64,000 bases of DNA, taken from positions 11,452,744 to 11,516,743 of the forward strand of contig OX637393.1 of assembly GCA_951799425.1 (NCBI GenBank), in the 5' to 3' direction. This stretch comes from Ilex aquifolium. Taxonomy: Eukaryota > Streptophyta > Magnoliopsida > Aquifoliales > Aquifoliaceae. Both the position numbers and the translations under genes were made by a program. The notes beneath the pieces were generated by a model. The model did no database searches. It saw only the letters and a program-made list of their open reading frames with translations, and had not been told where the DNA came from. The first letter of the stretch is position 1, and each line of letters opens with the position of its first letter. Positions 1 to 64,000 of the stretch are shown piece by piece.

Positions 1-746
1 TTGAACAGTCTGGTGCTCAGTTTGGCTGGTTTCATTCATAACCCTAAGTAATGACAGGTTTTGGTTTTCTGGTTGAGTTTGGGGAAGTTTTGTTTCGCAT
101 AATGATCATGCGTTGGCCTATAGTGTAGCTTTATATTGGAAGAGATTATATTAGCAGGAGTTTGGGAGTTCCCATTATAGTGTAGCTCTATGGCATATAT
201 AGGTTGATTGTATGGTAAAGCACTTGGCATATATAGGTTCATAACTATCATGCTGAGTTGATTACCACTTTGTCATCAAGCTATCTACCTGCTAGCAACC
301 ATGAAATGGCTGTCACTTGTTCATATACCGGCACATTGGACAAGGCGACATGGCAGATCAAGATCTTCAAAAGTAGTATTGATCGGGCGTCAATCAGGAC
401 TGATTATGGGCGACTGTCAAAAAATTCCAGAAGATCTCATTCCGAAAAGCTCTCGAATTGAAAATATACTTCAAGCCGTAGTTTTTAAGCCAAAAAATTA
501 CGTTCAGAGCATTTTTTAGGTATTTTTCTATTTTATCCCGCTATTTGGGGTATTTTCATAATATTTCTTATTTGCTTGGTCTTTAGTAATTTAGGACCAT
601 TATGGTATCGTATTTATCTTGTGTTGAGAAATTGATTCCGCAACATGGTTTTACTTTGAATAAACGTAGAGACGAATTCTTTTTTCTTCCCAATTGACTT
701 CATATTCTTCGTGAATTAACAAGGCTTTTGAAGGCTTTAATCTAAT
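1..746. other. Unassigned AT-rich flank
   Basis: I recognise no gene here. Short open frames exist, for example at 258-461, but they have no family motif, no codon bias and no splice context. The stretch from about 430 to 700 has the look of a decayed LTR or UTR (T-rich, short direct repeats), but I cannot find termini or a target duplication, so I leave it unassigned. Confidence 0.3.
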
Positions 747-1168
747 ATTATTGCGATAATCAACATATTATAATTTATATTGTTTAATCTCGTTTCTATA
801 TCCACGCTACCTTACATCACTGTGACACATTATCTCTTATCATGCTAGTGATGGTTTGATGTTTTACAGCTATGCATTTTGTTGCATTCCTGTTTGAATT
901 TTTATTGCAAATGGTTATGATACAATTGACCTATGATTATGACTTAATTTGATTATTATTATTACAATAATCAACATGTTATAGTTTCTATTATCTAATC
1001 TCGTTTCTCTTTCCACGCTACCTTACATCACTATGGCACATTATCTCTTATCATGCTAGTGATGGTTTGATGTTTTACAGCCATGCATTTTGTTGCATTC
1101 CTGTTTGATTTTTTATTTCAAATGGTTATGATACAATTGACCTATGATTATGACTTAATTTGATTATT
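747..1168. repeat. 211-bp tandem duplication
   Basis: Two head-to-tail copies, 747-957 and 958-1168, begin with ATTATTGCGATAATCAAC and ATTATTACAATAATCAAC, and both end with CTTAATTTGATTATT. They differ at a scatter of positions in both copies, so the duplication is not recent. Neither copy holds an open frame. The likely origin is slippage or unequal exchange at the ATTATT repeated at each boundary. Confidence 0.85.
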
Positions 1169-1791
1169 GCTCACTATGGTTCATCCAGTCGAAGTAACCA
1201 ATAACACTGCATTGCAATCACTCATTGTTATGTTTAATTTTGCGGATTACTTGTTCCTTGTCACTATTGAATAGACATTTGATGTACTATGAATGCATTA
1301 TGTGCGTTGCACGTGAATAATTTTCGTACACAAAAATTAATAAAATATATTAAGTATATATGTATCTGAATTAAATATCATCTAAAATTTATAAATTTTA
1401 ATTTTTTATTGCTCATATTCTATTATAAGATTATGAAAATTTTATATATTCCCAAAATTCTTTGTTCTAAAAATAGTTAAAGTCCTATATTTTTAGAATT
1501 TTGTGATTAATATTGATTTTTTTAGTAATGTTTGATAAATTAAATTTCTTGAAATTCATTTGATTAGAATTTCAATTATAATTCATTGAATAAAATAAAA
1601 GTAATTGTTATTATACTAATCACATTGGAACCTTACTGCAATTAAAAAAAAGTTAGGTCAATTTGAATAAGATTTAATATACTACTCTATAATTTATATT
1701 ATCAAATATATTAAAATTCTAAAGAATTTAAGTTTTACTTAAAAATACACTACGATATTTATTTTTATAAAAAAAATCTTAGTACAACTTA
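1169..1791. other. AT-rich intergenic DNA
   Basis: I see no gene here. The motif TGCGTTGCACGTG near 1303 resembles the hairpin of a Helitron end, but no CTAG terminus lies at the right distance. From 1320 onward the DNA is very AT-rich. Confidence 0.3.
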
Positions 1792-1800
1792 TAAAGTTTA

Positions 1801-2818
1801 AGGTAAATTATACTGACATCCCTGCAGATTAGTCTAATTACAGAGACACCCCTCAATTTTTTGAAATTACACTGACATCCCTTATTGTTTACCTACCTAT
1901 TTCACAGAGTATCCATATGGTTAGTATCGTTATTGGCAATGTCAAAAAAGTGATTACATCATCAACTTTTTATACTTTAATTCTCATATTATCCATGGAT
2001 AAAATTAAGCTAACCTATTTATTTTCGTATTGTGCTCGTGTTCGCATTTATGTTTCTTTTTTATATCGTGGAACCTCTCCAAGGTAAGGCCACTTTAGAC
2101 CCAGTTTTGCGAGAGTAAACACCGGATACCTGCTATTACCCGCAAACCACAGGCATCGGTTAAGTCCGAGAGACACCGACGAGAGTCAAACCCCTGATGT
2201 CCAGGTCTATGGCTTGTCTGGTTCAACTCCACACCGTTAGGCTACCCGCGCAGGTGTGTTCATATTCGTATTGACTCATATAATTTTAAATAAAAAAAAT
2301 TAACGTTAAGATTTAAGTCTAAGATTCTATTATTACTTAATTGAATCTATTCTCATACTTTTTCTATAAACTAAAAATTAACTTAATAAACATAGCAATA
2401 ATAATGAGTAAAAATATCTTTTTTATACAATAATTATGTATAAACAACAACAAATAATTAATATTTTATTTTTATAATATCAGTTAACATGTGGATCATT
2501 GCAATTCCGTATTGTTCGTATTAACATACAAACGAGAAAATAGAGGAAATTTGACACGATTAAATAAAACGGATTGATCGTGTCAATTTCAGGTTTGATG
2601 AGTTGAACCCGAAAATGACCCATTTATTAGTATTTAAATATATGAGAGGATGATAAGTAAAAAAATGATGTATGGTAAGGGTAATTATGAAAAATCGTAT
2701 TTTTTGTTATATTTGTTAAGGGATAAGACCTGACATTGGGTATCAGTGTAATTTCAGAAAATTGAGGGGGTGTCCCTGTAATTAGACCAATCTACATGGG
2801 TGTCAGTGTTATTTATCC
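1801..2818. mobile_element. Mutator-like MITE, long TIRs, 9-bp TSD
   Basis: The ends are long inverted repeats of about 90 bp. The left end reads AGGTAAATTATACTGACATC and the complement of the right end reads GGATAAATAACACTGACACC, and both continue through a shared CTAATTACAG(A/G)GACACCCC stretch. The flanks are TAAAGTTTA (1792-1800) and TAAAATTTA (2819-2827), a 9-bp target duplication with one mismatch, the size expected for Mutator. The interior is non-coding and holds a SINE-like insert. It is a non-autonomous MULE or MITE. Confidence 0.8.
2053..2254 (-). mobile_element. tRNA-derived SINE-like insert
   Basis: Read on the minus strand, this begins with GCGGGTAGCCTAACGGTGTGG, which resembles a Pol III A box (TAGCCTAACGGTG). 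It continues to GGTTTGACTCTCG, a degenerate B box, and ends in an A-rich tail at 2053-2062. The flanks share GTGTTC followed by an AT-rich stretch, possibly a worn target duplication. It sits inside the Mutator-like element and is therefore younger than it. The promoter boxes are imperfect, and other repeat classes cannot be excluded. Confidence 0.5.
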
Positions 2819-2827
2819 TAAAATTTA

Positions 2828-3910
2828 TTGTGACTGAAAAATTATATTGATATAACATAAATTGATTTTAAAAAACTATATATATAATTATTTTTTATCT
2901 TAAAAATAATAGGGTTTAACTTTTCGATGAAAATTAATATATATATAGGATTTAAGATGATGAGTAATATTAGAAAGATGGAGTTTTTGAAGTTTTTTCG
3001 AACAATTTATTGAAAATATAATGATGCATATTTTTTAAGAGTAATATAGTTAATCAAAAAATAAATATTTATACATAGAGAATAAATAATTAAAAGAGAT
3101 GTTATAGTTATTTTGGAGATTTAAATATATAAAGATATGATAGTAATTTAGATATTTAATTGTGAAATGATAGAGTGGTCTTTACAATCTTTTATAAGGG
3201 TAAAATAGAGATTCAAAAGTTTTTCATCTAAAGTACTTTTATTAGTAGTATAATAATATAATAATTATAGATTATATTTTTGTCTGCATGAATGTAATGA
3301 AAAGTGAATATTTTTGTTACTATTGAACGGGACGTTTGATGGATTATATTTGTGTCTTCATGTACGTAATGAAAAGTGTACATTTTCTACTAACAGGATG
3401 TATGCAGTTTACTTGTTAGTTTTTGAAATTTAGAGTTGAATATAAATTATTTTGATGATTTATCAGATATATTGGGTGATTTTGTGATTGTACTTGTGGT
3501 ATAGTGGTTTGATGAATATAATTTTCATTAAAAAAATAAAAATAGGCTTTTTCGAGGAAATAAGTTTCTGGGTAAAAGGATACCATCTCCAATGAACTTT
3601 CACCTAAGAACTTATTTTCTCGGGAAAAGGTGACCATCTCCGAGGAAAATATTTCTTGGCAATTATGTGCTTCATATTATTTTTCTACTCTGTTTTCCAA
3701 GCAATTGAGGCAATTAGCCACAAAATATTATAAGAATTTCCAGTAATTTATTTATTCGCCAAAACTAAATATTTATAGAGGAAAACAAATTTTTGTTTGT
3801 AAATACTTTCCTTACAAAGTTTTTGGTTTTAGCGAGGAAAATGTTCTTAGGGAAAACCCTGATTTGATGTAGTATGATATAGATTTCTATATGCCTAAGG
3901 CGTGGTTAGA
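2828..3910. other. AT-rich DNA with a possible CACTA-like end
   Basis: No gene is seen. From about 3540 to 3868 a GAGGAAA-type motif recurs (3554, 3638, 3777, 3835) and the stretch closes with GATTTGATGTAGTA. Spaced motifs followed by TTG(T/A)TGTAGT(G/A) are the pattern of a CACTA right end, but the terminal bases are degenerate and no left partner was found. Confidence 0.3.
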
Positions 3911-3920
3911 CCATTGCTCA

Positions 3921-4315
3921 GCTTGAATCATGTGTACAGGGAAGCAAATTGCTTAGCTGATTTTTTTGCTAACCAGGCAGTGAGAGATGTGTGCTCCTCA
4001 GATTTTTCGCGAGATCTCAGAATGCCTTTGCAAGCTAAGATGTTGCTGCTCCAAGATCAGCGAGGGATACATAAATTAAGGAAGAAAATTGTCGCTTCAT
4101 GACCAGACTAGATTGCAAGTGGTGAGTGAAAATGTTTGCAGGCTTCTACCATAGTGGGTCTGATGGTACTGTACTGGATTGTAAAGAATTTTGTATTCTT
4201 GTTTTGTTTTGAAGGATTAAAGCCACTTAAGGCTTTAGTACAATTTGATTCTTGTAATTCTTTGAAATTCATGAAATAAAATTCTTTCTTTCTTTTTTTT
4301 TTTTTTTAAAAAAGG
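3921..4315 (+). mobile_element. 5'-truncated LINE, RNase H tail
   Basis: The open frame to 4102 contains LNHVYREANCLADFFANQ, the C-terminal signature of the RNase H domain of plant L1 LINEs (HxxREAN..AD..AN). About 200 bp of 3' UTR follow, with an AATAAAATTCTTTC stretch and a T/A-rich tail. CCATTGCTCA is present on both sides (3911-3920 and 4316-4325), a 10-bp target duplication. Only the last ~60 codons are present, which is typical 5' truncation during target-primed reverse transcription. A related, uninterrupted repeat lies at about 57718-57790. Confidence 0.8.
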
Positions 4316-4325
4316 CCATTGCTCA

Positions 4326-5107
4326 AAAAGCCCAAGTGATAAAATACCACTGCAAGGATCTGAATAACTCAAATTCGAGTTCTCCTCTCCCATTGTTGTA
4401 CAATGGGCATGTTTGGAGTTGACTTAAATCCTCAATTTATTTTTTATTTTTGGTTTCAAATGAAAAGAAACCTTGTCTATTTGGACCTAAGTTTATTGGA
4501 CAACTTTTTCATTAGCTTTTTGGGTAAAAATAGCTTTTATCAATACTAACGAAAATTTAAAAAATTGAGCCGGTTTTTTCAGAAACACTCAAAATGATTT
4601 TAAGAACTTTTTTAACTTTAACTTTTTCATTTCATTTTTTAAACCTCTGTTTCGCATAAAAAAAACCACTTCCAAACGAGCCAATATCAAGGGAAAAAAA
4701 TAAAAGATTTCAGTTTATAAACCAAATGTTTCATGTACGCAACCAAACTCAAAAAACATTATCACATATCCTTGGACGGCAGGAACGGACGAAACATTTG
4801 GAACAAAAGACAGGCGGCTACAGAATACCACCAGCTATGTGACTAAGATGGAACCCCATTAGTAAGACGAGGTTGAAAGCAACAGGGGCTTATTCTATGA
4901 GATTAATTTATCATTGAATTGATCTTTAGGAATCAATACTGAATTGTAATGCTCCGGAATGACGTTGTACAATGTTGTTCGATTGTTTGAAATGTGGTTT
5001 ACAATGAAACAAGAATCAAACTTATTGAGCACTCCACATGTACTTCACCAAGAAATGCTTAATAACTTAAACTATGTTTGGTACACGGTCATGTTTTTCA
5101 GTAAAAA
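4326..5107. other. Intergenic, shared repeats, no gene
   Basis: This holds the right half of a repeat whose uninterrupted relative is near 57718-57790 (both share GATAAAATACCAC or GACAAAATACCAC). A stretch at 4811-4856 reappears inverted near 57985-58024 (GGTTCCATCTTAGTCACA on the other strand). No coding evidence was found. Confidence 0.4.
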
Positions 5108-5114
5108 TAGAATT

Positions 5115-5498
5115 TGATGAGCCCAAATTCAACCGGATCCAGGCCCAATTCTTGGGTAAGCCCAAATTGGATACAATGCAGGTCAAGCCCATCTCATGGA
5201 TCCGGTCAAGCCCAGCTCATGGATCCGGCCCAGTCCAAAGTTCAAGGAGTCCAGAAAGATTAACGCATATGAGAAGTAAACACCGGAATAACCACTACTC
5301 GAAGATCAAGACTATTTTTACTTGTACCTATCCTAGTTGTACTTATCCTTCCCGAAAGATTAGTGACCTATCCATCACGTCATTGCCTCAACTAAAACTT
5401 TGTGCCTATAAATTGTAAACCCTCTCCACATGAGAGGGGCATCTCTCTACACACCTTACACAACTATCTCTCTCATACCTACCAAGAGCATATCCTTG

Positions 5499-5532
<34 letters not shown>

Positions 5533-5748
5533 AACACACACCTACTACTTCATCAATAAAGACCACTGGCCACCGTTGCCGTCTTCAAAGTGGAGTAGGT
5601 CATCCTAACCGAACCACTATACATCTGTGTGTTGCGTGTGTTAATCCAATATTTGTCTCCTTCATTAATTGCTTTATTGATTGCTTCATTAATTATTCTG
5701 AATTATACACTCGACTGTTGATTGTGCAGAAACCTATTTTGTGCATCA
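5115..5748 (+). mobile_element. Solo LTR, Ty3-like
   Basis: Termini are TGATGAGCCC and TTTGTGCATCA, giving the inverted TGATG..CATCA ends of an LTR. TAGAATT lies on both sides (5108-5114 and 5750-5756), a target duplication with one extra base on the right. A TATAAA-like promoter at about 5405 and CT/CA-rich leader sequence fit an LTR. No internal region is present, so this is a solo LTR left by recombination. The right third resembles the LTR at 59039-59887 (shared GTGGAGTAGGTCATCC), so it belongs to the same family or a close one. Confidence 0.75.
5500..5545. repeat. (CT)n(CA)n microsatellite
   Basis: A compound run of CT then CA dinucleotides inside the solo LTR, at the position of its untranslated leader. 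Short open frames across it are products of the repeat. Confidence 0.85.
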
Positions 5749-5756
5749 TTAGAATT

Positions 5757-6320
5757 AACTTGGGAATATAATGAAATGCAGATTATCATTCTAATGTTTG
5801 ACAACTGTTTAGCATTAAGTGCTGGAATGGAATGCTCATTCCATTCTTATGTTTGGATAAACAAATTTTTCATTGGAATGAAATGAATTTTGACCAAAAT
5901 ATTCATATTGACTAAAAATAATTAATAGCAATTTTTTATGAAATTAAAACTTTATTATTATATTAAATTTGGAACTTAATTTTGGTAACATACTCTCCTT
6001 AAACAAGTACACCTATTAATTGTGAAACTTTCAAATATAATCATAAATAATCACATACCAACAAATTCACCAAAATATATTTCCAAATTTAGATATAAAA
6101 ATAAACTAACAAAAACAAACACAATACAAGAATTGCTTTGCTTCCACTAAATTTTTTTGACCAACTGGATTCAAAAGCTTTGAAAGGAAAAAAATTAGCC
6201 CCTAAATAGAATCCATACACTATGCAAAAGAGTTACATTTTTAAAAAAATGTATGTATAAAAAACATACATATAAAAAATGTAACTCTTCTAGGGTCGGA
6301 CCAAACCGAAGAATCTAATA
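5757..6320. other. AT-rich spacer
   Basis: No gene is seen. A short GGAATG-rich inverted stretch near 5770-5890 (GGAATGGAATG..CATTCCATTC) may be a tiny decayed MITE. Confidence 0.3.
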
Positions 6321-6777
6321 CTCCGTTTGGTAGGAAGGATAAAAAATATGAGAGATGAAAAATATGAATAATACAATTTTTATCCTTCAAGGAAGGAAAT
6401 ACATTTTCCTTCCTTTGTATTTGGTAGGATGGATTGAAGGTAGAAATAATTAATTTTTTTGTGTTTGGTATTATTAAAAAAATAGAAGGATGAAAAAATA
6501 TAAATACATAATATATAATTGATAAATATGATATATGTATATATCAAATGGTATATAGATAAATAACATACATTTTAACACATATAATTAACTTTCCATA
6601 CACTTTCCTCCCAATTTTGGAGGGATTAATTTTGATAAGTTAGAAGGAAAGCTAATTCATCCACTTTTTTATCCTTCTTAAATTCTTTCCTTACTAAACA
6701 TGATGTTTTATCTATTCCTCCAACTTTATATCTTTTCAACTTTCCATCTTTTCATTTTTTCATCGTACCAAACAGAC
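6321..6777. mobile_element. Stowaway-like MITE
   Basis: The left end reads CTCCGTTTGGTAGGAAGG and the complement of the right end reads GTCTGTTTGGTACGATG. TA lies on each side, the target duplication of Tc1/mariner-type MITEs, and a CTCC start is typical of Stowaway. The inside is AT-rich and non-coding. Other superfamilies with short TIRs remain possible because the duplication is only two bases. Confidence 0.6.
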
Positions 6778-7870
6778 TATAAAAAAGAAGTTAAAAGAGT
6801 GAGAATTTACAGTAGAGAAGATGCATACCCACAATGTGTACTGTCCTAATTGAAAATCATGAATCACAAAGGTTATTCTTCGCAGAAGAAAAAGAGTGTA
6901 CCGGATTCCATCTCCAATATATACTCCATATCATGAGCCTATGGATCTAGTTGGATGCTTATCATGCTTAAGCATTCATCCCTAGAGATGGGATTTTGGA
7001 CCTAGCTGTATTTACAACTAGCCTTTTTCGCACTTCAAAGCAAAAAAGAAAATTTTGTGGCAGCAAAAAGGGATTGGACCAAGTTTTAAGACTCAAACCA
7101 CCCACTAATTTGAATTCTATGGGTGTGTTTATTTTAGGTATTAGTAAAGAGGGATTGGAAAAAATAACGTCGGGTCCACCTTATCCCTCTTATACCCATG
7201 TTTGGATACACATTTTAGGTCTGTTATTATCACTAAAAATAATATCGGTCCGGATGAATAGTGTATTTAATACTACATATAACCTCTTAAATAAACCCAC
7301 TTTTTTTATAAATGATGAACGACATTATCTACTTCGGTCTTTCTTAATACTTAAACCAAACATACTTTTTATATAACAAGTTTGGATCAAAGTTGAGATA
7401 ATATATAAATATATAATTATAATACCAAATTTATGTTTGAATTAAGTAATAGTGTATAATATTAAATTAAAAATGACAAAACAAATATTGAGGATAAAAA
7501 TTTACATAATGCATAACTTTTATATGAAGTTATGACTCTAAATTTGCAAGGATAATAAAGTCACTACATTTTTAATATTTAACTTAATAAAAATAATACC
7601 ACTTATTACATGGTATTCATTACTACCTAATATTAGGTGTTAAATTACAATAGTAAACTAGACCGGAATTAATTAAAATAAATACCGGATCATTATAACC
7701 TCATCTAAACTTAGTATTATATTATTACTGGATCAAATTAATCAAATCCACCCCTTTAATGGCTATACCAAAACATACTCTCAATTATTTAGTCCGTGAT
7801 CCGCAACTACCACAAAAAGCTAGACTAGAAAAACACAAAATGGGAATGAAAAAAGGAAAGATGAAAACAT
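6778..7870. other. AT-rich spacer, possible worn MITE
   Basis: No gene. GGGTGTGTTTATTTTAGGTA at 7120 and the complement of the stretch near 7770 (GAGTATGTTTTGGTATAG) look like distant inverted ends of a decayed element, but I cannot fix a target duplication. An open frame at 6996-7376 lies within it and has no family motif. Confidence 0.3.
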
Positions 7871-8222
7871 AATATGACAAATAGCAGTTTCTACCCCTAA
7901 AAAATCAATTGTTTCAAACTGCACCCCCAAGAAAATTAATTGAAAGCAATGTGACCCCAACCATAACGTTCGTTGAAATTTTCCATCAATGATATTAATT
8001 GGTTGCAAAATGCACGTGATCAATTTTGTTGAATTATGGCCCTTCCCCTTTTCACGTGTGTTTCACGTGCCTGTCAGCCTGACAAAAATCGCAACAGACA
8101 TTGTTGTTGGCATCACATTGCTATCAATTAATTTTATTGGGGTACAATTTGAAACAATTGATATTTGAGGGGGTAAATTGGGAATTTTATAATCTTTTGA
8201 GGTGCAAACTGCCATTTTCCCT
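7871..8222. mobile_element. Mutator-like MITE with ~110-bp TIRs
   Basis: The left arm from 7871 (ATAGCAGTTTCTACCCCTAA, then AATCAATTGTTTCAAACTGC) matches the complement of the right arm (ATGGCAGTTTGCACCTCAAA, then ATCAATTGTTTCAAATTGTA) over about 110 bp. The arms leave only about 130 bp of centre. Length and arm size fit a Mutator-type MITE; I could not read a clean 9-bp duplication. Confidence 0.55.
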
Positions 8223-8319
8223 AAAATAGTTAAAAAAACATTCTTCGGTTTCAAGTTTATTACATTGCTCCTGTTTGTTGAATATAGCAGAATAAACAGG
8301 TACTTTATACGACTCTAAA

Positions 8320-8477
8320 ATGAGCAATACTATGACAACCTTATTTAGGGACTTAATAATGTGATTTCAATGAAACTATTGGATTAATTATGAGTTCTAA
8401 TGTTAGATGGAACCCACAACCAATCCAATGATTGTACATTATTAGGTCCCTAAATTAGTTCCAAATAACATTTTCCA
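8320..8477. mobile_element. Small fold-back MITE 3' of BBE-like copy 1
   Basis: The arm TTATTTAGGGACTTAATAATG at 8343 pairs with the complement TAATTTAGGGACCTAATAATG at the right, so the whole ~155 bp can fold into one hairpin. It lies just past the end of BBE-like copy 1. The matching 3' flank of copy 2 (around 55580-55620) shows no such hairpin. Confidence 0.55.
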
Positions 8478-8496
8478 ACACAAATATATGAAACTT

Positions 8497-10119
8497 TTAT
8501 AAACTTCTAGCTTTCACTTCATTTCCTCTAGGATGGAAAAGTTGGGATGCTTTGTTCATTCCTGAAGAAATTATCTGGATCAACCTTGTCTTAATCTGTA
8601 CTAACCTATTGAAATTACCTTTAAAGCACTTGACCCCATAAACTTCTCCTTCCAAGTAACTGTTAGGGCCATTGTGGTTGATACCTATGTCAAAATATCT
8701 ATAGTTCAGAAATGCCTCTCTTGGGAACTTTGAGACATAGGGAGTCATAACAGTATACATAATTCTTGTCAAATTTAGGTAATAATTTGACGCCTCGGCC
8801 CCGTCTTCGTTCCAGCCTGTTACATACTGGATTTTGGCTATGTTTCCAACTCGATGTGGGAAAGGTTTTGCGGATGGTGCAATCTCCGCCATCCTTCCTC
8901 CATAAGGATTGAACGTTAATACTGGTGTTTGAAGTTCGATCATCCTGCTAACTATGTATTCCAATCCTTTTTTTGGAATTGGTTCTTGCAAATAATCAGA
9001 TTTTCTTTTTAGATGGGTTAGTACTTGAGGAACCCTACTGAGCAAAGTAGTTACTGGGGTTCCAAGGGGGAAACTGGTCCAGTAAAGGACTGATTCAAGC
9101 CAGCTCATTTCGATACAATATGATTGTTGTAATCCTAACTCAGGGAAGCTCTGATTCATAAGGGAGAGAAGGCTTCTTGAGTCCCCGAGGAACAAAGTGA
9201 GGAACGAGGCCCTTATCATCCTCTCCCTGGTCGTAGTATCATTTACAACGTCAATATTCATTCTAATGAAGATGTTATTGTCCAACTTGTCTGCAACGCA
9301 TTGCCAACGATGCACGATATCCATTTCATTTTGTGCCGAGGTCCTCTGGACATGGAAAATAGTGACTGTTTCTGGGACACAAACCAAATTGATTTTGTAT
9401 GAAAGCAAGACACCAAAACTGGATACACCACTGCCAGTAATGGCCCAAAACAAATCTTCTCCCATGGATTTCCGTTCAAGAACTCGGCCATTGACGTCAA
9501 TTATCTATGCATCGATGATATTATCAACCGAGAGGCCATATTTCCTCATCATGTTACCATATCCACCTCCACTGAAATGTCCACCTACACCGACTGTGGG
9601 GCATACTCCAGCAGGAAAGCCATGAGTATTGCTTTTCTCAGCAATTCTGTAGTAAACATCACCAAGAGTTGCACCAACTTGAACCCAAGTTGTCTCATCT
9701 TCGATACTGACATTTATGGATCGAAGATTGAACAGGTCAAGTATGAAGAACGGAACCTCAGACACATACGAGACACCTTCGTAGTCATGTCCTCCGCTTC
9801 GGATTTTTAACTGCAATCCTTGAGTTTTGGCATAGATAATGGCTGCTTGGATGTGGGATACATCCAAGGCAGTGATTTTAAGTAGAGGTTTTGGGGTTGT
9901 AGACTCATTGAATAGAAGGTTTTGAATATAAGACTGCAAAACAGATGAATATGAAAAATTATTGGGGTTGTAGATTACTTCGGAGATTGGGGACGAGGGT
10001 TGAGAATGGTTGTATAAGCATTGGAGGAACTTGTCATGAACTGAATCAGAACTTGCCCATGAAACAGATCCTGAAAGGGCGAAAAGTAATAAAAGAATTG
10101 CAAATCTTTGAGTTCTCAT
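8497..10119 (-). pseudogene. BBE-like FAD oxidase, broken copy 1
   Basis: This encodes a berberine-bridge-enzyme-like protein, a secreted flavoenzyme family that oxidises sugars, monolignols or alkaloids with a bicovalently bound FAD. I chose the start at 10119 because it matches copy 2; an upstream ATG at 10164 would add 15 residues in front of a clear signal peptide (MRTQRFAILLLLFALSG). Both FAD attachment sites are visible, His111 in SGGHDYEG and Cys173 in [11 protein letters not shown]. The Val after CPT is the residue linked to oxygen reactivity in this family. The gene is intronless. A CAG-to-TAG change stops it at codon 205 (9505-9507), where copy 2 has Gln. A 1-bp deletion near the C terminus shifts [11 protein letters not shown] into another frame, and a TAG lies at 8528-8530 in the old frame. 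The usual GGGGSSFG is GSGVSSFG. The substrate cannot be told. Confidence 0.9.
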
Positions 10120-10251
10120 GTTTGATTTCCTCTTTTTTGTTACAAAGACTTTTTGAGCTTGCATGTTGATTACTACATGAAATTTATAGAGGCTTCTTTG
10201 CGGATAGACAAGCTATGGTAATGTTACTTCACTTGGTCTATAGAAAAATAA

Positions 10252-10422
10252 TAACAATGCTATATACATCACTTTTTTACATTAATTTTGTACATCAACT
10301 CAACAAAGACCATTAAATTAATAGGTCTCGTAAAATTTATTAAATATCCAATGACTCTACTGTGCCACATCAAGTGATGTAAGAAATGTGGTGCACAAAA
10401 GTAATGTCCATAACATTATTCT
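10252..10422. mobile_element. hAT-type MITE in promoter of BBE-like copy 1
   Basis: This 171-bp element is bounded by AAAAATAA on both sides (10244-10251 and 10423-10430), a perfect 8-bp target duplication as made by hAT transposases. The inverted ends are TAACAATGCTATATACATCAC and AGAATAATGTTATGGACATTAC (about 70% match). The promoter of copy 2 aligns on both sides of this site (ATTAATTAGCCTTTGAC after it) but lacks the insert. It sits 133 bp upstream of the start codon. Confidence 0.8.
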
Positions 10423-10633
10423 AAAAATAACGGTGGAAAATTCAAAGTAAAAATTGGATAAGTATATATTAATTAGCCTTTGACTCTGTAGTGAATAAAG
10501 TTTACGTTATTTTTACTACAATTACTGCTGGTAAGGTTGACTCTCTCTCCTCAGTCCCACACCAATGAAAACAGTAACCTCGCCTCAAATCAAGTAAGTA
10601 AAAAAGTTACATGGGATCGAATAAATTAAGAAA

Positions 10634-10795
10634 AATGCTATTTACACCTAAAAATTTAACCTAGTTTGTTGACCTAATAATGTAATTTTATCATAATTAT
10701 TAGATTAACACCAATTTTTAATGTATGATGAGCTCACAATCAATCTAAAAGTTATAATGAATTAGATCAATAAATTAAGTCTCGATAGCATATTT
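10634..10795. mobile_element. Small MITE upstream of BBE-like copy 1
   Basis: Inverted ends: AATGCTATTTACACCTAAAAA at the left and, complemented at the right, ATATGCTATCGAGACTTAAT. The centre pairs loosely (TTATTAGATT with AATCTAAAAG). No clear target duplication was found. It has no coding content. Confidence 0.45.
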
Positions 10796-11228
10796 TCTGT
10801 TAAACAACTGACTATTGTATCATATCTAAATATCTCATTAAATATTGATTTCTGACTCCCTCCATCCCTTCAGAACCTCGAATTACCTTCATGAGAGCTG
10901 TTAATTCACTGGTGCTCACTGGTTCACAAAAATGCCTTCTAAATACTTGTTTAGATTATTTGTGTAGATTATCCCTTAATCTATCTCTTATTGAACTACT
11001 GGTGCTTCTATTTTTCCATGATCACACTAATTTTTAATTCTAATATCCATTACAATTTACTATATGTCCATCCAGGGCTGGCTCAACAACAATGCGCCTA
11101 AGCGAAAGTAATGTACGGGGTCCTTTGAAGATTTGGTAAATTATATATGTAATATTACTATAATTGCATTTCATGATGTAACTAATTAAGTTACCGATTA
11201 AACTTGCATATTCAAGTTTGCTAATTTG
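10796..11228. other. Spacer, no gene
   Basis: Plain AT-rich DNA. A GGGCTGGCTCAACAA.. ..GGGGTCCTTTGAAG stretch near 11078-11130 recalls the end of a decayed hAT-like element but has no partner that I could find. Confidence 0.3.
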
Positions 11229-12630
11229 TCATTTTAGTTAGGGGTCTCAAACGTGTCGAGTTGAGTCATTTTGTGTGGGATTGATTTCGAGTTTGTGTCA
11301 AAAATCTCAAAACCCGAATCTGATATGTTTAATAATCGTGTCGAGATGTGTAAACACTAACCTGACCTGACTATTAAACCGGTTATCCAAACCTGACATG
11401 TTTGACACGTTTAATAAGCAGGTCGTTTCGGGTTAACACATACAACATGATCTGTTTTAACATGTTTAACACACATAACACAAACTTGTTTAACACACAT
11501 AACTTGTTTCCACACCTGTTCATTACCATTAAACACAACATTCAATCATTCATCCAAAATTTCAAATAATTTTTTCACAAATAACATATCATATCTTATC
11601 AATGAAATTAATTAAAATGCATTCAAGTTTCAACTCAAAAATTAAAATAAGAACTACACTAGTATACTGTTGATGATACCTACACAATACCCAAGGCTGA
11701 GATCGGCAACTCAGGATATATAATTCAGGTAGGGGCTTAGCTCATTCATGTTATTTACAGGCCTCGACTTCAGGCCTCAGATCATTGTATCCCCATGTCA
11801 AGAAAGGCAATGCAACAAACAATTGAATTCCACCGAGTATCCCTCCTTGGGGCGACTGATAAGCAGCATGCGCAAATCTCGTAATCACCCCAACATCTAC
11901 TACAGCTGTTGCGCAATCAAGGCAACCATTACAAGGGAATGGCAGAGATCTTGCCCCTAATCTAGCTAGGCCGAGGAATAGCTATAAATAAGGGGCAGAG
12001 CCCTCGAAAGGAAGACAAGCCATTGTAGCCTTACAAAAGACTCACTGTAAAACTTACACAGTTATTAATATTCAGGAGCAGAGACTTCCTTAAGAGTGGA
12101 TTAGCCGAGATCCCGAACTGGTGAACCACTATAAACTTTGTGTGTAATCATCCACTAGTACCCTAAAAAAAATCCTACTCCTTAGAGCCTTGGAGCTCAG
12201 ACTGAACTTTTTAGTGCACGTTGAATCCATCATTATGCTCTCTCGTGGTATATACATCATCAATTGTCATAATAATGTTAAAAATTATACTGCTAATTAT
12301 CATAGCAGAAACAAGAACTAAGAAGTAATAATGTTAAAACTACATCAGTCATACATAATATAGACAAATCATGTTGTCATAAATGGGTGGTCTACAATAG
12401 GTTAGGTCGGATTTGTGTCGTATCATGTCAACCCATTTAAAATATACGGGTTAATCAAGTCAAAATCGAGTTAACCTAATTTTGACATAAACCCGATATG
12501 ATCTTTTTCGTGTTTAAGCGTGTTGACTTGTTTTAACCCATTGACTCGTTTAATTTTGTGTCTGACCCATTAATTTCGTGTTCGGTTCAGGTCGTGTTAA
12601 TGTGTCGTGTCAAAAATTTGTTCAATCTTC
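11229..12630. mobile_element. Possible decayed inverted-repeat element
   Basis: Left of the solo LTR the DNA is rich in GACACG/GGGTTA words (CAAACGTGTCGAGTTGAGTC at 11248), and right of it the complement has the same vocabulary (TTTGACACGACACATTAACA, near 12600). The two sides read as worn inverted arms of one element later split by the LTR insertion at 11671. No exact termini or duplication could be fixed. Confidence 0.35.
11671..12262 (+). mobile_element. Solo LTR, Ty3-like
   Basis: Termini are TGATGATACC and ATACATCATCA, with perfect inverted TGATGAT..ATCATCA ends. The flanks ACTGT (11666-11670) and ATTGT (12263-12267) form a 5-bp duplication with one mismatch. A TATAAATA box lies at 11983, followed by AGAGCCCTCGAAAGG and a leader containing GAACCACTATAAACTTTGTG, a run also recognisable in the LTR at 5115-5748. 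There is no internal region. Confidence 0.75.
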
Positions 12631-12639
12631 TTTTTTACA

Positions 12640-13504
12640 CAGTTGACCGTAAGTGTGATTTTTTAAGTTTTTTTTTTTAAAAGAAAACTTTCTTTCAAAA
12701 GGAAAAGTTAGTGTTATGGTTATTCTTCAAAAAAATATTTTATAAGTGAAACATTCATTTAAAAACGAATATAGACTTTCAATTATAAAATCTTTATTAG
12801 TTCTTTCCTTTCTGAAAATAAATCTAATTGATAAATATCGCAAATTGATCATAGTTAAATTGTCCTCAAGATTAATACACTATATGTTTTTAAACTCTCA
12901 TCATTTATTGGTTTTAATGTTTGTCAAACAAAAAAAAAATTCAAAATTTTTTATTTAATTTAAAACTTTTAGTTTCATATGAATGATATGCATTTTATTT
13001 TTGTAGAGTTAAATCTATGCTTATATTACTTATGAGAGATAAATAGAAAACATTAAAGGTGTAGTTTTGTTTTTCTGGGTAACCAAACCCAAATTTTTTT
13101 TTTTGGCAAAAAGTACCCTACGAAGCAAAAGGGCCGAACCCCTAATATTGTAGTTATTGATGAAAAAACCAGATAATGAAACTAATTGATTTAAAAAATA
13201 AAAACTCCTAGATTTTAGAGTTTTCTTATATTATAACTATTTCTCTCTAAAACTCCTAAATTTTAGAGTTTTCTCATAGTTGAACTCTTTCTCTCTCATT
13301 GATATACATACATACATACATACGAAGACCAAATGTAAAACTAATGCAAACTCAAAATTTCTTAATTTTAGACATTTTCTCATATAAGAACCATTTCTCT
13401 CAAAAAACCTAATCTGTAATAAAAATTATAAAATGAGTTTTGTTCTTTGTTTCGATCAAATATATTTAAAATGTATAAAAGATTCAAGTGAATTTTTAAC
13501 ATTT
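12640..13504. other. AT-rich spacer
   Basis: No gene seen. The open frames at 12746-12958 and 13433-13666 are low-complexity and lack family motifs. A short (CATA)n run lies near 13305-13324. Two direct copies of CTCCTAAATTTTAGAGTTTTCT-like sequence (about 13206 and 13255) suggest a small local duplication. Confidence 0.35.
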
Positions 13505-13931
13505 ATCTTATGTATCTGTATGGTGTCACTCTTTGTTGTCACACTATTTTTGTATCTGTATAAATGCAATACCAATTTTCTGATTGTGGGGTTATGGGTG
13601 GATTCACTATTTATTGTCACACTATTTAAAAGTTGTATGAAATTAGTGCCGATTTTTAGATTATAGAGTTATGTATGAATTCAATTTTTGTTGTCACACT
13701 AATAACTGTATGTATTCCGTACTAATTTTCTGATTAAGGGTTATGTGCGGATTCACTCTTTATTATCACACTATGTAGGAGTTGTAAGAAGTCAGTACCA
13801 AATTTCTAATTATGTAGTTATGTGTGGATTCACTCTTTGTTGTCACATTATTTAGATGTTGTATGAAGTCAATAACAATTTTCAGATTAACGAGTTATGT
13901 GTGGATTCACTCTTTTTTTCACGCTATTTTA

Positions 13932-14904
13932 GGTGGTGTTTGATAAAACATCAAGCTGAACACTGAAAACTGAATTCTGAATTTTAAGTGTTGAATGTTA
14001 AACTTTTTAATTTGTAGACTGTTGATATCAACTGAAATTTAAGTATTGAATTTAATCAAATTGTTTGACAAATGTAAGGAGCTGAAATTTAAAAATTATT
14101 ATTATTCTACTTTTGCCCTTCTCTTTAACCATCTCTCCGCAAACTGCCTTATTCCTATCACCACCATCACAATGGTGGTGGTAGTGGTGGCGGCAACGAT
14201 GGTGGTGGTGATGGTGGCAATGGCAGTGGTGGCACAATGGTGGTGGTTATAGCGGCGATAGTGGTGGTGGTGGTGGCGGTGGCACAATGGTGGCGGTAGC
14301 GGTGATATAATGATAGTGGTGGTGATGGCAACACAATAGTTGTGACAGTGATTGTGGTGATAGTGATGGCGGAAATGGTGGTAGTAGTGATGGTGGTGGT
14401 GGCGACAATGGTAGTGGTGATAGTGAGAGCAACGGTGGTGGTGGCGATGTTGTTGGTGGTGGTGACAATAGTAGTGGTAGTGGTAGTGGCAGTGACACAA
14501 TGGTGGTGGTGGCGGTGACATAATGGTAGTGGTGGTGGCGGTGACACAATGCTGGTGGAGGTGGTGACAACAATGGTGGTGGTAGTGGTGGTGGCGACAA
14601 TGGTGGTGGTTATGGTGGCGGTGACGCAACGATAGTGGTAGTGGCAGCGATGGGGGTGATGGTAGTGGTGGCGGTGACGGTGGTGATGATGATTGTGGCG
14701 GTGGTACAATGGTGGTGGTGGTGATGACACAATGGTGGTGAGAGTCTATTTGTCAATTACGAGAAATTGATAAAATCATTACTGATTAACATTTTCAGCA
14801 TTAATTGATAAGTATGTGGCCTACTAATTAAAATTTTAGCATATTTTTAAGAAGTGCTTAAAATATTCAATTTTAAACCTTAAATGATGTTATCAAATAG
14901 CCCC
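13932..14904. mobile_element. Harbinger/Tourist-like MITE
   Basis: The left end is GGTGGTGTTTGATAAAACATC and the complement of the right end is GGGGCTATTTGATAACATC. TTA flanks both sides (13929-13931 and 14905-14907), the 3-bp duplication of PIF/Harbinger elements. The inner flanks (TGAATTTTAAGTGTTGAAT and ATTCAATTTTAAACC) also pair. The centre is taken over by a 580-bp GGT-type repeat, which is unusual for a MITE. Confidence 0.65.
14166..14745. repeat. Expanded GGT/GGC/GAT trinucleotide tract
   Basis: About 580 bp of imperfect (GGT)n with GGC, AGT, GAT and ACA variants on the + strand and almost no C. On the minus strand all frames read as His/Pro/Thr-rich open frames up to 187 codons. These are products of the repeat: none has a sensible start, and the three frames are equally open. 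Confidence 0.85.
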
Positions 14905-15879
14905 TTAGTCAATGTATGAATTCAGTAGCAATTTTTTGATTATGTGGTTATGTGTGAATTCACTCTTTGTTGTCACACTATTTAAAAACTGAATCAAATC
15001 AGTACTAAATCTATATCTATACTACTAATAAAAGGAAGCTAAATGTAAAACTTTTGAATACCTAATTTACCCATAAACAATTCTTTAAAGTCATGTATGT
15101 CCTCCTATCATTATTGTAAAGCCCTGTACTCTGTCCCTCTCCCTTCTCCACCGAATAAATGCAAATTCCAATTCCAAACCGATGTAACCCCTCCCCCCAA
15201 GCCCTTACTCCCATCGTGGCTGCTCAAATTCCACCGCCCCCTTCCATCCCCGCCGGTCTAGATATAAGCCGACTCCTCAGGTTTCAATCGTTGTTTTTGT
15301 CGTCTGGGGCATCCATGCCGGTGGCTTCGTAGTGGCGTTGGCGTTGGCTTCGTTCAGTGGAAGTTGAAAGCTCAGTCCTTCTACAGTAACTGATACATAA
15401 CGTCTCAGTCATCAGTTACCAATTTCAATAATTGCTGCCCTCACTCCTTCTGCCTCTACGTATTCTGAGTCTTAGTGTATCAATCAATGCCTATATCAGT
15501 AATCAATTTGGGTTGTAGCAATTCCTTTACAACCAATTGCAATTTGATTTACTCTCTCCATTGGAAACACACATTCCGCCTGCCCTTCTATTTTGGACCC
15601 AGCCCTAGATTTCTTGATATTGGTATTTCGCATGTATATGCTGCTTGTTCTTACCTTCTGGGTTGATTCTCTTCGTACGTATCAAAGCTTGGAAGTTTGA
15701 GCTTCTTGAGGTTTAGCAGATTCTTAGTTCTGGAGATCACTCAGGTTGGTCTCTCTCCTTCTCTGATCTTTTATTGTTTTATGTAAGTTTTATGGTATTT
15801 GGGTTGTTGGTGTTTCACCTCCTTGTTCTTCATTCTGTTGTTGAATTGGTTTGTGTTTTAAACTCGATGCATTGTTCTC

Positions 15880-16525
15880 GATGTTTTCATTGTCACTGTA
15901 CTGTATGACTATTTCATTGTCACTATTGAACCATGGTATGATGCCTGCAACCAATGTCAGAGTAGAGTTTTCAATATTGGACAAGGAGCAGAATGCAAGA
16001 AGTGCAAGAAAAGCAATGTCGAACACACTCCGAGGTAAATAATTAAAATTATTCCCTATTGGTCATTACAATGTACAATTTCATTATGGAATACCTACTT
16101 TCAATCATGTAAATTATAACTTATTTGGACAATCCACATATCACAGATATATAGTAAAGCTCATTGTGTCGGATGGAGACCAAAGCGCTCGGATAACTTT
16201 GTTTGATGCAGCAGAAACTTTGGTAGGATGTACAATTTCGGAGTTTATTGAATCAAAAACACAGGTACAAAATATTTTTAAAAAACAAATCGATACAAAA
16301 AATGACAACTACTAACTAAAATTACATATACAACAGAACAACATGCACTGCAGGTTCTACAGAAAACTAATTTTGTGCAGTGGAAGATACTACAAATTTT
16401 TAATAAGGATGCTCAAAATTAGCGATGATGATCGATCATCAGGACGCTTTGTGGTGCAAGAAGTGGAGAAAACAGAAGATCCAGAAACAAGTAAAAAACA
16501 AACAAGGAAAAAAGCAAAAAAATAG
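15880..16525 (+). pseudogene. RPA1-like C-terminal OB/zinc-ribbon segment
   Basis: Three exons read through in one frame: one ending at 16034 (start unclear, about 15880), then 16147-16264, then 16337-16525 with a stop. The first encodes a zinc ribbon CNQC-x12-CKKC, and the second VKLIVSDGDQSARITLFDAA, as in the C-terminal DNA-binding OB fold of replication protein A 70-kDa subunits. Introns are GT..AG (donor GAGGTAA, acceptors ATCACAG and CAACAG). The tail is Lys-rich (KKQTRKKAKK). Plant Helitrons often carry RPA-like genes of this kind, so it may be the element's own relic rather than a host capture. The N-terminal OB folds are absent. Confidence 0.7.
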
Positions 16526-16567
16526 AAAGACTATTGCACTTGAGAATGGGAAGCTGGAAAAAGATGA

Positions 16568-16970
16568 CCACAACAGAAAAACAGGATTTATCTTTCTCCC
16601 TTTGATTTAAATGCATTTTTAAAAACATTGTGTTTTCTTGGTGAACAACAAATAATGGTTTTGATAACACTTTATTTTCTGTTGGTTTTTAGATGAACAT
16701 TAGACTCTATAGATAAGGGTTTTGAAAACAATTTCTATTATGTTGGTTTCTTTGATTTAAATGCATTAAACTTATCATGTTGTGGCCACAACAGAAAAAC
16801 AGGATTTATCTTTCTCCCTTTGATTTAAGTGCATTTTTAAAAACATTGTGTTTTCTTGGTGAACAACAGATAATGGTTTTGATGACACTTTATATTCTGT
16901 TGGTTTTTAGATGAACATTAGACTCTATAGATAAGGGTTTTGAAAACACTTTATATTATGTTGGTTTTTT
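16568..16970. repeat. 218-bp tandem duplication in Helitron
   Basis: Two copies start with CCACAACAGAAAAACAGG (16568 and 16786). The second is shortened by about 30 bp at its end. They differ at only a few positions (for example TTTGATTTAAATG versus TTTGATTTAAGTG), so the duplication is young relative to most features here. It lies directly 3' of the RPA-like stop codon. Confidence 0.85.
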
Positions 16971-17279
16971 TACTGTATAATGATGGTTTCCCATTTCCTT
17001 CTCATAATGATTCCATGTTTTGGTAGCTATTAGTAGTTTATAGGGAAAAGATTTTATCCCCGTGTATTTGAGGTGCTTTGTCGAGTCCAAGACCTTGCAT
17101 GACGAAGGAACTGTGGAGTTGTGGTATCTTGTGCTACAGGTCCTGAATTTAAGCTAACAAGCATTGTGGAATGCTTGCACTTTAATATTTAAGCTGTACA
17201 CATTAGTCTCTAAAGTATGAAGGATGCTCTTAATTAGTAACTTATTCATGGGGATTAAGTTCTTGCAGAGGCAATTTAG

Positions 17280-17850
17280 CCAAAGAATTGGACCTGTAAG
17301 AGCCCAGGCGGTCGTTAATTTTGAGTTTGTGAGGTTATCTGAGCATTTGATTATTTTGAGATCCTACGTCGTCGATCTCTGCATCGAAGAACCCTAACTT
17401 CAACAACTGAGAGAAGTTCTCGAAGAATTGCACCAAGCATAATCAAATCCTCCACAGACGTCGACGACAATCTAGAAACACACCTGCAACGCAGCGCTCA
17501 ATGGCACATATGCGTTCTAAGGTTAGTTTGGCCTTTTTCGTCTGGTTGTTGTTGTTGCTGCTGCTATAGTATGTAGCTGCATATTTTGAAGATGGTTTTT
17601 ATATCATTTAGGTTTATTGAAAGTGTGGTTTTCAGTTCTTCTTTGCTATGTGGTAATGCAGTGTGGTATCGGCTGAGCTCTGGTAGAAATCCTAATGCTC
17701 TGACCAGTGTTTATTGCTTGCTCTGGTTCATTGATTTGAGACAACAACATAGAGGAGGAGCTGATGGAAGTTTGAAATTGGACTTCAGGATTGTAAGGAA
17801 CAATGTAATGTGTGGGATACCAAGCATGAGAAAGCAGATTCGAGTCTAAG
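17280..17850 (+). other. Transcript-like DNA inside Helitron, unrecognised
   Basis: After an acceptor-like TTCTTGCAG (17262-17270) there is leader-like sequence with in-phase ATGGCACATATGCGTTCTAAG ending at a GT donor (17521). Its reading phase fits the first recognisable ECT-like exon at 18469, so it could be the first exon of that captured transcript. The open frame at 17586-17849 has no family motif. I do not assign a function. Confidence 0.35.
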
Positions 17851-18468
17851 TCTATGTGCAAAAATATGCCAAAGATTTCCATTTGGAAATGCTTAATTTA
17901 TGGTCATCATCTTTATATTGAGTTGAATAATTTAGCTGTTCTTTTTAACTTAAAAGTCATTATTCAATTATTCTCTTATTGAAAATCATTGAATCAAACT
18001 CTTAAGTAATAGTTTAAATGGAACACTGTCTAAATCTATGCACTTGTTCTTAGAAATTGTCAGGTGCTATGCTTGATCACTTTACCTGAAATACATGAAT
18101 TGGGATTGCTGTAATATGCTTAATTTGGTCAATCATTAGTGCTTCAGTTGTTGTGCTGCTTCTCCACTTTTTGATTTTGTCTCTATTTTGCAAATAGAAT
18201 GCTCTTTAATAACGTTAATGAATCTTATTTAAGGGTAATAATTACCATTGCACATAGTGAATAACTTGTTCTTCAATATCCTGCTTATGGCTAGACAACC
18301 TTCGGTTTCCCTGATTTATTTCTTATTTCTTAGTGAAGCTATGGACTATGTGAAAGGATGTTTTCTCATTTAGTGATAAAAAAATACTTTATTCGCTTAA
18401 CGTTTATAACTAATTTATTAACAGTGATTTTGTAAAGTCTAATAGTATTTACATTGCGGATTTTGCAG

Positions 18469-19125
18469 GCAGATTTTATGGATCCGACCATGTGCTATGT
18501 TGCCAACAGTTATCCTTCTACTGCCTATTATTATGGTGGTAAGCCAATCTCTTTCCGAATTTTAAATTTGATATGTTTTGGGACTTTGCCCACATGAAAA
18601 AAGTACATTCAAAATTGAATGGAGCTGTTTCAACTCAGAGGATCTAAATTTTCAGTGGACAGGTGCAATCCTGTTTGCTTCTTGGTCATTATTGTGACGT
18701 TTTTGCCTTTGTTTTCCCCCCTTAGGCTATGATGGGACTTGTGATAAGTGGGACGACTACTCAAGATTTCTGAGTCCGAATGGAGTGTAGATGACTCCTG
18801 TAAGTTTTCGTAACTACTCATATATGTTTCTGCACAGTATGATGCCTAATTTTTGCCTGCTGGAACCATGATTCGCTTGTATGTTGTGATGTATTCCTTG
18901 TGTCTTGTGAAGCCTTGTCCTTGAGCAATTTGTTGACGTTCTAAATTTTTTATTTTTTTCTTTCTTTGCCTGAATGCAGGGAGCTTATGGGGACAATGGG
19001 TCGCTTATGTATCACCACGGCTATGGTTATGCACCCTATGGCCCATATTCACCAGCTGGTTCCCCTGTTCCGACTGTGGCACATGATGGCCAGCTTTATG
19101 GAGGTCAGCACTACCAGTATCCAAT
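18469..19125 (+). pseudogene. ECT2: ECT2-like YTH m6A-reader fragment (N-terminal)
   Basis: Three exons (18469-18538, 18726-18799, 18980-about 19125) with GT..AG introns encode parts of the tyrosine/glycine-rich N-terminal region of plant ECT proteins, cytosolic readers of m6A in mRNA. Telling segments are DPTMCYVANSYPSTAYYYGG, YDGTCDKWDDYSRF and YGDNGSLMYHHGYGYAPYGP, in the right order and phase, compared with my recollection of Arabidopsis ECT2. The second exon has TAG where ECT2 has Glu before MT. After QHYQYP the reading leaves the gene. The RNA-binding YTH domain itself is absent. This is a captured fragment in a Helitron. Confidence 0.85.
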
Positions 19126-20144
19126 TACTAAAAACAAATTCCAATTTGGCAGATTTTAGGATACATTTTTGGAGTTGCGCTGGATTTGTTTCTTGTTTAT
19201 AATCTATTTTGAAAGAAGTGTGAATTATTTTTTTTGTATTTTGTTGTTTCTCTGCTTTCAATCATGGCGAATTTCTATTCATTCAATTAGCCTTTCATGA
19301 CTAAACGAAACGAATCTAAGATTTCTTTTCATGACCACATGGGATTAGAATAATGAGTGAATTTTGTCAATCATGGCTCCCAGGTTTAAATGTCATCATT
19401 GTTTATGCACCTATTTGGTTTGATGGCTGGATGGAGGAAAATAGAGTAAAGCATTTAGGTGTTTGTGATTGCCACTCCCAAAAAAAAAAAAAATCTACAA
19501 GGACAAAATTATACCATCTCTATTCCCAACTCAGCTCTCTCTCTCTTGCTCTTCTGTTTTTGTATGCCACAGTTATTTTGTTCAGCCATTTGGTTTAGTT
19601 TTCCTGAGAGAACAGGTTTGATCTTTTGTCTCCAAACATAGTATCATTTTGTTAGAGTTTGTAAGAGAAGAGAAATAAGATTTAAGTAATATAATTTATA
19701 ACTAAGGCGTGGTATTTATAAAAATCAAGCCATCATTTTTTTCTTCTTCTAAACAAAGAGAAAGATGAGTAAGAAAATTGCAGAGGCTGCTTTGCTAAGA
19801 TAACAAAACAGCCACCATGTCTTTTTCCACCTACAATAATTAGTAGACAATATTTCATCCTTAAAATGATCCACGTGCAACGCACGTGGGCATCGACTAG
19901 TAAATATAAAAGTCCAAGTAATAAAATGAATTCACCATACAAATTAAAACCAAAAAGCTAAAATTAGGAAATAATAAGCTTGGTTGAAGCCTTCTTGAAA
20001 GAGAATTTCGAAAATGTCTACAAAATCTCTGCCAATATTACGAAATCTAATCCAATCTCTCACCTGCCTTTTCGAAGATTACCATATTGTAGAAAATCTT
20101 GGAGAATAAGTAGCCTTCATGTTTGAAATTTATTTATCTTAATA

Positions 20145-21059
20145 GGGTAGAGCTATTCTCACCCCACAAATTTTCATTTCCACTCCATTTAATTTTTCAT
20201 TATCAAACTATTAAGTCCACCGCTTCTATACCCACCCATTAGTAACTAAGCCCACCCCATATTACATACACCCGCTTCAATAAGTAAACTCACTTTATAT
20301 TTTCTCATAATTAGGGTTATATTCTCTATCTCATCTCATGCACTCACAAAAATATTTTTTCAATATGAATTTTTTCAGTGAGATACATGTTAGTACTACT
20401 TCTAAATTTAATTTTATGTTTGTTATATAAATTTTCATTATTTTCGGTATGTTTTAATATCTCTACCAAGTTTAATAATTTTTTATTTAAAATTTATATG
20501 TGTGTATATATATGTATGGTCTCATATTATTTGCTATTTTTTTATCTTGTTTTGGCTTTGTATTTATGTTTTTTATTTTTTTTTGTTCAATTTTGTGTCG
20601 GTACTTTGATGCTAATTTTTTTTTTCATACTCAGTTTTGCGTCTTGTAGTTTTGCTTGTTCCTTTAGTCTTTGCTTGGTTTTTTTTTTTCCTTCTTATTT
20701 CGGTTTGCTTATTTCTTTCTGTTTTTCCTTGTTTTGTTCTTTACTTTTTCTCTTGTCTCAGCATGCATGTTTTTTTTTACTTGTTTCCTTTTTAGTTATT
20801 TTCTTTTCTTGTTCCATAAATATATTTATGCATTCAAATTAATTGTCTTCTTTCATTATTTTTTTTTTCTTACAATGACTTCTTTCATTAAAGGGGTGTA
20901 TCTAGAATGAGTGAGGTTAACTATTAATGGGGTGTATGAAGCATGGAGTGAGCTTAGTTACTAATGAGGTGGATATAAAAGGGGTGGACTTAGTAGTTTG
21001 ATAATGAAAAATTAAATGAGATGGGAATGGAGATTTGTGGGATGGGAATAGCCCCACCC
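20145..21059. mobile_element. Mutator-like element, ~185-bp TIRs, perfect TSD
   Basis: ATCTTAATA occurs exactly at 20136-20144 and 21060-21068, a 9-bp duplication. The left arm (GGGTAGAGCTATTCTCACCCC..) pairs with the complement of the right arm (GGGTGGGGCTATTCCCATCCC..) over about 185 bp, including AATTTTTCATTATCAAACTA in both. The 500-bp centre is strongly T-rich on the + strand and gives a low-complexity Phe/Leu open frame (20378-20842) that I do not consider real. Non-autonomous. Confidence 0.9.
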
Positions 21060-21068
21060 ATCTTAATA

Positions 21069-22232
21069 AAATAGATACTACAAAAAAGAAAAATACAATC
21101 TTTTAGGCATTAATCAATGTAAGGGCAAGTAAGTAATAAAAAAAATTAAAATTGCAATCTGTACTTAATAACTGAAATTTTAGCGTCAATGGACTTAATA
21201 ATTGAAAAGTATGAGTCAATGGACTCCAAGTAATTAAATAAGTTGTCTAAAGTGTCCAATTGACAATTTTTCGTTTTTTTAGTGATAATTGGGGCTAGTC
21301 CCCTTTAGGGAACTTATAATAAGGTAAATTCATCACTTAAACATATTTGGTTTTAAGTCTTCTTATTATTTATTTAGTAAGTAGTTAAGTCCAAAAAATT
21401 TTTTTATACAAAAATGCCCTTATTATTTTATTTAAAGAAGATTTCAACGTGAAAACAGTTTCCAAACTGGGAAGCCAGTTACCAACATATCACGCTCAAT
21501 GAAGATATGTTATATTTTTTTCCGTAAAATTTAAAATTCAAAATGAGGAGTAGATATTATCCATCTTCTTCTTATGCCAATACTATAGATTCAAATATTC
21601 AGTGTTGCTGTATTCGTTGATCATCCATGAAATTCGAACAAAAGACAGAGCTTCCGATGGCCCACCTTCCTCCGGTGCTCCTAGAAACAAGACTGTCAGC
21701 TTCTGGCAGTCCTATTCCACCAATAAACTCCTCTGGTGGCCCACCTTCCAGTGGTGATGAATCCTCAAAAATACATTATCAGAATTTCCTAGATCTCTCT
21801 TTCTCTCTCTCTCTTGTTGATTTGGGTTGTCGGAGGTCGTTATTGGTGAACTAGGGTTGCCGGAGATTGAGCCGTAAGTGGGAGTTTAGCTATGGCATCT
21901 CCGTCTTCTTCTCCACTGCTACTACAACTTCCGATTGATCGGCGAAGAACAAAGCTAACCTTCCATGAACCGGCCTTATTGAAGCCAATCTATATTCCAT
22001 GTGGTTTAGTGATTCCCAACGGTCAATGGAGAGCATGGTGATTCCCAACGGTTAATGGTCAATGGTGAGAATTGAAGAAGTTGAAAACGAAGACATCACA
22101 TCAGTAACTATTTCCCTTCTTCTTCTTGTTCGACACCATATTCATGTGGTTTCTAAAGAAGAAAGCAATGAAAAGGGAAGAGTTATTTTGTCTTTCCCAT
22201 TTTTACATTAAAAATTCTTGATGTGTTACTGG
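21069..22232. other. Spacer with leader-like DNA
   Basis: No gene is recognised. From about 21600 to 22150 base composition rises and a CT-rich stretch (TCTCTCTTTCTCTCTCTCTC) with several GGCCCACCTTCC words resembles a 5' leader, perhaps of a captured gene. The open frame at 21627-21854 has no motif. Confidence 0.3.
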
Positions 22233-22869
22233 CACTACAAGAAAGATGGAAAAATCCGGCATTTAATTTCCGACGTTTAACTTAAACGTCACTAAAACTA
22301 GCATTTCTTTCTACATCCCAGTAATTATTAATAAAAAAATAATAAATATATATATATTTTTTTTGCTTAATTTTCCGGCATTTAAGTCAAACGCCACAAA
22401 TTATTAATAAAAATAATAAATTTTTTTTTTTTCGCTTAATTTCCGGCATTTAAGTTAAACGTCACAAATTCTTAATTAAAATAATAAAAAGTTTTTTTTT
22501 CTCCCCCAACATAAACCTAATTTTTCCCCAATTCATTCTGTCGACTTTTCTCTCTCTCTCCGACGAACTCTTCCTCCTCTCTGAGTGTTCGAGACTACCT
22601 CAGGCGACAGGCAATTCCGACTACCTCAGGCAGCTCCAAAGTCTCCGGCGACTTCAATTGTGTCTCAAACAGGTCTCTCAATCCAAATTCAGCCTCCCTT
22701 GCTTTCCCGGCAGTCTGCACGATTATCCAACTGAGTATGTTTCAATTGTGTGAAACTGAATTTAAATACGCATGTTTAAATTACTGGTTTGATTACATAT
22801 TTTCTACTTTCTCATCTCTGTCCCTGCCTCCCCCTATCTCCTTCAAGAAAATCTCACTCACACACCTCC

Positions 22870-23250
22870 CCACCCTCCACCTGTTTGAGAAAATGCCTGA
22901 AAGAAGCCAACAGAATCAAGCAACTCCCTATCGTCTCTATTAGCTGGCCACATGGATTGAGCATACACAGCTTGGAGCCTGTCAATCCTGATAATACATT
23001 CCTTTCTCCTCAAGTGGAAGGCATACATACCATAATCAAGCAAATCCGATATGAACTTAGTCAGCTAGTTTGTTTCTTTTTAAAAGCAGGATGGATGATT
23101 CCATTGCATAACTCTAATTTGTCCATTTTAGACATACATTCTTTCATCCTCTTCAAAACAATAGGCATAGCAGATGCATTGCTCAAAATCTTTTGTTTCA
23201 ACAATTGTATTTTATCAGCATTCTCCTGATCCTCTTCTGCTAGCAAAGCC
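22870..23250 (-). pseudogene. Unrecognised coding fragment in CACTA element
   Basis: Two minus-strand frames read like a real protein: first LAEEDQENADKIQLLKQK followed by an amphipathic, probably coiled-coil stretch, then HLRRKECIIRIDRLQAVYAQ and ANRDDRELLDSVGFF. They are adjacent but in different phases, so a frameshift or lost intron lies near 23065. The second ends at a donor-like CAAACAG/GTGGAG. It runs against the transposase direction. I do not recognise the family and do not name one. Confidence 0.45.
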
Positions 23251-24390
23251 CCATTACCGAAATCAACAGGTCTTTTTTTTTTTTGGCTATAGATTTCTGT
23301 TTATTGGAAATTCGAGAAAACACTGGCATCCACACCACTCCGTTAAGCTTAGTGAGATCATTTTTCTAATTAGTTGATTGGATTATTGCATTAACATTTG
23401 AGAACAAAATTAGCATAAAAATATACAATTCAGAACTTCATTTCCCGTTCTTATAGTCTAGTATCCAGGATTCTAATTGGGTTGTACATTGTGTGGCACA
23501 ATATACACGGAGGCAGTGGTGATATCTGTTAATAATATATCAGGATTCGTATCTATAGATAAGGACGGAAGTTGGGTTTGCACCGGCGGACATAAGCACA
23601 AAACAAAGTATCATCCAGATCCTGTAAGTTGTGATCCCATTTTTTGCTTATGTGATTAATTTATTTACCATAGTTCCAGTGATTTTATCCCCTGATTAAT
23701 GCTTTCATAGAATGGATAATTTGCTTTGGGCTTCTAGCTAATTTTTTTCTGTACCTCATGATTTAAATAATTAATCGAGTGTGATTAGTGTAAATTTGTA
23801 AGGAATTGATGATGCAGTTAGATTTAATTATAGCAGGTGATTTTAATATTTTTTTGTGCTTTATTTGGATTGCCTAATATTGGGAAATGAAAAGAGTGGG
23901 GATTATTATGTTGGTTTTGGGCATAAGAGAATGAAGTCCAAAGATTTTATTAACAAATGGCCCTATATTAGAATGATGAATAACTTCAATCTATTCTCAA
24001 ATAGCTCATGAGTATATGAACTTTTATTTCCATCCTTTTTTTTTCTGTTAGATTTTTGAAAACTAAACTTTTAGAGTTCAATATTGTGGTTGATCTCATA
24101 TTGATCTAACTATATACGATATGCCATGAATTTGATTGTACATAATTATTAAAAAATATGGTATAGGATTGCCGAGTTTCCAATTCTTTTTTTTCCTTGT
24201 TTTTTTTTTTTTTTGTGTTCAATTATTTTGGTATCTTGAAACCGCATATGTTTGATGGTTCAGATTTGCAAGCATATCATATTGGAATACGTTTATGGAT
24301 AAGAGTTGGATACATTTTCATAGACTGGAACCGTTGTACGAACAAGGAGTTAAGAATTTTATCTAGTTTGTATGTGAAAATAAACCAAAT

Positions 24391-25165
24391 GCACTGGAAC
24401 TCACGTGCCCATGCAAAAAATGTCGTAATGTTAGTTTGGTAAAATTTGAACTTTTGGAAGAGCATTTGATTGTAGATGGGTTTCTTGAGATTTACACTAG
24501 TTGGATTTTTCATGGGGAAAGTTTATTTGCTTCGGTTTCTAGAGATAATGAATCAAGTGACTCTAGTTTGGGAGATGAAATTCAAGAAATGTTGCATGAT
24601 GCATTTGGGATTCCCCCTCCAAGTCCAATTTGTGGAATGACTAGTGACGAACCTGAAAGGGATAATAGAGAAGGGCCAGATTAGGCGACAGAAAAAATTT
24701 TCAAACTGTTGAGTGAAGCTTAACGCAAGTTATATCCGGGATGTACCATGTTTTTGACACTGTCATCTGTCGTTCAATTGATGCATATCAAGTGTCTTAA
24801 TGGATGGAGCGACAAGTCATTCACAATGTTACTTCAAGTATTAAAGGATATGTTACCTAAGGGTAACACGTTGCCAACTTCATTTTATGCAACTAGGCAG
24901 TTGATTAAAGGTTTAGGTCTAGATTGCATTAAGGTACATGCATGTCCCAATGATTGCATGTTGTATTGGAAGGAGACAGCTGCTATGAATGACTGTCAGA
25001 AATGTCAAACATCTAGATATAAACAAATTGATGGTCAAGGAGATGAAACAAATTGATGGTCAAGGAGATGAAACAAATATTGGAGGGCAAAAAATCCCGC
25101 AAAAAGTTGTAAGGTATTTCCCTTTAATACCGAGACTTCAGAGATTGTTTATGTCATCAAAAGAA
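24391..25165 (+). pseudogene. CACTA (TNP2-type) transposase relic
   Basis: The order of motifs is that of plant En/Spm transposases. CPCKKCRN (zinc motif of the transposase-associated domain) lies near 24404, then LVKFELLEEHLIVDGF and YTSWIFHGES, an acidic linker (SSDSSLGDEIQEMLHDAFG), then KLYPGC, HIKCLNGWSDKSFTMLL, HACPNDCMLYWKE and QKCQTSRY, and finally VVRYFPLIPRLQRLFMSSK. The frame is broken at least three times: before 24436, by TAG at 24682, and around 25055. The DDE catalytic half is missing. A 26-bp direct duplication lies at 25027-25075 (ATTGATGGTCAAGGAGATG twice). Confidence 0.85.
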
Positions 25166-25300
25166 GGAAGATTCATTTTTATTCATTTTTTTGTTTTATT
25201 TTCTAAAATATTAATATTCAATTTACTATTTTTTGTTTTGACTATTACTATATGAGACAGAGAAATCTATATATGGATATAGATAAATATGAGAGAAAAT

Positions 25301-26216
25301 TTTTTTTAATGTTAGTCAACCCCAAGAAGTCTAAAAAAGTTTGAGGAGAAGAAAAGAAGGAAGAACGGACTAAATTTTGAAGGATTAACGCGTAGTAATC
25401 GCATCAAAATGTGTTAGGATCAATTATCTTAGGATTAAGGTAGGGATTATTGGATAGATTCATTCATTGATGATTGTGGCTATATACAATATCTTTCTCA
25501 TCTCTATTATAATATAAATAATAGATCCATAATGTTTTCTTGTTTGTTGGACCTTATGATTCGTTTCTTGAATAAAATATATGGTTTAGATCCGAGATTC
25601 ATTCTTTCTTGTTGTAGAAATCCTAGTTCTTGAAAAATACATAATTTAGGCACAAGATTTATTCGTTCTTGATTGAAAAATTCGAGTTATTGATTTACAA
25701 TCCTATCTATGTGATAGATCTTTAACATTTTATATTCTTTTTGAATATATGCTTAAATTCTTGAATAAACATATGATTTACATATAAATACATATTTTAC
25801 ATCAAAAAATTATATGTTTTGATTAAAACCCTAGATTTTAAATATTGTGAATATGAAGGTTTCTTTTTATGATCAATTTCATGTTTTGCATTGATTACTC
25901 TTCTACTTGAGAATTGTGGAACTATGAATTTTGGTATACGTAAGTTTTTATGAAAAAAGTGTTGTTGTTATCTCTTATATGGGTGGGTGTGATGAACGTG
26001 GATTACACTTGAATTCGTATCGTAGAGTGTTAGAGGTTTTTCTACCTTGAGGGGTTTGCTGGTTGCCTAACACTCATAGGAGATTTGGTTTCTTGCGATG
26101 GTCAACCACTATTTTTTCACGTAGGTTGGAGCCTGGGGCCTAGTATACTATTTCTAGGAAAAGATACATCACTGCTGATAAACAATTTACTTCAATACTA
26201 TTTCTAGGAAAAGATA
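25301..26216. other. AT-rich spacer between CACTA elements
   Basis: No gene is seen. Direct copies of ACTATTTCTAGGAAAAGATAC lie at about 26147 and 26197, and a related shorter ACTAGGAAAAG follows at 26222, just at the left border of the next element, suggesting duplication of its end. Confidence 0.35.
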
Positions 26217-26224
26217 CTATTACT

Positions 26225-27410
26225 AGGAAAAGCATTTTTTGCGACGTTTTTAAATTTGTCGCAAATAGTTTACCATTAGCGACGATTGTTTAATTTCGTC
26301 ACAAATTTCAGTTTTGGTAATTTTTTTAGCGACGTTTTTGAAAAACGTCGCAAATAAACATTTTACTTAAATAAGAAATTTAAAAAATATCAATTTAATT
26401 GACTTTTAGTGACTTTTTTAGAAAACGTCGCAAATAAATAATTTACTTAAATAAAAACTTTTAAAAAAATATCAATTAATTCACTTTTGGCGACGTTTTT
26501 TAAAAACGTCGCAAATAAACATTTTACTTCAATAAAAAATTTAAAAAATATCAATTGAATTGACTTTTAGCGACGTTTTTAAAAAACGTCGCAAATACAC
26601 ATTTTACTTAAAAAAAAACTTTAAAAAAAATATTAATTTAATTGACTTTTAGAGACTTTTTTCAAAAACGTCGCAAATAAACATTTTACTTAAATAAAAA
26701 ATTTAAAAAATATCAAATTAATTGACTTTTAGCGACGTTTTTAAAAAACGTCGCAAATAAATATTTTACTTAAATAAAAATTTTTAAAAAAATATTAATT
26801 AATTCACTTTTAGCGACGTTTTTTAAAAACGTCGCAAATAAACATTTTACTTAAATAAAAAATTTAAAAAATATCAATTGAATTGACTTTTAGCGACGTT
26901 TTTATCAAACGTCGCAAATACACATTTTACTTAAAAAAAAACTTTAAAAAAATATCAATTTAATTGACTTTTAACGACGCAAATAAACATTTTACTTAAA
27001 TAAAAAATTTAAAAAATATCAATTTAATTGACTTTTAGCGATGTTTTTAAAAAACGTTGCAAATACACATTTTACTTCAAAAAAACTTTAAAAAAAATAT
27101 CAATTTAATTGACTTTTAGCGACGTTTTTCAAAAACGTCGCAAATAAACATTTTATTTAAATAAAAAATTTTAAAAATATCAATTTAATTGACTTTTAGC
27201 GACGTTTTTAAAAAACGTCGCAAATAAACATTATACTTTAATAAAAATTTTTAAAAAAATATCAATTAATTCACTTTTAGCTACGTTTTTTAAAAACGTC
27301 GCAAATAAACATTTTACTTAAATAAAAAATTTAAAAAATATATTGACTTTTAGCGACGTTTTTAAAAAACGTCGCAAATAAAAATTTTACTTTAATAAAA
27401 AATTTTAAAA
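26225..27410. repeat. Palindromic GCGACG subterminal repeat array, left
   Basis: About 14 tandem units of ~80 bp. Each has the palindrome GCGACGTTTTTNAAAAACGTCGC (written with small variation) followed by AAATAAACATTTTACTTAA and an AT-rich spacer ending in TTGACTTTTA. Some copies have lost half the palindrome (for example near 26969). The pattern is that of a CACTA subterminal region, but the regular spacing also makes it a satellite-like array. Confidence 0.85.
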
Positions 27411-27419
27411 AAAAATATC

Positions 27420-29385
27420 AATTTAATTCACATGTTAATTTGAATGTTAATTTAATGAAATTGAAAGTCGATTTGATGAAATTTAATGTCAATTTGATAA
27501 ATTGAATGTTAATTTGATAAATCGAATGTTAAAATAATGAAATTGAAAGTCGATTTGATGAAATTACATGTTAATTTGATGAAATTGAATATCCATTTCA
27601 TAAATTGAATGTTAATTTGATGAAATTGAATGTAAATTTGATAAATTGAATATTAATTTGATGAAATTGAATGTCAATTTGATAAATTGAATGTTAATTT
27701 AATGAAATTGAAAGTCGATTTGATGAAATTACATGTTAATTTGATGACATTGAATATCCATTTCATCAATTGAATGTTAATTTGATGAAATTGAATGTAA
27801 ATTTGATAAATTAAATGTTAATTTGATGAAATTGAATGTCAATTTAATGAAATTGAAAGTCGATTTGATGAAATTACATGTTAATTTGATGAAATTTAAT
27901 GTTAATTTGATGAATTGGGTGTTAATTTAATGAAATTTAAAGTTTATTTGATTACTTTAAATGTTTAATTGAATGTTAATTTGATAAATTGAATGTTAAG
28001 TTAATGAAATTGAAAGTCGATTTGATGAAATTACCTGTTAATTTGATGAAATTGAATGTCAATTTGATAAATTGAATGTTAATTTAATGAAATTGAAAGT
28101 CGATTTGATGAAATTACATGTTAATTTGATGAAATTCAATGTAAATTTGATAAATTGAATGTTAATTTAATGAAATTGAATGTCAATTTGATAAATCGAA
28201 TGTTAATTTAAAGAAATTGAAAATCGATTTGATGAAATTACATGTTAATATGATGAAATTTAATCTCCATTTAATAAATGGAATGTTAATTTGATGAAAA
28301 TGAATGTCAATTTGATAAATCAAATGTTAATTTAATAAAATTGAAAGTCGATTTGATGAAATTACATGTTAATTTGATGAAATTGAATGTCAATTTCATA
28401 AATTGAATGTTAATTTGATGAAATTGAATGTCAATTTGATAAATGGAATGTTAATTTGATGAAATTGAATGTCAATTTGATAAATCGAATGTTAATTTCA
28501 TGAAATTGAAAGTCGATTTGATGAAATTACATGTTAATTTGATGAAATTTAATGTTAATTTGATAATTTGAATGTTAATTTGATGAATTGGGTGTTAATT
28601 TAATGAAATTGAAAGTTTATTTGATTACTTTAAATGTTTAATTGAATGTTAATTTGATAAATTGAATGTTAATTTGATGAAATTGAATGTCAATTTGATA
28701 AATTGAATGTTAATTTAATGAAATTTAAAGTCGATTTGATGAAATTACATGTTAATTTGATGAAATTGAATGTCAATTTGATAAATCGAATGTTAATTTA
28801 ATAAAATTGAAAGTCGATTTGATGAAATTACATGTTAATTTGATGAAATTGAATGTCAATTTAATAAATTGAATGTTAATTTGATGAAATTGAATGTCAA
28901 TTTGATAAATTGAATGTTAATTTGATGAAATTAAATGTCAATTTGATAAATCGAATGTTAATTTAATGAAATTGAAAGTCGATTTGATGAAATTACATGT
29001 TAATTTGATGAAATTGAATGTCAATTTGATAATTTGAATGTTAATTTGATGAATTGGGTGTTAATTTAATGAAATTGAAAGTTTATTTGATTACTTTAAA
29101 TGTTTAATTGAATGTTAATTTGATAAATTGAATGTTAATTTGACGAAATTGAATGTCAATTTGATAAATTGAATGTTAATTTAATGAAATTGAAAGTCGA
29201 TTTGATGAAATTACAATTTAATTTGATTAAATTGAATGTCCATTTATTAAATTGAATGTTAATTTGATGAAATTGAATGTCAATTTGATAAATTGAATAT
29301 TAATTTAATAAAATTGAAAGTTAATTTAATGAAATTACATGTTAATTTGATGAAATTGAATGTCAATTGAATGTTAACTAATTAT
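27420..29385. repeat. ~2-kb AT minisatellite
   Basis: Almost entirely built from a ~20-bp word, AATTTGATGAAATTGAATGT and close variants (TTGATAAATTGAATGTTAAT; AAAGTCGATTTGATGAAATT; ACATGTTAATTTGATGAAAT). The words alternate in a higher-order pattern of roughly 80-90 bp, and a longer block with GATGAATTGGGTGTTAATTT recurs at about 27914, 28576 and 29054. It is C-poor on the + strand. No coding sense was found in any frame. Confidence 0.9.
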
Positions 29386-29825
29386 TAGCGACGTTTTTTT
29401 AAATCTTCGCAAAAAAGTGATTACCTCCAAAATTTTTTGTGGCGGGAGAAATGGCTCCCAAATATTTTAAAGGTGGTTGCCTCGAAAAATCGAAGGAAGA
29501 GACATATTAATATTATTTGCGACGTTTTTATAAATCGTCGCAGAAGTCAAAATTTTATTTTTATTTTTGAATTAAATAAATAAGTATTAAATGAAATATT
29601 AATATTATTAGTGACGTTTCTCGAAATCGTCGCAGAAGTGTCAAAACTTTATTGTTGAACACTTAGTGGGAAGATGAAATAGTAATATTATTAGCGACGT
29701 TTTTGTAATTCGTCGCAGAAGTCAAAATTTTATTTTTATTTTTGAATTAAATAAATAAGTATGAGATGAAATATTAATATTATTAGCGACGTTTTTAAAA
29801 AACGTCGCAGAAGTCAAAACTTTAT
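29386..29825. repeat. Further GCGACG repeats
   Basis: Four spaced units (TTAGCGACGTTTTT..TCGTCGCAGAAGTCAAAA) with a different spacer from the 26-kb array: here each is followed by ATTTTATTTTTATTTTTGAA or a variant. They close the repeat-rich left arm before transcript-like DNA starts. Confidence 0.8.
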
Positions 29826-30466
29826 TTCTTGGTTAAAAACCATAAGCCCTAACATATTGTATCAGCCAATGGCCTCCAGGCTCTGCGCCTCCACTCCACC
29901 CAAACCAAACGGCAAAGGCCTCCTCCACGGACCACGCCTCCAGTTCAGTGAGCCCAGCAGCGACACACACTCTCTCGCGTCCATCTGCGACTCTCTCTCT
30001 CTCTCTTCCAGCAGCGAGGAATCTGTGATTTCGAAGTGATTTCAGATTTTGTTCGAAATCTCTCTGTGCAATCGGTTCGAAATCTCTCTGTCCAGCAGCT
30101 TCAACCTGGTTCCAAAGCTTAAATGAGGTGAACTTCTTCTTAATCTGATTTATTTCTTCTATTGTTGGTCCTTTTGGCCACTTTCGTTCGTAGTTCACAG
30201 ACCTGAGCATGCTCTCCCTTGGGGTTTCCTTGATTTTGGGTTTTTTATTTATTTATTTATGATTAGTTTGGTGTTTTTTACGATTTTTCCGGTGACTTGA
30301 GCATTCGAAGAATTCGAATTTCCTCCACTGGTTCACAGACCTGTATATATGTATGTCTCTCTGGCTCACCATTTCTATTTCTTTTTCTTCCCGGCCTCTG
30401 GTACGATGGTGCTGTCGGAAGGAAGTAAATATTGGGGTAAATTTCATGGGTACTTTTCTTTGATAG
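29826..30466 (+). other. Leader-like DNA before RPT2 fragment
   Basis: GC content rises and CT-rich runs (CTCTCTCTCTCTCTCTTCC near 29992) appear, as in a plant 5' leader or first exon with a donor-like AAATGAG/GTGAAC near 30126. None of the RPT2 N-terminal sequence (MGQG.., the coiled coil, LEELIDENHAIV) can be found. The 125-codon frame on the other strand (29833-30210) has no motif that I know. It may be the captured promoter of a different gene. Confidence 0.35.
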
Positions 30467-34185
<3,719 letters not shown>

Positions 34186-34489
34186 GTGAGGCCCAGTTTG
34201 ATTATATAATTGACAAATATTTGCATTAATGGTTCTTTGTTGATTGTGATTTCTAGATTTTGTTTTTTGAGCTCATGATTTCTAGAATTAAATTGTACAA
34301 AAAAGTTTTCTTTTGCTGCTTAAGACGTAAACAACATGCATTCGGATTGTGGCTTGTGGAGTGTTGCCTCCATCCTATGGTGACAGTAGTTTGGGTTGGA
34401 ATTGTGTGTTGAATTGCAATGTTAGATCTTGTATTTTTGTCAAATAGGTAGGAGATATTGAAGAAGGTTGTTCATATCATTGTCTCATT

Positions 34490-35002
34490 TGAAGCTGGTA
34501 AAAGTCTGTGGGGTCATGGGCTGTTTCTACTCTTCTTGGAAGCCTGGATGATGATCTATGAGAAATTTTGCCAGGCCAGTGCATTGTTCTGCTTTTCTGA
34601 AGATGTAGTGGTGCTGCATTCTGGTTGAGCAGGCAGAACTGGTCTGCACTTTTTGTCGAGCTGTTGTCTTGCTGAGCTGCTGTTGTTATCTGCTGTTGTC
34701 TGCTGCTGTAAGGATTTTGGCTGGCGTTTCCTTCTGCATTAGGTGTTAGTTTAAGCTGTGAGGAGCTAGTTGAAGCTGCAATGATCTGGAGGAAATGTGT
34801 CGTGCTGCAGGGTCAAAACAGTGAGCTGCAATGATCTGGAGGCATTTAGTTTTTTTGACATTTCCAATTTGTAATTAGAAATGGTTTAATCCATCTTGAA
34901 TGATTAAAGCCATTTTATTTTTTTTTGTAGAGCTGTTATTCTTTGTTTCTTGTAAATGCATTTTTTGGAATAAAATTTTCCTTTCTTTTAAAAAAAAAAA
35001 AA
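34490..35002 (+). mobile_element. LINE 3' end with poly-A
   Basis: The sequence ends TTGGAATAAAATTTTCC followed by TTTCTTTT and a 12-A tail. GATTAAAGCCATT about 100 bp earlier matches the 3' UTR of the LINE at 3921-4315 (GATTAAAGCCACTT). A local duplication of GAGCTGCAATGATCTGGAGG-like words lies near 34770-34840. No RT frame remains, so it is a strongly 5'-truncated copy or a 3' UTR fragment. I could not fix a target duplication. Confidence 0.5.
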
Positions 35003-35119
35003 TGTTTTTGTTTGAATTTTATTAGAATACCATTTTTAATAGTGGTATTATTGGTGTACATGTGACAAATTTTATTAGAATACCATTTTTTATAAAGGGT
35101 TATTTTTTTAAAAAAATGA

Positions 35120-35637
35120 ACTTTTTAGCGACGATTTTTCTACGTCGCAAATGTATTTATTCAATTATTTTTTGTTTTTTTATTTAAAAAATTATTTGCG
35201 ATGATTTTTTTCCGTCGCTAAAAATTAATTAAATTATTATGTTTTACATTTTTTATTTATGTAAAAAATTATTTGCGACGTTTTTTTTACGTCGCTAAAA
35301 ATTAATTAATTATTATTTTTTACATTTTTATTTTTTAAAAAATTATTAGCGACCTTTTTTTTACGTTGCAAAAAATTAATTTAATTATTATTTTTTATTT
35401 TGTTACGCTGGTGGAATAGATTTTTGCGACTTTTTTTTTACTTTTTGCGACGAAAAAAAAACGTCGCAATTTTTTTTTTTTGCGATGAAAATAAATTTTC
35501 GTCGCAAAATACTTTCTGCGACGAGGCTATTGCGACGACCTTGCGACGAAAAAAAAACGTCGCAAAAAATAATTAGCGACGATTTTTTTGACTTTAGCGA
35601 CGAAAAAAATCGTCGCAAAAAACGATTTTTGTTGTAA
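35120..35637. repeat. GCGACG subterminal repeats, right CACTA end
   Basis: At least ten GCGACGA/TCGTCGC motifs in both orientations within 520 bp, with T-rich or A-rich spacers, ending in ATTTTTGTTGTAATG at 35637. They mirror the motif of the left arm at 26225-27410 but with more variable spacing, as normal for the two ends of a CACTA element. Confidence 0.8.
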
Positions 35638-35739
35638 TGTTAGTTATCTATTTAATGAAGAATCACTGTATTTATTTAATGATACTTTAGTATGCTCTTG
35701 TGGTTTGATGAATTATAGTTAGTTAATGTCTCCATTGTG

Positions 35740-36193
35740 AAATTTGGGGCGTTACACCATTCTTTTCTAACTCATAGGTGTAAAAGAATTTTGGTGATAT
35801 ATATTTTGTTATGTTGCCTTTAATGTTCTCTTCATTGAGTTGTCTAATACAAATTGTATTGTACTCGTATAATATTGTTGGAATGTCTTTTATTGAAGAT
35901 AGTCCACTTTGTTCTTAAATATGTTGGATCATGGATCTTACCCAAATACATTCTCGATTTGCTTCATAGATGACTAATATTTCGGAGTGATTGGATAATG
36001 TAGCTACCATTGTTTGCTTAACCGATTTTCATGATATAGCCATACCACCATAAGTAAACACATATCTAGTTTGTTATTGAGCCTTGTGTAGATCAGAAGG
36101 GTACCTGACATTTGCATATCCAACTAACTATGGACTATGGTCATTCGCATAGAATAACCCCATGTCCACTGTCCCACGGAGATACCGCACTAC
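35740..36193 (-). mobile_element. Old copia fossil, RNase H piece
   Basis: Minus-strand sequence with the flavour of Ty1/copia RNase H (short runs such as VRYLRGTVDMGLFY and GYANVRYPSDLHKAQ). It is cut at 36193 by the younger copia element, and its other pieces resume at 46178. Its 3' LTR is not seen. Broken, many breaks. Confidence 0.75.
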
Positions 36194-37458
36194 TGTTGGA
36201 ACAGAAATCCCAAGAATTATTGACAGTGTGTATGTATCAAATACCAAAAATTTTCCTTTAAAACTGTACATGACGAAATTAGGGTTTACCTTCGAGATTG
36301 CTCTGGATTGAACTCGTCTCAGCACGAACGCAGAACCTAACAACAAACGTGGAAGACAGCTCGACGAACCTCGTAGCCTTCTGTCGTATATCCATCAACG
36401 TCAAAATTCGGATGCAGTGTGGGCTACGAGAACTTCCGAACTTCTATTCTCTCTTTCAGTCTCTCTAAAAAACATGAGTAAAGGATAGTTGTTGATTTAT
36501 AGAGCCTAGATGTCTATATGTAGGCTACGACAGAAACTCTAAGGAGAAATAAGGATCGGACTTTCAATGGGCCTATGATTCCTCTATTCAACCCAAAAGT
36601 AACATCCTACAGCCCATTAATAATAAGTCAGTTCACTAAAAACTTATTATTGATCTCCTGAGCCTTATCTCAAAATTATATTCGAGCTCCTTATTATTAT
36701 ATGTTTAATAATCTCCCCACGTTTAAGATTACAGATGTTCATCAATTAAATAAATTACTGACAATTATATTTAATTGACTTCTATTATTCCTTGAGAACT
36801 TATCACTCAACTTATTTGTCATGTCGGATAATTAAATCCACCTGCAGGGTTAGACATTGAAAAAACTTAAGAGTTTTCTCAAGAGGACATCATCAAACCA
36901 TTTAAATAGTAGGACGTGGTTTCCTTTAATATTCACCGAGCTTATTGACTCAATATGAATCTCACTCTTTGATGAATTAAAGTGAAAAACATTATATGCA
37001 CGTGACAATTAAATATTTCGGGATTAAGAGCATAACCAATCATAATAACCATGAGGTATTTATTATTTTATTGAATTAGTAAACATGAGTCTGTTCAATA
37101 CACAAAGTATACTGATGCAATAATCCAAGACTTCAAACAGTCTCCTACAGTCAAGAAAAACTGTGCCAGAATATTACATTACAATCATACTGATAGTGTG
37201 TCCAATTCTATCTAGGATTGTAAACTTGTACTTATATTATACAAGGATCCGATAATCTGGTATTCTATACATAAGCCGAACTCTACACACCAGATTATCT
37301 AAATGTAAAATATAAGACACACATGCATACCATATATTAAATATACTGCAAATATTTTGCCCATATAGATTCTCAATAAAATGGAAAGAACAAACTTCTA
37401 TTAATTAATAAAACTAGTTTTACTACAAAAAGTAAGCTTTTAATATACTACTCTATCA
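36194..37458 (-). repeat. 3' LTR of copia element
   Basis: 1265 bp, bounded on the + strand by TGTTGGAAC and CTCTATCA, so on the element's strand it runs TGATAGAG..GTTCCAACA. It aligns along its length with 44922-46177. It differs by base changes and by a few indels, for example a 40-bp stretch near 45660 present only in the other LTR. Confidence 0.9.
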
Positions 37459-37499
37459 ATTCTCTCACTTATACTCAAAGACATGCTCTCGTACATCTA

Positions 37500-38240
37500 A
37501 CTCTCATTCCCTCCATATGACTATCAAAAGTCTTTGCTGGTAAGCTCTTTGTAAAGGGATCTGTCAGGTTGTTTACTGATTCAATCTTGGTCACCACTAC
37601 ATCACATCTTCCCACGATATCTCATATAAGGTGATATTTGCGCTCAATGTGCTTCCCCTTCTTATGTGTTTGTGGCTCCTTCAAATTAGCAACCACTCCG
37701 CTATTGTCACAATAAAATGCAATAGATGATTTTATCGAATGTACCACTTCTAAATCCATTAGGAAGTTTCTAAGTCAAACTGCCTCTTTGGCTGCCTCAA
37801 AAATCGCCACGTACTCGGCCTCCATGTTGGAATTAGCAATATAAGATTGCTTGATACTCCTCCAACTTATGGCTCCACCTCTTAGAGTAAACACATATCA
37901 TGAAGTTGACTTTCTAGAATCTCTATCTAACTGAAAATCAGAGTCCGTATACCCGATGGGTACTAGACTATCTGCTTGATAAACTAACATATAATCTCTT
38001 GTCCTTTTCAGGTACTTTAGAATATGTTTTACCGCAGTCCAACATTCTTGTCCAGGGTTAGACTAATATCTACTAACCATGTCAATAGCAAAACAGATAT
38101 CAGGTCTAGTGCAAAGCATAGAATACATGATACTTCCCTCTGCTGAAACATAAGGAACTGCCTTCATGCTCTCTATCTCTTCAGGTGTCTTAGGAAACTG
38201 CTCATTTGACAGATAAACTTCATGTTTGAAAGGAAGAAAT
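37500..38240 (-). mobile_element. Copia RNase H region
   Basis: Minus-strand DNA downstream of the RT piece and next to the 3' LTR, in the place where copia elements encode RNase H. Recognisable short runs include SNMEAEYVA-like words near 37820. Part of the broken element at 36194-46177. Confidence 0.6.
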
Positions 38241-39210
38241 CATTTCTTGGAATTTTGCATGCTAAAATGGGCTAGAATGGTATCGATATAGGTAGTTTGA
38301 GATAAGTCTATCATCCTATCTTTACAATTTTGCATAAGCTTGATTCCAAGGATGTGACTAGCCTTTCCTAGATCCTTCATATCGAACTGATTGGATAACC
38401 ATGCCCTAACAGAAGATAATACCCCCACATTGTTTCCGATGAGCAAGATATCATCCACGTAAATTCCTAGGAACACCACCACATTTCTATCACATCTTTT
38501 ATACACACAGGACTCATCCGGGCATTGATCAAAACCATAAGATTTAATAGTCTGATCAAAATTAATGTTTCAAGATCTAGATGCCTGCTTAAGTCCATAA
38601 ATGGATCTCTTAAGCTTGCATACTAGATGTTATTGGCCCTTTGCTACAAATCCATCTAGTTGTACCGTATAGATACACTCGTCAAGATTCCCGTTAAGGA
38701 ACGCTGTCTTGACGTCCATTTGTCAAATCTCGTAATCGAGATAAGTTGCAATGGATAAGAGAATCCGAATCGACTTTAGCATAGCTACCGGTGAAAATGT
38801 CTCCTCATAATCGATTCCCTCTTTTTAGGAAACCCTTTTGCAACAAGCCTTACCTTATATTTTTCCACCTTACCGTCTGATCCTCTCTTCCTCTTGTAGA
38901 CCCACTTGCATCCAATGGGTTTTATCTCATCGGGTAGTTCTACAAGTTCCCATACCTGATTGGAGTACATGGACTTCATCTCAGACATTATAGCCTTTCC
39001 AAAGATCTGCATCTTTATCTTGGAGTGCTTCGTTGTAGGTCCAGGGATCAGCATTCTGTTCCACAGGAATCTTGTCAAAAGACTCTTCCAAGAACATATA
39101 TCGTTCGGGTTGACGAACAACCCTCCCACTACGACGAGGCTCTGCCTATATATGTGTATTTTCAGTAACATCTTATGCAGGTTCTGCACGAGTATCAATA
39201 TTCCTCCCAC
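38240..39210 (-). mobile_element. Copia reverse transcriptase region
   Basis: Contains GIYVDDILLIGN, the catalytic YVDD signature of copia RT, with FDMKDLGKASHILGIKL after it and the upstream start of the domain (NQVWELVELPDEIKPIGCKW, VYKRKRGSDG). Broken. Confidence 0.9.
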
Positions 39211-40300
39211 TACGACGAGGCAATGGGATATCGTCTACTCTTTCATATGATGCCTCCCCTTGTACAGTTGGTATTGAAGAAGTATTCTCTGATCTGTCTC
39301 CTCTTAACTCTTCGAGAATAATTCTACTCTTAGGCTTGTGATCCATCACATAGTATTCCTCTAAGAATCGGGCATTGGTGCTAACAATGACCTTTTGATC
39401 CTTAGGACTATAGAAAAGACCACCTTTTGTTCCTCTTGGATACCCTACAAACAAGCAAACTTCTGTTCTTGATTCCAACTTATCCGTAGTCCCTTCCAGC
39501 CCATGTGCTAGATTCCCCTAAATCCGAATGTGCCACAAACTAGGCTTATGCCCAGTCCACAATTATGTGAGAGTGGTAGATAATGACTTAGATGGTACCA
39601 AGTTCAGAATGTATGTCGCAGTTTCAATGCATATCCCCAAAAGGAATTTGGTAAAATTGAATAATTCATCATAGATCTCACGATATCCATCAGAGTTCGA
39701 TTCCTTCTTTATGCCACACCATTTTGTTGTGGTGTGTGAGGTGCAGACAACTGGGATGTAATCCCTACCTCTGATAAGTAATCCCTAAACTCTCCTAAGA
39801 GGTACTCGCCACCACGATCAGATCGTAATGTCTTGATACACTTCCCTTGACGCTTCTCCGTTTCAGCTCTCAAAGCATTCAAACTTACGGTGCATCAAAT
39901 AAATGTACCCATACCTTAAATAATCATCAATAAAAGTGATGAAATATTCTAAGCCTTCTCTAGTTTGGACAGTCATGGGTCCACACAAATCAGAATGAAC
40001 CAATTCCAATGGATCCTTTACTCTATAGCCCTTGACCGTAAAGGGCCTCTTGGTCATTTTACTTTCCAAGCAAGATTCACAGACTGAAAGTGCCTCCACT
40101 TCCAATGAACTCAATGGTCCATTTGCAACCAGTCTTTGAATCCTCCTTAAGTTAATATAACCTAGGCGTAAATGCCAAAGATACGTTTGGTTCATTTTAG
40201 AAGATTCATTTCTCTTACATGACGAGGTACTAGTATTATTCAATTCAGTTAATTGCAGTGTAGGTGAGATAGGATTAACAACATAAAGATCATCCACCAA
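39173..40300 (-). mobile_element. Copia GAG-pre-integrase and integrase region
   Basis: WHLRLGYINLRRIQRLV is the GAG-pre-integrase HxxLGH-type motif, followed by CESCLESKMTKRPF (zinc cysteines) and LELVHSDLCGPMTVQTREG (start of the integrase core). Toward 39173 come the C-terminal words CLFVGYPRGTKGGLFYSPKD. Broken. Confidence 0.9.
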
Positions 40301-40499
40301 TGAACCAGATCAGATAAAATGCTTATTATGCTTAATAACCACATAGTCATTAAAATAAATATTATATCCATCTCTAACTAATTTTTAAATCGAAACTAAG
40401 TTTCTTCTAATATCTAGTACATAAAGACAATCTCTCAAAATTAAAATCCTATATCTACCAAAGTGATTAGTACTTAAACTTGACATATTATTATGACAT

Positions 40500-42400
40500 T
40501 TTAAGACTAATTGTACTTTAATGGAGTTTAAGTGATGTCATTTCAGGCCCTAAACTGAACAAGGACCCAAAAATAACAAGTACCACACTTGGATGCAGTG
40601 CCAGTACATTATAGCCCAAAATTGGAGAAGCTTGGAACACTGTCACCACTTTCGAACGGCAACTCACGTTCGAACGTCAAACAAGACACTGTAGTAGACT
40701 CAGATGCTGAGAGATGGCGTGTGGCAGCTAGGAAAGAAGACTGGAACACTGAAGTACTTGAGTGTCACATTCGAACGCCAACTCACGTTCGAACGTGCAC
40801 TTGAGTGGATTGAAGACCAGACCACTGCAGAGAGTTGGTACTGCACTTCACAGGGGACCTACAGATCACTCGAGTGAAAGGGGTCAGAGCAGATCTGGCG
40901 TTCGAATGCCCTCAGTGCCAAAACAGAAGCAACGTTCGAACGACCTCAGTGCAAAAATAGAAAGAACGTTCGAACGCCAACTCACGTTCGAACGTCATCC
41001 ACAGACTGGCTGCAGAGTTGTTGACTGTTCACTTGGACTTGGGCGGCAAACACTATTCTTTCACCCCCCTACCTCCTCATCTTGCCTATAAATACTCCCC
41101 TTGTTGGAGAGCTTGAGGAGCCAAGCATTGTAGGAAGTAGCATAGTGATGGAGGCTTAGACTCCCACTTTCATTGTAGTTAGTTCATTTTCCTTATGAAG
41201 TATTTATTTTAGAGATTAGTTTGGCTTTAGTCCAACATCTCTTGCTTGTTATAGCAGTAGTTTTATGCTTATGTTTATGTCTATGCTTTCAATTCTCATG
41301 CATAGAAGAGAGATAGCTCCCATCTTGGTTGAGGAAGCAACCCTCCAATCTTTGGTTGAGGAAGCCACCCTCCAAATGTGACTAGCTTTCTTCTACTTTA
41401 ATTGTGCATGCATTTCACTTCCATTGCTTGAGCTTCCTTCTTTCTTAGAAGAGTGAAACTCTTCCACTTTTCTAGAGCTTGATCAAAGCCGTGAAGGGTG
41501 GAACGTGATTCACCCATTCTTTGGGGAAGATTTGCTCCGTATTTGTGTTACTCTATCTTTTAAAGTTCTCCACTTGGAGGGATGAGCATCACTCACTTTT
41601 CTAGCTTTACCCAAGCCATGAAGAGTGAGTAGTTTCTCATTCACTCTTTAGTGAGAGGAGAAGGGCATGTATAAGTTATCCGGGAATTATATTTGTGCAA
41701 TGTTCTTTTATGCTTAACGTTTATTTTCCCCTATTATCGGATGATTGATTGCATCTAGCAAAGCTAAGGTACTTTGTATAATTGTGAGTCCTTTCTATGA
41801 CATGGATGACTCCTGCATAGAAAGACTCATCAGTTCAAGGCAAGTACCCCGGCTAGATCCTCATGACTACCTTTCAATCTCCCCCCTTATTGTACTTCAC
41901 TAAAAAGAATTGACTATTAATATCATGATTGGATGTCTTGTAGAAACACTTGATTGTTTGTAGACGGGTTAAGTCTCGGCACAGGCAATGCTTGTAAACT
42001 TCTAGAAAGACATCGGAATCATGTTCTTAATTCTCACAATCCATCTTTATCTTCCGATTAACTTACTGTTGACACGGGAGTTAATTGAGTTATCAAGCAC
42101 AATTATGACAAACCGGATAACTAACTACATGTCCAGATCCTTGCACTAAAGAGTGACTCTTTTTTTTTATTAACATTCATTTCCTAATTTGTTAAGAAAA
42201 TCTCCTGGAAAGAATCTTATATTCTGTCCAGCAAAACCCACATCTCACAGCAAATCCAAATCAAAAAAATGTTACCACCAAAAGGTCTCTACCACTGCTT
42301 ACCTTAGAAATATCAACAAAAGTTCCCTGTGGATTCGACTCCGGACTCAAACCGGATTATTACTACAGCTTGACCACCTGCACTTGGGTGTACATCGGAT
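40500..42400. mobile_element. LTR-like insert inside the copia element
   Basis: About 1.9 kb of non-copia DNA lies between the protease and integrase parts of the copia element. The right edge holds GTTCCCTGTGGATTCGACTC, a motif I associate with Ty3-type LTR or leader ends of plants; the left edge has TGTACTTTAATGG and the right GGGTGTACA, which could be TGTAC..GTACA termini. CGTTCGAACG-type words recur at 40650-41000. No open frame of note. Borders are approximate and no target duplication was fixed. It is probably a solo LTR or a small non-autonomous element. Confidence 0.5.
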
Positions 42401-42439
42401 AGATAGCTGTCACAAAGCATAAATGAAAATCTCCTACTA

Positions 42440-43209
42440 CAACCGTTGCACTCTCGTAGCATTGCCCATGTGCAGATAAATCTCCCCATCACTAAGCCGT
42501 CTAGTTTCCTGGAACCCCTGCAAGTATTTGCAGACATGATTAGTAGCTCATGTATCTACACACCAGGTACCGGTAGATGACACCACTAAACATGATTCAA
42601 CAACTAGTAAATGAGATTTACCTGGATTGTTCATTTTAGAGAGATAGACCGAACATTGTTTTTTCTAGTGCCCTGACTGCTTGAAATGAAAACACTTGCA
42701 TTTAGGCTTTTTCACTACAGCTTGAGGTGCCTTAACCTGCTTTTGAGCATTCCTTTCTTCTTCTTACCCTGCGGCTTAGAATTATAACATTTCTCAATCA
42801 CATAAACGCGACCCTGCTTCTGAAGCAGACCCTCAGCTACTTGGAGTTCCTTAAGAAGTTTCGCCAATGTATAAGAACACTTATTCATATTGTAATTTAG
42901 GTGAAACTGCTTAAAGGACTTTGACAGAGATTGGAGTATGATAACAACCTGGGTTTCCTCGTCAATCTCAGCTCCTAGGATCTCTAGCTCATTAAGGAGA
43001 CTCATCATCTTCAGACAATGATCTCTTACTGGTGTCTCTTCAGCCATATTTGTGTCCATCAGATCCCTCATCGCCACTTGCCTAGCAACACAATTTTGGT
43101 CCCCAAATATATTTTTGAGGCTCAAAATCATTTCATAGGCGGTGGCCATAGACTCATGCTGATGCTGCAACACACCTGACATAGATGAAAAAATGTAACA
43201 CCGCATCAT
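42440..43209 (-). mobile_element. Copia gag and protease region
   Basis: The gag piece has copia-type words (YEMILSLKNIFGDQN, RDHCLKMMSLLNELEILGAE, LAKLLKELQVAEGL) and leads to a zinc-knuckle-like stretch near 42680. Beyond it (toward 42440) are protease-side words such as ETRRLSDGEIYL. Broken. Confidence 0.85.
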
Positions 43210-44921
43210 CTCATCAGCCTTTGTTCACCTCCGATAAGCCAGGACATCCACTTCGAGTGCCCCATCATCAGGTTCATCTGGATAGGAATCAATGAGCACA
43301 AATTTGTACTCTTCAGCAGTTAACACAATATCTAATTTTTTTTTTCAGTCTATATAGTTTGATCCATCTAGTTTGTGTTCTTTAAGTATAACAAAAAGAA
43401 GATTGAATGAATCACTCATTTTAAAAAACCTGAAAATCACATAATTAAAAATTATGATGGGCAAAATAAAACATCGAATTCAAAATTTAAATTTGATTCC
43501 CTCTACCAATATATAAATGAATTCACCAACAACCTGAAACACCACGAATAACATGCCTCGATAGGGAATGACGTATGCTATCCATCATTTGTCCAGACAT
43601 GCCATTGCCTATTAATTTTACTATTTAGCCAGTATACCATGACAAAAAAAATTAAATAGCTGGCTTAGCTTTAGTCCTATAAATAACAGCAGTCACTCAG
43701 ATAGGGAGGATATTATTATTTATAGCTAAGTGTATAGCATTACTCAATTTTGTGTCAATAGTTTCGTAACGAACCCCCTTCAGATGGAGAAGTGAGCTCA
43801 TACTAGCAATTACCCAAAATTATCCCTATAGGAAGTTTGAACCAGTGATGATATAATTAATTTCATCTAATAGAGAGGAAGGTATTAAAGCCAACACGCA
43901 AAATTAATTACATTACCTACAAACCAGTAATGGAGACCGTGGGATTTATACAAAATAATTTTCCTCTCCCACTTAGTTATTTAATTCCTTTGTGAGGGTT
44001 TTTCAAAAAATATATCCAATTTGTATTGACTTAAAATATAAGGATGTTTGCCATTTTTATAAAGATATACGGGTTACCCCATCTTTATATGTAGTATGTA
44101 TAATAAATAAAATTTCAAATCCTCACAACTATTTTTAAAAAAAATTAGAGGATTTTATTTTATTTTCTAATTACACATACATACTTTGAACATCCTTATT
44201 TTAAATCAATATAATTAAATATTAATTCATGACCAAAAAATCTAAGGTAGGTCAATTATCCATGTTATCCATATATTAGGGTATTGTTGTACAATTTAAC
44301 TACCCACATAATCAGAAGATGAATAAAACATAGAGATTAATAAAAACAAGGAGACTAAATAAAATAAGGACTCCCAACTATTATGGTCATATCTTCAGTT
44401 TCAATCCAACAAAGACTCTCCAGTAATCTGAGATGAATCCAGCTACGTCCATGTTGCGCTTTGACAGAATTTCGGGGAAACGATTTTCTAAATCGCATAC
44501 TAGGGTTCCGCCATGAAAACTGTTTTAAAAACAGCTTTGCAAACTAGGGTTTCTATCACAAAAACTGTTTCTAGAACAATCATCTTCCTCAGTAACATCA
44601 CAACAGAGAACATTATACATGGCCCTATGCCTCCATGAGGGAGTTCACATCCCAAAATAATTATTACAGAAAAATACGAATAAACCATCGTATAAATCCT
44701 TTGCAATAATATTAACCACGAATAAACCATTGTGGGATCCAATCACATAAAACGATAATAAAATTATGTGACCATAATAGCAGGACAAGAACGCTGCAAA
44801 ATAGGGATTAGTATAGTTCTACGTTCTACTCATCATTCATGGTATACATCTTTTCGTTTTACTTGGACAACATGGCAATATTTGATCTATACGCGGTATC
44901 AACAATGACTCGCATACCACT
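43210..44921 (-). mobile_element. Copia 5' untranslated and gag start region
   Basis: The interval between the gag piece and the 5' LTR. Near 43210-43420 there is still gag-like minus-strand sequence. The rest is AT-rich, with no clear frame until the primer-binding-like site at 44910-44921. Short open frames (44500-44742) have no motif. It is part of the copia element. Confidence 0.6.
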
Positions 44922-46177
44922 TGTTGGAACTAAAATCCCAAGAATCATTGACAACGCATATGTATCGAATACCAAATTTTTTTCCTTAAAACCCTACAAG
45001 GCGAAATTATGGTTTACTTTCGAGATTGCTCTGGATTGATCTTGTCTCAGCACGAACGCAGAACCTAACAATAAACGTGAAAGACAGTTCGACGAACCTA
45101 GCGGCCTTCCGTCGTATATCCACTAACCTCAAAATTCGGATGCAGTGTGGGCTGCCAGAACCTTCGAACTTCTGCTCTCTTTTTCAGCCTCGCTCAAAAA
45201 CGTGAGTGAAGAATAAATGCTGATTTAGAGAGCCTAGATGTCTATATATAGGCTATGACAGAAACCCTAAGGAGAAATAATGACTGGGCTTCCAATGGGC
45301 CTATGATTCCTATGTTCAACCCAGAACAAACATCCTATAGCCCATTAATAATAAGTCAGTCCACTAAAAATTTATTATTGATCTCTTGAGCCTTATCTCA
45401 AAATTATATTCGAGCTCCTTATTATTATATGCTTAATAATCTCCCCACGTTTAAGATTACAGATGTTCATCAATTAAATAAATTACTGACAATTATATTT
45501 AATTGACTTTTTTTATTCTTTGAGACATTACCACTTAACTTAGTTGTCATATCGGATAATTAAATCCACCTGCAGGGTTTAACATGGATAAAACTTATGA
45601 GCTCCCTCAAGAAGACATCATCAACCCATTTAAATAGTAGGACGTGGTTTCCTTTAATAATTAATTTTCACCATTCAAAAACATCGTCTCTCCAATTCAT
45701 AGAGCTTATTGACTCAATATGAATCTCACTCTTTGATGAATTAAAGTGACAAACATTATATGCACGTGACAATTAAATATTTCAGGATTATGAGCATAAG
45801 CAATGGGTCTGTTCAATATACAAAGTGTACTAGTGCAATAATCTGAGACATCAAACAGTCTCCTGCGATCAAGACAAACTATGCCAGGATATTACACTAT
45901 AATTATACTGATGGTGTGTCCAATTTCATCTAAGATTGTGAATTTATACTCATATTATACAAGGATCATATAATCTAGTATTTTATGCATAAGCCGAACT
46001 CTATACACCAGATTATCTACAATATAAAATATAAGACACACATGCATACCACATGATAAATATAATGCAAATATTTTGCCCATATAAATTCTCAATAAAA
46101 TGGAAAGGACAAACTTCTATTAATCAATAAAATGAGTTTTACTACAAAAAATAAGTTTTTAGTATACTACTCTATCA
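44922..46177 (-). repeat. 5' LTR of copia element
   Basis: 1256 bp; the + strand starts TGTTGGAAC and ends CTCTATCA, the same as the 3' LTR. On the element's strand it is followed at once by GTGGTATGCGAG, the primer-binding-like site. Both LTRs contain the GATTGCTCTGGATTGA and CTCAGCACGAACGCAGAACC words. Confidence 0.9.
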
Positions 46178-48250
46178 ATTCATGTTTGATCCTATTTCAT
46201 TGTCTTCGAGTTAGTGTTGAGTTGTACCTTGCTAGTAAGTTAACTACATATGATAGGTCTGGCCTCGTACAATTTGAAAGATACATTAGTGTACCAATTG
46301 CATGGAGATAAAGGTGCTTCAAGACCAAGAAGTTTTTCACCTTCTTCTTGAGGACAAAATGGATCCTTCTTTATATCTAGTGATCGAACGACGATTGTGA
46401 ACTCAATGGATGAGATTTATCCATATAGAATTGTTTCAGGACCTTTTCTGTGTATGCTGATTGATACACAAAAACTCCATTAGATAAATGTTCAATCTGT
46501 AGGTCAAGGTAAAATTTTGTTTGCCCAAGATCTTTTATCTAAAACTTAATTTTAAATAGTTTGAGGATTTTATGAGTTCTTTAGGAGTGCCTACTAGATT
46601 TATATCATCAACATACACAACGATAAAAGGAAATCCACTATTAGATATTTTAATAAGAATACATAAACATATCAAATCATTGATATATCCCTCTTTCAAG
46701 AGATATTCACTACGATGATTATACCACATCCACCCTAATTGTTTTTGATCAACTATAACTTTATTTCAATTCCATCTTTTTTTATTGTGCACATAGTTTA
46801 TAGAGATCTCATCATTCTTAGGTACCTAAGTCTCACCCAAAGATATTTAAGACTCTTTAGGAGTTTAATGAGCCTCAACAAGAGATAATTGTTTTGGGGG
46901 ATGACTCTCTTTGGGAACACAAACTTTTGGTTTTGTGTTCCCTCATGGAACATTAACTTCTTTATTTATTCTCTCTTGTCCTCTCTTCTTTCTAGGGAAA
47001 ATATCTTTTGCACTGGTAGGTCTAGTACGCTTCAGGAGTGCCTTAGACTCATTTACAATTGTGCAGGGATATTAATTCTTATTGGTGCATTTGCAGTTGG
47101 CACATGTGACTTTGTTACTTTATTTCTATCGGTGAATGTATCATGTAAGTTATTTGTGATACCTTACAAATGAATGATTCTTTGAACTTCCAATTAAAAT
47201 TGATTTGTTCGGGGATCAAAATGAGATAACGATGGAACATTCCAAGTGATCTTATGTTGTTGTTTTGGTTTTTTATTATCTCCCCCTAATGGTGGAAAGA
47301 CTAAATCATCGAAATGATAATCTATAAAACATGCTTTAAATACATCACCAGTTAAATATTCAAGGTATCTAATTATCGAAGGAGAGTCAAATCCAACATA
47401 AATACCAATTCGATGTTGTTGACTCTTTTTGGTCCATTGTGGTGGTGGAATTGGAACATATACAACTCAACAAAAAATTCATAGGTGAGAAATATTTGGT
47501 TACTAACCAAGAAAAAGTTGTGCTCGTGATTATTGGTCGAACACAAATTAAAGGTTCTGAATGCAATACAATATGTACCCAAGCAAAAATAGGTAATTTT
47601 GACTTCATATGTATAGGTCGAGCTATCAATTGAATATGTTTAATAAAATACTAATCTAGACCATTCTAGGTGTTAGTGTGTACAGCTGGATGCTCAATAT
47701 CCATACCTACTGACATGCAGTAGTTATTGAATGTCTGGGACGTAAGCTTACCAACATTATCCAGACGAATTGACTTTATTAAATAATTTAGAAATTGTGC
47801 TTGCAATCAGGTTATTTGAGCAAGAAACCTTGCAAATGCGACATTATGTGTAGAAAGTAGACACATATATGATCATCTTATTGATGCATCAACTTTAACC
47901 ATGATATAACGAAATGAACCACATATATCTCCCTAAATTAGGGGATGGTCTAATAATCAGTTTACCTTGTGAACAAGTAAGCCATGGGTAATCACTTGGG
48001 AAAAGAATCTTCTAGTTCTTTATAGAATATCCGTGTGAGTTACCGAATTTAAATGATGCTCATATGAAGCTTCTAAGTTAGTTACTGTCAATTGCTACTA
48101 AGAAACCTGAATAAAACATATCAAAGGGCTTTATAGGCATCTGCCATATTCCTTCCCCTATTTGACTAGTCATTCATTCACGTGAGTCCTGTGATTGTCA
48201 CATAAAACAACATTATGTAGGTAGTTTCTATTTGTTGATTTGATTTTTAT
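46178..48250 (-). mobile_element. Old copia fossil, RT and integrase pieces
   Basis: Continues the fossil whose RNase H lies at 35740-36193 on the far side of the younger element. Copia words on the minus strand: VVYVDDINLVG near 46610 (RT), then integrase-side sequence with FHHHNGPKRV near 47440 and a region to about 48200 resembling the integrase core. Broken, many breaks; older than the nested element by position. Confidence 0.75.
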
Positions 48251-48573
48251 TTTTACTAGTTTCCTTTGTTGTACAAGCGTAAAGCTTTTTTGCTTACTTT
48301 TTGTTTCTTATAGAGTGTATTATGCCCACCTTGGAATTGTAGGTCGTTGTTCTTTTCTATTGTCCTAGAAGTACAAGAAAAGGTAATAGAGACAAAATTT
48401 GGAAGGTACTTCTCCAAATTCATTTGTTTTACTATATCATGTTTTAATGAGATATACTTGTAATCCTAATGAGCCATTAATGGGTGCTCGTTTCTATTTT
48501 TGTTCCTTGATTGTTCTGTGTTTGAGTGTGTTGAAGATGAACCTGGAAAACAGATCGGGAGTGCTATTAGACT
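48251..48573. other. Left part of insert in old copia, unassigned
   Basis: Between recognisable copia DNA and the hAT element. T-rich, intron-like DNA; no gene motif and no CACTA left terminus could be found here, so the left border of the insert that ends at 51474 is unknown. Confidence 0.3.
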
Positions 48574-49078
48574 CAGGGGCGGAGCTACATGTAAAGGGCT
48601 GGGGGCAGTTGCCCCCACTGAATTTTGAGTAAAAGTCCTATAGGTTCAAAACTTTAAACAATGTTGCCCCTCATAAATTCAAAAGTTTATATGTTGCCCC
48701 CATAAATTCTTAGAAATTTATATAGTGCTCTAGTTGTTTTTATTTTTGGTAGGTCAGTGGTCCACTCGCTCTCTTAATTAATCTACGAAGACATATATTT
48801 TAATTGAGTAAAATAAATGTAAAATACCCTTACGCATACATATTTATCAAAGACAATATCGTCTGGATTGATATTAATTTCTTGATTTTCACGTAATAGT
48901 TAAATCTTAAATCTTAATATTTTTTTTATATTTTAACTTAAGAATTCTTCATTTGAAAATAACCCTTAATTCAATCATCTTTAACGGAGGTTTGAATTTT
49001 TTTTTTTTAATACCGTTTGATTATATTTTTTGCTCATATTTTTGCCCCCACTAAGATAGATATCTGGCTCCGCCCCTG
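48574..49078. mobile_element. hAT MITE with perfect 8-bp TSD
   Basis: The termini CAGGGGCGGAGC and GCTCCGCCCCTG are near-perfect inverted repeats with the CAGGG start of hAT elements. ATTAGACT is duplicated exactly (48566-48573 and 49079-49086). The inner GGGGGCAGTTGCCCCCACT and its partner GCCCCCACT near the right end are typical of a widespread plant family. 505 bp, non-coding. Confidence 0.9.
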
Positions 49079-49086
49079 ATTAGACT

Positions 49087-49242
49087 CATTAATTAATGGC
49101 ACATGCAGATATCCCATGATTTAAAGAGGAGAGGGTGACACTTAACAGGTTAGAGTCCATCTTGTGTCTTTCATGTTTTTAGTTTAAAAAGAACTTATGG
49201 CATATCCTAATTGATTATCCTTGTTTATTAACTACTTGAGTT
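49087..49242. other. Spacer with left copy of a 13-bp duplication
   Basis: Short spacer. Its last 13 bases (49230-49242, AACTACTTGAGTT) are the left target duplication of the next insert. Confidence 0.6.
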
Positions 49243-49456
49243 CTTATTTTAATTGATATTTTCTGTTATTTTGTACTGTGGGGATTCCCCACTTTGCTTT
49301 TCTATTTCTTTTTCGTCTTTTGCTTTGACTTTCTTCCACTTCTGGAGGCTTGGCTCTATGTCCTCCTCCCTTGTACTTTTTCCTTTTAGTTATATATACA
49401 GGTAGGGGTCCTGCCAAACCCCCCACCCACACTGGGTGGATTTGGGAAAAAAAAAA
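49243..49456 (+). mobile_element. Short retroposon with poly-A and 13-bp TSD
   Basis: AACTACTTGAGTT occurs exactly at 49230-49242 and 49457-49469. The insert of ~214 bp ends in a run of A, as made by LINE-type target-primed insertion. The body (GGTAGGGGTCCTGCCAAACC, and TTGGCTCTATGTCCTCCTCC) resembles a 5'-truncated LINE 3' UTR. The minus-strand frame across it (49244-49474) is not convincing. Confidence 0.8.
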
Positions 49457-49469
49457 AACTACTTGAGTT

Positions 49470-51099
49470 GCCATTATAAATTGCGAATATGATAGCTTGT
49501 CCTTTTAGTTCAAGAGTGATTCATTTTGTTGTTACTTTGTTATTTGAGTTAATATAAATTTAGTTTCTTATTCTTGCTTGCGGTTGTTGTTAAGTTTCTT
49601 GTTTTATCCATTTGCTTTAGGATTTGGAGTTATGGTTTTTAATTGGCTAGAATAAGTACAACTTCAGTTCTTGGAGGACACCAAAAGACTTTCATGAGCA
49701 CTAACATTAGAATTTACTGCCTCAGGGCCACAAGAAATGGATTACTAGTATATCATAGGAACCAATACATTTGACCAATTGTTTTTGATTTTGGTATGTT
49801 CGCATAAAGAAAATCCTATGGCTACGCATCTCTACCATAGACCATAAAAGTACTACCATTGGCTTATTCGGATCCAAAAATTTTGGTTGCATATCTTTCT
49901 TTTCCCTGTTAAATATGGTAGTGGTCAAACTTTAGTGCATTGATCAATTAATTGTTGGTTACATAGAAAATCTAGTTAACTTGCATGCACAGAATTATCC
50001 AACAGAAAATATTTGTTTACTCATGAACTTGCTTAAATCTTGGCAACCAAGTTTAACTAATATTCGGTGGCTTTACCATAAAGCTGTGTATGGTAGGCTC
50101 TAATTAGATAATGACATCTTCCTTTCACATGCTGCAGATCTCAGGATTGTACAATCAAAGTGTGGAAAACTTCACAAGGGAAGCTGATTCGTGAATTGAA
50201 GGTAAATTTGTACATCTTCTGGTAATTATGGTGTTTTTGAGTTGTCTTTCTTGATTGCATACATTTGCTAGCTGTTGCTGTGTATGATCCAGGGTCAACG
50301 AAGATTTTGTTTATTTAATAAAGAGGCTTGACAGCCAATCGTTAAACAGAATCTCATAGTGGATCACCAACCTTTGAAAGGTTTTTTTTTATTTTAATAT
50401 TTATCATTCTTTAACTAAACCCATAGTTTTCTAGTGAAAATGAGTTGTTAGACTTAATTGATCAAGTACCTATTAAACACCCACACTTTTTTTTGGTTGT
50501 GCACATTTGCCAATTCTATAAATTAACTTGTCAGATGAAATTGTATCCATTATTGTTGTGTCTTGTGTTAAATAAAATTCACATCTCAATTATTTAGGGA
50601 TTGATTAGGTAAACTAGAATTTTCATGATGTATCCGAATTGAGGTATTATAATAGTTTAAGTTTGAGTAAATGTAAAACCTTCTGTTGTAATAGCTTTTA
50701 TACATTTATACTATTGTCTTTAACTTTTAACTCCTGATTTTTAACTTCTTTGTATTTGTTTTATTGTGTTACAGAGTTGGTAATGAGTTGTGGAAATGGT
50801 ACCAAGGTTTCAATGAGGCTCTTGTATGTGTGATGCAGATATATTTTTGTTATCGTTGTATTTCATTTTTTATATGTTAGATACATTGTTAAGTTATTTG
50901 AATAAGAACAAACGCAATTGGTTTTGAGATTTTTTTAATAGAAAAATTCATTTTATGAAGTTATTGGTCTTGTGTTTATGGATATGGATGCATATCATTG
51001 TGTTGCCTTTGTTTTATTAACATTTTCAGATGAATTAAATAAAAGTGGATACAAGAATTTAATTAAAAAAATTGAAAATATAACATTATTAAAGTCACT
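49470..51099 (+). other. Intron-like DNA around a Notchless exon
   Basis: Apart from the exon at 50138-50201, I see only AT-rich, intron-like sequence with no frame. The neighbouring Notchless exons (GHGHWVNSLALS.. after it, KWGGDG.. before it) are not found, so a piece with one exon and its flanking introns was probably taken. Confidence 0.45.
50138..50201 (+). pseudogene. NLE1: Single exon of Notchless (NLE) WD40 gene
   Basis: A 64-bp exon between TGCTGCAG and GGTAAATT encodes SQDCTIKVWKTSQGKLIREL, which matches a WD40 blade of Notchless, a nucleolar factor in 60S ribosome assembly, as I recall it (SQDCTIKVWETTQGKLIRELKG). Both splice signals are in place and the frame is open. No other exon is seen, so it cannot make protein by itself. 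It lies inside the insert ending in the CACTA terminus at 51474. Confidence 0.75.
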
Positions 51100-51474
51100 T
51101 TAAGAACGAATAATTTAGTTGCTAAAAGTTTGGACTATTTTTGGCGATGAAAATATTTCCTCGCTAAAGTAATGAGTTAAAATGTTGAAGGGTTTTTTGG
51201 TGATGACATTCAATTTATTGTGACAAATATTTGGACATTTAGTGAGGAATATATTTGTCATAGATTGATTTTATCTTTCACAACGAATTAGATTTGTCAC
51301 AAAAAAATAAGCTTTTGGCAACGACTTCAACATTTCGTCGCAAAAAACTTTCAGTAGCAAACCTACAGCGACAAATGAGAGACGACAAAATGTCGTCACC
51401 AAAAGTTTTCAGCGATGAATTTCATACTTTTGGCGATGAATTTTTTCGTAACGGAAAAACAAATTTGTTGTAGT
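51100..51474. mobile_element. CACTA right terminus with subterminal repeats
   Basis: Ends GGAAAAACAAATTTGTTGTAGTG at 51474, which complemented begins CACTACAACAAATTTG. Upstream, the words TTTGGCGATGAA, TTTGTCAC(A/G) and GACGA(A/T)ATG..CGTC(G/A) recur in both orientations, the subterminal pattern of CACTA elements. The next base resumes old copia sequence. No left terminus matching it was seen. Confidence 0.7.
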
Positions 51475-53190
51475 GCCTCAATGTTCTTGTACATCATTAT
51501 TGATCTTGGATGACTAAGACGACCATTCCAAAGCCTAAACTTCTTTGGATTAGAGCACTTCTAGTGCATCAAAATATTTGATTTTACTAATTTTATTATG
51601 GTATAGTGCAACCCACAAAAATGAATACGAAGTTTCTCTAATACATAATTCTAGCATTATACAATAGATATGATGTATAAATACTTAGTATATTTGTGTT
51701 AGATCTACTAGAGTATAATGCATTTTGAATAATGAGTTTTGTTGCTTGGGGTAGCATTATATTTGCTCTGCTAGAACTTCAATCAAGTCTGCAAGACCTG
51801 ATATTGTATTAACACTTGTTTTTAGACAATGTTAGTTCAGAGAAATATTTTCTATCGTGAAGGATTGTGTGAGTCATAGTACTATCCCCTAGGCATATAT
51901 CTTTATTGGTCACCTTGAAATTAACCAATGAATTATTATGATCCATACCTCTATATGAAAAATACACACTTGATTTTATTAATACATAGACACAAATATA
52001 TTCAAACTATTACATTTAGGAAATAATAAATAGCACACATTGGCAAAACTAACAGATATATATATGCAAATTATTGCTTTAAGATAATATTCTTAATCTA
52101 TTTTTCCATTTCATTTTCATTCGGATTCACAAAGAAGTACAAAACATCCAGATTGGTAAAATCTGATGGTTAATCAATGGTGGTGCCTGATGTCCCCTCA
52201 CCAAAATTTGTCTCTATCAATTTTTTTTTTCCTTCGATAGATTTTTGGTAAAGATATGCCAAGTGTTTCGGCGTACCACGGCTACGCGACCAGTGCCCTT
52301 CCATTCCATATCTATAACAATCATTTTTAGCTTTTTTAGAGAGTTTATTCAGTAAACTCTTTTCTTTCTTTCCTTTGTTTTGGTTGTCCCACTTCTAGTG
52401 TTGTGGACTACTGTTCACTTCTGGTGGTGTGGGGTATTTGTCCATTTCTGGCTTGGTGTGAAGGACTTCGGGCCTCCACGGTAACCATTGCGAAAGTAAT
52501 TATTTTTATTTTTGTCACAACCATAACCACAACCTCGTCCTTGACCATAAAAAGATGTGACATTCATTTCTGGAAAGGCTTAGTGGTCAGTTGAACGAGT
52601 CTCTTGGTTCCTCATTAGTAATTTGTTATTCTCACAAATAAGAGACATGCTATGAGGTCATTATATGTATTGAACCCACACTGTCGATACTGTTGTCATA
52701 GTATAATATTTGATGCATAAAATGTGGAGTATATTTTCTCCAGTTTATCAGCATCAAGGATTGTTCACGCAACTCCAATTCAGACTGATTCTATGCATTG
52801 TCGAATTATATTCTCATACATTTTTATAGTCCTAGAACCGTTGGTTGACCTAATCATGCCTAGCTCTTGGAAGAATAATAGTTTTTTGGTGATCAAATCT
52901 TTCTTTTAGGTTTTTCCAAAGGACTAAAAGATCTTCCACAGTTAGATATTCATTTTTCAACCCCTCATAAATATGATGTCGAAGAAAAATTAGTGTTTTC
53001 ACGCGATCTTTCTGAGTTGTAGTGCTTTCAATTTTAATAGTATCTCCAAGATTTTTAGAATCAAGGAAAAGTTATCGACATCAAATGCTCACGATAGGTA
53101 ATTGTAGCCAAAAATATCAAAAGCATGGAATTTCAGCTTTGTAAAGTTGGTCATATCTCAAAGTTATAAAAACAATAAAATAATAAAGTT
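51475..53190 (-). mobile_element. Old copia fossil, protease and gag pieces
   Basis: Minus-strand copia gag words: FTKLKFHAFDIFG near 53140, DADKLEKIYSTFYASN near 52740, and a start-of-pol region toward 51500. It resumes directly after the CACTA terminus, so it is the 5' part of the same fossil as 46178-48250 and 35740-36193. Its 5' LTR is not clear. Broken, many breaks; RT-like order gag, protease, integrase, RT, RNase H is kept along the minus strand. Confidence 0.75.
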
Positions 53191-55626
53191 AGATAAAAAT
53201 AAAACATGTTCGACAGATCGTCGTCATTAGTAGCGGCTAATCACGCTTACACTGAATATTCAATTCTTTATTTAATTTTGCATGTTAATTTGAAGATCAC
53301 ATAAAGATATTTCTCTCTTCGATTATGTGTATATATATGCTATAAGATACAGACTATAGAAAGTAAAAAAAAAATTCTATGGCTTCTAAAATAAATTTCT
53401 CTCAAATTCTTCTTTCTAATCTCTTTTGTATTTTTATTCTCTATGTAGTAACAATTTTTTTTGCTTTATGTAATCATATATCACTACGATCATAATTCTT
53501 ACAAATTTATTTGATCTAATTTATCGAAGAAATGTTTTTATTTTTATTTCTTTTTTGTTCTGACAAGTTATTAGTACTTCTTGTAAACTATAATCATTAG
53601 TACATGATCCTATTTTATTTATATTAATTTACCATCAAAGAAATCTATTTATAAATCTGGCAGAAATTTGCGGGGTGAAAACAAAAATTTTAAAAATTAA
53701 GGGACCTAACCAATAATCATCATAAGATAAGGGGTAAAAATGTAAATCTAGTTATATTAATTCCGTTGCAGCCTTTCACCCATTTTAAGTGTCAGATTCT
53801 TAAAGCCAAGTGATCCATCCTTTGAATGTTTTTGGGCATCAAAACAATTGATTTTCATATAGATTTAATAAAAAAATGTTATCACTAAAATTGAAAGATA
53901 GTAGATTCGAATCGGTGACCTCCATCCTTCAAGGTGAGGTTAATCATCTCGGATTAGATCTATAGGCCTGAAAAAATGTTGCAGAAATTAGTTATATGTA
54001 TATATATGAATATAATGAGAAAAATGCTTGTAGAACCAATTAATATCTCAAGTACTGCTGACACAATTTTATGCACAAACTTCAAGTTTTACAAATTAAA
54101 TTGTGATCTTCTACTATCAAAATTTACAAACTTCAGGTCTGTAATTTATGTGTCATCTTTTAGCACATTAAAACTCTCTACACTTCAGGTACTAGATTTT
54201 TTATTTTTTTTCATGTTCTTCAGAAACATAATTTATTTCGAATGTTTATATACTTCAGATATACAATTTATGTGCTTCAATCATTAATTCAAATATATGA
54301 TAATTTAAAGATAAGACCACAAACACTCATATCATATTTTCTCATTAACATGTATGGTGTTAATTAAAACTAATAAATTCATATATCTAATTTTACCTTT
54401 CAGATATAGAATATTACTCGGTTGTGACTCAGTTGACTAACTTTCATACTGATAACGAGTTATAAAACTAGTAAATAGTTTAGGTACAACTAACTAATTC
54501 AAAAAGTAAATAGAGAGAGAGATTTTTGGAACGTGTATCTGTTTCTTGTGTATGTATTTTTATTTATTTGAAGCCTATCTTTTATAAGCGGCGATACATT
54601 ATTGATCCGACAAGAGGGAAGTTAGGAGGTGCTAGTCAAGCAAGTCTCTTTATGAGAGTGGGTCATCCACCATGTGCAGATGCACATTGTTTCTTAATAT
54701 TTGAGATTTTTTAGCTTGTGTTTTCACTAGAGAGAGAGGGGGAGAAAGATGATTTGAGTTTACATGTCAGTATATATTTTTACCATTAACTTTTGATTTT
54801 TTTTTTAAATTTTCTTTTTGGGTTTTGAATATTGTGGGTTGGATTAATGGACCCAATTTAATTTATTTATTTTTGGTTTGACTTATATCCTTATAAGCCT
54901 TTTTTGTAAGGTTGAATTCTTTGATTTGGGCTACTTATGTACTAATGAATTATGGGACTATCTTTGAAAGTGGAGCCTAAAAACTGAGGTTTATTAGCCT
55001 TATAGTTGGACCGGCCTGAATCACAAAGAGAAAACACTCTTTCATGGAGTTGCCTGCAATTCACAATTTTTCGCGCTGATAGTATGTACAAGATTTGGGG
55101 TTGTTCTCCGAGGTTTAAGGGTCATTTTATCTTCCAAAAATTCTCTCATGTAGTTTGGATTTCTTGATTCAAAAATATATCTCGATCATTATCATTCATA
55201 AATTGGAAAATTTATGATGATGTTGATCACTCAAAGGAAGTGCATTAATTGTTTTTGGTTCTTCTTAAAGTGTTTGAGGTTGACAATGCACTGCTAAAAG
55301 GACAGTGGGCATAAGAGTGGGGGACTTATATGGGAAACACCGTAAGAATTATTTGTTTTAGAGTTAGATAATATATGTATTTTTAAATAGCTATTAGGAA
55401 ATAGACAAGTTTTTTGTAATACAAGTTATTGACTTATTTAAACAATTAGGTCTAGCTTAACTTCTCTAATTTTTTTATGAATGCTTTCTCTATACTATAT
55501 GTGTAGAGACAATATTTAGGTCTAAATAGCATTACTCTATCATCTATTTTATAGAGTTGTATGAGGCACCTGCTCATTCTGCTATATTCAACAACTAAAT
55601 AGTTCTAAAAACACATGTATGTTAAG
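53191..55626. other. AT-rich spacer
   Basis: No gene recognised. 53191-53800 may be decayed LTR or leader of the old copia. The frames at 53976-54287 and 54526-54714 have no family motif; the latter contains the words RRYIIDPTRGKLGGASQ, which I do not recognise. From 54730 to 55600 I see nothing beyond plain sequence. Confidence 0.3.
53860..53970 (-). mobile_element. Possible SINE fragment
   Basis: On the minus strand GGTCACCGATTCGAATCTAC resembles a Pol III B box (GGTTCGAATCC) and lies after TAACCTCACCTTGAAGG, an arrangement seen in plant Au-type SINEs. The A box is weak and no target duplication was found. Confidence 0.35.
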
Positions 55627-57247
55627 CTATTCTACACTTCTAGTCTTCACTTCACTTCCTCGAGATGGAAAAGTTGGGATGCTTTGTTCATTTCTGAAGA
55701 AATTATCAGGATCAACCTTGGTCTTAATTTTCACTAACCTGTTATAATTGGCTTTAAAGTACTTGACCCCATAAACTGTTCCTTCCAGGTAACTATTAGG
55801 TCCATTGTGGTTGATACCTATATCAAGATCTCTATAGTTTAGAAATGCCACTCTTGGGAACTTTGAGACATAGGGAGTCATAACATCATACAGAACCCTT
55901 GTCAAATTCAGGTAATAATTTGCCGCCCCGATCCCGTCTTCTTTCCAGTCTGTTGCATACTGGATCTTGGCTATGTTCCCGGCTCGGTGTGGGAAAGGTT
56001 TTGCAGATGGTGCAATCTCCGCCATCCTTCCTCCATAAGGATTGAACCTCAATACCACAGTTTGAAGTTCAATCATCTTGCTAAATATGTATTCCAAGCC
56101 TTTTTTGGGAATTGGTTCGTGCAAATAATCAGATTTTCTTTTTAGATGGGTTAGTACTTGAGGAACCCTACTGAGTAAAGCATTTACTGGAGTTCCAAGG
56201 GGGAAACTAGTCCAGAAAAGGACCGATTCAAGCCAGCTCATTTCGATACAATCTGATCGTTGTAACCCCAACTCAGGAAAGCTCTGATTCATGAGGGAGA
56301 GAAGGCTTCTCGAGTCCCCGAGGAACAAGGTGACGAACGAGGCCCTTATCGTCCTCTCCCCGATTGTAGTGGTATCTTTTACAACGTCGATAACCATTCT
56401 AATGAAGATGTTATTGTCCAACTTGTCTGCAACATATTGCCAACGATACACGATATTCGTTGCATTCTGTGACAAGGTCCTTTGGACTTGGAAAACAGTG
56501 ACTGTTTCTGGGACACGAACCAAATTGATTTTGTATGCAAGCACGACACCAAAACTAGATCCACCACCTCCTGTAATTGCCCAAAACAAATCTTCTCCCA
56601 TAGATTTCCGGTCTAGAACTCGGCCATTAACATCAATTATCTGTGCATCAACAATATTATCGACTGAGAGGCCATATTTCCTCATCATGTTACCGTAGCC
56701 ACCTGCACTGAAATGGCCACCGACACCAACCGTGGGGCATACTCCGGCAGGGAAGCCATGGGTATTGCTTTTTTCAACAATTCTGTAGTAAACTTCACCA
56801 AGAGTTGCACCAACTTGAACCCACGCTCTCATCTTCGATACTAACATTTATGGATTGAAGATTGAACAGGTCAAGTATGAAGAAGGGAACCTCGGATACA
56901 TACGAGACACCCTCGTAGTCATGTCCTCCGCTTCGGATTTTCATCTGCAATCCATGAGTTTTGGCACAGATAATGGTTGCTTGGATGTGGGATACATCCG
57001 AGGCAGTGATTATAAGCAGCGGTTTTGGGGTTGTAGACTCATTGAATCGAAGGTTTCGAATATAAAATTGCAAAACAGATGAATACGAAGAATTATTGGG
57101 TGTGTAGATTACAGCGGAGATTGGTGAAGAGAGTTGAGAATGGTTGTATAAGCATTGGAGGAACTTATCATGAACTGAACTTGGCCATTTAACAGATCCT
57201 AAAAGGGCAAAAAGTAATAAAATTATTGCAAAACTTTGAGTTCTCAT
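55627..57247 (-). pseudogene. BBE-like FAD oxidase, broken copy 2
   Basis: A close relative of the copy at 8497-10119, intronless and in the same orientation. Signal peptide MRTQSFAIILLLFALLG; His109 in SGGHDYEG and the Cys of [11 protein letters not shown] supply both FAD links, and the FAD-loop GGGGSSFG is normal. The C terminus is complete ([20 protein letters not shown], stop at 55627). The only lesion I see is near 56826: where copy 1 has GAGACAACTTGG, copy 2 has GAGAGCGTGG, a 2-bp loss that shifts the frame after about codon 140. Compared with copy 1 it also lacks two residues after the signal peptide. One indel could be a sequencing error or a recent mutation, so this copy may be young or even functional in other individuals. 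The substrate is unknown. Confidence 0.9.
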
Positions 57248-59035
57248 GTTTGATTTCCTCCTTTTGTGTTGGAAAGAGTTTTTAAGCTTGCAGGTTGATC
57301 ACATCATTAAATTTATAGAGGCTTCTTTGGGAATATACAGTATTAAAATTAAAGAGAGGAACATTTTGCTACTGTCCTACCATTTGACAGTGGACTATTC
57401 AAAGTAAGTAAAAATAAAGAAGTATAGATTAATTAGCCTTTGACATTTGGTGAATAATAGTTTGATTTACACAAGTGAGACCCTCCCTCATTAATGATTG
57501 ATGATCCGTCAAGAAGAAAATTGAAAAAAAAAAAAGTATATTGACCATTTGGGTTTTTTTGGCTTCTCGGACCTTGGATCACCACAGTCCACCACCCATA
57601 GAATCACACATCATCGTGTATAAGCTTTGGACTTTTATTATGACTCTTAGTCTTTCCTTTGAGACATGGTTTAAAACCAATTTAAAAAAAAAAAGCTTAT
57701 GATTGAGATTTGTATATGCCTAATGCGTGCTTAGATCATTGCCCAAAGAATTCGAGGTGACAAAATACCACCTGTGAGGACCTGAATAAAAAAATTCAAA
57801 TCAAAGAAAAAAAAACATAAAACTTCTGTCCTGATTCAGTACGATCTGTTATGTAATTATAAACCACAAGCTTTTTTGGGTGGTCCCGAACTAGTTTAAT
57901 TGCTAAAGAGAAATGACTGAATCCAGATTGGAGCGACTGGCTTTAGCAGATGACGTTACTGCTGCTGTCCCCCTCACTCAGTCCGGTTCCATCTTAGTCA
58001 CAGCTGGTGGTATTTTGTAGCCGCGCCTCATTAAAGTGTATAGAATAAGAATATTTTGAATTCATAAACAACAAGAAGAGAATAATTTTGAAAGATGTAT
58101 TTTGTTGACTTAACTTAATAGAACTCGTATTACATAATACAATTTATAAGAATCCTCAAACCTCCAAAAGTTTTTAAAACGGACCTAAATCTTTTGTCTT
58201 AGAAAAAATACTAAAAATAATACATGTTTAATGAATTAAAAAAATTGACATGGTTTAAACAACACTCTAGAATATTCTGAATTAAACTCTTATTTTAAAT
58301 AAATAATAAAAATAAAAATAGAATAATTGTTAATTCCTGTTTTACATCAAACTCTTTTCTTTTTTTAAAAAAAGAAAACAAACTCGTCCTCGAGTTTCTA
58401 TCGCTTGAAACAATTTGATGCATTGCCATTTGTTTGCATCCACTTTGTACTTCAGATTAATCTTCTCAAACATACCATTGTGTAGATCTTTTACCCCCTC
58501 AAGAACTCATAATATTATCTCTCATTCAACATCCTTTGGTAACCTTAGCATGGACTTAAGAATTTTTTAAAGAACATCTGGCAACTCGAAATTATTAGGG
58601 TCAATTAAAAATCATTAAAACCAAAAAGATATGGACTAATGAATTTTTCATATGGTAAATTCTCATTTTGTTCAACTCTACGAATTTCATCAAGAATTTC
58701 AAGTTTACTATTCTCGGAACTATGTTGGCAAGGGAAAATTTTTCATTCTCATTTTTATCACCAGGATCAACAATCTCAAACTTCTTGTCTTTTGGTGTTG
58801 TAGTCTTTGCATCCATGTCGTGCCCACATACATCCAATTGTTTTTCACCAAGAGAAAAAGTGTAATTACTTTCTAAAACTCCAAGAGCATAAGAAACTTG
58901 TACATTGCTACAAATAAATGAAATACTTGATTCATGGAAATCACTTAAAACTTTGTTGTTTTCTTCTCCTCAGAATTCATAATATCATCTGTGTAATTTT
59001 TTTCAAGGTTCTCATGTTGACAACTTTCAAGAGGC
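57248..59035. other. Promoter of BBE-like copy 2, then unassigned DNA
   Basis: 57248-57480 aligns with the promoter of copy 1 (both have AAATTTATAGAGGCTTCTTT and ATTAATTAGCCTTTGAC). From 57700 it holds a repeat also found at 3888-4400. 58020-59035 is AT-rich with copia- or Ty3-like words in places (CTCGTCCTCGAGTTT near 58384) but no clear domain. The frames at 58601-58876 lie on both strands and are not convincing. Confidence 0.4.
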
Positions 59036-59038
59036 TGA

Positions 59039-59887
59039 TGATGCACAAAATTGTCTTTGGCAAGATCAACAGTCAAGGATGAATAATGATGCAATTAATG
59101 AGTAGTTAACGAGTAATCAATGGCAATCAAGGAACTAAAACAGTAAATAACAGATCAACACAGAGAATTATAGTTGTTCGGTCTCGGATGACCTACTCCA
59201 CTCTCAGGAACAGCAGCGGTGGCCGGAGGTGTTTTATTGATGAACAAGGTTACCGGGAGAGTAACTCCGAGAGTATTACAGTGCTTGGAGAAGAGGGAGA
59301 ACAAAGTGTCTAGTGAGGTATTGGAGGCGTAGAAGTCTCAAGGTCCTGCCCAAGTGTGTAGATCTCAAGATGTCTCTCCAAGTGGAGAGAGCTTACATTA
59401 TATAGGTTCACTAAGGCGGTGAGTTGAGGCGGTCACCGCTATTTTGGTAAGCATAGTTATGGTAGGATTCTACCATTTTGGTAGGTACAGTTATGGTAGG
59501 ATTAGATTTCCGGTGCGTATCCCGATATTTTCTCTCTCGTGTCCCTATTCTGTCGGAGGAGGTCCTGAGCTGGACTAGGCTAGAGTTGGAGTGGGCTTCA
59601 TTGGAACCAGGAGACAAAGGTGGAGGAGACCAGAGGCAGGCGCCTACATGGGCGGCGCCAAGAGTGGCCTCTCATGGGCGGCGCCCCTTGATCCATGGCC
59701 TTGGGTCCTTTGGACTTCGTATTGATTTGGGGCCGTAATTACCTTTATGCCTTTCGTGTTGTTTTACGACCGCCTAATTCCCTTTATGCCCTCTGTATTG
59801 TTTTACGGCCCAGCTCCGAATAGTATCTCCTTTGGGCTGTCTCGGTTCGTTCAGGTTGGGCTTGATCCAGTCAAATTTGGACTCGCA
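59039..59887 (-). mobile_element. 3' LTR of probable Tat-type Ty3 element
   Basis: On the minus strand it starts TGCGAGTCCAAATTTGAC and ends TTTTGTGCATCA. The end matches that of the solo LTR at 5115-5748 (TTTTGTGCATCA), as does the GTGGAGTAGGTCATCC part. Next to its inner edge, on the element's strand, is a polypurine tract ATGGGGGGCAAA, which marks it as the 3' LTR of an element extending to the right. The family call rests on the antisense ORF and on layout, not on a pol domain. Confidence 0.65.
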
Positions 59888-60031
59888 TTTGCCCCCCATG
59901 CTCCAAGTTTCTGATTTCTGTGGGAGGAAAAGGTTGTGGGCATGTACCCCGTATTCACTTGAGTGAGTAAAAATTTTCTTGTTTTTCACGGTGTTTTTTC
60001 ATCTTCGGAGACCTGCTGAATTTATCGGTAT

Positions 60032-60036
<5 letters not shown>

Positions 60037-60075
<39 letters not shown>
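60037..60075. repeat. (AT)n microsatellite
   Basis: About 19 AT units followed by a poly-T run. The Ile/Tyr-rich frames on both strands here are produced by the repeat. Confidence 0.95.
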
Positions 60076-60082
<7 letters not shown>

Positions 60083-60282
60083 TTTTTCCTTCTTTGGCGC
60101 GGCCCCCCTTCTTCCTTTTTTCTCTTTTTTTTTTTCCTTCTTCCTTTCTTGGCATGATTAGGCGCTGACATCCTTGTCCTTTTTTTCTTTTCTTTCTATC
60201 TCTTGGACTCCCTTGGGCGGAGGCTTCTTCCTTTTTTTTTTTTTTTTTTTCCTTTGGCTTGGTTGGACGCTGGCCTCTTCCC

Positions 60283-60314
<32 letters not shown>

Positions 60315-60760
60315 CTTTCCTTCCTTGGCTTGGGCGCCGCCTTCCTAGGCGCTGCCTCCTCCTCTCTCTTTTTTTTTTTCTTTCTTTTCTTTTTGTCTTC
60401 TTCCTTGCTTGGGCGCCGCCCTCCCTGCATTCTCACTTTTTTTTTGCTTGGGCGCGGCCCTATTGGGCGTGGACTCCTCTTTTTTTTTTTTTTTTCTTTC
60501 CCTTTGGGCGCCGCCCTTTTGCTTTCAGCTTTCATTTTTTTTTTCTTCTTTTCTCCTTGCTTGGGCGCTGGCCTCCTCCCTTTTTTTTTTCTTTCCTTGC
60601 TTTGACTTTGCTGACTTCTCCCCTTTTTTTTTTTTTTCTTCTTTTGCTTGGGCGCCGCCTCTTGGGCGTTGGCCTCTTTTTATTTTTTTGTGGGCGTCGT
60701 CCTCTTGGCCTCCTTACTTGGGCGCTGACCTCTTAGTCCTCCTATTTTTTTTGTGAGGAG
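60076..60760. repeat. T-rich tract with recurring GGGCGCCGCC
   Basis: Blocks of 10-20 T (with C) alternate with CTTGGGCGCCGCC or CTTGGGCGC(T/G)GGCCTC every 50-80 bp, at least eight times. The strand bias is extreme (+ strand almost no A). The long Phe/Leu-rich (+) and Lys/Arg-rich (-) open frames, up to 177 codons, are consequences of that composition. Confidence 0.85.
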
Positions 60761-60949
60761 GAACTTTGGCGAGGAGTTCATGGGCAGTGTGAGCAACGCT
60801 CTGTCACGTGCTGGCGGCTTGGGTCTTGCACTAGGCGGTCGTGAAGTTGATATGGGAGACTGGGCGAGATGGGAGAACTCATTCCCATGGGCGATGCTAG
60901 CCCCTTGCTGGACGCTGCCTTCTTTGCTATGGACCCCTGTATGACATCA

Positions 60950-61200
60950 GATGTAGGGGGAGACTTGGTGGACGACGCCAGCTTGACAGGCGAGACAGGA
61001 GCATTGCAGGCAGTTTTTGGGCGACACCAAGAGGTTGGCAGGGTGCCTTGAGTGACACCATGAGGCTGGGGTATGCGCTTTTGGTGACGCCAAGAGGTTG
61101 GCCTGGTGCCTTGAGTGACGCCATGAGGCTGGGGTAGGCGTCTTGGGCGACGCCAAGAGGTTGGCAGGGCGCCTTGAGTGACACCATGAGTCTTGCCCCC
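60950..61200. repeat. ~56-bp GC-rich tandem repeat
   Basis: Four to five copies of GCGACGCCAAGAGGTTGGC, then AGGGC/GGTGCCTTGAGTGAC, then (A/G)CCATGAGGCTGGGGTA. The units drift slightly and fade at both ends. They give a repeated SLMASLKAPGQPLGV-type frame on the minus strand, which I do not consider a gene. Confidence 0.85.
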
Positions 61201-61389
61201 ACTCCTCCGTTATGTGTGTCTTTGCACTACTGTCGGAGTTGGGACTCCAGTGTAGACGACTTGAGTTTCAAAAGTGTGCCTGGAAAAGACAATGTTATCT
61301 CAACATTAAAATATCTAACATGATTACCTAGAGAGAGAGGCAGGTTGTTTGCATGAGAGCAAAGTTAGAGCTGTGGGCGTCTTGAGAGA

Positions 61390-61700
61390 GGGCCGCATGA
61401 GCTGAGGCCGAACTACGTATAGTGTCGGTAGATGGCTGCCGTAGTAGAGGTGACTACTTGCGCGAGAGCAGAGTCATGGAGGCCGAGCTACGTATAGTCT
61501 CGGGAGATGGCTGCCGTAGTAGAGGCTTACAAGGTGACAACTTGCGCGAGAGCATAGTCATAGGCCGAGCTACGTATAGTCTCGGGAGATAGCTGCCGTA
61601 GCAGAGGTTTATTAGGTGACTACTTGCGCGAGAACAGAGTCATAGGCCGAGCTACGTATAGTCTCGGGAGATGGTTGTCGTAGCAGAGGCTTATAAGGTG
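61390..61700. repeat. ~80-bp tandem repeat with CGAGCTACGTATAGT
   Basis: Four copies of a unit with GGCCGAGCTACGTATAGTCT, CGGGAGATGGCTGCCGTAGT and ACTTGCGCGAGAGCA. Copies start near 61393, 61478, 61561 and 61644. The first is the most diverged. Confidence 0.85.
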
Positions 61701-61770
61701 TGTCCCGCACTCCCCTTTGGCTTTGTACTTGGATTTCTTCCTTTATATTTTTGGCTTTGAATGCCTATAG

Positions 61771-62172
61771 GTGGCTGCTGTTTTGCCCTTCTTGTTTACA
61801 GATACGCTGAAGATCAGGGAGGTAATAGATGGCCAGGCAGCGGAGAGGCGGACACATGAGACTGCTGAAGAGCAGTTAAGGTTTGTGCGGCAGACACGAG
61901 AGGATGCCGCAGAGCTTGCACGACAGACACGAGAGGATGTCGTGAAGCTGTTAGGGCTCGAGCGGCAGGCACGAGAGGATGTCGCTGAGAAGTTGAGGCT
62001 AGCGCATGAGAGGGCTGCTCAACTTGAGGCTGACCTTCGAGTAGCACTTGAGAGAGCTACTAGGTCAGAGGCTCACTCCATAGAGATGGAGGAGATGAGA
62101 GATGATGCTGAGGAGCTGGGCGCCTGGTGGGCCCCTACTGCTGGGCGCCTTGTGTTGGGCATCAGCTGCTAG
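61771..62172 (+). CDS. Coiled-coil ORF antisense to the LTR element
   Basis: A 133-codon open frame on the + strand, opposite to the element. From about residue 10 to 110 it is a nearly unbroken heptad-type coiled coil, rich in Ala, Glu and Arg, with internal repeats (LRFVRQTREDAAELARQTRE; LERQAREDVAEKLRLAHERA). An acceptor-like TTGTTTACAG at 61791-61800 could make it a later exon. Antisense ORFs between pol and the 3' LTR are known in Tat-lineage elements, where they end in coiled coils; I infer this is such a tail. The N-terminal part of any such protein is not seen, and it may be only a repeat-derived frame. Confidence 0.45.
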   Translation: MAAVLPFLFTDTLKIREVIDGQAAERRTHETAEEQLRFVRQTREDAAELARQTREDVVKLLGLERQAREDVAEKLRLAHERAAQLEADLRVALERATRSEAHSIEMEEMRDDAEELGAWWAPTAGRLVLGISC

Positions 62173-62790
62173 GCGCATGAGGCTAGACGCCTGAGACTGG
62201 GCACCTGGTGCGGGGCACCTGTTTCTGGGCGCCTGAGATTGGACGTCTGAGGCTGGGTGCCTGAGATTGGGCGTCTACTGCTGGGTGCCTGAGATTGGGC
62301 ACCTGGTGTTGGGCGCCTGAGGCTGGGTGTCTGCTGCTGGGTGCCTAGTGAGAGGGGGCGAGACCCCTCGTCTAGGCGACACCATGGGAGCGCTCAAGAT
62401 GGAGAGGGCGAGACCCTTCGTCGGCATCATGGGGGTGCCCAAGGTGGAGAGGGCGAAACCCCTTGTCTAGGCACCATGGGGGCGCCCAAGGTAGAGAGGG
62501 CGAGACCCTTCGTCGGCATCATGGGGGCGCCCAAGGTGGAGAGGGCGAGACCCTTCGTTGGTATCATGGGGGGCGCCCAAGGTGGAGAGGATGAGACCCC
62601 TTGTCTGGCGGCATCATGGGAGCGCTCAAGGTGGAGAAGGGGAGACCCTTTGTCTAGGCACCATGGGAGCGCCTAAGGTAGAGAGGGCGAGACCCCTCGT
62701 CGGCATCATGAGGGGCGCCCAAGGTGGAGAGGGCGAGACCCCTCGTCTAGGCACCATGGGGGCGCCTCTGAGACCCCTCGTCGGCATCTA
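62160..62790. repeat. GC-rich tandem repeats, two families
   Basis: 62160-62340 is built from GGGCGCCTGAGACTGGGCAC-type words of ~20 bp. 62341-62790 is built from a ~48-bp unit, GTGGAGAGGGCGAGACCC(C/T)T then CGTC(TA)GGCA(C/T)CATGGGGGC then GCCCAAG, in about nine copies. Two alternating spacer forms (GTCGGCATC and GTCTAGGCAC) give a higher-order period. The open frames here repeat with the DNA. Confidence 0.85.
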
Positions 62791-62791
62791 C

Positions 62792-64000
62792 TGTAACACC
62801 CCAAAATCCGGGGGTCCCGTTGATAACCCATCAACCTGCGGAAAAATCCGTGGATATCGCTCAACCCGACACCACATTAAGAATATCTTTAAGCCGGGAT
62901 TATAACCCATAATGAAAATTCGGTTTAACATTCATTTGATTCAATTAAAGTCCCATACACCGTGGTTTGTACCCCATTAGGGTCCACTTTAATCATTTAA
63001 AGGAAGGAAATTCAAAGCCCAAAGATTTGGCAACACATTTAAAAATTTCAGATTTTTGGACTGGCTACCGGTAGCTGTTTATCGGCTACCGGTAGCCGAA
63101 ACATTCTGGAGATCAACTACCGGTTGGCTACCGGTAGCCGAAACATTCCGGAAATCAACTACCGGTCGGCTACCGGTAGCTATTTCCTACTGGAAATCAA
63201 CTACCGGTCGGCTACCGGTAGCTATTTCCTTTAGGAAATCAACTACCGGTCGGCTACCGGTAGCTGTTTCCTACTGGAAATCAACTACCGGTCGGCTACC
63301 GGTAGCTGAAGGCAGGTTTTGCCCACTTCTTTAGTTTTTCATTTCCAACCCTTTTTAAACTCTTCCAAACTCATACCAAACATGTATAATGAATACTCCC
63401 ACATTATACATAGTCCATCCAAGTCATATTACATACAACTTCATACATTCATAATTCAAAATATAATGTTTTACAATATTTACATGTCATAAACCATTTT
63501 AAAACAAAAGGTTTACAAAATCTTGAGGTAAGGCCACACATAGGCCCCCTTCACCCTTGATGCTCTCCATGGGAGCCAATCGCCGGTGTAAACCCGACAC
63601 CTGAAATTGTTTCCCGTAAAGGGTGAGCACAACGCCCAGTAGAGAAAATCCTACAAAGGCCACTCTCCCCCTAGATGCACATGCTCATGAAATCATCACA
63701 TAAACATATAACTAAACATTTCTCATACTTATGCATTCTATGATGGAATGCAATAATGCTATGCCATGGAATGAAGTGACACTCACCCATGCGTTTCAAC
63801 CCGAGTCCTCACCGACTCACACCACACCATGCATATGTCAATGTAGTCGAAACCGCCATTCTTGTTACACCTCAATGACGTTAATCACTCTAGGGTCTTG
63901 TATAGGGGTGGATGTTCATGGGCTTACACCAAGGGTCTCCAACCCACACGGAATTCACGGACTTCCACCGAGGGTTCCGGATACACCCACACACTTTATG
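62792..64000 (+). mobile_element. Probable LTR starting with TGTAACACCCC
   Basis: TGTAACACCCCAAAATCCGG is a common start of plant Ty3-type LTRs, and it cuts off the repeat-rich interior to the left. Downstream DNA (GGTGTAAACCCGACACC, GGGTGAGCACAACGCCCAGT) has the look of LTR or leader sequence and runs past the window edge. No coding domain is present in the window, so the class is uncertain. Confidence 0.45.
63060..63312. repeat. Tandem array of CTACCGGTAG palindromes
   Basis: Five to six copies of a ~53-bp unit: GGCTACCGGTAGC(C/T), then a short TTTCCTACTGGAAATCAA, then CTACCGGTC. Each unit has two CTACCGG words, and most contain a perfect CTACCGGTAG palindrome. The translated frame (GRLPVAISYWKSTT repeated) is produced by the repeat. 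Confidence 0.9.

Follow-up and report, generated by a model that had tools for sequence, protein, structure and literature searches.

We have found that a stretch of about 9.4 kb in the genome of Ilex aquifolium (26218-35639 of the 64-kb window, that is, of the whole stretch of DNA analysed) is very probably a non-autonomous CACTA-type (Pack-CACTA-like) transposon, or the remnant of one, with part of the proteasome ATPase gene RPT2 captured inside it as genomic DNA. Two repetitive arms enclose five RPT2 exons with introns between them. A sequence-only reading of the window had already placed RPT2 exons between two arrays of the same palindromic motif, and its coordinates for the element agree to within 1-2 bases with those re-derived here. 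The element would be a gene-carrying CACTA-like transposon in a plant in which a single fragment spans the whole AAA ATPase core. It is also an annotation trap, as gene finders could label the captured copy an RPT2 gene.

Arms and ends of the element

The features of the two ends are the following:

26218-26240, + strand: left terminus, from TATTACTAGGAAAAGC.. as far as the first GCGACG; it is in register with the terminus on the right
26241-27431, + strand: left subterminal array 1, made up of 80/161-bp units in tandem; it has 9 exact palindromes of the form GCGACG...CGTCGC
27440-29368, + strand: AT-rich minisatellite within the left arm, 41/83/124-bp period
29388-29827, + strand: second left array, made up of 92/175-bp units; it has 3 exact palindromes and matches the right arm in both orientations
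35128-35638, - strand: right subterminal array, in the opposite orientation to array 1, with 5 exact palindromes
35623-35639, - strand: right terminus CATTACAACAAAAATCG, which differs from CACTACWASAAA by one mismatch

The window has 49 copies of the hexamer GCGACG/CGTCGC (47 within 26218-35639), against a mean of 2.06 and a maximum of 6 per window in 100 Markov simulations. The 17 exact GCGACG...CGTCGC palindromic units are all located in the arms (simulated mean 0.0). When array 1 was aligned to the reverse complement of the right arm the score was 124, while the maximum of 100 shuffles was 47, and with the hexamers masked the values were 91 and 38; the similarity extends across about 340 bases. 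Judged by these alignments, the arms are one repeat family, with the main left array inverted relative to the right arm, and the possibility raised before that the flanking repeats come from unrelated elements is not borne out, as far as this window allows. Subterminal repeats, direct and inverted, are present at both ends of the element. With masking, the second left array aligned to the right arm with a score of 33 in the same orientation and with a slightly lower one, 30, when inverted, so the left arm is not wholly a simple inversion. The arm motif gave 0 matches in prokaryote contigs, and GCGACG was absent from the CACTA papers among the literature matches listed.

The two ends are unequally preserved. 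The right one, CATTACAACAAA, differs from a CACTA terminus at one base, while the left one, TATTACTAGGAAAA, has two mismatches within CACTA itself and is degraded. Compared inverted and in register, the ends agree at 17 of the 24 bases on the outer side of the outermost motifs, and at 8/20 in the next 20. Agreement at 17 of 24 was reached by 8 out of 20000 pairs drawn at random from the window and by 73 out of 20000 drawn from the element region. One-mismatch CACTACWASAAA sites are no commoner in the window than expected (2 found, 1.6 expected), so that the weight of the right end lies in its position at the edge of the arm. Two extra copies of CTAGGAAAAG lie just outside the left terminus (26154 and 26204), and they count against the explanation that we prefer.

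A 3-bp target-site duplication, which the sequence-only reading had proposed looking for, was not found in register (TAC at the left, TTA at the right), and lengths of 5, 8, 9 and 10 bases gave no in-register duplication near the ends either. Among 144 off-register combinations, 3 gave a 3-bp duplication (TTA twice, TAT once), which is about the 1-in-64 rate; one of them has the right end exactly at 35639 and the left start at 26223. A single 5-base duplication was found off register (CTATT), and none of 8-10 bases with up to one mismatch. Neither the poor left terminus nor the missing in-register duplication had been described before.

Transposon remnants are dense around the element. About 1.5 kb to its left there is a broken CACTA transposase-type domain (Transpos_assoc in Pfam, 24367-24681, E 1.9e-15), an LTR-like pair lies at 36194-37462 and 44922-46181, and exact CACTACWASAAA sites are found elsewhere in the window at 22233 and 51475, with 0 in 20 simulations. 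The exact CACTACWASAAA sites and the Transpos_assoc remnant count in favour of the CACTA reading. The density of remnants (the LTR-like pair and the transposase-associated domain), the badly preserved left terminus and the missing in-register duplication speak for the strongest alternative, in which a segmental duplication or recombination produced a partial RPT2 copy and the flanking repeats are separate insertions of one family. We consider it unlikely, given the inverted, in-register agreement of the ends, the long alignment between the arms, and the absence of a flanking RPT2 exon on either side.

The RPT2 exons and the rest of the interior

The interior contains the following features (splice points are marked by a slash):

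29860-30127, + strand: G+C-richer leader with CT repeats, a possible first exon with ATGAG/GTGAAC at 30123-30128; nothing in Pfam reached the cut-off
30467-30538, + strand: RPT2 exon, part of the OB domain, residues 136-159, AG and GT borders kept (tblastn)
32018-32031, + strand: junction TTTTAGCGACGAAA, resembling the arm motif, at the site of 19 missing RPT2 codons (residues 160-178)
32033-32221, + strand: RPT2 exon, 5'-truncated, residues 179-241, Walker A (tblastn, exon borders)
33477-33646, + strand: RPT2 exon, pore loop and Walker B (tblastn, exon borders)
33718-33934, + strand: RPT2 exon, sensor 1 and arginine-finger region; its donor CAA/GTGCAT is the weakest of the five
34045-34185, + strand: RPT2 exon, AAA lid, up to residue 417 (PF17862, E 1.1e-9)
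34448-34980, + strand: 3' region replacing the last RPT2 exon, with a possible terminal exon VGDIEEGCSYHCLI-stop; no Pfam match

We searched the 64-kb window by tblastn with spinach RPT2 (PDB 8amz_I) and also with human RPT2. The five exons span 30467-34185, one from the OB domain and four from the core (spinach residues 179-417), with E values of 1.9e-89 for the last three and of 5.7e-34 and 2.3e-10 for the other two. The captured core is identical to spinach RPT2 at 231 of 239 residues and the exon at 30467 at 21 of 24, although for this last exon the Pfam OB model stayed below the cut-off (E 0.24). There are no stops in the 263 codons, and RPGRIDRK and 22 further core-motif residues are intact. 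Among these motifs are the ones that we take to be Walker A, Walker B, the pore loop and the arginine finger. The five exons with intact Walker A, Walker B and arginine finger reported before were thus recovered in the comparison with the spinach protein. The fold of the captured core, as it would be translated, is given by its match to solved RPT2 structures.

Residues 1-135, 160-178 and 418-444 had no match in the 64 kb, which bears out the earlier claim that the first and last exons are absent. The remaining tblastn rows (two with the spinach query, five with the human) all had E values of at least 3.1, and the window yielded no further RPT2 exon, so that N-terminal exons just outside the element, which had been named as something to look for, do not appear within these 64 kb. 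The copy has neither the coiled coil nor the HbYX tail, its OB domain is incomplete, and 24 residues are all that it keeps of the N-terminal part. RPT2 (PSMC1), the 26S proteasome regulatory subunit 4, has a core like that of the captured copy, and its MGQ start, a myristoylation site, is absent from the copy.

The first core exon has lost 19 codons at its start (57 nt, residues 160-178), and precisely there lies one of the three GCGACG/CGTCGC found outside the arms. With composition-weighted scoring this junction came first, narrowly, among 1048 internal stretches of 30 bases; with plain scoring it came third. The copy of the arm motif is suggestive of a transposon-end remnant, and if it is truly one it would be modest evidence that capture came about through fusion or rearrangement of neighbouring elements. 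The 57-nt loss and its motif are absent from the sequence-only reading.

No transposase family was recognised by Pfam in any of the 46 non-RPT2 open reading frames of at least 45 aa in 29830-35120, nor in 8 of the 16 further frames of the arms, the other 8 being minisatellite frames; as the search was by Pfam only, shorter remnants could escape it. We rejected the idea that the leader is the transposon's own DNA as judged by likeness to the 5' region of the neighbouring CACTA element (29828-30466 against 22470-24250 scored 31, and the maximum of 60 shuffles was 39). When compared with both strands of the remaining window (1-26000 and 36201-64000), with 8 shuffles per comparison, neither the leader nor the first intron scored above the shuffles, while the 3' region reached 48 on the + strand against 39. 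Rfam had 0 matches in 24001-37500 at gathering thresholds.

Possible expression and effects on RPT2

A chimeric frame can be drawn through the element, from a leader exon ending in ATGAG to an acceptor TTTTAG/CGACG inside the motif remnant. It is open from 30123 into the 3' exon, and would encode 258 aa (MSDER, the RPT2 AAA core and VGDIEEGCSYHCLI), a product that might interfere with, or act as a decoy in, the assembly of the proteasome base. The soybean element Tgm-Express1 splices captured fragments into chimeric open-frame transcripts (PMC1947982). Still, such a product here is very improbable. By a weight matrix, the new acceptor scores -2.7 against 0.3 to 7.9 for four RPT2 acceptors, and the new donor and the donor at 33935 score 2.1 and -1.5 against 4.5 to 6.9 for the other four RPT2 donors. 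An in-frame ATG is obtained from 42 of 416 donor-acceptor combinations, so other splice paths do equally well. Nor does the intact frame need selection, since 80% of 2000 simulated neutral copies were stop-free at 1% divergence and 73% at 1.5%. Intactness as a sign of constraint was rejected, as it fits youth as well as selection.

The suggestion of the sequence-only reading that the captured core, if expressed, might interfere with the proteasome is not favoured. In Arabidopsis, loss of RPT2a is described as raising methylation at some of the transposons tested (PMC3353898), so interfering with RPT2 is not obviously helpful to a transposon. That the transposon supplies a promoter and, in its own subterminal-motif remnant, a splice acceptor, and expresses a truncated RPT2 altering proteasome base assembly or RPT2-linked DNA methylation, seems extremely improbable to us. 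If it were expressed, it would be a natural test of a proteasome ATPase core without its assembly domain. That the copy is a source of small RNAs dampening the parental RPT2 gene, an idea to which arms rich in palindromes and inverted copies lend something and which recalls the small RNAs linked to captured gene fragments of other plant elements, is very improbable.

Proposed origin and comparison with known elements

As a CACTA-type element with a captured gene, this DNA would consist of subterminal repeat arrays of one family around a host RPT2 stretch, leader and tail DNA. The introns between the exons suggest that the RPT2 stretch was acquired as genomic DNA, perhaps when neighbouring elements of the same family fused and then moved as one unit, and the arm motif at the broken exon may be a leftover of such a fusion or of a later rearrangement. 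As no transposase was recognised in the interior, the enzyme of an autonomous relative would have mobilised it. Because the left end is degraded, the element is most likely immobile today, and its RPT2 piece probably a silent or sporadically spliced passenger. The fragment more likely resembles an inert passenger than a working gene, since neither the coiled coil nor the C-terminal tail is there and most of the OB domain is missing. What stands of the Pack-CACTA capture proposed before is the one-family arms, the near-canonical right terminus, the introns and the lack of flanking RPT2 exons in the window, while the in-register 3-bp duplication is missing and the left terminus is degraded.

Annotation of Pack-TYPE elements relies on terminal inverted repeats (TIR) and the duplication. 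Pack-CACTA/Pack-TYPE elements of Arabidopsis, rice and maize are likewise non-autonomous, with captured coding DNA between transposon ends, and fusion of neighbouring insertions was proposed as a capture route (PMC8903248); the Ilex element differs from them in its degraded left end and in having no in-register duplication. The non-autonomous Tpn1 family of the Japanese morning glory, with an average length of 7,081 bp, likewise keeps terminal and subterminal repeats around an interior replaced by captured genic DNA, and its copies have a 3-bp duplication (one of 5 bp, 14 with a mismatch), unlike the Ilex element, which has none in register (PMC5105172). Tgm-Express1 is also CACTA-type with host exon and intron pieces inside, and carries fragments of five host genes (PMC1947982), whereas the Ilex element has degraded ends and one recognisable host gene, represented by five exons that cover a whole AAA core. 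A search for plant relatives via viral contigs gave none useful (best identity 45% among the best 80 of 300 related stretches), and no precedent for a proteasome ATPase captured in a transposon appeared, by title and start of abstract, among the literature matches listed. The pick-up of genes is a well-known habit of plant DNA transposons, and the element of Ilex aquifolium would add another case.

The RPT2 piece

We compared spinach RPT2 (PDB 8amz_I, 444 aa) with the 64-kb window by tblastn and found five exons inside the Pack-CACTA-like candidate element (26218-35639):

30467-30538, RPT2 exon, residues 136-159
32033-32221, RPT2 exon, residues 179-241
33477-33646, RPT2 exon
33718-33934, RPT2 exon
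34045-34185, RPT2 exon, ending at residue 417

Apart from the 5' border of exon two (32033), all exon borders are AG/GT, and the five exons joined give 263 codons with no stops. The core, i.e., the four exons between 32033 and 34185, is identical to spinach RPT2 at 231 of 239 residues, with changes at three positions where spinach and human agree (Q261K, R367H and A401T); the 24-residue exon at 30467, part of the OB domain, has two such changes (S138G and S153A). Among the best 60 of 216 matches to solved structures, spinach RPT2 scored 498 bits, human RPT2 450-452 and yeast RPT2 411-419, the top AAA protein other than RPT2 being a VCP-like ATPase (418 bits over two matched stretches). Together with the berberine-bridge-like genes and the Copia and CACTA-type remnants of the window, this closeness to spinach marks its content as that of plant DNA. 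The comparisons at the DNA level cover these 64 kb. Residues 1-135, 160-178 and the last 27 were without tblastn match in the window (remaining rows had E values of at least 3.1), bearing out the sequence-only reading, in which the first exons and the last exon were absent. Since the captured exons are still separated by introns, the RPT2 piece is, as judged by this structure, captured genomic DNA rather than a retrocopy.

Arms, ends and neighbourhood of the element

The arms are rich in GCGACG...CGTCGC palindromes:

26241-27431, array 1, left arm
27440-29368, AT-rich minisatellite of 1.9 kb between the two left arrays
29388-29827, second left array
35128-35638, right arm

The window has 49 copies of GCGACG/CGTCGC, and 26218-35639 holds 47 of these (46 in the arms and one at 32022). 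In 100 Markov simulations the mean was 2.06 and the highest count 6. All 17 exact palindromic units lie in the arms. Array 1 aligned with the reverse-complemented right arm over ~340 bases (score 124; maximum of 100 shuffles 47), and with the hexamers masked the score was 91 (shuffle maximum 38); in the same orientation, also masked, it was 29, a value that 14 of 100 shuffles attained. There is also a relationship between array 1 and the second left array (70 against 31), and the latter's masked alignments with the right arm, 30 inverted (shuffle maximum 24) and 33 direct (shuffle maximum 26), leave it not clearly oriented. Because of these shuffle-tested alignments, both arms can be assigned to one repeat family, with array 1 inverted to the right arm; the five exons located by tblastn thus lie between arms of a single family, as had been proposed.

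Beyond the outermost motifs the ends agree at 17 of 24 bases and then at 8 of 20; of 20000 random pairs drawn from the window 8 reached 17/24, and of 20000 drawn from the element region 73 did. The ends were scored against CACTACWASAAA, taken here as the CACTA terminus consensus. The right terminus, CATTACAACAAAAATCG, has one mismatch to it, and the left one, TATTACTAGGAAAAGC, is CACTA with two mismatches. The window has two exact sites, 22233 and 51475, where 20 simulations gave none. One-mismatch sites (35639 and 39734) are near the 1.6 expected, and therefore the weight of the right end comes mainly from its exact placement at the arm edge. The 3-bp duplication named in the sequence-only reading was absent in register (TAC at the left, TTA at the right), and off register 3 of 144 triplet combinations matched, about the chance of 1 in 64. 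The anatomy drawn in that reading is, by these comparisons, mostly correct. There are three copies of CTAGGAAAAG, at 26154 and 26204 just outside the left terminus and at 26223 within it.

The exon at 32033 lacks 57 nt of RPT2 at its 5' side, and the junction sequence, TTTTAGCGACGAAA, looks like the arm motif, containing one of the three GCGACG/CGTCGC copies outside the arms. Its composition-weighted score (14.6) was the top of 1048 internal 30-base windows, the runner-up place having 13.5; by plain score (14.5) it was beaten by two AT-rich places (five windows, 15.0-15.5). Outside the element, 4 of 2151 windows were above the junction's score, one of these within the 51-kb CACTA-like end. The motif is suggestive, not proof, of a remnant transposon end. 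Capture by fusion of neighbouring insertions is described in an excerpt of PMC8903248 and repeated in one of the review PMC13317346.

Several other features lie elsewhere in the window:

22233, exact CACTA-type terminus (CACTACAAGAAA / CACTACAAGAAAG) with a subterminal motif of its own
51121-51475, what looks like the right end of a further CACTA-like element (reverse complement CACTACAACAAATTTG), with degenerate GCGATG/CGTCGC-like motifs
8477-10210 and 55610-57339, minus strand, two berberine-bridge-enzyme-like copies, 88.6% identical

A transposase-associated domain, PF13963, of the kind present in CACTA transposases, lies ~1.5 kb left of the element (24367-24681, E 1.9e-15), and a stop separates it from a second, weak piece (24256-24363, E 0.038). 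Open pieces as far as 25252 read like CACTA transposase by eye, with no Pfam transposase match. The 22233 terminus has a different motif, CCGGCATTTAA, with three copies in the window and none on its other strand, and no right end was found for it; terminus and PF13963 remnant may belong to the same element (22233-25252). No left end for 51121-51475 was found in the window. To the right of the element, LTR-like repeats at 36194-37462 and 44922-46181 (83.5% identical) enclose Copia pieces on the minus strand (gag, pre-integrase and RT), probably an old Copia-type retrotransposon. Both berberine-bridge-enzyme-like copies look broken, one by a stop and one by a frame change.

Coding potential and the proteasome

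No transposase family was matched in the element interior (Pfam, 46 of 46 ORFs scanned). A leader (29860-30127) ends ATGAG/GTGAAC, and the predicted path would run from this donor to a TTTTAG/CGACG acceptor at 32023 and on to 34448, and the frame would stay open for 258 aa (MSDER, the core and VGDIEEGCSYHCLI). An in-frame ATG is obtained from 42 of 416 donor-acceptor combinations. By a weight matrix, the new acceptor scored -2.7 and the 3' acceptor 1.5 (four RPT2 acceptors, 0.3 to 7.9), and the new donor 2.1 (RPT2 donor at 33935, -1.5; remaining four, 4.5 to 6.9). The backing of this putative chimeric gene is thin. Neutral simulations (2000 each) gave means of 5.5 amino-acid changes at 1% divergence and 8.3 at 1.5%, with 80% and 73% of copies stop-free; since neutral copies mostly stay stop-free, the open RPT2 frame is no mark of use.

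It had also been suggested that an expressed fragment might interfere with the proteasome. According to an excerpt of PMC8134078, proteasomal ATPases combine an OB fold and AAA domains with a coiled coil at the N-terminus that has a role in pairing, RPT2 is among the carriers of a C-terminal HbYX motif, and Rpt1 and Rpt2 join Hsm3 and Rpn1 ahead of ring formation. Unlike full RPT2, the captured fragment is missing both ends, coiled coil and HbYX. In the Arabidopsis rpt2a knock-out, methylation went up at transgenes and at the transposon sequences AtSINE1 and AtGP1 and did not rise at AtCOPIA4 and AtMEA-ISR (PMC3353898, in excerpt). Less RPT2 activity would therefore, if anything, silence transposons, and we infer that interference would lack a plain benefit to the element.

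Comparison with known systems

Among the literature matches listed there was no report of a captured proteasome ATPase, weak evidence given the literature covered. The Ilex element is a gene-carrying element of an already known sort, and nothing points to a function. As far as the excerpts of these sources describe them, Tgm-Express1 (PMC1947982), the Tpn1 family (PMC5105172) and the Pack-TYPE elements (PMC8903248) are of the same kind.
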